NCBI GenBank assembly: GCA_015501605.1
Contig: JADNRZ010000031.1
Coordinates: forward strand, 248,001-312,000
Length of the DNA stretch: 64,000 nt
Direction: 5' to 3'
Origin: Panaeolus papilionaceus
Lineage: Eukaryota; Basidiomycota; Agaricomycetes; Agaricales
Position 1 is the stretch's first letter. Each line of letters starts with the position of its first letter. The position numbers and the translations under genes were made by a program. Under the pieces are notes generated by a model. The model saw only the letters and a program-made list of their open reading frames with translations. It was not told the origin of the DNA and did not search any database. Shown here piece by piece: positions 1-64,000 of the stretch.

Positions 1-340
1 GTATACCTTTCTAATGATATATATATCCCCCCAAATGGCGCCAAAAGCGAAGCAATATTGAGGAAATAATTGTAGTAGGAGGAATAGGGGCTAAAAAAGC
101 GAGCCTGATCTGCTGGGTTGCTGGTACAATTTAGCAGATCGGATGGTGGGATCTTATAGAGGTTGTTAATAGCTTTCTAACAATATATAGATCACCCAAA
201 ATAGTGCCCAGAGCGGTGCAATATGGAGCAGGGTACTGTTTGGGCCAAAGATAGGGGCTTTTCAAGTGACCCATGTAAAAAAACATTTTTTAAGGGTCGA
301 TGGGGTTCATATGCGGGAGGCTGCGTTCAAAATTTCAGCC
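1..340. repeat. Degenerate tandem repeat, about 165 bp period
   Basis: Two diverged copies of one unit are visible. A TTCTAAxxATATATA block occurs at about 9 and again at about 174, and the downstream ATAGGGGCT block recurs at about 85 and about 249, so the offset is constant at 164-165 bp. The array may extend left of the window. A short inverted repeat (GATCTGCT at about 107, AGCAGATC at about 131) lies between the copies. No coding sequence is supported. Confidence 0.5.
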
Positions 341-479
341 AAATCGGAGCAGAAATGAGTGCGCTATTCGTGATTTATATTATTTTTTTGATTTATTTTG
401 ATTTATCGCCGGCTCTGAGAGAGTATTTCCTTAATTGCTCGCCAACCACTGATCCCCCCACCCCGAAAATACCCATTCT

Positions 480-730
480 GGGATCCTGATTTTTTTCTCT
501 ATGCCCCCATACCCATATCATATCTATCTGACAACATTTGCCCTACCCCCACCCAGCCAGATAAGCCATCAGCCCCTATCTGGCATCCCCCCATCCATCC
601 CCCCTATCCCCAACCCCCTACCCATCCTCCTACCCCCGGAATATCACCTATTTCACCCCCTATATACCCCTACCCATCCCTCTACCCATCCCCCACCCCC
701 GGAAATCGTCCCCTACTGTTATTTTACAGG
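480..730. repeat. C-rich low-complexity tract
   Basis: Strongly strand-biased pyrimidine-rich DNA made of imperfect CCCATCCC / TACCCCC words. The short reading frames crossing it are proline-rich by composition only, so no gene is called. Confidence 0.6.
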
Positions 731-732
731 GG

Positions 733-750
733 GACTGTACATGTACAGTC
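733..750. repeat. 18-bp perfect palindrome
   Basis: GACTGTACATGTACAGTC reads the same on both strands. GACTGTACAT is repeated at about 785. The neighbourhood to about 1260 holds further short palindromic TGTACA words and A/T runs and no gene; part of it may be the 3' untranslated end of LINE-A. Confidence 0.5.
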
Positions 751-1272
751 CACTGTAGAACTACAGGTCTGATACATGAGTGAGGACTGTACATCTACAC
801 TCCTGATATATGAATCTAGTGTCTATGGCTGATGTACATGAGTACATTAGATAGACTGCCCCCACACATGGCTTCACCACTAACAGGGTGTATTAATAAA
901 AAAATAAAAAAAATAAAAAGTGGAGGTTTTTCCTCTGGGTATTATCAAAAAACGACCTTTTTTTCAGCAGTTTTTCCTTTGGTGAGGTATTTCCTTCCCC
1001 ACAGAATAATTGTCAATTAAATAATTTTCATTTCTTCTTGGTTGTTTTGGCTACAGAATCTAGCCTCAAAGGGTGTGTACATGGCTTCTAGTGATTGTAA
1101 TTATAAGTTACTGTGGATGTCCTTTCTATGTATGACCCCTTTCGGGGCTGGGTATGGGTATTAGCTACAAATAAAATTTGGGTGTGGTGAGGTATTGGGA
1201 TTATGTGGGATGTTTGGGATTATAGGGTGGTGTAATTTAGATTAATGCCGATTAGGCATGCTTGTACTTCTC

Positions 1273-3533
1273 TTATTCGTCATCCCCCACTTTTTCGCTG
1301 AACCTCCCCATGGTTCTTCTCCATCTCCCTGTCCTGTTGAGGAATTTGTATAGTGCTTTCAGGCCCATCCTAGTCGAGAGTAGCATTACCATCCCCTCCT
1401 TGCTCCTTGCCCTCCTCCCTAGCCCCTTCAACATCTCGGTTCTTTCCCTCTGGTAGGCTGTGCATTGCATCAGGTAGTGGTAGACTGTCTCTTGATGTTG
1501 ATTACATTTGGTGCATGTCAGTGAGGCAGTTTTCCCAATAGTGTAGAGGTGTTTGGCGAGCGGCACATGTCCAGATCATAATTGAAATATAATGCAGGCT
1601 TGTTTCTGTTGTAGGCCTTTAACAAGTTTCTCATAGTGGCGTGATGGCATGGATTGGTCGAATTTGTTGATCTTGAGAAAGCGTGGGGACCTTTCCCAGA
1701 GTTGTCTCCTTTCTGTTTTGGCTAGCTCCTTGTACTCCTGATATGTCGCTGCCTTGCTAGTCAGGAGTTTACCCTCCAACCTAACCATGGTTGCCTCCTT
1801 AGCACACTTGTCCGCCCTCTCGTTCCCTTCTATCCCCTCATGACCTGGTGTCCATACGAAGGTTATCCTTGTACCCCTGCTCATGGTGAGTAACTTCTTA
1901 ATGTTCCTCTGGATATTCTTCCATATGTGTTGGGCTGATCTGATCCATCTGTGTCGTATTGCTGCCAGTACCGCATGGTTGTCCAGTCCAATGGTTATAT
2001 TTCCTGTGCATCTTCTATGCACCAGGGCTTCCAGTGCCAGATCTACTCCAATCACTTCTGCCTGATATACCGTATGTCTCCTTATCTTCCCTAGGTATCT
2101 TCGTCTCACCTCCACCTCCTCTCTTCCCTTGTAGATCACTGCAGCATCCCCAACTCTTCCCCTTATTGCTGAGCTGTCTGTGTACACCCTCCATCCATCT
2201 CCTCTTTCTCTCCTTTTCTCTTCCTCCACTGCCTCCTCTCTCCTCTCCCCCACCTCACATTGCACTTTTACTGGGTCCCATTGAGCTCTCATCATTGGAT
2301 GGATCGTTTCTATGTCACTGGTGTTCAGGTCGAATGTGTTCATGATATGATGTAACAGTGTTGGGAATCGTTTCACGTATCGATTTGCTGCTGATGCTGC
2401 CACTTTTTGGAGTGGGTTACTGGCTGGGAGTGTTGTTAGGCGTAACCCTGCTTTGAAGTTTGCGTTCTGGATTGCATGTGTTATCCTTTGCATCCCTGCA
2501 TGTACCATTGCCACGTCTCTCGGTGAAGTGCTCATCCCTCCTGCCACCATCACTGCGGCTCTCCCCACCATGCTCTCCAGCCTCCTTTCCAACGCCGAAA
2601 ACTTGACCCCCTGTCCTACCCTCTTTGGTGGATGGAACACCTCAATACCATATAAGATTCTAGGCATGGCAACTGCGTCGAAAAGTCTTCTGATATTTTG
2701 GTACACTACCCCCCTTCTGTTTCGCTATCCTGTTGAATTTACTGAGCCATTCAGCAGTTTTTGCAATCACCATTGTGCTTTGTTTCTTCCATTGCAGTTC
2801 CTGATTGATGATAAGTCCTAGAAATTTGGCATGTGGTGTCGGGTGTATTGTGTGTTTGCGTAATCATATCGATTTTGGGTCCTGTACCCAGCGGATTCAG
2901 TATCTTCCTCCTGGTAGCATCCACTAGTTGGAATTTTTCAATCCCGAAAGTGCAGTTATGGTCCTTCGCCCAGTCTAACACCCCGTCTGGTCGCTCCATG
3001 ACATCTTTCAGTTTCCTGTGAGTTGTCCTAAAGTCTTTTCCTGTTGCTACTAACCCTATATTGTCCACGAAAGCTAGGATTGTCACTCCCTGTTGTCAGT
3101 TGGATAGCTTGGGAATGTCGGCATTGTATAGCAGATATAGTATCAGTGACTGGGAGTCCCCTTGGTCTAGTCCATCCACCACCTCAAATTCCTCTGTGGT
3201 GTAATCATCAAATACCAATCACGTCCGCCTTCCCTCATTCCTCCTCATCACCCACTCCACATGTCCTTGTGGCACTCCTTTCTTTCTCAGGTCGTGAGCC
3301 AGCACGTCCATTGCCACACTAGGGAAGGCCCCTTTCACGTCCAGGAAGAGTGCTGATGCCACTTCTCGTTTTCGCCAGGCATCCATGATTGTCTTTACTA
3401 GTAGATGGATTGAGTCTGTCGTAGTTCTGCCTGCTCTTCCTCCAAAGTGGTGCTCTGGTAATAGTTTGTGCTTTTCCACGAACTTTACAAGCACCCTCAT
3501 TTTACAGGTATTCAGCAATCTTGCTATACCGTC
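1273..3533 (-). pseudogene. LINE-A ORF2, 3' part: RT catalytic region, RNase H, C-terminal Zn motif
   Basis: This is the continuation of ORF2 beyond the Gypsy-1 insertion. The RT part is at about 3520-2720, the RNase H part at about 2200-1790 (VYTDSSA, then WTPGHEGIEGNERAD), and a C-x2-C-x8-H-x4-C motif at about 1535-1475. The RT active site reads FVDN at about 3070-3060 where the family has F/YxDD; the Asp-to-Asn change is a CpG-to-CpA transition. In-frame TGA codons at 1576-1578, 3219-3221 and about 3097 stand where Arg (CGA) is expected. Frameshifts lie near 2760 and at a six-C run (2709-2714). It cannot make an active protein. Confidence 0.88.
3529..3533. repeat. Target-site duplication of Gypsy-1, left copy
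   Basis: CCGTC precedes the 5' LTR; CCATC (11416-11420) follows the 3' LTR. The single mismatch is a CpG-to-CpA transition, the same type as all other damage here. Five bp is the usual duplication for Ty3/gypsy integrases. Confidence 0.85.
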
Positions 3534-4096
3534 TGTTATGCTATATCTTTTGTCCTTCGTCTATGCCCCTATCTTTTCTTCATCTTATCAGGACTATTAT
3601 CTTATCTTCATGTACTATCATCTCTCTTTGTACTTGTAGTTCATCCTATCTTCTCATCTTTTCCCCTTCTCACTCCACTTCCATTCCTGCTGTCACTCCA
3701 CCTTATTCCATATCTTGACTCATGCCCCTCTCACATCTATGACTCATTTACCCATTATATTCCCATACATGTTCTATTATGACTCCTCTACCCCGTCTTC
3801 TGACTCTTATTTATCTTGCGCACGGACCATCCATATTACGTATATAAACCCCAGTATTATACCCATGTTCTTTAGCTAGTTCTTTAACTACAATAGAACG
3901 ATAACTTCTACTGGACTTCTTTCACTTGCTCTCTGCTAAGACAATACCATCGAGCAATCACTCGAAGTGGCATTCTTAGTTAGATACTCTAGAACCTGAA
4001 TGTAACTCACCAAACAGACCCAGACTTCGCCCTCGAACTTCGTTCTTGTTGACTCTACGGCCGGACTCGTACGCGCTAAACAAGTCAACCGTAACA
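3534..4096 (+). repeat. Gypsy-1 5' LTR (563 bp)
   Basis: Begins TGTTATGC and ends GTAACA. It matches the 3' LTR (10853-11415) at 556 of 563 positions. It contains a TATA box and the presumed transcription start, so U3 is about 3534-3872 and R/U5 follows. Confidence 0.95.
3841..3848 (+). promoter_or_regulatory. TATA box of Gypsy-1 LTR promoter
   Basis: TATATAAA lies 32 bp upstream of 3873, the first base of the 13-nt stretch that is complementary to the primer-binding site. The spacing fits RNA polymerase II initiation at 3873. The same box recurs in the 3' LTR and in the solo LTR (23064-23071). Confidence 0.75.
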
Positions 4097-4109
4097 AAAG
4101 AACTAGCTA
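4097..4109 (+). other. Primer-binding site, self-priming type
   Basis: AAAGAACTAGCTA starts at the first base after the 5' LTR. It is the exact reverse complement of TAGCTAGTTCTTT at 3873-3885 inside the LTR, which begins about 32 bp after the TATA box and so is the likely 5' end of the RNA. No tRNA 3'-end match was seen. This is the arrangement known from Tf1/sushi elements, where the 5' end of the transcript folds back and is cleaved to prime minus-strand synthesis. Confidence 0.8.
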
Positions 4110-4141
4110 TCTCCACGTATACTGTCCGTCGTTGATGTTGA

Positions 4142-5910
4142 CAGTCCCCACCAATACTCAAGACGGCACCCACGAAGGCAAACAGACCCGGACGACTCAG
4201 ATCAGGATCGACTTCAAGCATAGTCAGAACCCCATCCTTGACCACCGGAGTTACCCAGAGACACAGACTCAGATCGACACCCAGATCCCCAGATCAGGAC
4301 GAAGAAGAAGAAACTTCGATAACAGCCATTGACAAACTCGGAACGACCACTGAGCTGCCTGAAACACCAGTGGGCCAAGAAGAACGAACCCAGACACCAG
4401 AAATACCACAAGACCCTCGTGAACAAGACCTTACTATCAACAGAACTCCCGTCCTTTCATACAAAATCTCCAGATACGTCGACGACATGTCAACCCCTAT
4501 GGGAGATATTGCAGGATCCATCTTCAGGACATCAACATCTGGTATGCTCTCAGTAGGAGAACCCTATATACCTCAACCAGAAGAATGGGGCTACCAGCCA
4601 GAAGACGCCGACAAAGGAAAAAAGGAGCCAGATAGCCTGCCAGGAGGACCATCCGGAATAGTGCCCGGAGGATCTGGAACCCCAGGACCAGGACCAGGAA
4701 GGCCCGGACCATCCCCACCATCGGGTGGAGGTGGAGGAGGCCCAGGAGGAACAGGAGGCGCTCCACTCCTGCCAACAGGAGGAGGAGGACCAGGAGGACC
4801 ACCACCACCAGGAGGAGGAGGTGGCAGAGGACCCAATCCACCAGGAGGAAACCCACTGCAAAACATCGTCGTCCCTGCACCTGCACCAGCACGCAGCCAG
4901 AAGGAATTATCAATTGGAGCTCCCGAACCGTTCACTGGAAATCGCTCCAAACTCCGTGACTTTCTCACCCAATGCTACAACTATCTCTTCATCAACAGAC
5001 ACATCTACAATACCGACGAACGAAAGATTGCCTACGTTCTTTCCCAGTTCGGCGAAGGAGAGAAAGAAAACCGAGAAGCCATGGACTGGAAGAAAGTCTT
5101 TCTCATGGAAGCATTTAACACCACTAGATGCACTGGTGCCCCAATCACTTATGGAATGTTCCAAGCTTTCATCAACAAGCTCGAACAAGACTTTGGAATT
5201 CTCCTTGAAGAAGATCAAGCTGACGATCGCCTCCAAAACCTTAAACAGACCGGAACAGTCGAAGCACACAACACAGCATTCAAGAACCTGATGACCCTTT
5301 CAGGTTACACATTCCCCCGAACCCCAAGAGGACAACCTATGGGAGAAAATGAGAAGAAGATCATTAGGATGTATCACCGATCCCTCAAAACTGCGATCAG
5401 CAACAAACTCCGCACCAACCACGATCCCCCTATCACCCTTCAAGAATGGATGGACTGAGCAGCCGAAGCAGATGCGATCTGGAGGGAGACCAATCCCTTC
5501 GTTTCCAAAAACACCACACCTCGCTGCTTTACGTCTAACCAGATGGGATTTAATTTCGCCCGACCTAGACAAATTAATCTTACGGAAACCGAACGCCTCG
5601 ACCACATCAAGAAAGGAGAATGCTTCAAATGCCACCAACCAGGACACATTGCCTGCGACTGCCCAACCCAAAACACTGGAAACCAAGGATACCAACAGAA
5701 CTATGGAACGCCCTCAACCAGAGGACCAGGCGCTAGACCTGGAGGACCAGGAGGAAGAACTGGACCGACCCTGTGAACAACTATGTCAACAACTTGTATG
5801 CTAAAGACCCGAAAGAATTTGTCAAACACATCCGTGCCATCTACAGCAAATTAAATGAAGAAGAACGCGCCACCTTTACCTCCGAAATGCAAGAACAGGA
5901 TTTTGCCTAA
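4142..5910 (+). pseudogene. Gypsy-1 gag
   Basis: This frame encodes the capsid and nucleocapsid precursor. It is open from 4142, but the first in-frame ATG is at 4487, so the original start may be lost or non-standard. The order is an acidic N terminus, a Gly/Pro-rich linker (about 4630-4860), a capsid-like helical region (about 4900-5450), and a CCHC knuckle (C-x2-C-x4-H-x4-C, about 5621-5665). A TGA at 5456-5458 replaces an expected Arg. Near 5737-5775 the reading changes frame: the C-terminal piece (about 5737-5910, ending QEQDFA) is in frame 1. The gag stop (5908-5910) lies 14 nt before the pol ATG. No convincing slippery heptamer is visible there. Confidence 0.85.
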
Positions 5911-5924
5911 AGGGCCCTGCCTCG

Positions 5925-8900
5925 ATGTCAGACCCTTATATATCTGTATGTTCCGCTTTGATAGCTCACAATGAAACTATTTCTGTCCCTGTGACTATCT
6001 TGTGTGAATTTCAGGGAACTGCTGAACCCCTTTCTATTCACGCACTTCTTGATTCCGGAGCCTCAGGAATTTTCATCGACCAATCGTTCGCCCGATCCCA
6101 TCATTTCCCTTTGACACCTCTTGATACCCCCATACGAGTTCGAAACGTTGACGGAACCCCGAACAAAACTGGAATGATCACCAGCAAAACGACACTCGAC
6201 ATTATGATCTACGGAAAAATCAGAAGAACGGAATTCCTAGTGACTGGACTAGGACGGCAGAAAATGATATTAGGACTGCCGTGGCTGCAAGAAATGAACC
6301 CCGATATCGACTGGAAGACGGCCTCGTTTAACTGGAGGACTTCCATGGAAGAAGAAATGGATCAGGAGATCCACCGAATAGAAACCTGGAACAAGATACC
6401 AGATTGGTACCCGACCGACGCCGCCATCCTGGATGAGACCACGATCACCGCGATAGAATCCCATGTAAGGCTTATGCTGGGGAAAAACACGACTACGAAC
6501 CGAACAAATACCCTAGAAACGACAACCGATGACTGCGTAACCTCTTTTATGAAGGAAGGGTTCGCCAAAGAAACCCAAGAAACCTGGATCCATGCCGCCC
6601 TGACCCACTCCCAAGCGTTCACCCAGAAATTCGACAAGAAGCGAGAATCTTCCAATCCCCTTGACATCGTGCCCCCACAGTACCACCCCTGGATTTCCGT
6701 ATTTTCCGAAGAAGCCTCCGATACCCTGCCTGCTCACAAACCATGGGATCACGAAATCAAGCTCAAACCAGACTTCGTCGAAAAATCGTCCAAAGTTTAC
6801 CCACTCAATCTGGAACAAGAAAGGGCAACCAAGGAATTCATCGACGAACATCTCAAGAAAGGAACGATTCGCCCCAGTGACTCTCCTCAAGCTTCCGGAT
6901 TCTTCTACGTACCAAAGAAAGACGCCAACTCCAAGCTCCGCCCCTGCCAAGATTATTGCCACCTGAATGAAGGAACTGTCAAAAACGCTTATCCTCTACC
7001 TCTTGTCACCGACCTCATGGATAAACTCAAAGGTGCCAAGTATTTCACCAAACTTGACGTCCGATGGGGTTACAATAATATCCGCATTAAGGAAGGAGAT
7101 GAATGGAAAGCTGCCTTCAAAACCAAATTCGGACTTTTCGAACCTTTGGTCATGTTCTTTGGCCTCTGTAACTCGCCTGCGATGTTCCAATTGATGATGG
7201 ACAATATCTTCATCAAACAGATCGACAACGGTTATGTGATCATCTATATGGATGACATCCTTATCTACGCCACCAACAAAGAAGACCTCGAACGATATAC
7301 CAAAGAAGTACTCCAGATTATGAAGGACAACGACCTATACCTGAAACCTGAGAAATGCGAATTTGCCAAAACCAGTGTGGCTTATTTGGGATTTATCATC
7401 GAACACAACAAAATCTCCATGGACCCCTTGAAGCTTGCCGGAATTAAAGAATGGCCCGCTCCCAAGACCCTCAAACAAGTCCGATCGTTCCTAGGCTTTG
7501 GCAACTTCTACCGAAAATTCATCTGACACTATTCCGACATCGCCCGACCCTTGAATGACCTCCTTAGGAAAGAACGCCCCTTCGAATGGGGAGAAGCCCA
7601 GCAAACCGCATTTGACAACCTGAAAAAGCGATTTTCCCAAGAACCCGTACTTGCCATGCCCGACCTCGACAGACCTTTCCAAATAGAATCCGACGCCTCC
7701 CAGTATGCTTATGGAGCTGTCTTGACTCAGACCGACGCCAATGGAAAACGCCATCCTGTCTGCTTCCTTTCCCAATCATTTTCCCCTGCTGAACAGAACT
7801 ATCAGATCTTCGATCGCGAACTCCTCGGAATTATCCGCGCCATAGAAGAATGGAAACATTACATCCTAGGATCTCCTCACACAACCACCATCCTCTCCGA
7901 TCACAAGAACCTTACCTATTGGCGCTCCCCCCAAAAACTCAATGGACAACAAGCATGCTGGTTCCTTATCCTATCCGAATATGACCTTAACCTTGTTCAC
8001 ACCCCTGGAGATAAAATGATTCAATCAGATGCACTCTCACGACGACCCGACCTAGTCCCGGAAGGCGACAACGAAGAAAACACAGACATCACCATACTCC
8101 CCGACTCCCTATTTGTCAACCTTATCAACCTCGAACTCCAAGAACAAATCGCCACTGCCAAATCTCTGGACGGAGATGCCACGAAAGCGCTAGAGCTGTT
8201 GCTATCCGACAAAAATGTATCTTCAGGAACCTCCCTCAATGATTGGTCCTACGAAGAAGGCGACTATGGAAAACTCCTCTTCTATAAAGAAAAGGTTTAT
8301 GTACCGAAGGATAACGAACTCCGCCGCTCTATTGTACGTCATTTTCATGACACGGTTTCAGCCGGACACCCTGGAGAATTAGAAATGTTCAACTCTATCT
8401 CTGCCACGCACTGGTGGCCCGGCATGCGACAATTTGTCAAATCATACGTCAAAGGATGTGCGACCTGTCAACAGTTCAAAATCAACCGAAACCCCACTCG
8501 ACCCACTCCAATTCCAATTGAACCGCCAAAGTCTCTTAAACCCTTTGCCCAGACATCTATGGATCTTATCACAGATCTCCCACCATCGAAAGGATTTGAC
8601 TCTATTCTCTCCATGGTGGACCACGGCCTTACGAAGGGGGTAATTTTGCTACCCTGCACGAAAACGATCAATTCTGAAGGTGTTGCCAAACTCCTACTTG
8701 ACAACCTTTACAAACGTTTTGGATTACCCGACTCTATCACCTCAGACAGGGACCCCAGATTTGCATCCTACGCCTTCAAAGAACTCCTAAAACTTCTCAA
8801 AATCAAATCCAGACTTTCCACTGCTTATCACCCTCAGACCGACGGCACCACAGAACGCTACAACCAAGAAATCGAAACCTACCTGTCCATTTATTGTATC

Positions 8901-9590
8901 TCTAACCCAGAAGACTGGGTCGACGCACTTCCTATTCTCGAATTCACACACAATAACCGCCAACATTCCGACTGCTGACATACTCCATTCGAACTCATGT
9001 TAGGAACTAGCCCCACTCAAATTCCGATCGCTTTCAAACATTCCATCCACCCTTCTGTGGAAGACAAACTTGGAACCCTTGTCCAAATGAGTCAAGAAGC
9101 AATCGCCGCTCACACCCACGCTAGAAACCGCATGATCACCTGCAGCAAGAACCCTCACACACCTTTCAAACTCGGACAGCAAGTATGGCTAGAAGCAAAG
9201 AACCTCAGACTTGGTACCAATAAGAAGATTTCCTCCAAACGTCAAGGACCATTTCTGATCTCCGAAGTCTTAGGACCTGTCACTTATAAGCTCCGACTCC
9301 CTTTCTATTGGAAAATTCACGACGTCTTCCATGCCAACCTTCTCACTCCCTATCACGAAACCCCAGAATATGGCCCAAACTTCCCAGAACCACCGCCTGA
9401 CCTTATCGGCGGAGAAGAAGAATACGAAGTCGAATCCATTCTCCACCATCGAGGGAAACCACCCAACCGGGAATACATGGTATCGTGGAAAGGCTTCCCA
9501 CTGTTTCATAATTCCTGGGAACCAGAAGCTAACCTTGTCAACGCCCCTGATATCCTTTCTGCTTATAAAAGAAGACGCAAACTCATCTAA
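5925..9590 (+). pseudogene. Gypsy-1 pol: protease, RT, RNase H, integrase, chromodomain
   Basis: A single frame of 1,221 codons is broken only by two TGA codons (7524-7526, 8976-8978), each where Arg is expected. Domains by residue: aspartic protease LLDSGASG near 42; RT with KLDVRWGYN near 378 and YMDDILIY near 441; RNase H with ESDAS near 588; integrase zinc-binding HHCC about 806-850; DDE catalytic Asp near 899, Asp near 940 and Glu near 976; chromodomain about 1168-1221 (MVSWKGFPLFHNSWEPEANL). It would cut and process gag-pol, copy the RNA and insert the DNA; chromodomains bias integration to methylated chromatin. It starts at the first ATG after gag. Only the stops argue against function. 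Confidence 0.93.
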
Positions 9591-9639
9591 ATTCTTCAAT
9601 AAAATCGCCCCTTCTACAACAATAACAACCAGCTTCATT

Positions 9640-10821
9640 ATGACTCACACTTCCACCTCTACCTCTGCTTCTTCAGCCCTCCCCAAATCCGTTCACATCC
9701 TCTCCCCCGCTCAAGGATCATTTTCCGATCCTCCTACCGTCGCTTCCCCTGTCTTTCTGCAATCCATGTCTGACTCCGAATTCATCGCCTACACCAAAAC
9801 CCTCATCGCCGAAGCAAAACAACGAGGACGCATCCTCGAAGAAGAAGTGAAGACATCAGAGTCCAGGATCCCTGAAATCCAAGGCCTCAACGACGTCCTC
9901 AAAACCCTCGTTGCGGCCCACACTATCACCACCAACGCCTCAGCTTGGGAAATCCCGAAAGACGCCCCAAGCACCACTCATGACTGTACCTCCATCACCT
10001 TCGACGAATTTGTCAATATCTTCCGTGATTCGGAAGACTACGAAAACCTCGCCTGGACACTCCCTTTCAACGACGCCCTACTCTCCCCAATCCGAACTAT
10101 GGACAGTCATATCGCCCAAACTCGCAAACAAGTCCTAAAGTTATACACGGCCATCAATGCTCATGAAAAAGCCGCTGCAACTTATTGGAATATCGGCTGC
10201 TCCCGATTCGAGTCGTTTTGCACAGAACATTTCAATAACCCCGTCTGTTGTAGCCGACTTATGCAACGCATCACCGACCAAAGAGCAAAATACGCTCATT
10301 ACAAATCCAATGACCTCTACACTTTCAAACGTGACAAAACCTTCCTATATGACTACTCTTATCAACAAAACCACTACCCAACTCTAGAAAGTCTCGCCCA
10401 ACGTCCCCTAGACAAAATGTTCGATGGCCTCGACTTTACCACTCGCACCTATGTTCTCGGTTTGATGAAACGAGGACAAGACCTTTGCCGTTCCTGTCCC
10501 AACTCAGAAGACCATTTCCAACAAAACTGCCCAAAATACTGTTGTCCCTATTGCAAGAAATACGCCCCCAACCACCCTGCCAATGAATGCCCCAACAAAT
10601 CGTCCTCGTCGATCAACAAAGGCAAGAAAAAGAAAAACTCGTTGAGACCTTCTAACCCTTGGGGGAAGAACAAAGCTTGGGAATCCACCTGGACTGACAA
10701 TAAACCAAGTAAAGGCTGGACACCAAAGACCACTATCAATGACGATGGTACCTGGGCCGATAACTTTTCCAACTTCGACGACGACATGTGTGACGAAGCC
10801 ATTCATAACATCAATACCTGA
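9640..10821 (+). CDS. Gypsy-1 ORF3: extra 394-residue zinc-knuckle protein between pol and 3' LTR
   Basis: This is an intact frame in the position where env lies in errantiviruses, but it has no signal peptide or membrane segment. I start it at ATG 9640, 49 nt after the pol stop; the frame is also open upstream to 9331, overlapping the chromodomain codons. The N terminus is Ser/Thr-rich and the middle helical (IAYTKTLIAEAKQRGRILEE). The C-terminal region holds two cysteine clusters (C-x2-C-x5-H-x4-C near residues 285-300, then C-x2-C-x5-H near 305-316), then Lys-rich and acidic tails. The layout resembles a second nucleocapsid or RNA-binding protein. Its role is unknown. It has kept its frame while gag and pol have stops. 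Confidence 0.75.
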   Translation: MTHTSTSTSASSALPKSVHILSPAQGSFSDPPTVASPVFLQSMSDSEFIAYTKTLIAEAKQRGRILEEEVKTSESRIPEIQGLNDVLKTLVAAHTITTNASAWEIPKDAPSTTHDCTSITFDEFVNIFRDSEDYENLAWTLPFNDALLSPIRTMDSHIAQTRKQVLKLYTAINAHEKAAATYWNIGCSRFESFCTEHFNNPVCCSRLMQRITDQRAKYAHYKSNDLYTFKRDKTFLYDYSYQQNHYPTLESLAQRPLDKMFDGLDFTTRTYVLGLMKRGQDLCRSCPNSEDHFQQNCPKYCCPYCKKYAPNHPANECPNKSSSSINKGKKKKNSLRPSNPWGKNKAWESTWTDNKPSKGWTPKTTINDDGTWADNFSNFDDDMCDEAIHNINT

Positions 10822-10839
10822 TTGAGGTCAATCAGCCTT

Positions 10840-10849
10840 AAAAAGGGGG
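10840..10849 (+). other. Gypsy-1 polypurine tract
   Basis: AAAAAGGGGG followed by TAA lies directly before the 3' LTR (10853). This is the expected primer site for plus-strand synthesis. Confidence 0.85.
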
Positions 10850-10852
10850 TAA

Positions 10853-11415
10853 TGTTACGCTATATCTTTTGTCCTTCGTCTATGCCCCTATCTTTTCTTC
10901 ATCTTATCAGGACTATTATCTTATCTTCATGTACTATCATCTCTCTTTGTACTTGTAGTTCATCCTATCTTCTCATCTTTTCCCCTTCTCACTCCACTTC
11001 CATTCCTGCTGTCACTCCACCTTATTCCATATCTTGACTCATGCCCCTCTCACATCTATGACTCATTTACCCATTATATTCCCATACATGTTCTATTATG
11101 ACTCCTCTACCCCGTCTTCTGACTCTTATTTATCTTGCGCACGGACCATCCATATTACGTATATAAACCCCAGTATTATACCCATGTTCTTTAGCTAGTT
11201 CTTTAACTACAATAGAACGATAACTTCTACTGGACTTCTTTCACTTGCTCTCTGCTAAGACAATACCATCGAGCAATCACTCGAAGTGGCATTCTTAGTT
11301 AGATACTCTAGAACCCGAACGTAACTCACCAAACAGACCCAGACTTCGCCCTCGAACTTCGTTCTTGTTGACTCTATGGCTGGACTCGTACGTGCTAAAC
11401 AAGTCAACTGTAACA
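10853..11415 (+). repeat. Gypsy-1 3' LTR (563 bp)
   Basis: Begins TGTTACGC and ends CTGTAACA; same length as the 5' LTR. The differences from it (LTR positions 6, two in the GAACCxGAAxG block, and four in the last 50 bp) are all C/T at CpG. Confidence 0.95.
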
Positions 11416-13058
11416 CCATCAGCTAGGACTATTGGTCAGTAGGCGCCTGTTACTGTGTAGTCTCCCTTCCCTGGTTTCCTCAGATCAGGTGTCTCCATCG
11501 CTTTCCAATCTGCTGGGTAGAAACCTGTTGTGTCTGTTGCCCTGAACAGGGGACCTAGATACAGTATGAGGAGGTCTTTCACCTTGACAAGTACTGAGTT
11601 GGGAGGTGTGCCGAACTTGGACTTTTTGTACAGTTTGAGGCAGTTGATGGCATCTTCTATTTCCCCGTCCGTGACTGGTTTGTATTTCCATTTCTCTTGT
11701 GGATATTCATCCTGATCTTCGTCAATAGGTGGTGCAGTCCTGGGTGGGAAAAAGGCCTTGAAGAAAGCCTCCCCTTTCTCCTTGTTCATCGTTGCCATTC
11801 TCTCCCTTCCTCCTCTCGACTTCACTGTTAATGGCGGCACTCTCGCCCTGGCCCCATCGCTTCCACTACCCCCAACCATCTTCCCTGCTACCCATATGTC
11901 TCGTTTGTCAAGGTTCTCCAGCCACTCCTCCCAGTGTTCCCTCTTCCTCCTCCTAATCGCTTGAGCGTAATCATTTCTTTTCCTCCTGTAAGTTTCCTGC
12001 ACCTCTGCATTTCCCTGCAATGCTTCCCTTGCTAACCGCCTCACTTCTCCTCTCATCCCTGCTAGCTCCTTGCTCCACCATCGCTTCCTCCACAGCACCT
12101 CTTTTGCCTTGGGCACTACCTCTTCCGTGGTCTCCCGTATTGCCTTTTCTAGGTTCCCCTTTGCCTGCAGGAAGGCTGCTACCTGACTGTTTCGGAACTC
12201 CCTTGGTCTGGGTATCTCTTCGAGCTTATTCTTGAGGGTTGATCTGAATTTTTCCCAGTCAGTCATGCGGTAAATGAAATCCATTCTTGTTGTGACTGTA
12301 TCCACCCCCATGTCGAAAACTGTTTCCACTGGGATATGGTCAGTTTTTATTGCCCTTTCCTCCTCTCTCGTGCGGCACATTCTTAACCTTCCTTGCAGTC
12401 CCTCGCTGCAGAACACATTGTCAACTCGCGTCCTGTTCTTGGTGGTTGTTGCTTCTAGCGTCACATGGCCCTTAGGTAATGTCATCTGCATACTGTACGC
12501 TGCTGTCATGTTGATCAAGTGTTGTGCTGCTCTTAGATTTGGGATCGTGAACAGATGGTGGTTGCATTCTTCATCCCACATTGGGTGGTGCCTGTTGAAG
12601 TCCCCTGCCCATATCATCTCTATCCTCTTGTGCTCTGCCCCCCATTGCCACCCCTCCTCCCTTCTCAAATCTCTTGCTACCGTGTTTAGGCTCTGGTCAT
12701 GATTACAGTCATTGTAGATGTTGTATACTCTGACTTTTAGATGAGCCAGCCTAATCCAGATTATGATGACATCAGTGCACTCTAAGTTATCTTGAGCCCA
12801 TTGGTTTGAGTTTAACTTTGTGCTGATCAAGGTGATCGCTCTAGTTGCTTTTGGGTTGTCCAGATGTCCTGTCAGGTACGCCACATGCCATCTGCCATTT
12901 GCTCTTGTCCTGCCGAGAAAGTCGATATGTGGTTCCTGCATCAGAATCATTCCATACACCAATGGGTCAATTCTGCTGAGCATATCTTCCTGTGCGTATA
13001 GCGATCTGTTGAGATTTTGCTGCCAGATCTTGAAATTTTGTTGGGTTGTCAAATTCAT
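11416..13058 (-). pseudogene. LINE-A ORF2, 5' part: APE endonuclease and RT N terminus
   Basis: ORF2 starts at ATG 13058, whose ATGA overlaps the ORF1 stop by four bases. Residues about 1-250 are an AP-endonuclease-like domain: KIWQQNLNRS at the start, an EPHID glutamate, AGDFNRHHPMWD and the terminal TDHIPV. It nicks target DNA to prime reverse transcription. A basic linker and the RT N terminus follow (DLRKPGKGDYTVTGAY). A TGA at 11436-11438 replaces an expected Arg. Seventeen bases of ORF2 sequence then run into the Gypsy-1 junction, and the frame resumes at 3533. Confidence 0.9.
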
Positions 13059-15123
13059 AGATTAGTCCTATGGTAGTATAGGCTTTCTCCTTTCTTCATG
13101 CTTTGGGTTCCCTTAGGTTCCAGTGTTTCCATGAGTGTTGACTGTCTGAGCCTCTGCTGTTTCGCTGGGTTCTTCACTACCAGGTTACTGTTAACGTCAA
13201 GGTCTTGGATGTCGCTGGCCCAGTCTGCAGGTGCGTTTCCATTTGCTGAGTCTGGGTTTTGCTCCGTCGGCCTCTCTGTCTCCTCTTCCCTCTCCCTCCT
13301 CTCCTCTGGTCCTCCACTTATCTCAGTACTCTCCCCTTTTCTCCTCTGCTCCTCCTGATACTTCATGTACTCCTCCTTATATGTCAGATGTGTGCTTGGA
13401 TTGTCTGTGGCGTAGAGTCTGCAATTGTTGCATGGGTAGACCTCTCCAAGTCTTTTCACTTCTTTTATATACCATGGGCACTTCAGGTCATCTCTCGGTC
13501 CATGTCCTTTTCCCCCACAATTTCTGCATTGATAGGTGTATTCTGCCATGTTCCTACAGTTTCGGAAGTTGTGTCCCTCGCCTCCACATTTGGAGCAGCA
13601 CATCGGCTTTGTGCATTTCCCTGCATGATGTCCTGACTCCTGGCAGTTATTGCATAGCTCCGGTTCCACCACCTTCTTCCTCACTGCCAGCCCCTCCTCC
13701 ATAATCATTATGCCTGTCTCCAGTAACTTGTTTGCCTCTTCTGCCGATCTTAAGGAGACTAGGAGGGTCGCCGTTTTCTGCCAACTCTTCCTGTTGATCG
13801 TTTCTTAAAGTACGTGGTGCTCACAATGGATTTCTCTTCGAGTTCGTTGTATTGTTCCAGGTTTCTGATGGCTTCCTCGTCTTCCAGGTTGAACTTGATG
13901 GGGACAAAGTCTACAATAACCTTCACCATCTTCTCCTTTAGTATCACTGTCCCTCCCATCTTCGCTAGAAGTGCTGCTCTCCCCTCTGTCTTAATCCAAA
14001 GTGCCCCTTCTACTGTCTTCGCCAGCATCCTTACCCCCCCGTTCCTCACTTGTCTCGCTGCCACAAACTCTGTCCCGTCTGGTACTCTCCACCCTTCTCG
14101 TTTCAGCAGATCTATTGCTGCATTCGCCTTACCCACCGACTGCTCGTCATCTAACCCATCAAACGAGTCATGCTGGACTCCATACGCTTTGTCGAAGAAG
14201 AACGTCTTCTTGTCCTCCTTGCTTAGTGCAAGTTGGATCTTTCTTGCTCGTGCCTGCCCTGCCCCTCGCGCTGCATCTGCATATGATGGTTTACCTAGTC
14301 TTGGCGGTATAAACCTGTCCTCGTCTGCTCTTGGGTCGTAATTGTGGATCATATTTGTCTGTAGTCCTGCTGCTGCTATGTCTGCACCTCCTACTCCTTG
14401 TACAAAAGCATTGCTTGTGCCCATTGTGCTCATCCTGCTCTTCTTCACCTCCTCCAATTTCTCCTCGAGCTTCTCCTCTACCTCCTTTCCTCCCTTGATT
14501 ATTTTGTCGATAAGTTCCTCCTTCATCTTTACCAGCTCTCCCCTCATTGCCTCCATCTCTTCCTTCATCCTCTCTTCGTTCCTTTTCTGTCCTTCGGCGA
14601 CTGTCCCGGCCACCTGTTTGATTGCTTCTAGACCTATCTCATGCATCTCTAGGTCCTGGAGTAGGTATGTGATCGCCATTATGGCCTTCCTGAAACTGTT
14701 GTTGACTGGCATTCTATTGGCTAAGCTTCCTAGCATGTCCGTTACATCGCATAAGAGGATTTCCAAGTCTGCTAAGTGCTGTTCCATTATGTCAATGTGT
14801 ATGAGGAATTCTCTCGCATTCAACAAGTTGGATACTTGTAGGTCCGCTCCTGGGCTGGCTGGTGGACTGTTAGCTTTTTCCTGCTGTTCCTCTATGTTGA
14901 CGGTTTGATTGGGCTGGGTTGGTCCTTGGTCAGTTGGTGCATTTGGGGTCGGATTTTTGTTCAGGTTGTTGGCATGCTGGCGTTTTCCACTTCCTGTGTT
15001 CCCAGGTGGGTTCACTGCTGTGTTAGTATTGGGTTTGTTATTGCTTCGTAGGTTATGAGACATAGTGTTTCTTAGGTTAGGTAGTGATGTGTGTATTAGA
15101 CTATTATTGCTCAGTGCATACAC
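13055..15123 (-). pseudogene. LINE-A ORF1: gag-like RNA-binding protein with CCHC knuckles
   Basis: Two segments, 15123-13759 and about 13790-13055, make one ORF1 of about 690 residues split by a single-base frameshift near 13790. The N-terminal third is Asn/Pro-rich and low complexity. Next comes a helical stretch (about 14640-14430) rich in Glu/Lys that may form a coiled coil. The C-terminal part has three zinc knuckles at about 13645-13505: CNNCQESGHHAGKC, CSKCGGEGHNFRNC and a longer-spaced CRNCGGKGH...C. Such proteins coat the LINE RNA. Its stop overlaps the ORF2 start as ATGA, which suggests coupled termination and re-initiation. Confidence 0.85.
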
Positions 15124-15340
15124 TACCTCTGCTGAGTTTCGCTATGCTTAGGGGCGTGGGAAACTTCAGAGCAGGTCGTGGTAGCAGATCAAGCTAGTCC
15201 CCAAACCTCCACTTGTTATACGGTAATTCCTAACACATTTCCTAACCCAAAATCTTGCAGAAATACCTTAACTAAAAGGCGGTTAATCCGCCCCTTGTCT
15301 TCCTTTTATATTTCTACATATATTGTGGAAATATCCTCCC
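15124..15340 (-). other. Presumed LINE-A 5' leader and junction
   Basis: No open frame of note. By position the first bases are the 5' untranslated part of LINE-A; the exact 5' end is not identifiable here. Confidence 0.35.
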
Positions 15341-16250
15341 TCAAGGACGGAATAACCTCATGCATTCAGTGGAGGTTTTTCTGTCCTTCCTGGGCCTGCA
15401 GTGCCAGAGGTCCAGTTTCCGAGCAAGGTTTGCCTTGTGGTGAAGGCCTGGCTGAGGCACAGGGAGAACGCCATGGTGAAGCTTTGGTTTTGCATGAACA
15501 GCAAGTTGGGAATGTTGATCCACCCCGGAGTGCGAACCTCGATGAAGCCCTTGGAGTTGGGCTCGACGTTGGTAGGCCACTGAGTTTCGAAAGCAAGTGC
15601 GGTACCACTGTTCCCAGCTACGATGACTGCTGGACCGAGGTGGTTGGGGGAGACATCGTCAAGGGTTCCGTTAAAAGACCAAGGTCCCATGAGCGCAGAT
15701 GTGTTGGGAAGAAAAGAGCATCGGGACAACTTCGAAGCTGGTGTGTAAGAGTCAGCATCACTCGGCAAACTGAGTGATATAAAGGCTTACTGGTAGACAT
15801 ATCTGAAATGTTTCTCGTTGTTGGGGTTACAGTTGGAGTCTTTGTCTTGCTTATCAGTAAAAAATGAGGGTGCTTCTGTTTCCAGGGATCAGGGCTCATC
15901 GGACTTGGGAGATCAACATAGTCCATTCCATCCATTCCAGGAGCTACCATTGCATTAGTACCATACATCCATGTCACCTTCGAGTCTCTCATTGGCCGCC
16001 CATAATGAACTTGGGTATTTCAAGGAAGCCATTCTATTGGCTGAGGATTTCTACATCATGCAGTCTGCCAACTGTTGGTATCCGATGAACTGTGCAGGCA
16101 TAAGTTTAGCGACTTCATTCATCTGTGCATAGTCCTTTACACATACTAGCATAGGAGTGGCTTGATTGAAGAAGTCTTGCAGTGAGGGTCCATATGCTTT
16201 CCTGTCAGTGTCAAGATTTAAAATTGGTGAGTATTAGTGTCAGCACGCAT
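15341..16250 (-). pseudogene. Exon-like fragments of an unidentified host gene
   Basis: Three minus-strand stretches look coding but lie in different frames. They run at about 16240-16050 (containing YGPSLQDFFNQATPMLV and AKLMPAQFIGYQQLADC), about 15992-15790 (GTNAMVAPGMDGMDYVDLPS) and about 15768-15358 (CSFLPNTSALMGPWSFNGT, then GTALAFETQWPTNVEPNS). The last is a 136-residue stretch of varied, non-repetitive composition ending at a stop. I cannot name the family. Short introns such as one near 15785 are possible, but a complete gene with a start cannot be built, so a broken gene or relic is more likely. Confidence 0.4.
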
Positions 16251-17700
16251 GATGTATCCTCTATTCCCAATAGAGTCAAGATCATTCGCTACAGTACAGT
16301 ACAACCCTGGTGATAAAATAGAACGAGGGTTCAAAACACCTTCTATCATGCACTAAAAGTGTTTCAATTTAGAATTATATTGATGTTGAAATTTACATTT
16401 GACCTCAAGCACACAGAATTCGAACGCCTCTGGTGACAGTGATGGTTTGTTTACTTGTGGCTTTATGACAAACAGGATGTAATATCACCACAAATCGCTC
16501 AGTATTCTATCAGGAAAGCGACTGACTCTTCTTTGGTCACTTTGTCCTTAGAAGTTGTCTTTTGGCATCTTTGATTTTGGATGATTAGCTTTGGCTGTCC
16601 TTGCTTCAGGTGCTTTACTTAGATACATACTTTCAAATCATTCATCTTTGAGAAATGGTCCTTGTCTGACATAGTTGAGTCTTCGTCTTTGGATTTCATA
16701 GCACTAGAGGTAATATGGATAAATGAATACATATTTATTATATACGGTACTGTTTTATCTTAAAAAGTGATCTCGATCTACATACTTATTAACATAGAAC
16801 AACCAAAATGCATCCAAGCTCTGATGTGATTTACATATGTTCAGCAGGAATAAAACCCTCGCCAGGCACACTGACCTGGTCCGATGAGGTGAGCACCTCA
16901 GAAGATGGAGTCTAAACGAATGACTTTCCTCATCCGTTCATCATTCACATTAATATCAGGAGAACATGGTCAAAGAGGGCAAGCCAGATTCCCCCAACAG
17001 GGCAGCACATCATGAGAACATCGAGTATTAAAGCGAATTCAATTTACCTTTGCCCTTGACTTAATGTCGATTGATTTTGAGAACCTGAGAATTGAGAATG
17101 AGAGTTATAGAGTATCAGCAAGACTGTCGAGAATCACCCCTGTCCAAAATCAGTGAGAGAACTTGGTTTATTTTCGAACGTATCTACATTGTTTGTATTT
17201 ATTGTTTGTAATTTACATAGTTGGTGTACTCCCCATACCTCAGCATGAACTCAACTAGACTTATCAATGCTGTGGGTTGTTGGGTTGAGGTTGGATTATC
17301 AAGGATGACATACCACACTGTAAACCCAACTCGGCCAGAAAAACTGGCTGCGAGAAATGGAGGTAAGTTAAAGCGATGGGGACCACTGCTTTTTCCCCGA
17401 ATTCTGGCGGTGAGAAATTCAGGGCCATAATTTCTGTATTCTGGCTATGAAAAAAATCCAGAGTCGCAAAATCAGGCCCCTCGCTTACCCTGTAAAGACA
17501 GCGGTCAGAAAATCGGGGTCAGAAAATGTGATAGTGGCAGTGAATATCTGGTCTTCGTAAGTATGCCTGTTAGCAGTGTCAATTTCTAGGTGTGACAGGC
17601 TCACCTGATATTGAAAATCTGAAATTGCGTGGAGCAGCTGTTTAGTAGCAGAAAATATATCATGAGATGTATGAATAATGTAAATTAATACAGGAGAATA
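16251..17700. other. No gene recognised
   Basis: AT-rich intergenic DNA. Around 17320-17550 the words AGAAA, GGTCAGAAAAT and CCAGAG recur, which may be a degenerate small element. Nothing coding can be supported. Confidence 0.4.
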
Positions 17701-18592
17701 TCAAACACATGGGGGATTTACTTGCATGCTACAGTCTATATATGTCCAGACATCTCTACAAGTTACCCTCCCAACAACACATTGCACCTGATCCAAGTCA
17801 ATGATTTCCTCAACAGTTGAGTTCTTGTACATGAATGCTTCGCCATCCTTGTCAGTTGGAGTTTGTAAAATAAGAGCAAGGACAATTGTCAAGGGCTCAG
17901 TTAGGTTAACATAAGGAGTAGCTGGAAGCTCAATCATAACTATGCACCTCAATTGTCCAAAAAATGTTCGCATAACCATTCTTTCAAGTTGGTGCACATG
18001 ACGTGCATTGAGGTCTATTTTGGCATCATACTGATTGCAAAGTTAATACACATTTAAAAAAATAAGCACACATAACTCAACTTGTACATAGGAAGCATCA
18101 TGAGTGTCTTCCTGTGTCTCCTTCAAGTCCCGACCATGAATTATGTCCTCGTCATTGATAACAGCCCGCCTGTGCTGATAGAATTCACCTGCGAGAGCAA
18201 AGAGTGACTTGGCAACAGTGGCAGTAACACCAAATCGTGTTCCCAGGTGTCTCCAAATAAGTGTTTGGTGTGGAGCTGAGAGTTCTTTGAAAACTCTGGG
18301 GCTCGTCAACTTGAACTTTTCATCTGCAAAAATAATGAATATGATATGGAGCTGTAGTTAAGAGTCTGAAACGTACAGCCAGGCACAGACACAAAGTGTT
18401 TGAACTTAATTGGGTTTAAGTTCAAATCATCTTCGACATCGTAAATCAAGCGAATTTGATTGAGTTGAGCCACGGCAATGACGAAAGCAGCGATGGAAGT
18501 GTAAGGGTGTTGACAACTGCGAATTGCAGGAAGTAATGTAGTGCAATGACGCTCCATAGGGTATGCCCAATATGCCCAAACTGGGCCATCCT
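17701..18592 (-). pseudogene. 3' fragment of a Plavaka (CACTA superfamily) transposase gene
   Basis: Three exon pieces align in order with the last three exons of the transposase at 48927-49940. They are GPVWAYWAYPMERHC...LLPAIRSC (18592-18350), a KFKLTSPRVFKELSAPHQ piece (18310-18060), and FFGQLRCIVMIELPATP...IIDLDQVQCVVGRV (17990-17705). The upstream, catalytic part is missing: homology stops at about 18592, exactly where Gypsy-2 sequence begins. The fragment is useful because it preserves the reading across the site where the 49.8-kb copy has lost one base. Confidence 0.8.
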
Positions 18593-18689
18593 CCCTCCAT
18601 GATCCTTCTGCCCTGCCCCACCTGCCTTGTCACTCCAAATGGGAATGTTGTCGCCTTCCATCCTCGTGCACCATCTCTTCTCTTGCACC

Positions 18690-21600
18690 TGGACCTAGCT
18701 CCCTTCACCTGAAGGTTGAGATAGAGACCACCAACTCCCATGAGGCTCAATCTGTCAAGGCCTTGCTCGACACTGGTCTGTTCATTGATCGAGAGTACAT
18801 CAAGTCCAACTGAATTGCCACCAGGAAGCTCAGCCGCCCCATCCCTGTTCATAACGTGGATGGAATGCTCAACGAGTCTGGTTCAATTACTGAGGTGGTT
18901 GACTTGATCCTCCAGTACAATGGCCACACAGAACGCACACTCTTCTGTGTCACTGGCTTAGGGAAGCAGAAGCTGATCATTGGATACACTTGGTTCAGGG
19001 ATCACAATCCTGAAGTCAATTGGGAAACTGGAGAAGTCAAGATGTCTTGTTGCAAGCCTAGCAGTTGATGCTTTGGTTGCAAGAAGGAACTCAATGAGGA
19101 AAAGAAGGCTGCTCATAAGGAAGAAGCCAAGGTGAATGCCTGCCGCTCTGGTCCTGCCCCCTCTCTCACCCCTGAAGAGTCTTCCTCTGAAGATTCTGAT
19201 GATCTCAAGTCCTCTGATCTGCCATTTGATCTTGAGGAAGGTGATCGTGTCTGGGTTTCTGGCTTACTCTCTGAGGAAGCTGAAGAGCATATCAACGCTA
19301 CTTCAACCATCAGTCAATGCCTGGCTGAAGGTTTCTTGTGTAACTCTGCTCCTCAACCAGAACAGACCACTCTCCCTTCTTCACCTCATGGTCCAGTCCC
19401 TGACTATCAGAGTCTCTTCCATTGTGTCTTCTCTGAAGCTGAGTTTCTTAAGCTTCCTGAGAGAAGGCCTTGGGATCATGCGATTGAGCTCATTCCTGGA
19501 GCCCAACCCAAGGGATGCAAGGTTTACCCATTAAACCCTGCAGAACATGAAGAGGCTGCATGCTTCCTTGCTGAGAACAAGGCTCAGGGAAAGATTTGCC
19601 ACTCCAAGTCCCCCATGGCATCACCAGTCTTCTTTGTGAAGAAAAAGGATGGCTCCCTTTGTCTGGTCCAGGACTATTGCATGCTCAACAATATGACTGT
19701 GAAGAACAAGTACCCTCTCCCTCTCATCTCTGACCTTATCAACCAACTTCGTGGTGCGCGCTACTTCACCAAGCTTGACATTCATTGGGGTTTCAACAAT
19801 GTCCGCATCAAGGAAGGAGATGAGTGGAAGGCTGCTTTTCGCACTCACAGAGGTCTCTTTGAACCTCTTGTCATGTTCTTTGGTCTCACCAACAGTCCTG
19901 CCACCTTCCAAACCATGATGAACGAGATCTTCCAAGATATGATCTCTGAAGGTGTGGTTGTGGTATACCTGGATGACATCCTGATCTTCACCAAGGATAT
20001 TCCTGAGCATCGAGAGGTCACTCATAGGGTCCTGAACCGTCTAGAGGAACATGGTCTCTGCCTCCATCTGGAGAAATGCAAGTTTGAGAAGACACACATT
20101 GAGTACCTTGGGCTTATCATTGCTGAGAACCGAGTTGAGATGGATCCTGTCAAAGTTGCTGGAGTTGCTCAATGGCCCACCCCCACCATTAGGAAAGAAG
20201 TCCAATCTTTCCTGGGTTTTGCCAACTTCTATCGACAGTTCATCAAGGACTTCTCTCATCATGCACATCCCCTCTTTGACCTTACCAAGAGCTCCACTGA
20301 GTTTTCCTGGTCTCCTGCTGCTGCTACTGCCTTCCAGTCCATCAAGGATGCTGTCACCTCTTCCCCTGTCCTTGCTGCTCCCAATGATGATCTCCCTTTC
20401 CGGCTTGAAGCTGACTCTTCAGACTTCGCCACTGGTGCTGTACTCTCCCAGCAGTCTCCAGAAGATGGAAAGTGGCATCCAATTGCTTTCTTCTCCAAGT
20501 CACTCTCTCCTGTCGAAAGAAACTATGAGATTCATGACAAGGAAATGCTTGCAATCATTTGAGCCTTGCAGGAATGGAGACACTTCCTTGAAGGTGCCTG
20601 CCACAAGTTTGAGATCTGGACTGACCACAAGAACTTGGAATACTTCATGTCGTCTCAGAACCTCAACTGCAGGCAAGCCCACTGGTCTCTCACTCTGGCC
20701 CGCTTTGACTTTGTCATGCAGCACAAGGCAGGAGCTACTATGGGAAAAGCAGATGCCCTCTCATGTCAGTCTGACCATGGTTCTAGTGAATGTGACAATC
20801 AGAACATCACCCTCCTCACCCCAGGGATGTTTGCAGTTCGTGCACTAGAAGGTCTGGAATTTGTTGGACAGGAATGCTCTCTGGTTCATGAGATCCGTCG
20901 ACATTCCAAGGAGGCCTCTGATCTTGAGGACACTGTGGCCAAGGCAGTCAAGGCACTCAGAAAGACTGGATCTCAGTCTCTTCGCTCCTCAGAGTGGGAT
21001 GAAGCTGATGGTCTTATCTACTTCTGTGGAAAGCTCTATGTTCCACCAGGTGGTGATCTTCGTCGTCGCATTGTGGCTCTCTGTCATGACTCCACTCTTG
21101 CTGGACACCCTGGACGTTGGAAGACCCTGGAGCTTGTGTCTAGGAACTACTGGTGGCCACACATGTCTAAGTTCATTGGACTCTACACCAGCACCTGTGA
21201 CATGTGTCTTAGGACCAAGACCATCAGGCAGTGACCCCTTGGAGAGCTTGAGCCCCTTGCTGTTCCTGACTGCCATTGGGACCATATCAGTGTGGACTTC
21301 ATTGTCGAACTTCCTGAGTCCAATGGTTATGATGCCATCATGGTTGTTGTTGACTCCCTTTCCAAACATGCCTACTTCACTGCTACCACTACCACTGTCT
21401 CTGCCCTAGGCACTGCCCGCATGTATCGTGACCATATCTGGAAACTCCATGGCCTTCCATCCAAGGTAGTCTCTGATTGTGGTCCACAGTTCATTGCAGA
21501 GTTCACTACTGAACTCTACAGGCTGCTTGGGATTGAGCCAGCTTGTAGCACTGCCTATCACCCTCAAACTGATGGGCAGACTGAGTGTGTCAACCAGGAG

Positions 21601-22374
21601 TTGGAACAATACCTCAGGCTCTACATCTCTGAGCAACAGGACGACTGGTACAACATCCTTTCCATGGCCGAGTTTGCCTACAACAACCATGTCCACTCCT
21701 CCACCCAGCAGACTCCCTTCCTTCTAGACTCTGGTCAGCATCCTCGCATGGGCTTTGAACCTCTTCCTCCCTCCCAGATGGAGACTGTGAATGAGTTCAC
21801 TGATAGGATGAAGACTGCTCTTGAGGAAGCACGTGCTGCCTTAGCAGCTGCTAAGGAGGACATGGCTAGGTACTATAACTGGCGTTGCACCAAGGCTCCT
21901 GAGATCAAGCCTGGAGATCGTGTCTACCTTGATGCCTCAGACATCCAAACCACTCAGCCATCCAAGAAGCTCTCCCACAAGCGAGTTGGTCCTTACCCAG
22001 TCATTTCTAGTGTTGGAAAGAATGCCTACCATCTTCAGCTTCCCAAATCCCTCTCCCGCATCCATCCAGTCTTCCATGTTGTCAGACTCACTCCTGCTCC
22101 TTATGACCCCATCTCTGGTCGAAGAGCCAAGCTACCCCCACCTCCTGTGCTTGTTGACAATGTTGAAGAGTTTGTTGTGGAGAAGATTTTGAATAGCAAG
22201 TTCATCAGAGGCAAACTTTGATACCTGATCAAATGGGAAGGATACGATGCTGGTTGGAATTCTTGGGAACCAGCTGATGATGTCCATGCTCCTGACCTCA
22301 TCAGGGACTTCTATGCAGAGAATCCTAAGGCTTCCAAAGGTTATCAGGACCACCTATGCTCATATTCCTTATAA
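18690..22374 (+). pseudogene. Gypsy-2 pol
   Basis: One frame runs the whole length and is broken only by five TGA codons (18811, 19066, 20560, 21232 and 22219). At least four stand where Arg is conserved, for example after LAII in RNase H and before YLIKWEGY in the chromodomain. Protease LLDTG is at about 18765. RT has KLDIHWGFN at about 19770 and YLDDILIF at about 19966. RNase H (EADSS) is at about 20406. The integrase zinc finger is at about 21085-21220, with DDE residues in VVDSLSKH (about 21350), SDCGPQF (about 21475) and the Glu of TDGQTECVNQE (about 21585). The chromodomain is at about 22160-22330. It is inactive as read. Confidence 0.9.
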
Positions 22375-22412
22375 ACAGGCTGGACTTCATGCTTCGAGGG
22401 CAAAGCAATCCT

Positions 22413-22422
22413 AGAGGGGGGG
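22413..22422 (+). other. Gypsy-2 polypurine tract
   Basis: AGAGGGGGGG lies three bases before the 3' LTR start at 22426. Confidence 0.75.
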
Positions 22423-22425
22423 TAA

Positions 22426-23380
22426 TGTCAGGGGATCTCCTGCTACCTCCTATTCCTTTCCTTATCATTGTCTCTCTTGTCTCTCCTTTCCCCTATTTCC
22501 CTTTCTCTATTTCATTATCTGGACATACCATGGACTCATAGATATTATATTACACTCTCCTTTAGTTGCCATTCATTCATCATTTAGTTGTTGCCACTGT
22601 TACATAGTCATTCCTTTGTGTTTCCCTTTGTTTGTTTCCAAAGGCATTGTTTGGCATCAAGGCTGATGCCAATGCCAGCTCATCACTTAAATAGCTGTGC
22701 CACCTGGGTTTGATCCTTTACCTCTTTCTCTTTGGATCTCCCCCAGGTGAGTATACTTCCTGTATTTATGTAGAGCTTGTTACGCTTTATCTTTTCTCTA
22801 TCTTGTCTGGACTATTATCTTATCTTGGTGTACTATCATCTCTCTATGTACTTGTAATTCGTCTTATCATTCTTATCTTTTTCTCTTCTCACTCCACTTC
22901 TAACTCCTATCTCTGACTCATTTTCTTACTCATCGTTCTCACTCTTATGACTTGTTCTCGTTCATATTCCCATGCACGCTCCACTATGACTCCCTCACCC
23001 TGCCTTCTGACTCTTATTTTACGCACAGACCTCTTGTATTGCGCACGGATCATTAGCATTACGTATATAAACCCCAGTACTATACCCTATGTTCCTTAGC
23101 TAGTTCTTTAACTACAATAGAACGATAACTTCTACTGGACTTCTTTTACTTGCTCTCTGCTAAGACAATACCATCGAGCGATCACTCGAAGTGGCATTCT
23201 TAGTTAGATACTCTCAAACTCGAATGTAACCCATCGAACCGACTCCGACTTTATCTTTGAACTTCGTTCTTGTTGACTCTACAGCCGGACTTGTACGTGC
23301 TGAAAAAGTCAACTGTAACAGAGCTGATATATATCTTTGGATCTCCCCCAGGACTTGTGTGTGTCTGAGGTGCCCTTACA
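22426..23380 (+). repeat. Gypsy-2 3' LTR, interrupted by a solo LTR
   Basis: Starts TGTCAGGGG just after the polypurine tract. The halves are 22426-22777 and about 23326-23380, separated by the solo LTR and one copy of its target duplication. The word TTTGGATCTCCCCCAGG occurs in both halves (about 22731 and 23336), an internal direct repeat of this LTR. The right boundary is inferred from a TTACA end and could be off. Confidence 0.6.
22778..23320 (+). mobile_element. Solo LTR of the Gypsy-1 type
   Basis: A 543-bp LTR (TGTTACGC...CTGTAACA) similar to the Gypsy-1 LTRs, with a TATA box at 23064-23071 and the same TAGCTAGTTCTTT start at 23097. It is flanked by a perfect 5-bp duplication, GAGCT at 22773-22777 and 23321-23325. 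Unequal recombination between two LTRs of a full insert explains it. It postdates Gypsy-2, in whose LTR it sits. Confidence 0.9.
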
Positions 23381-23456
23381 GAGTGTACATAAAGATTGAT
23401 GAAGAAGGCACTGTGGGACAAATGGACAGCAGCGTTGAATGTCAATGATATGAGCG

Positions 23457-23560
23457 GCCTACACACATGCGCATTTTGGCCTTGGGCTTGAACCATTTTG
23501 CTCCGCACTGCCCTGCGTGGTGTACCAATTGACACTGAAGAATATTGAGGTGTGGTCAAT
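23457..23560 (-). pseudogene. Decayed GTPase C-terminal fragment
   Basis: The minus strand resembles the last codons of GTPase-A and -B (GAKWFEHK / GSKWFKPKA). The sequence gives GAKWF-like residues followed by CAAGCCCAAGGCC and a downstream stretch like the GTPase-A 3' flank, with indels. It is one of several broken paralogues beside GTPase-A. Confidence 0.55.
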
Positions 23561-23699
23561 AACTATTAAATATGGTATATTATGTTTCATCATACGACAA
23601 ACAGGAGAATGGAGCATCAAATGTTTAAAATTTCCGAGTATAAAGAGTTGGAGGCACTGAAGGGAGATTGAGCAGCTGCAATGAAATGCCAATGACAAC

Positions 23700-23762
23700 A
23701 GAGACCTACACTCATAATTAGGCTTTTGGCTTGGATAAGCGCCTGGTACGGTGCACCAATTA
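23700..23762 (-). pseudogene. Decayed GTPase 3' end, left of the MITE
   Basis: Minus-strand sequence (AAGCCAAAAGCCTAATTATG) resembles the stop-codon region and 3' flank of GTPase-A near 25960-25990. With 24708-24960 it appears to be one broken paralogue split by the MITE at 23763-24707. Confidence 0.45.
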
Positions 23763-24707
23763 TGGTGTACCATGTGCACTTTTATTATTTTTCGTGTTTA
23801 TCTGTTAAGGGTTATGTCAATGTGTATGTATGCATTTTGTGTTAAGGCTGATATTTAAATGAGCATGCATATATTCAGACAAGTCAGATATAGATGCGAA
23901 AATCTGCTGATATATATGCACTTTATGTATATATCAACCAATTGTTGAAGATTTCTGTGCATATATTCCACCCCATGTTGGATAAATCAGACTTAAATAT
24001 GGAAAATCTAGGTATATATCCAATAATCTCAATATTTTCGCCAGTGTAAGACACTGGCTGATTTATCCATGGTGTTGTAGATATACATGCCAAATGTTCA
24101 AGTGAATGAAACGTTTCGGCAAGTTCAGCAGATCACGGCCATCAAAGTTTCTCGGCATCCCATAGCGGCAAGCCGATTGAGGCGTGTTTATGCATTTGAG
24201 TGGGTTCCTTTGCAGCAGTCTCGACCAACAACGATGAACAAAGGGATTAAAATTACGATGAAACTAATGTAATATATTTTATTATACTCCAGTGATGTGT
24301 TCTCAAGCGGAATTATGATTGCCGAGGTGGTGCCGAGGTTCCATCAATCTCAGAGCCAAGCCGAAGAATTGCCGATTGTCAGCTTAAACGCAACATAAAG
24401 TCAGTGTATATCAAGACACAAAGGCCTATTGGTATGTATGTATAACAGCGTTCGTAGACATATACACACTAGAAAGATGTGTCATATATCCTGTTTTTGT
24501 ATGATGTAGGCACATTGCATGTGACAAGTCTGCTGATATATTGAGTTCTTCAATATACACCAGCGAATTTTCACGTCTATATCCGACTTATCTGAATATA
24601 TGCACGCTCATTTAAATATCAGCCTTAACACAAAATGCATGCATACACATTCACTTAACCATTAACAGATAAACATGAAAAATAATAAAAGTGCACATGG
24701 TACACCA
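23763..24707. mobile_element. 945-bp MITE with long terminal inverted repeats and TA duplication
   Basis: The ends are TGGTGTACCATGTGCAC and its complement. The inverted repeats extend about 150 bp with roughly ten mismatches, including the shared word GCTGATATTTAAATGAGC. TA flanks both ends (23761-23762, 24708-24709), as for Tc1/mariner-type insertions. No transposase is encoded, so it is non-autonomous. It sits in a decayed GTPase paralogue. Confidence 0.75.
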
Positions 24708-24960
24708 TATTATGGCTCCAGGGACCCATATCTAATATCGCTAACGCAGATTCTCTGGTATTAGAGAACCATGCAGTGGTTGCACCCATGTCACTGAATT
24801 CCTGTTCAGACTGTATCAGTATCATCCAGGCGTCGGGGCATTACCATTATGAATGGGAGCAAAGGCACATGCCTTGAAAGTATCATCTCGAAGCTGGACA
24901 TAATTTGCCTCGGCACGTTGAAGTGCATGCTCGGTATACATTTCAAATCCGTACATTAGC
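24708..24960 (-). pseudogene. Decayed GTPase fragment, right of the MITE
   Basis: The minus strand contains QRAEANYVQLRDDTFKA, matching QRAEENYAQLRDDIWKA of GTPase-A. Nearer the MITE it has a segment matching GFSDMGVTTVRFTNTRESAL. The order is that of the GTPase, but there are frame changes and no start. A relic. Confidence 0.75.
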
Positions 24961-25249
24961 GAGCCTGGGCAGTGCGAGAGCACGCGCGTGCCCAATACTA
25001 GGTACTCTCTCGACACTCTGTTATAGAACGAACCCCCTTTTAAAATATACTTTACTTTTTACCTTCCTTACCTCTGTCTGAATCGTGTGACTACCCTGAG
25101 CATCACGAGCCCGAACTGAGCCCATCTGAGCCCAAACTTCTCTCGTCATCTCACACATCTTATTCCCTCGCTTGGGAAGTCCCTTGTTATTTTACTCCAC
25201 ACTACACTCGCCATCTCTTCTGTCTATCGAGTTCCTCACCAGGAGGCAA

Positions 25250-25516
25250 ATGCCTCTTCCACAACGCTCATAACCTGCAGGAGGGAACTCCAGCTCGACA
25301 AACTCGTGAGCCAACCTTCGCAGAGTGCGCTCGACTGCCATGTGGTTCCGCTCGAGAGGTACTTTGAGATCGGGGTTGGTTTGAACTTTGCGTTGAGCCA
25401 GTTGCGATTCGATGACCTGATTCTGTAGCAGAGCGCTTTCGCTGCACTCGTGGAGGTACTGGTAGAGAATTTAAGTCACCTGTGATCTTCAGGCAGACCA
25501 ACTCCGAGGCAGTCAT
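25250..25516 (-). pseudogene. Further decayed GTPase C-terminal fragment
   Basis: From about 25463 the minus strand reads LYQYLHECSESALLQNQVI, then LRRLAHEFVELEFPPAGYE. This parallels DLRERIENALQQKEIIASD and LKKFVKEFLVWRSPPVGYE in GTPase-A. The surrounding frames are broken and the G domain is missing. The next 450 bp to GTPase-A hold nothing recognisable. Confidence 0.65.
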
Positions 25517-25964
25517 AACTGGGCAGCGTCTTCACTGCTGTTGTGTATTTTGGCGGCGGAACGGTACGAGGAAATGAGGAGACAATTAAACATTGACGGG
25601 CCCTCACTCCCAGCCACCAGCTCGAAGCTTGAATGGCACCGCATTTTTATGATTGTCTTCAATCTATAGTGTCTATGCCCTCTGGGGGTGATTGGTCAGT
25701 TGATACTCACTCCCATACTGTTTCACGCAGTCAAAACATGACCGATAAATCCACCATAAAATTTTAATGAATGCGACGAGATAGGAAAACAGCAGCTACA
25801 TAGTGTTCAAGGCTCAGAATTTAATCAACGTATGAATAACCCAGCATATAAGAAGATGAATACTGAGAGAGGGGCGTAGATAAATATGTGAGCCTGAAAA
25901 GCAAGGTTGTTGAAATGAGGTGGAGGTGCAATGTGAAGACAGTGTGAGAGGCCTACCTGCATAA

Positions 25965-27244
25965 CTAGACCTTATGCTCGAACCATTTCGCTCCGCGGCG
26001 CTTGGCATGCCGCACTAATCTAGCGACCTGACACTGGAGGACAAATATACGAATGGACATCGTGAGTGGAATATATGTCCCCAGTAAGGATTTGAGGAGA
26101 TGATAATGGGCGTCCTCATACCCCACTGGAGGGGACCTCCAAACGAGAAACTCTTTGACGAACTTTTTCAACGTTTTTTCGTTGTCTCTGTGGTTCTTGG
26201 TGTGAATAGCCCTGAGCTCGAGGTTGGTTTGAGCTTCGGGATGAGTGAGGTCGGATGCGATAATTTCCTTTTGTTGTAGAGCGTTCTCGATACGCTCACG
26301 CAGGTCGCAGAAGAGAAGTGCTCCACCCGCGACTGCATTTACAAAAAGATCGTTCTCCCAGGGCCCTGTGTCCAATATTGCAAGGGCAGATTCTCGGGTA
26401 TTGGTGAATCGAACGGTTGTTACACCCATGTCGCTGAATCCCTGTTCAAAATTTGTGAGTTGTGTGATGCGGGATATTAAAATAGAGAGCCATGCCTTCC
26501 AAATGTCATCTCTGAGCTGGGCATAGTTCTCTTCGGCGCGTTGGTGTGAACGCTCGGTATACAAGGTATTCCACATCGTAGTTACGATAGTGAGCGGGAA
26601 GCTATACTTGGATGGCTCGTACATTGCGGTGAGCATTTCGATCGTCCTGCGCTTCGTACCAGGCACACGTGTGTTGGTGACTGGAGTCAGAAACAGCACT
26701 TTTACGCGAGTTTCTTTCCTAAAACAATATTAATTCAAAAAAACAAAGACAATGTTTATAGAAGCATATCGTAAATACTTGATTTTCCTCTGAAACTTGT
26801 TCTTGGCTGCGAAGATTCCGAGATGAGATATTTTGGGGTCAGAAAACCCCGGGGTGTCAACGAGGAAAATTGGAATGTCTCTTCCTTCATCCTGGAACAA
26901 CACATTAACTAGTCTATATGCTGCGGCCGTTTGAGTGACCCCAGCTAGCTGGTTCTTTGATATGCCCAAATCCTGAGAACCCCCAGCCAACGCTTGAATC
27001 AACTGTCGTATATGTGCAAGGTTTCGGCAGCAGTCATTTCAAGTACATATTGCAGTACTTACACAGCTTTTTCCTGCACCTGTTGGTCCCAATAAACTAC
27101 CAAGTCTGCGCTTCAGCAAGTCCAAGCACGTTATTAACAAGCGACCCACGTATATACAAACGCGTCATCTGGCAATTTTTGGGTCACCGATTCTACAGAA
27201 ATGTCACCCGTAATCTTAAGGTTGGCATATTCAGGAGTGTTCAT
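25965..27244 (-). CDS. GTPase-A: four-exon P-loop GTPase, 368 aa
   Basis: Proposed exons (minus): 27244-27150, 27096-27063, 27002-26779, 26718-25965. Together they are 1,107 nt, in frame, with no internal stop. The protein opens MNTPEYANLKITGDISVE. Exon 2 (34 nt) encodes LLGPTGAGKSC, the Walker A/G1 loop. Exon 3 has FLVDTPGFSDPK (G3). Exon 4 begins with a beta strand (VKVLFLTPVTNTRVPG), then TIVTTMWNTL, the likely divergent G4. A helical C-terminal half ends WFEHKV. No membrane segment is visible. It resembles AIG1-like TRAFAC GTPases that are expanded in mushroom-forming fungi. It would bind and hydrolyse GTP; its cellular role is unknown. Confidence 0.8.
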
Positions 27245-27903
27245 AACGACCTGTAGTGCAATGGGCGGCAATTTGATACAGAAAGACTAGACAGGACAGG
27301 GTGATAGTTGTGGAGGAAGGAAGTTGTGCTCTGCTGCGATTCATGCGTGAGGAGATGTGTGGTAATGGTGAGGCGATTGAAACTTGAAATCTTACCCGAC
27401 ACCACTATTAATAGCAAGCCCTCGCGCCTGCGGCCTGTTACGAGTCCTATTTATAGGACGAGTTTTATTGTACATTTTTCTAACGATTCAGCGAGCATTA
27501 CTACGCAAGCGTTCTTCGGCACATCCCGTTGGTACATCCTGTTTCTGTGAGTGTAGAGGAGCCTGAGGAGGTCCTTTTGTAACAATTCAGCAAGCATTAT
27601 GTAACGCCGCCTAGTATGGTGCGCATTTAGCAGAAATATTATTTGGGTAAAACACTTTGGATGTCTGGACACACCCTTGTAAACATTTTCATCAGGTTAA
27701 TGTATAAACCTTTCTTTCGTCAATTTAGCATCAAACTTTTTAAATATTTGACATTTTTGAAAGATTTCACAAGCACTTATCGCTCCTTTGTCGAAAATTT
27801 GACCAAAATTCGCAAATAACAGACCTTTCTCTGAGCGCTTATGACATGAAGACAAAAAATCGAAAACATTCCTAGGCACTTAATGCACAGCTCCTGGAGG
27901 GAT
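27245..27903. other. No gene recognised
   Basis: Upstream flank of GTPase-A, expected to contain its promoter. No clear TATA box, RNA gene or repeat end was identified. Confidence 0.4.
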
Positions 27904-27911
27904 ATGTGCTC

Positions 27912-28350
27912 TAGGGTTGGGTAAATAACTCCGCCCACTTTTTTTACCAGTAATTTACCTGAAGCAGCTCGGGGAGGGATATTTACCCGTTATTTACCGT
28001 AATTTACCTGTCACGTGACCTTAAATCGGCGTGATTTCTCGGGGCGCGCGGCCTGCGGCGCCTCACACATTTCCATTTCCGTTATCCCCTCATTCCGATG
28101 TCCCACAACCACTGCGTGCTCGAAAGGCCCTCCCCAAGTTCATCTACCCTCCTTCCACCCTCCACCAGGTCCTCATCTTGCGTTTCGTAAGGCTCCTCCT
28201 ATCCTCTTTTCCATTTTATGTATCACGTGCCTAAGTAATTTACACCCTCTCTCAGCCTCGACGGCGACGAGATAAATTACTGTAAATTACTGGTAAATTA
28301 CCGGTAAATAAGGTCCCGGTCGCTCCGACCGAGTTATTTACCCAACCCTA
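27912..28350. mobile_element. 439-bp hAT-type MITE
   Basis: Terminal inverted repeats begin TAGGGTTGGGTAAATAACT at both ends. A perfect 8-bp duplication, ATGTGCTC, flanks it (27904-27911 and 28351-28358). An 8-bp duplication and TAGGG ends are typical of the hAT superfamily. The interior has repeated GTAAATTAC words and no transposase. Confidence 0.88.
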
Positions 28351-28419
28351 ATGTGCTCGCACATATCCACCTTCTTGGTCACGTGAGCGAGCCAGCACCC
28401 TGAACGAATCCGACTACTG

Positions 28420-29582
28420 TAGAGTTGCGGATGTAAGTAAGGTATAAATTACATCGATGTAAATTACACAGTATTTTTGCTTATTTTACTACTTACATAC
28501 ACTAGCATAAAACAGTCATGTAAATAATGTAATTTAATCTAAATGAGTCCAGACAAGTCCTCAACACCACCCAAGCAATGAGCAATGACTCAGAGCATGC
28601 ATGCTTCTTCGACGTCAAACGCATTCTTCGCCCAATCGATCCTGAAAAAGGTGCAGAGGTTAGCCAAGCCAGAGAGCATTATGACGAGTCAGACGACGAG
28701 TCAGATGTAGACCTTCGCGCTGTTGGAGACGACGGAACGCCATGTGAGAGTCGAGCCATCCCAGCTGCTGTGTCACATCTGCCCATGGAAGTACATGAAG
28801 AGATCGACATGAGCTCAGTTGAGCTCGTGGAGGTTCTTGCGGATGCACCTCAGGTGGAGAAGCGGGTGAAAAGTACCCAAGTTTCAGTCGTTGAGGTGAC
28901 ACCGGGGCAGGGTGAGGATGAGGAGGGGTCAGACTTTGAGCTCACGCCGTGGGTTTAACCCTGTTTTCTGAGTGCAATTCACAATTTATCATTTTTCATA
29001 TTAAGTAAAACTGCAGTAGAAAGTAAATATATGCACTTTCTGTTTTTTTGATAAGACGTACGGTATTGTAAAGTATCGCCTCGCCCTCATTTGCCCCTAA
29101 CACACAACAGATTCCACCTGGCACCGATTCCACGATACGTAGTCAAGAGAATTCTTGGAGAATTTGGCAACAGATTTGGCGACCCTGGAAGGGGTCAAGC
29201 TTTCCTCTGTGCCTCAGTCCTCAAGAATAGATATGGAGAGAGAAGACAAGGTAAGTTGCGGCGTGGTTGGATATTTTGTTTGTCCTTTGTTTGTGCTTTG
29301 GTTAAGATGTCACGCCTTGTCACGTCTAGCTTGTGCATCTCCGTAAACTGGCCGTTCAGGTCTGCATCCTGGCCTCTCTGGTGTTAGAAACTGTCCAGGT
29401 GCATTTCTATTGAATCAGTGAGAGCCCTACACGCGTTTTTGGAGGGAACTGTGCAGAAAATAGAACGCGAAGAAATTAATTACATTTTTTACCCTATGTA
29501 ATTTACAATTTACATTTCCAAAAAATAAAAAATGTAAATTACTTAATTACATGCAACGTGAGGACTTTTATCCGCAACCCTA
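28420..29582. mobile_element. 1.16-kb hAT-like element, right target duplication displaced
   Basis: The ends are TAGAGTTGCGGAT (left) and TAGGGTTGCGGAT (right, complement), with TGTAAATTAC-rich subterminal DNA on both sides. The 8 bp before it, GACTACTG (28412-28419), do not follow it directly. They do occur at 30328-30335, just past the next element, which landed on the junction. It is probably non-autonomous; no hAT transposase motif was found. Confidence 0.8.
28578..28958 (+). CDS. 126-residue acidic ORF inside the hAT-like element
   Basis: An open frame from ATG 28578 ending SDFELTPWV. It is rich in Asp, Glu and Ser (HYDESDDESDVDLRAV). It has no recognisable domain. The composition looks like an acidic tail of a transposase gene or a captured host exon, but neither can be shown. 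Coding status is uncertain. Confidence 0.35.
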   Translation: MSNDSEHACFFDVKRILRPIDPEKGAEVSQAREHYDESDDESDVDLRAVGDDGTPCESRAIPAAVSHLPMEVHEEIDMSSVELVEVLADAPQVEKRVKSTQVSVVEVTPGQGEDEEGSDFELTPWV

Positions 29583-29583
29583 G

Positions 29584-30325
29584 CACTCCCGTGGGTGACA
29601 CCTTTCTGGTATGTTAGAAACCAGTGTAGAAAGATAAAATTCCTAGACAAAGCTTTCTGGCGAACAAAAGGGCATCAGAAAGGTCATCCTATTGAGCACT
29701 ACATATTCCTAAAATAGTAAACCTATTTGTAGTCGACCTGGGTTTTGAAAAGATGAAGTTTATGATCTGATTTTGGGAGACAAAAAAAACCACAAAAGGT
29801 TAAGTTTATTAAATCCATTTATTTTTCGATATATTTCAATCTTATTGTGGCCAAACGTGGGTAGAAAAGGTATACATTTTTTATTATTCATGCAGGACAA
29901 AAGGGAGAACAATTACAATGACTTTTTGATTGTCAGAAAGTCATCCCCGCAAAAGTTGGCAGGGGGACTTTTTGGGGGTCAGAAAGCGGCTCGAAATGGT
30001 AAACCTTTTGGATAAATATGTAGAATCAGAAAAGGTTAACAACTCTTATTGTATCTGTTGCTCAAACAGGCGATGCTTTTTGCCTTGCAAACAGGGTAGG
30101 AAAAGGTATCCTATTTTCGGTCGTTATTGATGGCATCAACATTAACTTTTTAGGTCTATTTTGGCCATCAAACGTCAAAGAAAAAGGATTACCTTCTGCA
30201 TTCCATTTCTGCTCCAGATAGATTATCTATTCTGCCGGATTTCTGGTCTTCATACAACCGTGCTGTAATTTTAAACTTTTTGTTTGGCTTTCTAACATAG
30301 CATAAAGTAGTGACCTGCGGGAGTG
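29584..30325. mobile_element. 742-bp CACTA-like MITE
   Basis: The ends read CACTCCCGTGGGTGAC (left) and CACTCCCGCAGGTCAC (right, complement), followed inside both ends by TATGTTAGAAA. A 3-bp duplication, TAG, flanks it (29581-29583, 30326-30328). CACT ends and a 3-bp duplication fit the CACTA superfamily. The interior repeats TCAGAAAG words and encodes nothing recognisable. Confidence 0.75.
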
Positions 30326-30611
30326 TAGACTACTGGTACATGTCTCCTCTTCAATATCGTGTACATCGCCTCGCTCGGCTCACTCCTTTATTTTCTTATC
30401 CTCCTAACAAAAACCACGGCGAAATATCTACATCCTTATTACACAACAGAAAGGAACCTCGATCACCCTGTGCCAGCTCATCATTCATCTTGCATCGTAC
30501 AAACCACCACCGGTACATTCACCAACACAAGCTCAGCCGAGAATACGCAACCTACACATACCACATATATTCAGATCCAAATTCAAATTTTTGGTGATAA
30601 GTTATACAGAA

Positions 30612-30676
30612 GCCGGAACGGGGATTGAACCTCACAATAGATGAGTGACCATACCCCCTTTATCCACTGATCACCA
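30612..30676 (-). other. tRNA-like internal promoter (possible SINE or tRNA relic)
   Basis: On the minus strand, TGATCAGTGGATA at about 30673-30661 resembles a pol III A box, and GGTTCAATCCC (30631-30621) fits a B box, at roughly tRNA spacing. The arms do not fold into a proper cloverleaf, so this is not called a tRNA. A tRNA-derived SINE reading toward lower coordinates is possible. Confidence 0.3.
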
Positions 30677-30699
30677 CATTCCTACCTGATCCCTACCTA

Positions 30700-32050
30700 T
30701 TTTCCTCGAGTTTTTACACCATGGATTCACTTCTTAACTCAACATATTCCATTCTCAGATCCTCTCAGATCATCGATATCACACTCTCGCTCAAACCATC
30801 AGGAAACCAACCTCTACAGTTGACAGATATCCGAATGGTAGCATTTCACCGCCGCCGTAAATCATAATTCACCTGCACTAAGACTCCCTTTTCCTTCCCA
30901 TAAAACCTATGCGCTAACAAATACAAGTAGCAATGCTATACAGAACGAACAGTCAGCTCTACTAACGAGAACAACAACGCATCACCACCCCAAAGTAAGT
31001 TATACTGTTTTCCATGTTATTCCGCACTTGCACTGTGGTCCTTTTACAGCGTCGCTAGCTCGTCTCCCCTACCCTTGACCATGGCACTCTATGCGAGTGA
31101 TCTTCGTCCCATGCACGCCGCCAGTGCCGGTTTCTGGCTCTGGTGTTGCGACTCGCTCCGCAACTTTAAACGTCCCACAGCCACCTATGCTGCCTGGCTG
31201 TACATTGCGTCCTTGTGCGGTGCTTATACACGTAACATGTTGCCTGTACACCCACGCTCATAGCGCCTGCTACGCGGCATTTAATGTTCCAGTTGTCTCC
31301 CATAACCCCTGCGTTTACGGTGCCCTCTGCGCGGTTACTCGTGCATCCCACCTCTCGTTTATGGTGCCCTCTGCGCATTACCCGCGTACGCTCCATACAA
31401 AATCACAGATCAAGTGGTCCAAGAAGTGGTGTATGTTGCTGCCAGTTGTGTGAATAATTAGAAAATCAAATACATTTGTTTCGGGGCGCAGAGATGTATG
31501 TATGTATATGCTATTAGTTACAATGTACGATCCAGTACCAGGAATACATACAGAGTGACCAGATGATCTTAGCCGACTCTGACTCGCCTTAGGAGGTGCA
31601 CACGGCACACGTTGACCGGTTGACCACCGAACCTATCACTATCCTCTCATTGAATCCTATAGATCATACAAAGAAATAACGCAATGACTCGTTCTACGGC
31701 TCAGCCCACTCTTTTCTTCTGAGTCATTCATCAACTTCGAGCATTAATGCCCTGGTGAAGCTCGCATATGAGCGCCATCGACCACTATTAGAACAATCAA
31801 AAGAACGAAATAAACAGGGAGTAAGATACCACGGAATCATAGCGGTCAAGGTGAAACGTTGGTACACCTAACATGAAGGAGTCAACGATCGTATCATGAA
31901 AGAGTAATCCACTCTAATACATAAGCGACGCTGGAGTATCATGGAAAGACGATCCCACCAAGAATATCAGTCATCGTGACGCTTTTTCATCTTCCTAACC
32001 CTTTGATGCCGAGCAACTTCCAGCAGATGATCTAGTACAGTTATGAGTCC
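30700..32050. other. No gene recognised
   Basis: Several frames of 60-120 codons exist on both strands but overlap one another and show no family features. No RNA gene or element end was seen. Confidence 0.4.
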
Positions 32051-32102
32051 CTCGCCTATGATATAATTGAACTACTAGTAGAAGTCATTGTTTCTTCGGT
32101 AG

Positions 32103-32136
32103 ATTTTTTGGACCTACAGGTTCCGGAAAAAGTTGC
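32103..32136 (+). pseudogene. Orphan 34-nt GTPase P-loop exon
   Basis: A TAG acceptor precedes 32103 and a GTGGGC donor follows 32136. The 34 nt encode FFGPTGSGKSC in the same phase as exon 2 of the three GTPase genes. Just upstream, about 32013-32050 could encode an exon 1 end (EQLPADDLVQ, compare QKLPDDAFVYT). No downstream G3 or G4 region was found on this strand, so this is a relic of a further paralogue in opposite orientation to GTPase-C. Confidence 0.65.
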
Positions 32137-32556
32137 GTGGGCAAGTAGACGGATATGTCACTCACTACAACTCGTGATCAAGTGATCTTCAAGCGGGTTA
32201 ATTCTGAGCTGCTCATGACTGGGAATTGATGTTGCTGACTGTCGTCTATGGAAAAAGGGGTGGGGTGAGTCGACAATTAACGTTGAACGGGTTCGATTGT
32301 ACACTCGGTGCGATGGGTTGGGCACTGAACCGCGTGGAATATGTAGGGCAAATCCCTGAAAGCTTGAACATCGGGTTTCCCTTAGGCTCGGTACCTCTAC
32401 GCGGATGACATACTCGACCCGAGATAAGGTGAACACAGAATGCCATCATGGCATTATCGATCATGTATTTGAGCGCTTGACGTCTGATCGTAATCATGGA
32501 TTATAAGGTGGTCGCTTTGCCGCTAGTGCTTTTCAAATATCGGGGTGAGAAAATGA

Positions 32557-34099
32557 TTACTTTTGAAACCATTTTACAAAAAGGGACGCAAAGCCTTTGA
32601 TATAACATGATAGAATATGGGAGAGTCTGGATAGCCTTGACGAATGGGGGAGGAGTGGGGGTCGGGTTCGGCGTGGGTTAGGCGCCAATGGAGGGTTACT
32701 CGAAGATGGCGTATGATATTGGCGAGCGAAGTGAATGAGATCTGATGTAACGACTGCCTGCGACCATGGCGACGAGCATGTCTCTGGATCAGCCTCGTAG
32801 GCAGCATCAAGGTGTGACTGAAGCGCCTTCATCCCAGCTGGACCCATATCGACGATATCGTCCAGAAACGACTGGAATGAGGCCAATACCCCCTCCTCGT
32901 CTCTCAGAATGGACTCTAGAAGCTGAGAATCATTGTTTAAAGACGTATTTGCGACTCTCTTGTCGTCCGCGATGTTGGTAAGATGAAGTTGTGTGTTGGT
33001 GATGCGGTAGAGGAGGTTGTTGCAAGTGAGCAAGTCGTATTGGGGATCCATGTTCTTGGATTTGTCTTTGATGTGATTCCATCCATGATACGGCGTATCT
33101 AGAATTAATAGTGCAGAGTCCTTGCTAAATTCAAATTTGGCGACTTCGATGCGCATCGTGGAAGAGCCCTGATAAATCGGTATACCCTCCATTAGAACCT
33201 CGATATCATTATAAAGCAACAATGATGGCCACAGTACCGCAAATATGTCGTGCTTCAGGCTATCAAGCCGTCGATTGGCATCTTCTAACTGCTTGGGCGT
33301 TGTAACGTTATTCCACATTGTTGTTATTATCGTGATTCCTGAGACCTGGAATGACTGTGCAAAGGCTCTCAGCATCTCGATCGCCCCTCGTTTGGAGCCA
33401 CTCATGCGTATATCTGTGATGGGTAGGAAGTAGAAGATGAGCGGCCGGACGGTTGAGGCAGACTTTCTGAGAATGAATACCACTTAACATGTATCCATGT
33501 TAATCCAGTGATTGAATGTGTACATACCGCAAGCTATCCAATGTCTCCGTGATCATGGTTGTGATTCGGCGCTCTGACATTTTGGTGTCAAGGAAGCCTG
33601 GCGGATCTAGTAGTATGAAGTCATGGTTCTGTTGAGTACTTAAATTAAGCACTCGATACGGAGTGACGTGTTGAGTAACGCTTTCGAGGGAATCTTTAGA
33701 GATGTTGAGGGGATGATCAGGTGAGAGTGACTCGATGTACTAGTGCGAGGAGAATTTGATTATTAAATGGGTGAAAGAGAATGTGGTGGATATGCGGTAA
33801 AATTGTGCTCACGGAGCTCTTTCCGGAACCAGTTGGGCCCATGAGACTGGCAATAAAGTAGCGTTTAAGTAAGTTGGGGTACAAGTAATGCGTTGAGCGT
33901 GAACATACATGTACACCCATAACTGCTCCCCTTTCACGTCTTCGCACGTAATGGGAACGACGCCCAAGTCATCATCAATGTTAAGTCTGTTGTACGCCTG
34001 CGTGACAGCTGACATTGTGCACTCGGTCGGTATGTTACGAGAGAGGGTGCTTGGGGGGTCAATGGTGAGTAGCAAGAATGCTGCACTCTTATCAGACAT
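32557..34099 (-). CDS. GTPase-C: four-exon P-loop GTPase, 448 aa
   Basis: Proposed exons (minus): 34099-33909, 33846-33813, 33739-33528, 33466-32557. The total is 1,347 nt without an internal stop. Exon 1 is longer than in GTPase-A (MSDKSAAFLLLTIDPPSTL). Exon 2 (34 nt) gives LMGPTGSGKSS. Exon 3 carries FILLDPPGFLDTK, so G3 is DPPG rather than DTPG. Exon 4 has FLPITDIRMSGSKRGAIEM and TIITTMWNNV (likely G4), then a long divergent helical region and a basic, Ser/Pro-rich C terminus. Intron positions and phases match GTPase-A. It is a diverged paralogue, probably functional; role unknown. Confidence 0.78.
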
Positions 34100-36165
34100 T
34101 CATCAGATGGATTTAAAGCGATAATAGAACCAGAAGAAGCACACTGACTTCTGAGGCCCGTTATCAGAATTTTGAATATCCTTAGAGGACAGAAATTTGA
34201 TTAGCAATCATATGCACAAGGATTATTTTCGTCGACTGATTGCCATGAGGTTACGGAGTCGGGTCAGCTATATAAATCACACTCAATCGCCCGCCACAAC
34301 CGCCACAAAGTGCACGCATTCTATGTTTTTATGTCTTTAGCGTGACATCGCGAGCATAAATTCAACGTTAAAATAGATGAATGCCATTAGACAGTCTTCG
34401 CTCGTTGAGGACGGACACGGCCACAGGCGGGTACGATCATCGGTTTGGAATTCGTTCATGTAACCATTGGTATATTTTCCCCTGTATTCTCTAGTTGAAA
34501 ATCTCAGACATGTGTAGCTATCGACTGTGTGGAGGTGAAGGGGAGGGCAGAAGAAGGCATCTTCCGCGGTTTTAGCTCGTCTAAACGACATTTATGTGCG
34601 TACTACATGAAGAGCGTGTTTTCCTGCCCAAGTGAAACCACATCAAACCACTTCTTCTCCTCTCGATTTGAGCCCGGTTACTCTTGGAAGTGATCATTTC
34701 TCCTCGTCAATTATACCCCCTAGCTCCTTTTACCTCGTCATTTTCGTCGACATTCCAACTGAGGCGTCAAACACACCCACTTATCTCGTGTCCGGTTTTG
34801 TGTCCAGACTCCAATTTTCTCCCCGTTTAACGGCACCTTCATAAGACTTCTCCAACACGCAACTAACCTCTCAGTTCAGCTCTAAGTGTAAAACACTCCT
34901 ATAATCGGCATGTTTCACATCCAGCCATGTCAACCATCCTTTGACAATTTTCAGATGATGACACTCGAGAGGAAAGCTGCTGAGCTGAAGTCCTTTTCTT
35001 CCCTTATTTCTTGGAAGATTAACGCCTCGTGAAAGTGGCCAGTGACTATTTCAGAAAGATGTGCGTTCGATTACGAATATGAGGCTGAATCCGACAAGAT
35101 ATCACTCTCCCTAATTTCCCCATGACATATAAATTCTTGACCTGTCCTATCGGAAATCAAAGCATCCTTGAATTATGATTTGCTTCCTATGTACGCGAAC
35201 GCTGGATCTTCTTAGACTTGCTACACATAGTCGGAATGAGGAAGGAACATGAGTTAACCCACCCTTATGCGTTCATTCTCATTCTCCTCCCTTGATCTTT
35301 GAATACAGAATGAACTAGTACATGTATAGAGGCATTCCGTTGGATAACCCACATCGGCGCTTCATGATGATCTTACAACATACAGAGTCGGAATTCAAAA
35401 AGGAAACGAGAGCTAACTGACATTTATGCTCCTCTCTTGCTCTCCTGATGCTTGAATATACTATGTTATCTACCAAATTCATTGAGGCTCTCCGTCGTCA
35501 CTCCAGTTACGAAAATGAGAGTAGAACCAGAACAGACGAGAGCTTGTTGGACTATAGCACTGGGTTATAGTAATACAGAGATTCCGGGCAGGCAAGCATC
35601 GGATTATGGGAAATCGGCACGGAACGAAGGATCTAATGGCGGGGGATATGAATGACGCAAGTTCCGGGGTGCGATAACCAATGGGGAGTGTGGGGTATTT
35701 TAAGCTAAAGCCTTCGGAAGATGGATGAAGCTAGATGTATGTTCGTATGTCGAAGAGGTTAAAAGTGTGTTATTGGGGAGGTGAGGTAGGTAAGGTTAGG
35801 TTATCTGGGTGATTTAAGTTTGAGGAGGCGAGGTTGAGATGGAGCGTGAGGTTCGTATATGATAGAGTGGTGGCCCGGGAACCATGTTGATCGTCTGACA
35901 AAAACCACTGACTGATGTCATGCAATCTTCCCAAATGAAAAGATCAGCCTGTCAATATGACAATTCAGATATGAGCACACGAGCACGATTAGTAGTTCAT
36001 AGTTCATTGAGCGTAAAGGTAAAGAAATGCGGACGCTGGAGCTGGTCGTCGGATGTCGGGAATGGGGAATGCCGAGAAGGGTGAGCATGTGATATGACAA
36101 CGTTGTGCGGGGTTCAAGTAACAACAACAACAACAACAACCACCACCACCACCCACCCCCAAATT
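34100..36165. other. Intergenic; diverged duplication and a microsatellite
   Basis: No gene is supported. A diverged direct repeat is visible: GTCGGAAT...GAGTTAAC...TTATGC...CTCCTCCC...TTGAATA occurs from about 35230 and again from about 35390, an offset of about 160 bp. Close to LINE-B there is an (AAC)n/(CAC)n microsatellite at about 36118-36158. Confidence 0.45.
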
Positions 36166-36169
36166 CCGA

Positions 36170-39100
36170 AAATTCGCTCGCACGTCAATAAACCAGACAC
36201 ACCTCTTTAAATAAATTAGATTAAAACAACTCTAGATTGACGCTAAGAACATATCTGAAATTTCTAAAAAGAAAATCAAAGAATTGGAGCCCGCAGTCCC
36301 AATAAACGGCCAACATCAGGGCATCATGAACGTCCCACCCAACCCCTCCACTCCCACCCGACCAGGTAATCATATCCTACTCACACCTTTCACTCCACGT
36401 ACCCCTATGCGCCCCCGTGCCCGACCCCAAGGAGAGCCACAAGCAGCTGACAATATGCAGATCCAGGACGTAAATCTTCCTACTGGTACAAATCTCATAA
36501 TTCGTGGTATCGGCGCCAACAAGAAGAACTCCAACCCAGTCGAAATCCTGACCAACATTGTCTCTCAAATACGCATAACCGACCCTTCCCTCATACCCAT
36601 AATCATCAAGCCGTTCTCACTGCGCAACGCAAACGACTGGACCACCACCTGCTATGTACATATAGATCCCAGCATCCTTTCACGCACCTGCGCTGATAGC
36701 GAACCCCGTACCGACCTCCTCGAGCAATGGAAGGTCAAGTTAGCATCGCACAACTCAACGTGGGACGTGGCGTGGACCCCTGCAAAGAACGGTCAAGACA
36801 AACGCATGTGGGTTCGCTTCCCAGACCTTAACGACCCAATCAACCAGGAGGAGGCCAGAATGAAGGTTCTTGAATGGGCTGCAGCCCAGAAATATACGGT
36901 GTGTAGCTCCTACCATCATAAAGGTGGCATTACCCTCACGATGGCGTTCCCCAAAGATGTCGACCAGATTATCAGCAAAGATCGTGTCAACATCAGTGGA
37001 CTCGTAGCCAAGGACAGACTACAACGGGTATCAGCAGGACGACAGATCGAAATCCTCCAACCCTTTGAACTGATAGTCCTAGGACCCTTATCCGAGTACG
37101 ATGGCCTCGACGACCTCATCACGCAATGGCTTGAGGATGAGTTTACCGACAGCGGAGAATCGACTCTCGCAGGCACTCGAAATCCTCCAGGTGAGCATGA
37201 CACATTTGTCTTCAATATGACAACGTGGGCCGCAACGGCCAACGTACTAGCCCCCAACCACCAGCAGTCCTTCAGAGAGGCATTCAACAAATACCAAATC
37301 CTTCCCCCGCAATTGCTCCACACAGCCAACACAACATCAACATTCCGCATCCGTGGATCTATCCGCGACGACTTCTCCAAAGGTGCTGAGACGATGAACA
37401 AGAATCTCCTCACCATGTCCCGTCGCCTTGACGATTTTGAACAGCAGAATAAACAGCAGCATCTCGCTACTCAGCTCCAGATTAGCTCCGTATCAGCGTC
37501 TCTCAATGAAGTTGCAAGATCTGTGCACAGCTTGGAGGACCGTGTCACGAAGACCCAATACGCCATCCTCGCGCAATCACGCGAGCTCGGTCTCAATCGC
37601 AACCTCACTGACAACTCCACCAACATCCTCAACCTCAAGATGCAAATCCTTCTCGAGCGAGACACAGACAAAAAGAATGAACTGCAAAACCTGCTCTGTG
37701 CGATGGAAGCTCAAAACATCATACTTGGGGCAGCAATCAAAGACTCGTCTGACGACTTCGCCGCCATCATCAATCAAGGGCCATTGACCTGTATCACAGC
37801 ACTGCCGAGTATACCAGCTCAGCACCAGCAACAGACTAACCCACTTGCATCCTCCTCCAATGTTTCAATGCATGCTGACGCAACTCCTCCACAGGAACAG
37901 ATGTCCATCAACAAGGAGCTCACTGGGAGTGCCGGAAAAAGAAAGCGTGTGGAAGAAGGTGGTACCGACTCCCCAGAACCAGCACTTATAAATCTCGCAA
38001 ATGATGCAGCAATGGTACGTCATTATATTAATATTCTCTCAAACAAATTAAACATGGCTCATGGCGGTACTCCAGTCTTTGTGACGGCCGCATGCCCCCA
38101 ACCCATCTCACGCCGTCCTCGTACATTGTGCGCGTTCTTTGGAGTGTTGGATAACCTGAAAGATATGAATGAATACCGCTCGAGCCTTTTTGCCCCCGTT
38201 TCTAGAATCCATGTGTCAAATAATAGCACTATTATCAATACATGCAAAATATGTTTGATGCTAATCCTCATTGCGACTGTATTTGGAATGCTCCCGATGG
38301 CGAAAGCGACCCCAACAGCATCGGTACACACAACCACCCCACTACTGTCAATCTACGCTCTCAATGCCAATGGGCTTATACAGCCAGTCAAACTAAATCA
38401 TATCAACAATGTCATCAATGCGCATAAGCCCCATGTCTTTGTTATTGGTGAAACGAAGACACAATCTAAGCTAAGCAAATCACTACCATACCATGACTAT
38501 GATATCTACGAAGAGCCTGGCGAACAATGTGATGGACACCACATTTTTAAATGGGGAATAGTGATGGGAATCCGAAAGGATCTCCAGATTACTCAGAGAC
38601 TTGAGCTTAAACAGCTATCGTTCAAAGGCAGAGTTATTGCAATTGACATTATTCTTGGTCGATCAGGCAGGACACATCGCTTAATCGGAGCATATGCCCC
38701 ATGGAACCCTGATGACGACGTAAAAACAAGAGCCTTCTGGGGAGATATGACTGATATATGTAGCTCAACCACCCAGTCATGGACACTAGCAGGGGACCTC
38801 AATGCAACTGTATCAAATATGGAAAGAAAATCAGGTGGACAGGATGCCAGAAGGCAATTCACTAAATTTCTACAGGACACAAATGGCCGTGATCTCTGGA
38901 GCGACAACGAAGATCGCACACGCAGAATGGACTGGACATGCAAAACGAGCGCAGCCACAGATGGAAATATCATTGATTGGGTAGTGTCGTCCTCCAATAA
39001 TGTTTACAGTGCCGAAATCTATGTAACTGACAAATATACTGACTGGATACCCTCAACGGACCACCGAGGGATCATGTCAAGGATTAATTATATATTTAAC

Positions 39101-42100
39101 TCTAATAGTACAAGTACAACTGATGAACATTTGTACCAGGAATACACCCGCATTCCATCCAGCAAACCACGGTTGAAGATACCAACAAAGAAGGAAAAGG
39201 AAAAATATGGCTTATTCCAAGAAGTGGTGGACAAAGCTATTAAAGAGAAGTCTCTTGACTCACGTACAATCCATGATGATGACTCCTTTATTCAACAGTA
39301 CACCGATCTCATCAATGTCATAAACGAAACCGGGTCACAAGTGTTTGGACACCGAAAATCATTCAAACCATCAACGACCACAATAACAAATGGTACGATT
39401 CAAAATCTCATGTGTCAGATACGCACAGCAGGAGCTGCCATTCTCTATGAGAGATCACACCAGACGCATCATGTATCAATGCGTGCTGAAAGATACCATG
39501 CCACATCAAAGGTCGTATTCGAGAATCGCAGGCCTACCTCTGATGTGGGGATCATGAACACACCTTGGACGCTTGCGCGATTCTTACATCATGAGCGCCA
39601 AAAATTTCACAAAGCTCTCTATGCTGAGCGTGCAAAAGAAATCATGACGCGCGCAAAGAAAGCAGATAAACATCGTATTTGGACAGGCCTGAATGGCTCA
39701 ACCAAAAAGATGCTGCAATCTACACTATTCATACCACTCCCGCTCGCTCTAAATGATGTGGATGATCCTGAAAAGATTGTGAGCGATCCTGAAGGGATCA
39801 AAGCCACAACACGTGAATATTTTAATCGCCTCTATGACCACACCAGAATACCAGTAATGCCGAAGCCATGGCTTACCAGTAAATCTGTTGTGGAAGTCAA
39901 AGCAAGGGTGACCTTGAACCCATTTCAGTGGCCGCGAAAAACAAGCCTTGATGACTTTCGTGCTATGATTCGACGCGGAAATCACAGCCCATCACCTGGG
40001 CCTGATAGATGCGAGAAATGGACCATCAAGGCACTTTCTGATTCGGCACTGTCACTGGTACTTGACCTTCACAACTACGAAGTCATGAACTCGACATTTC
40101 CAGGAAATGTGAAAGATATGTGGCTGACAACCATATACAAAAAGGGATTACGAACAGATCTCCGAAATTGGAGAGGCCTCTGCTTTTCGAATTTTCTTGC
40201 TAACTCACCAATGACATGGCTAAACCAATGCCTGATCAAATACTCCTCGGAGAAAAATATTTTACCAGATACGCAGGTAGCAGCACAACCAGGAGTACAA
40301 ACGCGCGACTTAATGAGCTATCTATCAGCAATCAAATGTTGGGCACACCGCCACAAACAACCTATATACGCAATAAAGAGGGATCAGATGAAAGGATTTG
40401 ACTACCTCTCTCCAGATGGCTTCTATGATGCAGTGAATGCTTACGGACTTCCCTCTGAAATAATAGATCTGGACAGAGCCGCACAACATGAAGTAAAATG
40501 CTATATACAAACAGCTTACGGAGCAACAGATCCAATAACCGTATCAGGAGTCAGTAAACAAGGAGGCCCAGCATCACCGCTCAAATCAACGTACACAACT
40601 AGCATGGGCCACTACTACCTGCGCGACATACTAGAGAACGACTCTGATGCCCTTAGAATCACCACAACAAGCAATAAAAGAAATGACCCGCATACGACAG
40701 ATGCAAGTCTAGAACTTATGGTAGCCATGGTTGAAGCAACAGACGACTCCTACATCTTCTCGAAGACAGCTGAATCGCTCCGACAACACACTTTGACTAT
40801 GGAACGATTTCAATATGCATATGGATGGCTTACAAACTGGATAAAGTCGAATGCATACGTGCTTGCACCAAACCCAGCCGTCACATACCCGCTAACGTTG
40901 ACATTTGACTCTGTAACAGTAGGACCAAGGGAAAACCCCCTTACCATCACAAACAGGACTATAACCCTTATAAAGGATGACATGGACTTCCTACGAACAA
41001 AGGTTGATAACCCTGGTGAGCGTTTCATTGAAATGAAAAATATAATTGATACCTTCCAATTCCCGACTGTGATAGGCCGGCTTCCCATCACGGTGCTACG
41101 AAAGATCGTAGCCCAAAATGTTGTATCAAAATGCCGAGCCCTCCTATCTCTCCAACCGATTTCGAAGACAGATGCGACGACACTGGACAAAATGATCATC
41201 AAGAAAGTGCATGATGCACTCGGTTTCCCATTCCTACCCTCCACCGACATCGCACTCATGCCGATATCTGAACACGGCTTCGCATTCCCCTCAATAACAA
41301 ACATCAATGCAAGCCTAGCAGTTGAAGGTCTGAACAGAGACCTAAACCATCACATACCGGCGTACCGCAATATGGCCCTCATCACACTGGCAGACTGGAC
41401 ATGCGATAAATCAGGATGTCGAAACCCGCTGGAGGACGGAGGACTCACAAAAGACTTCGCAAAACAAATGAAGCAGATACCTGCGAGCTGGATAACGGCG
41501 CAGAAAACCATGTCAGCAACAGGGCTATCCCTGAGAAGAACAGATCAATCAGACATACTACGAGGTGAAGTCTCCATCTCCCATGCTGTGAACATCTGCA
41601 ATCACAAACTTGAACAAACCGACAGGAAAGTTAACGGGACAACCCTACTGTCCCTCAAACGGATGGGAATAAAGCACCTTCGTGACATAGGAAAATGGAA
41701 AATAACCGATGAAGGAAGAATAAGGATGAAGGTATCAGAACTAGGAACGGACAACAGGAAATGGACCCATGCAGCGCGCGATAACTGGACAAAAGTCAGA
41801 AAAATGATTGAAGAACAGCTGGAAATGACCGACTTAGCAACGATGCCTGATCTCACAATTGCAAAGCCCCAGAGAGAAAACCGCGCTGAACAGTATGTTC
41901 ACATACTGGCAAAAATCGGATCGGCAGGCAAATCAATGCACACAGATGGAAGAACATGGGCAACAGATGGATCAGCGATTCCTGCAGCGGCGAAACTCCT
42001 CGAGACAAAGCAAGTCACTGGTGCCGCAATTGGTCCAACATCCCTTGTACTCCGTGTACCAGGGCGAAACATCTCTATCTTACAAGGAGAACAGACGGGT

Positions 42101-43346
42101 TTAATCATCGGACTGAACGAAATAATAAAACACAATGCTCACCACTTTAACCAGGAACATAAAATTTTCACCGACCACCTCAACTCTGTAAGGCTCATAA
42201 AGGACAGCCAAACCCTAGTTTCCCAAATACCGCGACTGCGATACATGAATGGCCGATCCTACTACAGATGGATCATTACCCTCCTTGAGAGAACGAAACC
42301 AAACATGACAGATGTCCAATACACCCCTGGACACTCCAAAGAAAATACGATGGCAGCCAGAATGAACGATGAGGCAGACATGCTTGCATCAACAGCTCAG
42401 AAAAACTTCATGAACCAAGCGGAAATCCCTGCCCCTACCTTCCACATGAATGACTTTACCCTACACCACTCGAATGACGGATGGATAGAGTCAAACATCC
42501 CCAGCTACATCGATGCGCGACTAAATGAGAAGAGGATGAACGAAGTCCATGCGCGAAACGATCACCGCATGGCCAAATCAACACGTGATAGCCACTGCCC
42601 ACCGCCCGAGTACCCTTATCTCAAAGCGACCTCAGCACATTCGGCAGCGGTCCAACTGTATGCAAGATCAGGACAACTACCAACTGCAAATATACTCAAA
42701 AAGAGAAACATCATGGAGGATGATATCTGCAGAATGGAGTGTGGCAACTACACGGAAACGCCGAGGCATATTTTCGTGATCTGCTCGAAATACGAAACAT
42801 GGAGGACCGATGCAACAAATGAGGTAGTCAAACAAACGAAGTTGAAGGCGGAAACGATGGAGATCCCGGAAATATTAGCGCAGAACCTCATACATGCAGC
42901 TGAGTCACTCTTCCGAGATAACGAACTTATATGGCCACTACATGTTTCCCTCTATTACTTAGGACAGATCCCAAACATCGACTCGCTTCTGACTGGCGAT
43001 GAATCGGAACCGCTCACACACATGAAGAAACTACGGATCAAAGCCCACATCTCATCGGATTGGCATACATCAGCAATACGACTAACCGGCAGAATCTTTG
43101 GAGACTTTCAGAAACGAATGGCTGTTGCCAACGGATGCCCGCGAAGGGGTTTAACTTTCAAATAGGACAGACTTCGCACCAGGATACGTTAGCTTTCCCC
43201 ACAGGGGTTTTGATGCACACGTTATCACTGCCATTTACATTCATTTCACATAATTTCTTACCCAACGGTCTATCGAGGTTAGTCGTGTACAAACCTTAGT
43301 CTCCTGTAGGCATAGATAGATATCACTTTGTAACAATTGTAACAAG
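36170..43346 (+). mobile_element. LINE-B: apparently intact single-ORF LINE
   Basis: The element is built around one 6.84-kb open frame. The 5' boundary is not visible; the microsatellite at 36118-36158 may be its edge. The 3' untranslated region ends near TTGTAACAATTGTAACAAG (43329-43347), a short tandem TTGTAACA unit of the kind that ends some LINEs instead of poly-A. No target duplication was found. It shares no obvious close identity with LINE-A. Confidence 0.8.
36326..43165 (+). CDS. LINE-B polyprotein: ORF1-like region, endonuclease, RT, RNase H (2,279 aa)
   Basis: I start at ATG 36326; the frame is also open upstream from a TTG at 36284. The N-terminal 600 residues hold a Pro-rich start, a helical region (about 360-430, coiled-coil-like) and a basic patch (KRKRVEE). 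A hydrophobic stretch follows near 635-655 (ICLMLILIATVFGML). The AP-endonuclease domain runs about 670-915 (YALNANGLI, GETKTQ, AGDLNATV, STDHRGI). RT motifs are RDQMKGFDYL near 1352, KQGGPASPL near 1410 and ATDDSYIF near 1471, so the box is ATDD rather than YADD. RNase H is at 1877-2020 (WATDGSA, YTPGHSKEN). A C-x3-C...H-x4-C motif lies near 2135. There are no stops, so the copy may be young. Confidence 0.88.
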   Translation: MNVPPNPSTPTRPGNHILLTPFTPRTPMRPRARPQGEPQAADNMQIQDVNLPTGTNLIIRGIGANKKNSNPVEILTNIVSQIRITDPSLIPIIIKPFSLRNANDWTTTCYVHIDPSILSRTCADSEPRTDLLEQWKVKLASHNSTWDVAWTPAKNGQDKRMWVRFPDLNDPINQEEARMKVLEWAAAQKYTVCSSYHHKGGITLTMAFPKDVDQIISKDRVNISGLVAKDRLQRVSAGRQIEILQPFELIVLGPLSEYDGLDDLITQWLEDEFTDSGESTLAGTRNPPGEHDTFVFNMTTWAATANVLAPNHQQSFREAFNKYQILPPQLLHTANTTSTFRIRGSIRDDFSKGAETMNKNLLTMSRRLDDFEQQNKQQHLATQLQISSVSASLNEVARSVHSLEDRVTKTQYAILAQSRELGLNRNLTDNSTNILNLKMQILLERDTDKKNELQNLLCAMEAQNIILGAAIKDSSDDFAAIINQGPLTCITALPSIPAQHQQQTNPLASSSNVSMHADATPPQEQMSINKELTGSAGKRKRVEEGGTDSPEPALINLANDAAMVRHYINILSNKLNMAHGGTPVFVTAACPQPISRRPRTLCAFFGVLDNLKDMNEYRSSLFAPVSRIHVSNNSTIINTCKICLMLILIATVFGMLPMAKATPTASVHTTTPLLSIYALNANGLIQPVKLNHINNVINAHKPHVFVIGETKTQSKLSKSLPYHDYDIYEEPGEQCDGHHIFKWGIVMGIRKDLQITQRLELKQLSFKGRVIAIDIILGRSGRTHRLIGAYAPWNPDDDVKTRAFWGDMTDICSSTTQSWTLAGDLNATVSNMERKSGGQDARRQFTKFLQDTNGRDLWSDNEDRTRRMDWTCKTSAATDGNIIDWVVSSSNNVYSAEIYVTDKYTDWIPSTDHRGIMSRINYIFNSNSTSTTDEHLYQEYTRIPSSKPRLKIPTKKEKEKYGLFQEVVDKAIKEKSLDSRTIHDDDSFIQQYTDLINVINETGSQVFGHRKSFKPSTTTITNGTIQNLMCQIRTAGAAILYERSHQTHHVSMRAERYHATSKVVFENRRPTSDVGIMNTPWTLARFLHHERQKFHKALYAERAKEIMTRAKKADKHRIWTGLNGSTKKMLQSTLFIPLPLALNDVDDPEKIVSDPEGIKATTREYFNRLYDHTRIPVMPKPWLTSKSVVEVKARVTLNPFQWPRKTSLDDFRAMIRRGNHSPSPGPDRCEKWTIKALSDSALSLVLDLHNYEVMNSTFPGNVKDMWLTTIYKKGLRTDLRNWRGLCFSNFLANSPMTWLNQCLIKYSSEKNILPDTQVAAQPGVQTRDLMSYLSAIKCWAHRHKQPIYAIKRDQMKGFDYLSPDGFYDAVNAYGLPSEIIDLDRAAQHEVKCYIQTAYGATDPITVSGVSKQGGPASPLKSTYTTSMGHYYLRDILENDSDALRITTTSNKRNDPHTTDASLELMVAMVEATDDSYIFSKTAESLRQHTLTMERFQYAYGWLTNWIKSNAYVLAPNPAVTYPLTLTFDSVTVGPRENPLTITNRTITLIKDDMDFLRTKVDNPGERFIEMKNIIDTFQFPTVIGRLPITVLRKIVAQNVVSKCRALLSLQPISKTDATTLDKMIIKKVHDALGFPFLPSTDIALMPISEHGFAFPSITNINASLAVEGLNRDLNHHIPAYRNMALITLADWTCDKSGCRNPLEDGGLTKDFAKQMKQIPASWITAQKTMSATGLSLRRTDQSDILRGEVSISHAVNICNHKLEQTDRKVNGTTLLSLKRMGIKHLRDIGKWKITDEGRIRMKVSELGTDNRKWTHAARDNWTKVRKMIEEQLEMTDLATMPDLTIAKPQRENRAEQYVHILAKIGSAGKSMHTDGRTWATDGSAIPAAAKLLETKQVTGAAIGPTSLVLRVPGRNISILQGEQTGLIIGLNEIIKHNAHHFNQEHKIFTDHLNSVRLIKDSQTLVSQIPRLRYMNGRSYYRWIITLLERTKPNMTDVQYTPGHSKENTMAARMNDEADMLASTAQKNFMNQAEIPAPTFHMNDFTLHHSNDGWIESNIPSYIDARLNEKRMNEVHARNDHRMAKSTRDSHCPPPEYPYLKATSAHSAAVQLYARSGQLPTANILKKRNIMEDDICRMECGNYTETPRHIFVICSKYETWRTDATNEVVKQTKLKAETMEIPEILAQNLIHAAESLFRDNELIWPLHVSLYYLGQIPNIDSLLTGDESEPLTHMKKLRIKAHISSDWHTSAIRLTGRIFGDFQKRMAVANGCPRRGLTFK

Positions 43347-46300
43347 CGGAACTCGACTCTCATCGGCTTTATCACCGCCGCTATCCACCAAATTCCATTC
43401 CCTTCTCCTTTCGTTCTCAATCCTATCTCATCATCATCAGCATCGTTGTCGTCTGACTAGTCTCAGACGCTACTCTCCTTTGAATAATAAACAGTCTGTC
43501 ATCGTAACACCGACGGCGGCGACGACACCTTTACTACCGCTCGTTCATTTGTGTTCTGCATCATGTCCGCAGGTTACATCTCCTGCTGTATATTCCCACT
43601 GCAGCAGATGGTCTTGTCGGTCAGAACCCACGTCAATGCACTCTCTTCAAAGCAAGTCAGTTCACCGCAGGTGCATTTTTCGCGCCTTATCATCCTTGGC
43701 ACGCCACCAACCCATCTTGCTTCTGTGATTGTGATGGGAAAGAGTCAGCTATTATCGGTTCATCGAAGGCTGCAAAAAGGCGCGTTCCTTGTTCTTTTTA
43801 TGAGCAAAAGGTGAGTTGGCATCAAATGACTACGTGCTATTGGGGTTGGATGGGTCTGAGTTATCCATGCCATGTCTTTTGGCGCTGGAAACAACGGAGA
43901 AGGCCCTAGTACTGCCTGGGTATGCATACGCAAAGGTTAGAACCAGAGTTGACAAAGGTTGGTAAGCGTGAGCTGCCACAAGGCTAACCCCGACTTTATC
44001 TATATCCCACCCTGGAGGGGTTAATTCACCCGCAGGGGACTCGCAGCCTGAGGGGACTCAGCTGTTCAAATTATACTCGAATATGCGGGTATAACTGCTT
44101 TGCCAACACGTTATCGTAGCTATACTATCTACGTAACGATTGTCTCTCGTCATCGTCGATTTGACCGCACTATTGGTTCGTGGTCGTAGAGCTTACTAGG
44201 TACGATTCAAGATGTATATAAGATTTTTGTCTCACCAGCGTTTAATTTCGGAGGTTTTGCTCCGAACCTACCCATCACGCTCTGAGTGAGGATATTTGTT
44301 GGTGTTTGAAACCAAAGTTAAGCCAACATCATCTTGATTCCGAACCACCTTCATCGACACTCCTGGGACCACTCTCCCTTGCTTTCTCTTCCTTATGGCA
44401 ATATTCTGAGATATAATGGCATTTTGGAGTATGTAAGAACTTTGCTTCTGGATCACACGGAACGGAATACTCAGGTTGCTAGGGCGATTAACGATGAACT
44501 AGGGATTCCTCCCATCCTCCCGCTAACACGCACTTCAGGCCCATACATCTAGCAGCTAGCAGTGGCTCTCTTGCATTATGCACTGAGTCGACATGGCTGA
44601 CGCTAAGTTGCCGAATAGATTGCTGAGGAGGTGTGACATGTTGGGGTATGTATGTACACAAGTGAGTCTGATGCCACTCGTTTCCTCCGTTTGCGTGTTC
44701 TAACCTAATGTTTGCTCTACAGTGTATTTAGCGAGACGAATATCACGTCCTTTGCTTAATGTCTCTTGATGCAAGTTTTGTCCCATTCATTGTCGTAGTT
44801 CCACCTCTCCATTCTCCCTCTGGAATTATCAAATCATATCACCACGCGCCTTTGGATCTTTCGACTCATTGCCGCACCTCCTCTCATGCAAACATGTATA
44901 CCTCCCCCTTCTCGATCAGGCCTGTCTTTCGGTCTGGACTTAGACGAGGGGATTGGTTTTAAAGAGGATTTATTGCTCTCTCACTGGCAATATAACCCAC
45001 CCGTGTTCAGGTCTTCACGATCCTACAATCTCTGACTGTACCACCGACAATGTCAATCTCACTGCAATTATCACCTGAGTGACGATGATCTGGAATCATT
45101 TTCAATCTCACATTACCATATGGGCCGTCGCCTTGAGCGTTTTCTGCAAAAACGATCTTCAAATCTGTAGGCACACCGACAGGTCCACAAGCTGGATGTC
45201 CACTTGCGACATATTCACTCCTCCCTCTCGTTAGACGACAACAACACTCCTCACTCCCAAGTTTAAAGCAGCGCTAACATATCAAGGTCATCATCTTGAT
45301 CCTCCGCCCGCTCTAGGTATTTTTTATCGCTCGGAAATCGTCGTTGGCTGGAGGTCGTTGGCCAGCCGGACACACTGCAGGGTTAGGGTTGGTGGGGGGT
45401 CTGATGATGTTGAACGTTGGTGGTGAGGTTGAGACAATGGACGCAATGGTGGTTGAGGGGAGGTGGGGAGGAAATGCGAATTGAGCAACACTATGCGGGT
45501 AGAGGATGAAATGATCGCAATGCCCACTTGTGCATCTCGCCAATCCCTTGAGCATCTCCGTGTCTTCAAAACGTTATCCATCCAACTTATCGGAGATGGA
45601 TTGTGCTGCGCATAGGGTGTGTATTCTGCCCCTGTAAATCAAGATCTCGAGCTTTTATTTGGGTCATTCTGGTGACTCAGGAGATTAAATTTTGTTGGTT
45701 TTTGAATCGGGATTGTGGATTGAAGGGAGCGCGATGCAGGACCAGCGCGATGGGGTGGATGGACTCCGTTGATGTCGGTGCTGAGGGTAAGGGGGCCTGG
45801 ATGGTGAGTAACGGATGAGTGACCCTCTGGTGGCGCTGAAAGTAGATGATAATCTACGGGTGGAGTCGCGGTTGGGAACAGTGGTTATGCTCAGCGCTCA
45901 TCACATCACGTCCTCAATCAGTACATCTCATTTTTTACTATACCCGTTACATCGTGCTTATCTGGCGGTCATACTCCCGTAGCTTTTAACCACGCAACCG
46001 CCTCACTCCTTCGCTCACTCCCTGATCGTCACACGCGAATTCCTCCTGTTTTGCGGTTCCATTATGTCTCCTCCAGCTCTATCACCCGACATCGTCTGGA
46101 ATTGTCGTTGATCTCTCAATGACAACTATTTCTTCAGCTTCAACCCTCATCTTAGATCCACCAGCTCGTTTGAACCAACTTGAACCACAGCGCAACCATA
46201 GCCCTCCCACCCAGCGCCAAAAAATCGTTGACACCTTCCGATCGGCACCATCGGAAATGACGCTCTACGGAGTACTGCGCACATTGAATACCATCGCCAA

Positions 46301-46764
46301 CTCGGATTTCAGCTCCAACTGTTCATGAGCACTGGTATCTGGAATGTTGTGACACACACATCTGCGTTTATCCCGCTGTTTCCCTTTTTATTATTATTGA
46401 ATACCTCGCTTTCACTTCATTTTAAACGAAAGCCACCAGCACTCCTGGGTAATTTTTGTCATCGTCTACATTCGAATGGAGCATCTGCGTCACCTGCGCA
46501 TAGCGTTCAGCTCTTCATGCATCTAGTGCTCGTCCTTGCAATCCACTGCCGCATTGACGGAAATAGTAAGATTTATAAATTCATTTGAACTTCTACAGAA
46601 GGGGTTTTATATGGACGAGATGAGAAGAATGGCAATGAGAGCGTAATATGAATTTGGCCAGTAGAAGATATGATGAGAATGGAGGATAACACAAGGGAAA
46701 CAGTGAACTGTGAGGAGAATGAGCTGCTGTGATGACGCCAATGATACAGAGGACGTACGGGCGC
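43347..46764. other. No gene recognised
   Basis: About 3.4 kb with only short overlapping frames on both strands. I see no family motif, no RNA gene and no repeat ends. Confidence 0.4.
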
Positions 46765-48098
46765 TCAAGCCTTTGGCTTAAACCATTTACTTCCACGGCG
46801 CTTAGCACTGCGGACCAATCCAGTGAGGTGATACCGAAGAATAAAGATTCGCATGAATGTTGTGTTTGGAATGTATGTTCCCAGTAAGGACTTGAGAAGA
46901 CGATAATGGGCGTCCTCAAATCCTGGTGGCGGAAATGCTGGGAGGAGAAACTCTTTGGCGAATTTTGTCAATGTTTCTTCGTTCTCCAAATGAGTACTTT
47001 CAAGGAGAGCCTTCAGTTCAAGATTCTTTTGTACCTCTGGATGGGCCAGGTCAGCCTGGATCATTTGCTTCCGCTGGAGAGCACCCTCAATGCGCTCATG
47101 CAAATCCCGGTAGATGCATGCATTATAGGCTTCTACATTGATTTCGGATGAGCCGTTATTGTCGACCGACTGGAGTTGCTTGTCCAATATGTTCAAGGCG
47201 GAGCTTCTGGTGTTGATAAATTGTTCAATTGTTGCACCATTGTCAATAAATACCTGTGTAATATGTGTAAGTATCAATATAATGTGGGTGGTATATCATT
47301 AAGACTGGAGCCAAATGCCTTGAAAATATCATCTCTGAGCTGTTCATAACTGGCCTCGGCCCGTTGGCGCGCACGCTCAGTATACAGTTTATCCCACATA
47401 GTCGTTACGATAGTGAAAGCTGGGCGACCTTTGGAAGGTTGAACCAGTGCGGTTAGCAAATCAATGGTTCTGCGCTTGGTACCAGGCATCCGTGTCTCAG
47501 TGATGGGGGTCATGAAAAGTATTTTCCCAGGGTTCGTATTCCTAGAATGAGCTTCAAAAAGGCCAGATCACATTTAATATTTCCAGGAGCACGCACCCAG
47601 AACGCAGGGCCGGTTGAAGCTCTTTGGAAACAGCTCCCAAAGTATATAGAACGCCCACATTGGAAAGCTTGGGATCAGAAAATCCGGGTGTATCGATGAG
47701 GTAGATTGGCCTGTCGTTTCCGATTCCTCTGAATTGGAACAGAACATTAACGAGCCTGTACATGGATACCTTTTGCGTGAATCCAGCTAGTTGGTCCTTT
47801 GATATACCCAAGTCCTGAAAATCCCCAGCTAGCGCTTGAATAAACTTCCATATGTATTGTCACCTCAGATGATAAGTACTGGTAATGTGGAAGCACATAT
47901 CACTCTACTTACGCGACTTTTCCCACCGCCTGTAGGCCCCACTAGTCTAGTACCAAGGACAGTGTTTCAGCTAATGCGATAACATTGTTGACAAGAAACC
48001 CACATATATAAACAGGCGTCTTCTGGCAGTTCCCCGGTCACAAGTTCGACGGAAATGTCGCCCATGATTTTCAGTGTGGTATACTCGGGAATGCTCAT
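46765..48098 (-). pseudogene. GTPase-B: P-loop GTPase with a frameshift in exon 4
   Basis: Exons (minus): 48098-48004, 47946-47913, 47844-47597, 47541-46765. Exon 1 (95 nt) and exon 2 (34 nt) have exactly the GTPase-A lengths. Exon 1 reads MSIPEYTTLKIMGDISVE and exon 2 LVGPTGGGKSR. Exon 3 has YLIDTPGFSDPK. Exon 4 has TPITETRMPGTKRRTID, TIVTTMWDKL (best G4-like copy) and YRLLKSLLGTYIPN near the end. The exon 4 frame changes at about 47277, between KAFGSSL and FIDNGATIEQF. A 52-nt intron there would have a GTCTTA donor but does not restore phase. It may be a recent pseudogene or a sequence error. It is the closest relative of GTPase-A. The CACTA element begins 382 bp upstream of its start. Confidence 0.75.
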
Positions 48099-48480
48099 GT
48101 CACCTGGTAGGTGGACAGTAATTTGCCACAGAAGGATGCTATGATGAGATATGATGATGGTTGTAAGTGAGAAAGGGAATCTTTGTTGTTGCAATGCCAG
48201 AGTATGTGCGTGGCATTGGAACTCGCATTGATCTAACCGACTCACGTGATACAAGGCGGAACTCGTCGTTCAGTACTATAAATATGGGAATACTAAGAAT
48301 AAGAAATGTGCATGTATGGTGCATGGAGGATGTGTGACGCTTCATACTTACGGGGGCGCAGGCGACGACATGAAGAAGTTGGGCACCTTGATTTTTCGAT
48401 GGTTTTCGTGGGCAACTACTCAGTCTCAGGCCTAGTGCCCGTCGGGATGACGTTGGTCTGACCTGCAGAATATCTCAGAC

Positions 48481-48507
48481 CACTGTGAACCCAGCTGAGG
48501 GGTTATT
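48481..48507 (+). repeat. Left terminal inverted repeat of the CACTA element
   Basis: CACTGTGAACCCAGCTGA then GGGGTTATT; 26 of 27 bases match the complement of the right end. Preceded by the GAC duplication at 48478-48480. Confidence 0.9.
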
Positions 48508-48926
48508 GACCCTCTTGAGCAGGGCAGACCCCCAAAAGCCACCCTAGAGCGGGGGTGGTGAAAAGGGGGTTTAGGGGAGGAATTATCAAAACCCTCCCGG
48601 AGTAAGGAATTCACAACACCGTATTCCAGGGGTTCTTCGTTCCTCTTTTTTTGTGAGGGATTTACTTACGGGCGTTCCAAGGGGTCTAGTGGAGGAATCA
48701 TAAGACTCACCAGAACGCATTGAGCCCCCGTCGAAAAGAGGATTAACCCATGTAGAAAACACAGATTCTGTGTATAAGTCGAGCTCATTCCAGTCCAACG
48801 AATGCATCATATCTGAGATCCAGTGTAAAATTCCATGAAATAGAAATAGGGATAAATTATATAACTAGATTCAGCAGACAAAATAATACAATTCCGAACA
48901 CGAATAAATATAAGAGAAAGATGTAG
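48508..48926. other. Left subterminal region of the CACTA element
   Basis: No gene. The region is rich in G runs, with near-repeats of CCCTC / GAGGG words that are also common just inside the right end (about 59940-60066), as expected for subterminal transposase-binding DNA; this is not proven. Confidence 0.4.
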
Positions 48927-51900
48927 TTAAGCCTCCTGGTCCCGGGAGCGATCAACAAATGTCCATTGCGCTCTGTCCCAAACACGACCTACAAGGCACT
49001 GAATGGTGGAAAGATCGATAATGTCCTTACGGCCCAGCTCTTTATAAGTCGTGAGCTTCTTGTTGCCATTGACCTCAGCACAAAGCTGAACAAGCGCCAA
49101 GATGACCCTCTGGTTGCGGCGGATATTGAGTGTAGGATTTTGCGGTACATCAAGAATTATAATCCGTAGAAGCCGGCCAAAGTACGTATGCTCCTCAAAT
49201 TCGGGGGGAGCTGAGCGGATGTGTGCTTTGCTATCCGTGGTTTGGATATACTGAAAGATATTAGTACTCTGACCACTAATCAGGTCCCAAATCAAGTGCT
49301 CACCTTAATAAATGTAGAATCACGAGTATCTTCACGTTCCCGGACAAGTTCCCGGGCTGTGATTAAGTCGCCCTCCTTTCCAATGAGAACTCGGCCGTAT
49401 TGCAACACGGCATCGTTCAACGGTAGGTGTTTTTGGAACATACCTTTTGTAGCCTTCCTGAGGCCGCTGACCCAATAACGTGTGACGAAGGACGTCCAAA
49501 TAAGTGATTTGATGTCGTCGGGGAGTATCTCACATTGCTCAGGAGATAATAAACGGAATTTTTTGTCTGAGTGAAGTAAAACGAGTATTAATTTCGTCAA
49601 TACATTAGATTTAATCATGACTCACAGTCTCGTTGCGAGTCGCGGTATAACACCGTTCTCTTCTTGTTCCGAGACCCCAAATCCAGATCCTTTTCCGCAT
49701 CATAGATTAGCCGAATCTGGTCAAGTTGAGCAACGGCGGTGACGAAGTTACTGATAACCGTATATGGGAAGCGGCAGCTGCGAATTGCGGGAAGCAAAAA
49801 GTTACAATGCCTTTCCATCGGAAAGGCCCAATACCCCCCGGCGGGCCTGCAACACGAATACCCCAAGCAATGTGAAGGAGGGCGTGGATGGTCAGGGGGC
49901 ATGCAGAGAGCCTGGCTGTGTCGTGTCGGTAATAAAGTCTAATCATGCCAAGTGTTAGATATCATAGAACAGTGCAGTTTTGGAAGGTTACATACCTTTC
50001 ATAGTCAATGACCCACTTTTGAAATCCCGTCTCCAGTTGCGACACCTTGGCAAGAGTAATTTCATGATCGAGACAGAGCTTCAAGAGATCAACGAGATCC
50101 ATGAAGTGCTTGTAGTATCTCGGTTGTTCCCATTGGCCCTGAAGAACGATCGGAGCAATGAAAAGGGTCCAGTTAGAGTACATTTCAGCAGTCATGAAGT
50201 ACTGTTGATTTGCGATGTTGGGTACTGGAGCTCCAAACGCTGAAGGAATTGCACGTGCACATTTCGCTGTGGATTCGCCCACGTCCTTCCAGATGTGTGG
50301 GGCAATAACATAGGGCATGTTGCTGTGATCCAGGCCTTTAAACTCGCCAGTCCAGAAGAGAATAAGATTGGGAATGAGGTTTTCCCAAATAAGATGCATG
50401 AAATCGAAGGGGAAGGATGTTGGAAAAGATATTGAGGAGAGACTGGAAAGAAGGGGTGTCCCTTTGACGCCGTATTCCTTCGCGAGGTTGTTACGTTCCG
50501 TTTTAGTCCTTGCTTGTTCCACAGCAGTTGCCTGCTCCAAAAATTGTGTATGTGTGTGTATGGGTAAGGTTGATGCGTTGTAATTTGTAGAATTTGGGAT
50601 CCCATCCCGACAGAGGGGGACATAGTTGACACGTCCCCCTCCCGTCACACCTTTGATAAGGCAGACTTGGCATGGCGCAATACCGTTTTTCCCCTTTGTG
50701 CGGGTAATCAAGGACATTGCTGGTATGTTGCCAAACCCAAAGAGAAGATAGACATGGAGGTCGAAAATCTCCTGTTGAAGCCCATCGAAAGCCTCTATCC
50801 CCGCCTCCAGTTCGAGGAGTTCCTGCGCTAGAGGCCAGAAGAAGGAGTCCCAGTCCTGGGGCTTCTTTGGTCCAGGCACCGTACCTATATGGATTATGTA
50901 CTGTTTAAGCATGCGTAGTGTTGGGGGGAGGTTGTAATTCAAGAGGATGATAGGCCAGCAGGTCTTCTTGCGGCGTCGATGTGGACCAAACCCGTCGGTT
51001 GATAGCCCAAGAGCGATATCACGGGGGTCAGAAAAGAAGTTGAAGTCTTGATTGGGAACTGGGGTTTCGCAGAGGCGCTTGTAATGGCTACCGTCGAAGA
51101 CGTCGCGGATGATGCCAGGTTGGGGTTTATACTCGCCGCGATACTGCATTTTGGAGGCAAATGAACCATTAGCAACCATAGCGGTTAGACGAGGGATAAG
51201 GGGTATGTACTCGAAGTACTTCCAGGGCTTGTTTCGCGAAGAAAACCGGGGTTCCTTACAATGGGGGCACTGTTCAAGGTCTGCAAAAGGACCAACGAAA
51301 CAGACACAACTGTTGATGCAACAGCTGTACTGCACTGACTGAAACCCAGAGATCTGGCGAGCATGTTTCTTGGTCATCTTGAGACTCAGTTGGGGGCCCT
51401 TGGGGAATGTCTTTGAGAGCCGTTTGAAGGTCTGCTCTGTGAGGTGATCTTCGGTCTTGAGTGTGAAGGTACGCAAGATGTCCAAATCGTCCTCAGTCAA
51501 GGAATGAGCTTGAGCAGCTAGTTAAAGGGTTAGAATCACGAGTGAGTCATTTCAGGTAGGTGAAACATACACTGGATTCTTGCTTGAGCAGCGCTTGCCG
51601 CCTCTCGTCGCGCAGCAAATGCTGCAGCTGCCATCACATTTGTGTTATCCTCGTCCTCTTGCTCCCGTTCCTCGTCGTTCTCATCTTGACCCTCATCGTT
51701 CTCGTCCTCGTCCTCGTCCTCACCATCCCCTTCTTCGTCCTCTTCATCTTCACCACCATCATCTGATAATAGCTCCGGAAGCTCCTCCTCCTCCTCCTCC
51801 TCCTCCTCCTCCTTGACTCCCTCCTCCTCATCCTCACTGGGATGGTCAGCAATGAATGGGCCCAGAGTCGCATGCCAAGCCCAACGCTCTGCTTGAGCAG

Positions 51901-52267
51901 CGGCAAGCCTCTTCGAAAATCGACGAATGGGAACCTCTTGCTCAAACACACCCATTTGTAGAGCATCATCGCTTGCTGGATTTTCCATGGGATCATCTTG
52001 GTCTGAACAGTGCCGGGATTCTGAGCGGTGTCGTTTCCGAGACTCTGGAGCGCTTTCATTGGGTATGGAGTCACGCCAGCAAGAGCGTTTGGGGCATTCA
52101 GAAAAACTGTTGCCTTCATCCAGTAGGATGTTTGGATCGTTGGAGTTGCTGGAGGCTAAGCGCAGGGCTTTTAGGCGTACGGATCCACCACCTCTGTCAT
52201 GGGAGCGCTTGGTGGCGCGGGAGATCCACTCACTGCAGCAGGTACACCAAACAGGGGGGTCGGTCAT
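48927..52267 (-). pseudogene. Plavaka-type CACTA transposase gene (five exons, one frameshift)
   Basis: Exons (minus): 52267-51571, 51517-49996, 49940-49626, 49566-49304, 49250-48927, about 1,040 codons. Exon 1 starts MTDPPVWCTCCSEWISRATK (C-x2-C...H, zinc-finger-like) and has a long Glu/Asp tract. Exon 2 has a second cysteine cluster (CCINSCVCF...CPHCKEP) and the catalytic core: LSTDGFGPHRRRKK (first Asp), WPIILLNYNLPPTLR and FDFMHLIWENL (second Asp). Exons 3-5 match the 17.7-18.6-kb relic. At the six-C run 49834-49839 one base is missing relative to that relic (GPVWAYWAYPMER), breaking the frame. It would cut and move the element. It is transcribed away from the TGACACGAAGTCA array. Confidence 0.85.
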
Positions 52268-52711
52268 AGCAATGATTCAGGATATGCAGAAAAGAGTAGA
52301 TAGAGATGCAGAGGTTAGATGGGGAGGAGTAACTGGATAACTGGGGTATAAATACCTTAATTTTGGCTGTTCTTGGGTGGCACATTGGTAGTTCTAGGGC
52401 AGCAATAGGGCGATAATTTGGCAAAGTCGGCGAATGTTAGGATGTAGCGCAGTATTAGCGGTTCTTGGGGCTATGTTGGTGGCTCCTCGGTGTATGTTGG
52501 TAGTTCTTCGGGGTATGGTGGTAATTCGAGTGCATTGAGGAATGAATTGGTGAGTACATTGGAAGTTTAAGGGTGATATGTCGGCGGTTCTTGAGGTCAA
52601 TGTGGGTTGTTTCTGAGTCGAAATGAGGCGATAATCTGGTATGTAGACCGTAAGTCTATATTGGTATCTTGCTGGTGACAGGTAGGCCAGCAGCATCAGG
52701 ATATGTAACAG

Positions 52712-53164
52712 TCAACACGAAGTTGGCGTTGTGCATACCGAGACAACCTGGAAGACTTGGTTGACACGAAGTCAAAAGTCCATGCTTAGATTGCAGATGA
52801 CACGAAGTCAAACTGCTCAACCCAGCTGGGATAATCTCGCTTTATTAAATGAATAATATGTAAACCAGAGGCATCTGATTAATCACTCACTCAAATCAAG
52901 TAGACGAAGATACCACCATAGCCGGTAATTTGCCAGAGAGAAGCAAAAGCAAGTGTTTATCAAAGGGCTGGAGGTTTCCCAAGTTATAGAAGATTCTAAG
53001 ATGCAGACAGGTAAAAGGTATCAATGAATAACAACGATGAAAATGACACGAAGTCAAGGTATCGCAACCAGACCAGAATGACGCGAAGTCATAGGGATCT
53101 GTGTCACAACTAGACCATAATGACGCGAAGTCAAGGTCTAAGAGGCTAGAATGACACGAAGTCA
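52712..53164 (+). promoter_or_regulatory. Array of TGAC(A/G)CGAAGTCA sites, left half
   Basis: Six exact copies start at 52762, 52798, 53044, 53079, 53121 and 53152, with a degenerate one at 52712. The site is an imperfect inverted repeat, TGAC-N5-GTCA. All copies point the same way on the plus strand, so toward the transposase gene they read TGACTTCGTGTCA. They lie about 450-900 bp upstream of its ATG. The gap to that ATG (52268-52711) has no gene; words such as GGTAGTTCTTGGGG recur there. Confidence 0.8.
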
Positions 53165-53597
53165 GATTCTAGAACAGACATAGCAGTCGACTGAGGTGGA
53201 GGCACTGAGGGGAGAGCAAAGCGAGAGAGGAGACTTGAACGATGACGGGAGACTCAAGAGTTGAACAAACGAACTCCGTGATGTGATGGTGTGACACGTT
53301 ATATCACACGTGACTGTGTGGTTGGTTTGTGTGACGTTCGCGTGAAGTCCTACACACACCTACCATCAACACCACTGGAACTTCGCCTCCCCCTGCTCTC
53401 TTCGTCCACAGCTTCTGGCAGTTGAAAGCAACATAGGTGCTCAAGGTATGTCAACTACCTTCAATGCATGTAAAAGGTGAACCCTGATGACTGCTTACTA
53501 GGACACAATCATCAAGATTTACACCTTGGTGAGCCATCGTTCGGATGACAACCACCATGCCACCATACCAGCGATCGCAATTCCCATCCCATTGAGC

Positions 53598-53815
53598 TGA
53601 CTTCGCGTCACTCTGAGTCAAAGCTCAGGAATGACTTCGCGTCATCTTCTTGACTTTGATTTTTGCAAGCTTTGACTTCGTGTCATTGTGCTTGCAATGG
53701 GCTTCCTACCGGCCAGTTGCACTGAGTCGACTTTGCGTCACTCAGATTCAAAGCTCAAGAATGACTTCGTGTCATCTCTTTGACTTTGGGTATCGCAAGC
53801 CTTGACTTCGTGTCA
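53598..53815 (-). promoter_or_regulatory. Array of TGACTTCG(C/T)GTCA sites, right half
   Basis: Five exact copies start at 53598, 53632, 53673, 53762 and 53803, plus a degenerate one at 53727. All are in the opposite orientation to the left half. They lie in a tandem duplication with a period of about 129 bp (53598-53726, 53727-53850). The array is about 230-450 bp upstream of the plus-strand ATG at 54044, so each divergent gene sees the site in the same orientation. The 430 bp between the halves has no gene. Confidence 0.8.
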
Positions 53816-54043
53816 TGATGCTTGCAATGGGGACTTACCAGTGGGTTCACGACTCTGTCGTCCCCTCAGCATCACCCCTCAAGACACCCGCTATTATGAT
53901 TTGCGACATCTCCACCCAGCGCAGGCATCGGTTTACGCAGGCTCTAATTAGGATCGTCTTTTCACAGGTTTTTGTGAGTATGTCAAACTGTATCTTGATT
54001 ATTATGCTTAATTCCTTTAGACATCAGACCTTTCAAGATCGCA

Positions 54044-56206
54044 ATGGCTACCTCAAGTATCCTTCTCGCAAACAGAAATTCTGCTGGTAAGTCTACATTT
54101 ATTCATCTGTATTTCTTCTATTCTAATACCCTTTCCAGCTCCACTCACCGCTTACGATGGAAAGGTTGGAGCGGTCATCGGGACATATGTTTACACATCG
54201 CCCAACGAGTCGTTCATTCCACATCCACTTCTGGGCCATCGCCATGTCCGTGTTCGTGAAGACTATCGATATGGCCCTGACAACCACACCTTATGGCCCC
54301 AACCATACAGCGAGGAGTACCCGCACCTTGGTGCTATTCCCCGACGCCCCCAGGATCCCAATGATCCACTTTCGGTTATGTGGTATGACCCCGTTACGAC
54401 AGATTTTTGCGCCATCAACAATGGCAGCATCGTAGACGACCTAGGAAAGCTGGACCCCACCCTTGTAAATACGAAGATAAAACCACTCGTGGAATCGCTA
54501 CAGGACCGATTTAAAATGTGGTCCTCGTCAATCCTGGACGACAAACCAGTGAAGAAGTTCATGTCCGTTCTTGAACGAGCACTTTACTACACCTTCGTAC
54601 GCCTTCAAGCCCTTGTCACATCATTACATCAAATACGCTTCACCTTCACCGAGCTTCAGCGCTATTACCTGGAAGCCCTTGGGTGTTTGGACTATGTTGA
54701 GATTTACAAACCACGTATGGATGCCGCTCAGTCTTCACCACCCCCCTTAGCCAATACGATGGGTGTCTTCACCTCCAAAGTTCGCATTGTAGAGGAGTTC
54801 ATGGCTGCTGGCCTTCCAGTTTGGTTGATTCGGGAATGGAAGCCCCAAGGGTTCGGGAATAATGTTCTATCTGAAGTTGTGCCTGTTCACTACTTCGACA
54901 GCCTTGTCAATCAGCTGCACAGCGCTTTCCCGTCCCTCTTCTCTGGGGAGGTCTTCATTACATCTGCGGAAGTGGTCGGCCTTGTTCACACATTCTCTCG
55001 GTGATGGAGTTGTAGTGCAGATCCTTTTGAGGATGTCCCCAACTCATCTTCAGCACCATCCTCTGGTCATTCTACGTCATCAAACGCTCGTTCTTCTGTG
55101 CCTGAGGCCTCATCAAGTCGCTCAAGTGATCCCCCACCTCGAAAAAAAGCGAAAACTGGATCAAGTGTGAGCAGTGTATCCTCATCGCCTGGTACGTTGA
55201 CTGTTCATATATTGTCTTGAAATAATTCTAACTCTCCTGAATGTATTCAGCTAAACCAAAGAATCCGCCTAAGTTTCAACGCGATAAGTTCTTACCGTTG
55301 GAAGGCCCTATGGCACCGTTTTCCATTCCTGCCTGGGCCAATGCCCTCCGTAATGTTGACAGGAAGCAGGGTCCTGTTCTATCCCACATCAAACGCGGCG
55401 TGTTCTACGCATTTCCAGATCCTGGCCTTTTTGTCACTGTCGAAACGGATGCAAGACGTCAACACCTTCTGGAACAGTATGCTCGAATCAAGTCTGCATG
55501 GATTTCAAAGATCACAACGACGCCGGGTGCATCGTTGAGCGCTCAGGAGTGGCGCGACTTACTCACCATCAACTTCAACGATCCAGTACCTGATTACCAA
55601 CCCCAGGCTGGTGATTCACGAGCAATGGAGAGTCATCGAAAGGCACTACGGCTTCTCGTTCCTGCTGCAGCTCGAGCTCATCGAAAATTGTCGTCTGGGA
55701 GGGACATGCCCTTCATGGTTACCGGTGAAACATTTGACTCTGGTGCACTTCCTCCCCCGTCCACGATTCGCAAGTTCCTCTTTGAGCTTTACGAGCTCAA
55801 TTTTCGCAAGGAGCTACTTCTCCTTCACCGCACTGCTCACCCAAAGTGTAGTAACGATGCAGAGAAGCAAGCCAGGGAGTTTGAGGTCAGGTCGTTGTTC
55901 CCCAACATGACATACTACATCCCCTCCCTCGACCCTCCTAATTCTGGACTTGCGGCGGACGATATCAAATCCAGGCTACCCTTTCTGCTGATTCTAGCAA
56001 GCTTGATGAACTCCTGGAAGGGGGAGAAGCCTCCTATTCTGGCAATTGGGCGACGACGCAGCATTGAAGGGATCTCTCTTCAAGAGGCCCATCAGCTGGA
56101 ACAGGCGGTTGCTTCGTATTACTGCCAGCAATTTTACAACTATTTTCGCCGAGCCGCTCTGATCCCCCATCGTCTGTATGAAGCGTCGTCAGTACTATCG
56201 TCTTAA
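54044..56206 (+). CDS. Accessory gene 1 of the CACTA element, about 680 aa, unknown function
   Basis: Exons: 54044-54087, about 54139-55191, about 55251-56206. It starts MATSSILLANRNSA. The second exon has MWYDPVTTDFCAINNGSI, a helical stretch with YYLEALGCLDYVEIYKP, and an agaricomycete-style block (MGVFTSKVRIVEEF, then GLPVWLIREW). A Ser-rich linker with an NLS-like PPRKKAKTG follows. The C-terminal part has FLPLEGPMAPFSIPAWANAL and FNDPVPDYQ. No catalytic motif or membrane segment was recognised. An in-frame TGA at 55002-55004 (after HTFSR) stands where CGA is plausible, so the copy may be truncated. Transcribed away from the mirrored site array and therefore perhaps co-regulated with the transposase. 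Confidence 0.7.
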
Positions 56207-56499
56207 TTGATGTGACTCGTTTTTGGTATGTGTTTAACAGAGTAATCCTAAATCATGTTGATCCTAAATCTATGTTTTACAGATTTTTGGCCGTTATTTT
56301 CTTCAAATGTTTATCTTCGCTTTCGTTGTGCATGTCATCATCTCGCCCTCTTCGTTTATTTTTTGGTAAGAGTGGCTACATATTTCACTAGAATTGCGAC
56401 TAATCTATCTACCCATAGCTACTTTTATATTTATAATATGACTGTTTCCGAGAACATTGAGTTTGACCTAAGTTACAGAGTAAGTTGCTAAATATTCTC

Positions 56500-57232
56500 T
56501 CAACAGTAAGTAGACTGACCTGATAATCCCCCTCTCCCAAAGATCCTGAACCGCGGCAAGTACCCTTCTTTCGTTTATTGCTGGATTTGCGTGCAGCTTC
56601 CACCTTGCGATTCCAGCGCGTGACCCGCTTTTGGAGTGGTGGTCGCTTCTTCACTCGTTCGACTGCAGCTTTTGCAAGGTAAGTAGTTGTTACCATATTC
56701 GTAAATGATGCTGGGCTAACCTTGTTGTAATTGGTTTGCAGGTGGTGCCATACCCTGTTCGCTTGCGATCCCGACACTCATACTGTTGTGCTCGATAGTC
56801 TCAGCCTCGGTGTCTGACTCTACATGTCCCAAAACTGTGAGTATGTCAGTAATTTAAAGGAATATTACTCACCATCGGATGTAGAACGATCACTAGATGG
56901 ACGCTCCGCTAATAAAATAAAAAGATAAGTCAGTCAGCCGATTCAGTCAAGGTATGAAAAATAACCTTACATTCAACACCACCAATCGGGCCATCGACAT
57001 GTCGACGACAGCGTTCGGGCAAATCGGTACACACAGTCCCGTCAGTTTCGTAGTGTGCAAGCTGGTTTTCACCACACCCACAGTCAGACTCGGAGTCTGC
57101 GTCGTAACCAGCACCCACATCGACGTTGGACTCGGATTTCTTGCAACAGGTGAGCGATAGCTCCTCATCGCCGTCGAAGAGGACTGATGCTTTGAAGCCG
57201 AAGGAGGCAATATGAACTCGAAGTTCTGGCAT
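56500..57232 (-). CDS. Accessory gene 2 of the CACTA element, small unknown protein
   Basis: A minus-strand gene with at least three exons. Exon 1 (57232 to about 56966) opens MPELRVHIASFGFKASVLF and is Cys/Asp-rich (SDCGCGENQLAHYETDG). A middle exon at about 56845-56735 reads LGHVESDTEAETIEHNSM. A basic last exon at about 56690-56540 reads VERVKKRPPLQKRVTRWNR, then KKGTCRGSGSLGEGDYQ. Exact junctions are uncertain. A TATA box (TATAAAA, complement at about 57298-57304) lies about 65 bp upstream of the chosen ATG, so the ATG at 57295 would precede the transcript. The basic tail suggests nucleic-acid binding. No family was recognised. Confidence 0.5.
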
Positions 57233-57296
57233 TGCAGAGATGAGAGAGCAGAAGAATGACAAGGTGAGCTGTTTTTTTTGCTTATTTCTGTCCATC

Positions 57297-57304
57297 CTTT
57301 TATA
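57297..57304 (-). promoter_or_regulatory. TATA box for accessory gene 2
   Basis: CTATAAAA on the minus strand, about 65-70 bp before the ATG at 57232. The spacing supports that start over the upstream ATG codons. Confidence 0.5.
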
Positions 57305-57783
57305 GCTGACAACCCCTTCGCCTTTGTTTATCTTAATTTATAAAATTTAAATGATGCTAACCCTGCAACAGATGCTCAAGAGTCGGTTTATGCAGGTTGT
57401 TTAGAGCCGCCCGGCGCGACCCCTAAATTTGATATTCACTTTGCGTCTCCAAGTCAGCGTAACCATTGACTCAGCTTTTTTTTTGAATAGAACCCTTTGC
57501 GGCGACGTAAATATCCCCGTTCTAATCAAGAAAAACCGACGCACCTGCAGAATGCACGAGGTTCACAAGTCCTGTTTAGTCTAGAGCGCATATCCCTGCA
57601 CCGTTTAAGACAAGGGACACCACCGTATTTTACCATTTTTGATGAACCTTGGCCGCCACTCCTCCACTGGGACCTGGTAAGTTCTTTTTTTTTTGCATCC
57701 CTAATCATTCTATTCTAACGGATCTCGTGGTGCTTGCCTTTGGCCATATTTGGTGTGGCTAATGATTAAGGTGCGTATTTTCT

Positions 57784-57791
57784 CTATAAAA
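57784..57791 (+). promoter_or_regulatory. TATA box for accessory gene 3
   Basis: CTATAAAA lies about 61-68 bp upstream of ATG 57852, giving a plausible start site near 57815. Confidence 0.55.
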
Positions 57792-57851
57792 AGGTCACCA
57801 GATAGCTCATATCCTCCATCTTGCTCTTCTCCTCTTTTCACCTCTACAAGC

Positions 57852-59630
57852 ATGCCTCGAGCGAACGAAAACGCCAATCCAACGACAACCCGCGTCACCC
57901 ATCAGACCACCAACTCCCGCAACAACAAATCCGCTGCCAGATCTGGTGCCAAACCCGCTACCAAACCTGTCGTCAAACCCACTGCCGCCAAACCTGCTGC
58001 TGCTAAACCTGCCGCCAGACCCACCGCTGCCAACAAAGCTGCCGCCAAGCCTGTTGCTAAACCTGCCGCCACCAAACCTGTCACTAAACCCATCGCTAAA
58101 CCTGCCGCCAACAAACCCGTAGCTAAACCCGCCGCCAACAAATCCATCACCAAGAAGCCTGCTGCTGTTTATGGTACTAAGAGTATGTTAAAATCTTCCA
58201 TGATCTTTGATCTCTTCTGATTAAATTTAGAACATCCTTTGAAAGAGATTGATACAAATCGGGATGCCGAAGGAGCAAGCTCTGACTCCGAGTCAGACTC
58301 AGATTCAGACTCGGACTCCGAGTCCATGTCTGAATCTGCGAGGGACAAGTCCTGCTCTTCACGAATGGCCGAGCGTCTTGCTGCGATGGAGAACAAGATG
58401 GCCGCTAAAGACGGTATGTTATTTTCTCCTTCTTTACTATGTATGTTGCGTCTAATCTTATTTCAGCCCAGCTTGCTCGCTTAAGGAAAAAAATGGGCAT
58501 TATAAAGGCAGCAAAAAAGCGTCAGCAGAGCTTGATCCCTCGACCCAAGCCTCTCGGCAACCTCCAAATTGCCATGCGCCTGGCTGGAGGGAGTTCTGAG
58601 CGCAGGGAGTACTTGAATACTCGTGTAGGTTGTTCATTGTCTTTTTTTCTCTCTCTACTAACGCTCAATCGGTAGCAGCAAGTCTTCACGACTCTCATTG
58701 GACTGGGTGTCAATGCGGAGACCGATACCTTCCGGAGCCTCAGTCACTTTCAGCTTGCCAAATTTATCAGTGTAGTAAGTCATTATATATATCTGTCATC
58801 TACTGTCTATACTAACTTTAACAGTTAAAAGATGAGATGCCGATCTTCTCTCGCTACGAAGACGTCTGGCCCATCCCCGATCTCATTCAATCGGTCCTCA
58901 AGAACAAACGTCACCACAAATCCCGCGTGAGGCGCGCAGAAGAGGCTGGACATTCTTCAGCTGATGACGGCATCGCTAATCAATCGCACGAGGAAGATAG
59001 CACCACCCCACTCCCTAGTGCCCCTGCAACACCTAGAAACAATGCACAAGACGACGATCTTACTCTTCCCGCCCGTGCCTACTTCTCCTCACTCTCCCCC
59101 TTCTCCGCAACCACTAATTTCCAATGGCACGAACTCGAGAATTATGCCGATAAATTTGGACGTGACGCCCAGGCCAACAGCGACGATGATGCCGACGACA
59201 ATGGGGACAGGGTGTTTGGTGGTCGCAACACCAGTTCCTATATCAGGAGGTCCAGATTCAACCAGGAGAATGAAGACAACGACAGCGAGGATGGGGATGA
59301 TACAATGAATAATTGCGAGGGATCGGAGGATGAGGACGCAGAGATGGAAGGTGATTTAGATGTGGAGTATGAAGATGACGAGGATATGGAGAGCGGAGAA
59401 AACGAGGGGGGGAGGATGAGGAGGGCGTAGAGGAAGAGAGTGAAGACGATGAAGAGGAAGAGGAAGGGGGCGAAGAGGAGGACAGTGAAGAGGAAGAGGA
59501 AGGGGGCGAAGAGGAAGACAGTGAAGAGGAAGAGGAAGAGGAAGGGGGCGAAGAGATTACTATTGGGACGAAGAGGAAGGCTTTTTCTACCGTCATGGAT
59601 ACCCGAAACAAGAAGAAATTCAAGGTTTAA
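57852..59630 (+). CDS. Accessory gene 3 of the CACTA element: KPAA-repeat, basic and acidic nuclear-type protein
   Basis: Exons: 57852-58182, 58231-58413, 58467-58624, 58676-58774, 58825 onward. Donors are GTATGT, GTATGT, GTAGGT and GTAAGT. The N terminus is a long Lys-Pro-Ala repeat (KPAA/KPVA units, about 57950-58160) like histone H1 tails. A Ser/Asp repeat follows, then a conserved-looking core (ARLRKKMGIIKAAKKRQQS, IPRPKPLGNLQIAMRLAGG, MPIFSRYEDVWPIPDLIQS). The last exon is highly acidic. As read it stops at 59430. With one more G in the seven-G run at 59406-59412 it continues through Glu-rich repeats to KRKAFSTVMDT...KKKFKV at 59630, an NLS-like end. It is probably a DNA-associated protein; the family is not named. 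Confidence 0.65.
57940..58160 (+). repeat. KPAA-encoding minisatellite
   Basis: Tandem imperfect 12-bp-based units (AAACCTGCCGCC-like) inside exon 1 of accessory gene 3. They encode Lys-Pro-(Ala/Val)-(Ala/Thr) repeats. Confidence 0.75.
59440..59560 (+). repeat. GAAGAGGAAGGGGGC minisatellite, about 36-bp unit
   Basis: Three imperfect copies of a Glu-rich unit (EEEEEGGEEEDS) in the last exon of accessory gene 3, in the frame reached by correcting the upstream G run. Arrays like this change length easily. Confidence 0.75.
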
Positions 59631-60065
59631 TCGGTTCTTTTAGTGCTAATAACATCACCTTTGATTCCATATTACCACCATGTTTCTCACTTTTCATCAC
59701 ATTTTCTATATTTTAAACTCCTTTTATTGTCATCGTTTCATATCTTTTTCTCGTGTTTTCACAACTATATACGCCTTACATACATTGTTATTTCCCTATC
59801 TAGTCCTCTTTTTGTGTATATAATCCTCTCTCTAACATCGCTTTTAACCACCGTTTTTGCAATTCCTCTGCTACGCTGGAGGGGATCCCTCGTTTCAAAG
59901 GGGCTTTCCTGGTAAATTTTGATGAGTAAAGCTACCTTAAAATCCCTCTTCTATTGTGAGTGAATATCATACGATCAAGGTATGTAATTACATCGCTATC
60001 TATGATGATCTTCCTTACCTACCCTCTTTTCAGGTACTGTTATTCACTGATTAAAACTCAGAGGG

Positions 60066-60092
60066 AATAACCCTTCAGCTGGGTTCACAGTG
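60066..60092 (-). repeat. Right terminal inverted repeat of the CACTA element
   Basis: The complement reads CACTGTGAACCCAGCTGA then AGGGTTATT, one mismatch to the left end. Followed by the GAC duplication at 60093-60095. Confidence 0.9.
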
Positions 60093-63000
60093 GACCTAGC
60101 CATAGTGACAGGCCTGTAGGCCGGTTTCGGACAATTAAATGCTAGAATGTAAGCCACACCAGCTCAGATGCGGCTTTTTTTATGCTGACGTGGTAGACAT
60201 GCCGCCAGGGTTTTCGTTGATGTTCGACCTGATATTTGTATCAGTCCAACAAATCGATAACCCCGCATACACACCACCCTCGTAAGATCCACCCCTCCTA
60301 CTCTCTGGTAGTACGGTTTACCGAATACACCTGATGACGTTCACAAGTTGTGATGCTCATCCAGCGTTAATCCCGATTGACTCTCGCGATGTATTGGGAC
60401 AGCTCTTCTCTATCGATATCGCGAATGCCTCTCGCTCTGACATTCGTGGTTGGCTGTCTATGACACATACTACCCTGTTTGAGCGTGAAGCAATCGCTCT
60501 CGATACTGCATTGCTTGCAAGATGGAACTTCAGAGGCATACCTCATTACCCTGCCACAGTCTCTGGAGTAGGTATGAGCATTGATATCCCAGATATCGGA
60601 AAGCCGCTACATTTTTCTCCTCTTTTCTCATCAATGCATCGTCGCCCTCGCTGTCTGATCAGCCGCTGTCGCGCTCCGAACGGTTTACCCCATGAAACCC
60701 ACTCCACAAGGATCCCGAGCAACCGCAGCTTAGCTCCACAGCAGAACTAAGCGCCAAGTAAGAGTTAAAAGCTCGTTTCATTCACGCTCCCCACTTAGTC
60801 TGGAATGCGCGATTAATATCAATATTTGTAAGACTTTATTTTCATTTTCTTGTAAATATTACTCCTCACCCCATGCACTCACAACCCCAACCTCTATGCT
60901 CTCTTCCTTAAATGTAAGTAGTAATTGTAATATTCTTCATTTTTGCTTCCCGATTGGATAGCAACCCTTTATCTCCTGTACCATATGACTGTTTCTTATC
61001 ATCTTAGTAGTTTTGTGTTTGTACGCTTTCTTGTAGTATAAAAAGTACAGCACAAGAACGAATGAGAAACAGGTTCTTTATCCCTCACATTCGAATTTAT
61101 GAGTATCTGAGTCAATCGGCACTCACCCCAGCTTCGTATCTCTTAGTTTCATCACCAGCGATCGAAATCTCGATGCTCAGCGCTTCGCACATGTCCAATA
61201 CCACTCACACAGCGTCACATTCATTCGAAACGAGGCTATAATACCGACTACAGGTCTATGTGGTACCTACCGTGCTCCGTGCCTTCGCCCTCGCTCAACC
61301 ACATAGCCGCTTACCTTCGGTATTCCCATTACCCATCACCATCACCACTTGTGTTGCACGTTGCGTGTGACATATTCTTTTACTTGGTTGTTTTTATACC
61401 GCATACCGTAGGCGGTACGACACCGTGCACTGATGTTTTTACAAGTGATGCGCGCTGCGCTCATCATTTTGCCATTTATGTACAAGCGTCGGCAATGCTT
61501 GGACATCTTGGACGTATAACCCCTTATCCCTGTTCTCTCCCTGTTTACCCTTATGTTATTGACTCTTCCTTTTGTTGTAGTTTTATCCTTCACCGCTTTA
61601 TGATTCATTCCATTTTCTTGGACATCCCTTTCTCCTTTCCTTGATTTTCCACAGAATTACACATAATTGTACCTATTTTGCAGAATATACGGAGCTTTGC
61701 CCCCAACATTTTCGTATTTCGTGCCTGTATTTGTATTTCGTCGTTACGTTGTGCGGGCCGTGTGTTCACGCCTAAGTTACCTAGAACAATGTCGAATGAC
61801 CTCACTTATACGTAAATCATCCCTCCACCACTTAATGCCTCCCCTCTCCTAGTGAAAGATAAACAGTAGTAGATTGACTGAGGTATAGAGTACATGAAGG
61901 CGGGTATTTACAGCTAGACGTGCTATTGCACTTGTACCACGGTCAAGGCATATAATAAGAACATGAAATAAGGAAATATTCGCGTTAGCAGCTAAGTGCA
62001 ATGTGTATACAGATCATCATAATGGGGGAAACGATGGTCCAAAGAAGATATAAAAAAAAGGAATAAAATGGCAAGTAAACATAAATGGAAAGAGCGGGCG
62101 CTTAGCCCGAGGCATATTTGGTAAAAAATAAAGATAATAAGGATAATAGAATAACAATAAAATAGACCTTTAATGACCATCAGGCAGCGCAAGGCGCATA
62201 CCCGATTTCAACATCTCCTCTCCTCTCTATCTCATCCCTCTGACTGACACACCTATGCCTGGGTGGTTAAAGGACTTTCTGTGATGGGACATCTTTTAGA
62301 TTACAGTAAAATGATCTTTTGATAATGTTGAGATTCATTCTTAAGGCTTTTCGTTTAGAAATTTGGCTTAAAAAAGGTTCTGGTTGTTGATAATCACCTT
62401 TTTAAAGCGTTTAAAAGCCTATATCTTGCGTCCATCGTTGCGAGACCAGGAGTATGTAGGTAGGAGGAGTTGGGGAGTGGGATCGGAAAGTGGTTATGAG
62501 ACCAGTTTCCCGACCCAGTGTGAGAGTCGAGGATGTGGACGGATGCGCCCCCATCCTCGGCTCTCCCTACCTACATACGGCAAGTCTGCAAGGACGACGT
62601 AGCGCAGAGGAAGGGACAGTGATTGATATTGAAGGGGGAAGTGGAGGGCGGGCAAAAGAAAATAAATTAACTATGAGAACCATGGACGCGGAGTGCGCGA
62701 GCACCGTGGTTGTACAGGATGAAGTAAGTAAGTAAGGAGGAAATTGTGAGTTGGTGCTGTCAAGTGGTCTCACACACGTGACCAAGAAGACAGATCTGTG
62801 CTCGCACAGATCTTCTCATTGTCTACTGGTATGGACCCTGGTAGTGTAGAATGTACCTTTATCAACAAGATGATGGAAGATAGGGGTGTGGGAGGGAGGT
62901 AAATGAGGTAGCACAGGAGCCGACGAGCAACCGAAGAGTTCGGGAGCCAAAGCGAAATGTTGACTTAACCTGGCGTCTACAGAACACCGCACGCTCCCCT

Positions 63001-64000
63001 GAATCCCGCCTAGCCTTTGAGTCACATCAATCTCATCCACATTTGTCATGACAATCTCACTTCGCTTTGGGTGGTGTTCTCTGTGGATGGGACTCATAAT
63101 GTAAATTCATGCAAGTGACGGCATAGGAAGGGATAGTGTGTGTGTAATTATAGAGGAGCGGAGGGGATGTGATGTCTAGTCTTTGTTCAAATCAGACATC
63201 AACATCAAAATGAAACGAATTTAGGAGGAGAGAGCGAGGAAAAAATACATCAGGCATGCAGCAGGATGTTCAGCTTTCAGATGACATGTTAGCTCGAGAA
63301 CAGGATGTGTTATATATAACTGTTCAAACACGTCTAAGAAACGACAATGGTGAACTAATAGAATGCAAAGGTACGGGGAATGCTGTGAGCGCAATGTAGA
63401 TGTGAATATGAAGGAAGAGTATCCAGAACGAATTCGAGGGATGTTGACAACAACAGTTCAAGACGGGAGGTTGAGGAACAATGGGTGGTAATAGGGAAGC
63501 AAGGGCGTGAAAGGCAGAAGAATCACAAACGAAAACACAAGGACGGCCCCGGAGGTATGGCAGTGTAAGAAGGGGTAGTCCAGGGTTGATACAAACGGCC
63601 TCAATGATACCTATCCCAACGAATACCCTCACCTTGGCATCTACATCACCCTCGCTTCTCCAACCACCCAGCCTTGTACAATCATATTCACATCAACCCA
63701 CAGCTGCACCGTCTATGCCTCCCTCCTCCCCATCATAATGCACGTAGACACCCTACTCCTCTCTCCTGCTCCATCGCTCTGATTTTTGCCTTCGGTTTCG
63801 CCTTTTGCATGTCCTTGTCAAGTGCATCTGTCTTACCCTCCTCATCTGCACCCTTTTTCGCCTTCAGATTGGGCTTGGAGTTTCGGCCGCCTTCTGATAG
63901 CCATTTTGCCCACCTGGGCCCTTCATTGCCGGTGTTTTAGAGGTTTGGCTCCTTAGGATGAGTCGATGACGGATGGAGACCTCGACTAGCATTCAGAGTC
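60093..64000. other. No gene recognised
   Basis: Only short frames occur. The longest plus-strand one (60334-60750, 138 residues, MTFTSCDAHPALIPIDSR) has no recognised family and weak support. A 13-bp inverted pair, TATGTAGGTAGG at about 62453 and CCTACCTACATA at about 62566, encloses about 100 bp and could be a hairpin or a tiny element. Nothing else is supported. Confidence 0.4.

What the first reader, a model, noticed from the sequence alone, without database searches (positions are those of the whole stretch)
48481..60092. An 11.6-kb CACTA/Plavaka transposon that carries three extra genes
Matching CACTG termini (26 of 27 bp) and a GAC duplication fix both ends, so the four genes inside move as one unit. 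CACTA elements normally encode one or two proteins. Here a Plavaka transposase is joined by an unknown 680-residue protein, a small basic protein, and a KPAA-repeat/acidic chromatin-like protein. These may be transposition helpers or anti-silencing factors, as En/Spm TnpA and VANDAL VANC are for other elements; that role is inference.
Basis: partly seen in the sequence, partly recalled or inferred. Interest (0 to 1): 0.88.

Follow-up and report, generated by a model that had tools for sequence, protein, structure and literature searches.

The report
Four-gene CACTA transposon of mushrooms
This is a genuine 11.6-kb jumping gene in a mushroom genome that travels as a standing set of four genes around a mirrored array of short DNA motifs, and because diverged relatives keep the same layout, the three genes beside the transposase look like working parts rather than passengers.

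Summary
The element (48481-60092, Panaeolus papilionaceus) has 26/27-bp CACTG ends and a GAC duplication. Thirteen of 17 copies or fragments examined have both ends, 7 of them 11.5-19.7 kb long; 12 of the 13 carry matching 3-bp duplications. The label needs correcting: the transposase is Transposase_21 (tnp2), CACTA/EnSpm proper, not Plavaka; in this copy transposase, gene 2 and gene 4 are broken. The other three genes are not cargo. All four genes evolve under constraint between copies, and diverged families in the same genome repeat the layout: gene 2 divergent from the transposase (34 of 35 gene-2 clusters near a tnp2 gene), gene 3 on the opposite strand about 1 kb downstream, gene 4 beyond it. 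Gene 2 has relatives across Agaricomycetes. New here: the shared promoter holds 11 copies of TGACRCGAAGTCA in mirrored orientation, a motif almost confined to this family (72 in the genome; 2 for a reversed control); four of six related families examined carry their own changed motif, mirrored likewise. Best reading: a CACTA lineage with TnpA/VANC-like companions and an element-specific operator. The layout is shown; which protein binds, and whether it activates, represses or prevents silencing, is inference.

The parts
48478..48480 (.). left target-site duplication GAC
   Evidence: other copies carry other 3-bp duplications
48481..60092 (.). whole CACTA element, 11,612 bp
   Evidence: ends fixed by copies elsewhere in the genome
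48481..48507 (+). left terminal inverted repeat CACTGTGAACCCAGCTGAGGGGTTATT
60066..60092 (-). right terminal inverted repeat (26 of 27 identical to the left)
60093..60095 (.). right target-site duplication GAC
48927..52267 (-). transposase gene, exons 52267-51571, 51517-49996, 49938-49626, 49566-49304, 49250-48927; Transposase_21 (tnp2). Frame lost in exon 3 of this copy; open in copies C24, C34, C3, C2a
52762..53815 (.). mirrored array of 11 TGACRCGAAGTCA motifs in the divergent promoter: 6 in + orientation (52762-53164), then 5 in - orientation (53598-53815)
54044..56206 (+). gene 2 (about 683 codons), exons 54044-54086, 54139-55191, 55251-56206; in-frame TGA at 55002-55004 in this copy, open in C34, C3, C2a
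   Evidence: dN/dS median 0.13
56500..57232 (-). gene 3 (178 codons, basic C-terminus, motif CxCxxNQLxH here), exons 57232-56971, 56908-56873, 56834-56721, 56668-56564, 56519-56500; open in this copy; later exon borders vary or are uncertain in other copies
57852..59629 (+). gene 4 (basic KPAA repeats, conserved core, acidic tail), exons 57852-58182, 58231-58413, 58467-58624, 58676-58774, 58825-59629; frame lost near the acidic end in this copy

Best explanation
The element belongs to a lineage of fungal CACTA/EnSpm transposons whose standard equipment is four genes, not one. SHOWN: the four genes lie between CACTG ends; copies of the unit sit in separate sites with their own 3-bp duplications; all four genes evolve under constraint; gene order and orientation are kept in diverged families; the transposase and gene 2 are divergently arranged around an element-specific mirrored motif array. 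INFERRED: the tnp2 protein cuts and joins DNA; gene 2, 3 and 4 products are its obligate partners (end binding, complex assembly, chromatin contact); one of them, most likely gene 2 or gene 4, binds the mirrored array and so sets expression of the transposase and gene 2 together, in the way TnpA does for maize Spm and VANC for VANDAL elements. My split for the array binder is: gene 2 about 0.35, gene 4 about 0.25, transposase N-terminus or gene 3 about 0.2, a host factor about 0.2.
For: Ends and duplications. Constraint, median dN/dS (range): transposase 0.17 (0.13-0.59; 7 copies), gene 2 0.13 (0.10-0.22; 7), gene 3 exon 1 0.29 (0.16-0.56; 9), gene 4 0.32 (0.24-0.43; 6), with median dS 0.56-0.75. 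Transposase motifs STDG, FGDIPA, C(2)C, H(3)H and MER present in order in the 4 copies with an open transposase. Gene 2: 39 clusters in the host genome, 35 within 25 kb of a tnp2 gene, 34 of those 35 divergent, 22 at 2.1-2.9 kb. Of 55 tnp clusters 20 lack gene 2: 16 of a distant clade (31% identity or less, or a Pfam match only) and 4 closer ones, of which C10 is truncated and C22 lies at a contig end. Genes 3 and 4: of 40 gene-2 places, 21 have a gene-3 match on the opposite strand 0.5-1.1 kb downstream and 27 a gene-4 match on the same strand 2.4-3.5 kb downstream; all 9 weak gene-3 matches (E 0.002-0.43) fall at that place, prior about 0.0007 each; three families with no match (C11a, C11b, C9) have gene-3- and gene-4-like frames there, judged by eye. 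A related 12,012-bp element has CACTGTAAACCC ends, an AAC duplication and the same four genes. Array: 72 exact motifs in 50.9 Mb against 2 for the reversed pattern and about 2.9 expected from the window's base composition; 69 are in 14 copies of this family; in all 9 copies holding the whole promoter every + motif precedes every - motif, one mismatch allowed. Four of six related families have changed motifs in the same mirrored form (C25b is the weakest of the four, C11a and C11b show none clearly). Gene-2 distances track array distances best of 21 region pairs (Mantel r 0.91, 8 copies).
Against: No binding, expression or mobility data exist here. Gene 2 has a confident model (pLDDT 83.8, pTM 0.81) but no Foldseek match at E<=0.001 in the PDB or viral library, and no Pfam domain, so nothing points to DNA binding. 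The gene-4 model is poor (pLDDT 45). The array lies next to gene 2, so the r of 0.91 may reflect linkage and recombination between copies. The 967-bp short copy C2b has matching duplications and no array motif, and the five other short forms keep motifs of one orientation only, so the full array is probably not needed for mobility. Four of 39 gene-2 clusters have no tnp2 gene within 25 kb; 2 of 23 gene-3 and 4 of 31 gene-4 match places lie away from a gene 2, three of those six in fragments of this family or beyond an apparent insertion. Gene 3 lacks an open canonical model in 3 of 8 copies. Many counted loci are copies of one another, and two gene-2 clusters on C14 share one tnp gene, so the counts are not independent events.
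Confidence: 0.58

Rival explanations
1. Anti-silencing system. One companion protein reads the element-specific motif array and strips or prevents silencing marks over the shared promoter, as VANC does in Arabidopsis VANDAL elements, and array and protein change together between families.
For: Motif nearly confined to the family and clustered in non-coding DNA, related families with changed motifs; this matches the description of VANC21/YAGTATTAY in passages of PMC5735166. Gene 4 has peptide repeats of varying number (exon 1 is 172-463 nt long in full copies), as VANC variable regions often contain tandem peptide motifs.
Against: No methylation or expression data. Arrays are mirrored in one promoter, whereas the paper describes same-orientation arrays in several non-coding regions. 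No demethylase or TET/JBP domain recognised by Pfam in the four proteins.
Confidence: 0.25
2. Host-factor promoter. The array is a set of binding sites for a fungal host transcription factor (TGAC/GTCA half-sites resemble bZIP sites; recalled) that drives both genes, and genes 2-4 act only in the transposition reaction.
For: The TGAC..GTCA core; divergent promoters often carry shared activator sites (recalled). Several related families keep GTCA- or GACGTCA-containing words.
Against: The motif is almost absent outside the family and changes between families, which a conserved host factor would not predict.
Confidence: 0.2
3. Captured cargo. Genes 2-4 are host genes picked up by this transposon.
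For: They have no Pfam domain above its cut-off and plant CACTA elements do without them (recalled).
Against: Same three genes, order and strands in diverged families with tnp2 proteins of about 50-62% identity; 35 of 39 gene-2 clusters accompany a tnp2 gene; constraint on all.
Confidence: 0.04
4. Plavaka transposon.
For: Plavaka and EnSpm transposases show recognisable similarity (PMC12730594 passages).
Against: Transposase_21 match well above its cut-off and no Plavaka family listed (that Pfam holds a Plavaka model is recalled); CACTG termini with 3-bp duplications, not the published Plavaka termini.
Confidence: 0.03

Closest known systems
Plant CACTA/EnSpm (maize Spm TnpD + TnpA; Tam1 TNP2 + TNP1, the latter recalled)
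   Same: CACT ends, 3-bp duplication, Transposase_21 with C(2)C and H(3)H motifs, a second protein beside the transposase (Spm biology from passages of PMC1636069)
   Different: Four separate genes on both strands; divergent promoter with a mirrored motif array in the middle; no subterminal repeat cluster seen in the terminal 260/330 bp of the window copy; gene 2 has no Pfam match to a plant second-protein family
Fungal EnSpm and TET-carrying EnSpm/Plavaka of Kojima 2025 (PMC12730594; abstract, sections 4 and 18 and passages read)
   Same: Agaricomycete CMC-type transposons that carry proteins beside the transposase
   Different: No TET/JBP domain recognised here; the parts I read describe no four-gene set and no promoter array
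VANDAL/VANC of Arabidopsis (PMC5735166, passages read)
   Same: Several genes in one DNA transposon; short motif clustered in non-coding DNA, nearly private to the family and changed in relatives
   Different: VANDALs are Mutator-like; VANC motifs run in one orientation and lie in several regions; here one mirrored array between two divergent genes
CNIRT6, a CACTA element with CACTG ends in Cryptococcus (PMC12810828, passages read)
   Same: CACTG ends, CACTA transposase, basidiomycete host
   Different: The passages mention one annotated 6.9-kb gene, the transposase

Membership tests
CACTA/EnSpm | termini starting CACT with inverted repeat | tested here: met
   CACTGTGAACCC.. at both ends, 26/27; both ends in 13 of 17 copies or fragments
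CACTA/EnSpm | 3-bp target duplication | tested here: met
   12 of 13 copies
CACTA/EnSpm | Transposase_21 (tnp2) domain | tested here: met
   window exon 89.5 bits, cut-off 28.6; C3 copy 84.3 bits, DUF4218 only 14.6 bits, below its cut-off of 27
CACTA/EnSpm | D, D, E with C(2)C and H(3-4)H before the last E | tested here: met
   motifs in order in the 4 copies with an open transposase; definition; residue assignment is by reading, not by a structure
CACTA/EnSpm | subterminal direct/inverted repeats | tested here: inconclusive
   no exact 8-10-mer cluster in the terminal 260 or 330 bp of the window copy; only exact words and one copy tested
Plavaka | Plavaka transposase domain | tested here: not met
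   no Plavaka family among Pfam matches at E<=1; that the library holds such a model is recalled
Plavaka | TGT..ACA or CATCA..TGATG termini | tested here: not met
   CACTG..CAGTG against the termini given in PMC12730594
VANDAL/VANC anti-silencing | family-specific motif cluster in non-coding DNA | tested here: met
   72 genome matches, 69 in 14 family copies, reversed control 2
VANDAL/VANC anti-silencing | element protein binds the motif and removes silencing | not testable with these tools
   needs binding and methylation assays
TET/JBP-carrying transposon | TET/JBP dioxygenase among the proteins | tested here: inconclusive
   no Pfam match in genes 2-4; gene-2 fold search listed no dioxygenase, but the distant PE type is seen by structure only and genes 3 and 4 had no usable model

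The most novel reading that the evidence does not exclude
A previously undescribed regulatory system inside a clade of Agaricomycete CACTA transposons: a four-gene element whose own DNA-binding companion protein reads a mirrored, family-private motif array in the single divergent promoter, with array and protein changing together as families split, so that each family controls (and possibly un-silences) only itself.
Probability: 0.38. Interest if true: 0.85.

Novelty: new variant of a known kind. Interest (0 to 1): 0.68.

Why it matters
As far as I know, fungal CACTA elements are described mostly by their transposase. A fixed four-gene set with a mirrored, family-private promoter array would explain many unnamed proteins in mushroom genomes (gene-2 relatives alone come from Panaeolus, Phlegmacium, Hypsizygus, Marasmius, Mycena, Armillaria, Polyporus, Obba and Meripilus). 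It would also give a ready system for testing how transposon proteins and their DNA targets diverge together, since diverged families coexist in one genome with different motifs.

Tried and rejected

Led nowhere: protein searches with gene 4 found only Panaeolus papilionaceus proteins (6 at E<=0.001, 2), so spread of gene 4 to other species is not shown; gene 3 was not searched outside this genome. The gene-2 protein search scored only the 7995 candidates sharing most words, so its list may be incomplete. No convincing CACT termini were found for family C25b. Two of six related families (C11a, C11b) gave no clear mirrored array; C11a had only GACGGACGTCA three times in one orientation. The second motif YGACRCAAAGTCA gave 36 matches against 6 for its control; by my count 25 lie in these elements and 11 elsewhere, so it is less private than the first. 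Of the 72 first-motif matches one (C23) is unassigned, one (C17) lies near a family fragment but outside the part that aligns, one (C5:1071356) lies in a related family's promoter.

Rows dropped before counts: dN/dS used copies whose coding length is in frame (window and C70 transposase, C18 gene 2, and window, C24, C70, C17 gene 4 left out; codons with stops skipped in copies that had them); no pair was dropped (21, 21, 36 and 15 are all pairs). One search merged the main tnp rows and left out short later-exon rows. One search used one row per place and split one gene-2 cluster in two, giving 40 places rather than 39. Its unplaced rows: gene 3 at C14 (family fragment) and C24:41463 (11 kb downstream of its gene 2); gene 4 at C14 and C17 (family fragments), C24:44356 (14 kb downstream) and C40:9844 (unexplained).

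Papers: PMC12730594 (abstract, sections 4 and 18, passages), PMC9674265, PMC1636069, PMC12810828, PMC5735166, PMC8978399 (passages only); others seen only in search listings. The 2014 report on TET/JBP and these transposases is not held and is recalled only. That I found no description of this four-gene set rests on searches (two of them aimed at VANC and at Panaeolus) and on open-licence full text only; Repbase entries were not available.
Full report
WHAT IS THERE. Searching the genome with each end of the proposed element gave 16 places each; most of the good ones start at 48481 and stop at 60092, give or take a few bases. I fetched 16 further copies or fragments. With the window copy, 13 of 17 have both ends, and 12 of these 13 are flanked by identical 3-bp duplications of varied sequence; copy C5 is not. 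Seven are full-length class (11.5 to 19.7 kb) and six are short forms of 1.0 to 3.0 kb. Three of the short forms are 98.3-99.0% identical to one another over their length with three different duplications, so a source of transposase was active rather recently.

WHICH TRANSPOSON. The transposase matches Pfam Transposase_21 (tnp2) at E 2.3e-25; DUF4218 is only weakly suggested. No Plavaka model was listed at E<=1. The four copies with an open transposase carry STDG, FGDIPA, C(2)C, H(3)H and MER in order, which fits the CMC pattern described in PMC12730594 (passages). With CACTG ends and 3-bp duplications this is CACTA/EnSpm proper. Plavaka termini in that paper are TGT..ACA or CATCA..TGATG.

STATE OF THE WINDOW COPY. 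Projecting exon models on an alignment of copies shows that the window's transposase has lost frame in exon 3, gene 2 has an in-frame TGA at 55002, and gene 4 has lost frame near its acidic end; gene 3 is open. Elsewhere the transposase is open in C24, C34, C3 and C2a, gene 2 in C34, C3 and C2a, gene 4 in C67, C34, C3, C18, C2a and C14. Gene 3 is the least certain model: its first exon is clear in nine copies, but with the window's later exon borders few copies stay open; with canonical introns allowed within 14 nt of those borders, 5 of 8 copies have an open model and 3 (C67, C18, C2a) have none. The annotated protein P0033 agrees fully with my C34 gene-4 model over the compared region.

FOUR GENES UNDER CONSTRAINT. 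Between copies the median dN/dS is 0.17 for the transposase (21 pairs, range 0.13-0.59), 0.13 for gene 2 (21 pairs, 0.10-0.22), 0.29 for gene 3 exon 1 (36 pairs, 0.16-0.56) and 0.32 for gene 4 (15 pairs, 0.24-0.43), at median dS 0.56 to 0.75. Copies are thus old relative to one another, and selection has acted on all four proteins. Distances between copies correlate across the element (Mantel r 0.43 to 0.91 over 21 pairs of regions, 8 copies; one of the 21, gene 3 against the array, has p above 0.05), and the imperfect correlations suggest exchange between copies.

THE SAME LAYOUT IN DIVERGED FAMILIES. Gene-2 relatives form 39 clusters in the genome; 35 have a tnp2 gene within 25 kb and 34 of the 35 are divergent from it, 22 at 2.1 to 2.9 kb. 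Of 55 tnp clusters 20 lack gene 2: 16 belong to a distant clade (31% identity or less to the window family, or a Pfam match only), and 4 are closer, of which C10 is truncated within gene 2 and C22 lies at a contig end. Gene 3 matches lie on the opposite strand 0.5 to 1.1 kb downstream of gene 2 in 21 of 40 gene-2 places, and gene 4 matches on the same strand 2.4 to 3.5 kb downstream in 27 of 40; 2 of 23 gene-3 and 4 of 31 gene-4 match places lie elsewhere. All nine gene-3 matches of E 0.002 to 0.43 fall at the expected place, although it makes up about 0.07% of the genome's strands. In three families without any match (C11a, C11b, C9) reading frames at the expected places carry the gene-3 motif CxCx(1-2)NQLx(1-2)H and the gene-4 pattern of basic start, P.L..Y..GW core and acidic end; that comparison was by eye. 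Family C5a is a complete element of 12,012 bp with CACTGTAAACCC ends, an AAC duplication and all four genes. The genes are therefore not extra cargo of one element but the standing equipment of a clade in this genome. Gene 2 has relatives in other Agaricomycetes (32 proteins at E<=0.001, some from this genome and some from unnamed metagenomes); I could not test the neighbourhoods there.

THE MIRRORED ARRAY. Between the divergent transposase and gene 2 lie 11 exact copies of TGACRCGAAGTCA, six in + orientation on the transposase side and five in - orientation on the gene-2 side. No other match occurs in the 64-kb window. The genome has 72 exact matches, about 2.9 expected from the window's base composition, and 2 for the reversed pattern. 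By my count 69 lie in 14 copies of this family, one beside a family fragment, one in the divergent promoter of the related family C5b, and one is unassigned. In all nine copies that hold the whole promoter, every + motif (one mismatch allowed) precedes every - motif. The five short forms C1, C5, C6, C20 and C40 keep two or three motifs with up to one mismatch, all of one orientation; C2b keeps none. Four of six related families examined carry their own version in mirrored form: CGACRCAAAGTCA (C5a, C34b), CGACGCGAAGTCA (C5b) and, more weakly, GAGTCTGACC (C25b); C11a and C11b show none clearly. The C5a/C34b motif is less private: 36 genome matches, control 6, 25 of the 36 in these elements by my count.

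PROTEINS. Gene 2 gives a confident model (pLDDT 83.8, pTM 0.81) but no Foldseek match at E<=0.001 in the PDB or the viral library and no Pfam family above chance. Because the model was searched whole, a known domain could have been missed. Gene 4 is largely disordered in its model (pLDDT 45), with KPAA-type repeats of varying number at its start and a strongly acidic end. Gene 3 has no recognised domain.

HOW IT PROBABLY WORKS. The array looks like the target of a sequence-specific protein that controls both divergent genes at once, and its near-private, family-changing sequence argues for a protein coded by the element. Maize TnpA (passages of PMC1636069) and Arabidopsis VANC (passages of PMC5735166) are the closest models. 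Gene-2 divergence tracks array divergence best (r 0.91), but adjacency could produce that. Whether binding activates, represses or protects from silencing is open.

LITERATURE. Nine searches of open-licence full text turned up no description of this gene set or array; Repbase and subscription papers were not available, so priority is not claimed.

Noticed in passing
L062 and L063 (families C11b and C9), gene-4-like frames: The gene-4-like proteins begin MARTKAS(S/L)K, which after Met removal recalls the histone H3 tail (recalled). Window-family gene 4 begins MPR followed by NEN-like residues instead. Possible histone-tail mimicry, untested.
   Followed up: no
copies C40, C6, C20 (L046, L047, L048): 2.0-kb short forms 98.3-99.0% identical with three different 3-bp duplications: recent movement of a non-autonomous form that keeps the family ends and three array motifs, one exact and two with a mismatch.
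   Followed up: partly
window 55002-55004; L027/L028 (C24) gene 2 codon 58: Two gene-2 copies carry TGA where most other copies have a CGN codon (CGA in the first case), the change expected from loss of a methylated CpG cytosine.
   Followed up: no
L031-L032 (C2a) and L025-L026 (C70): C2a has about 8 kb of other DNA inside its divergent promoter yet keeps open transposase, gene 2 and gene 4; C70 has insertions in the transposase and near gene 4.
   Followed up: no
window 36236-43165: A single open frame of 2309 codons with only a sub-threshold reverse transcriptase match (21.5 bits, cut-off 29.6).
   Followed up: no
window 1576-20562: Pieces of retroelements: capsid-like, protease and RT matches (4142-7526), RT and RNase H (19069-20562), endonuclease-RT (11436-13061), RNase H (1576-2724).
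   Followed up: no
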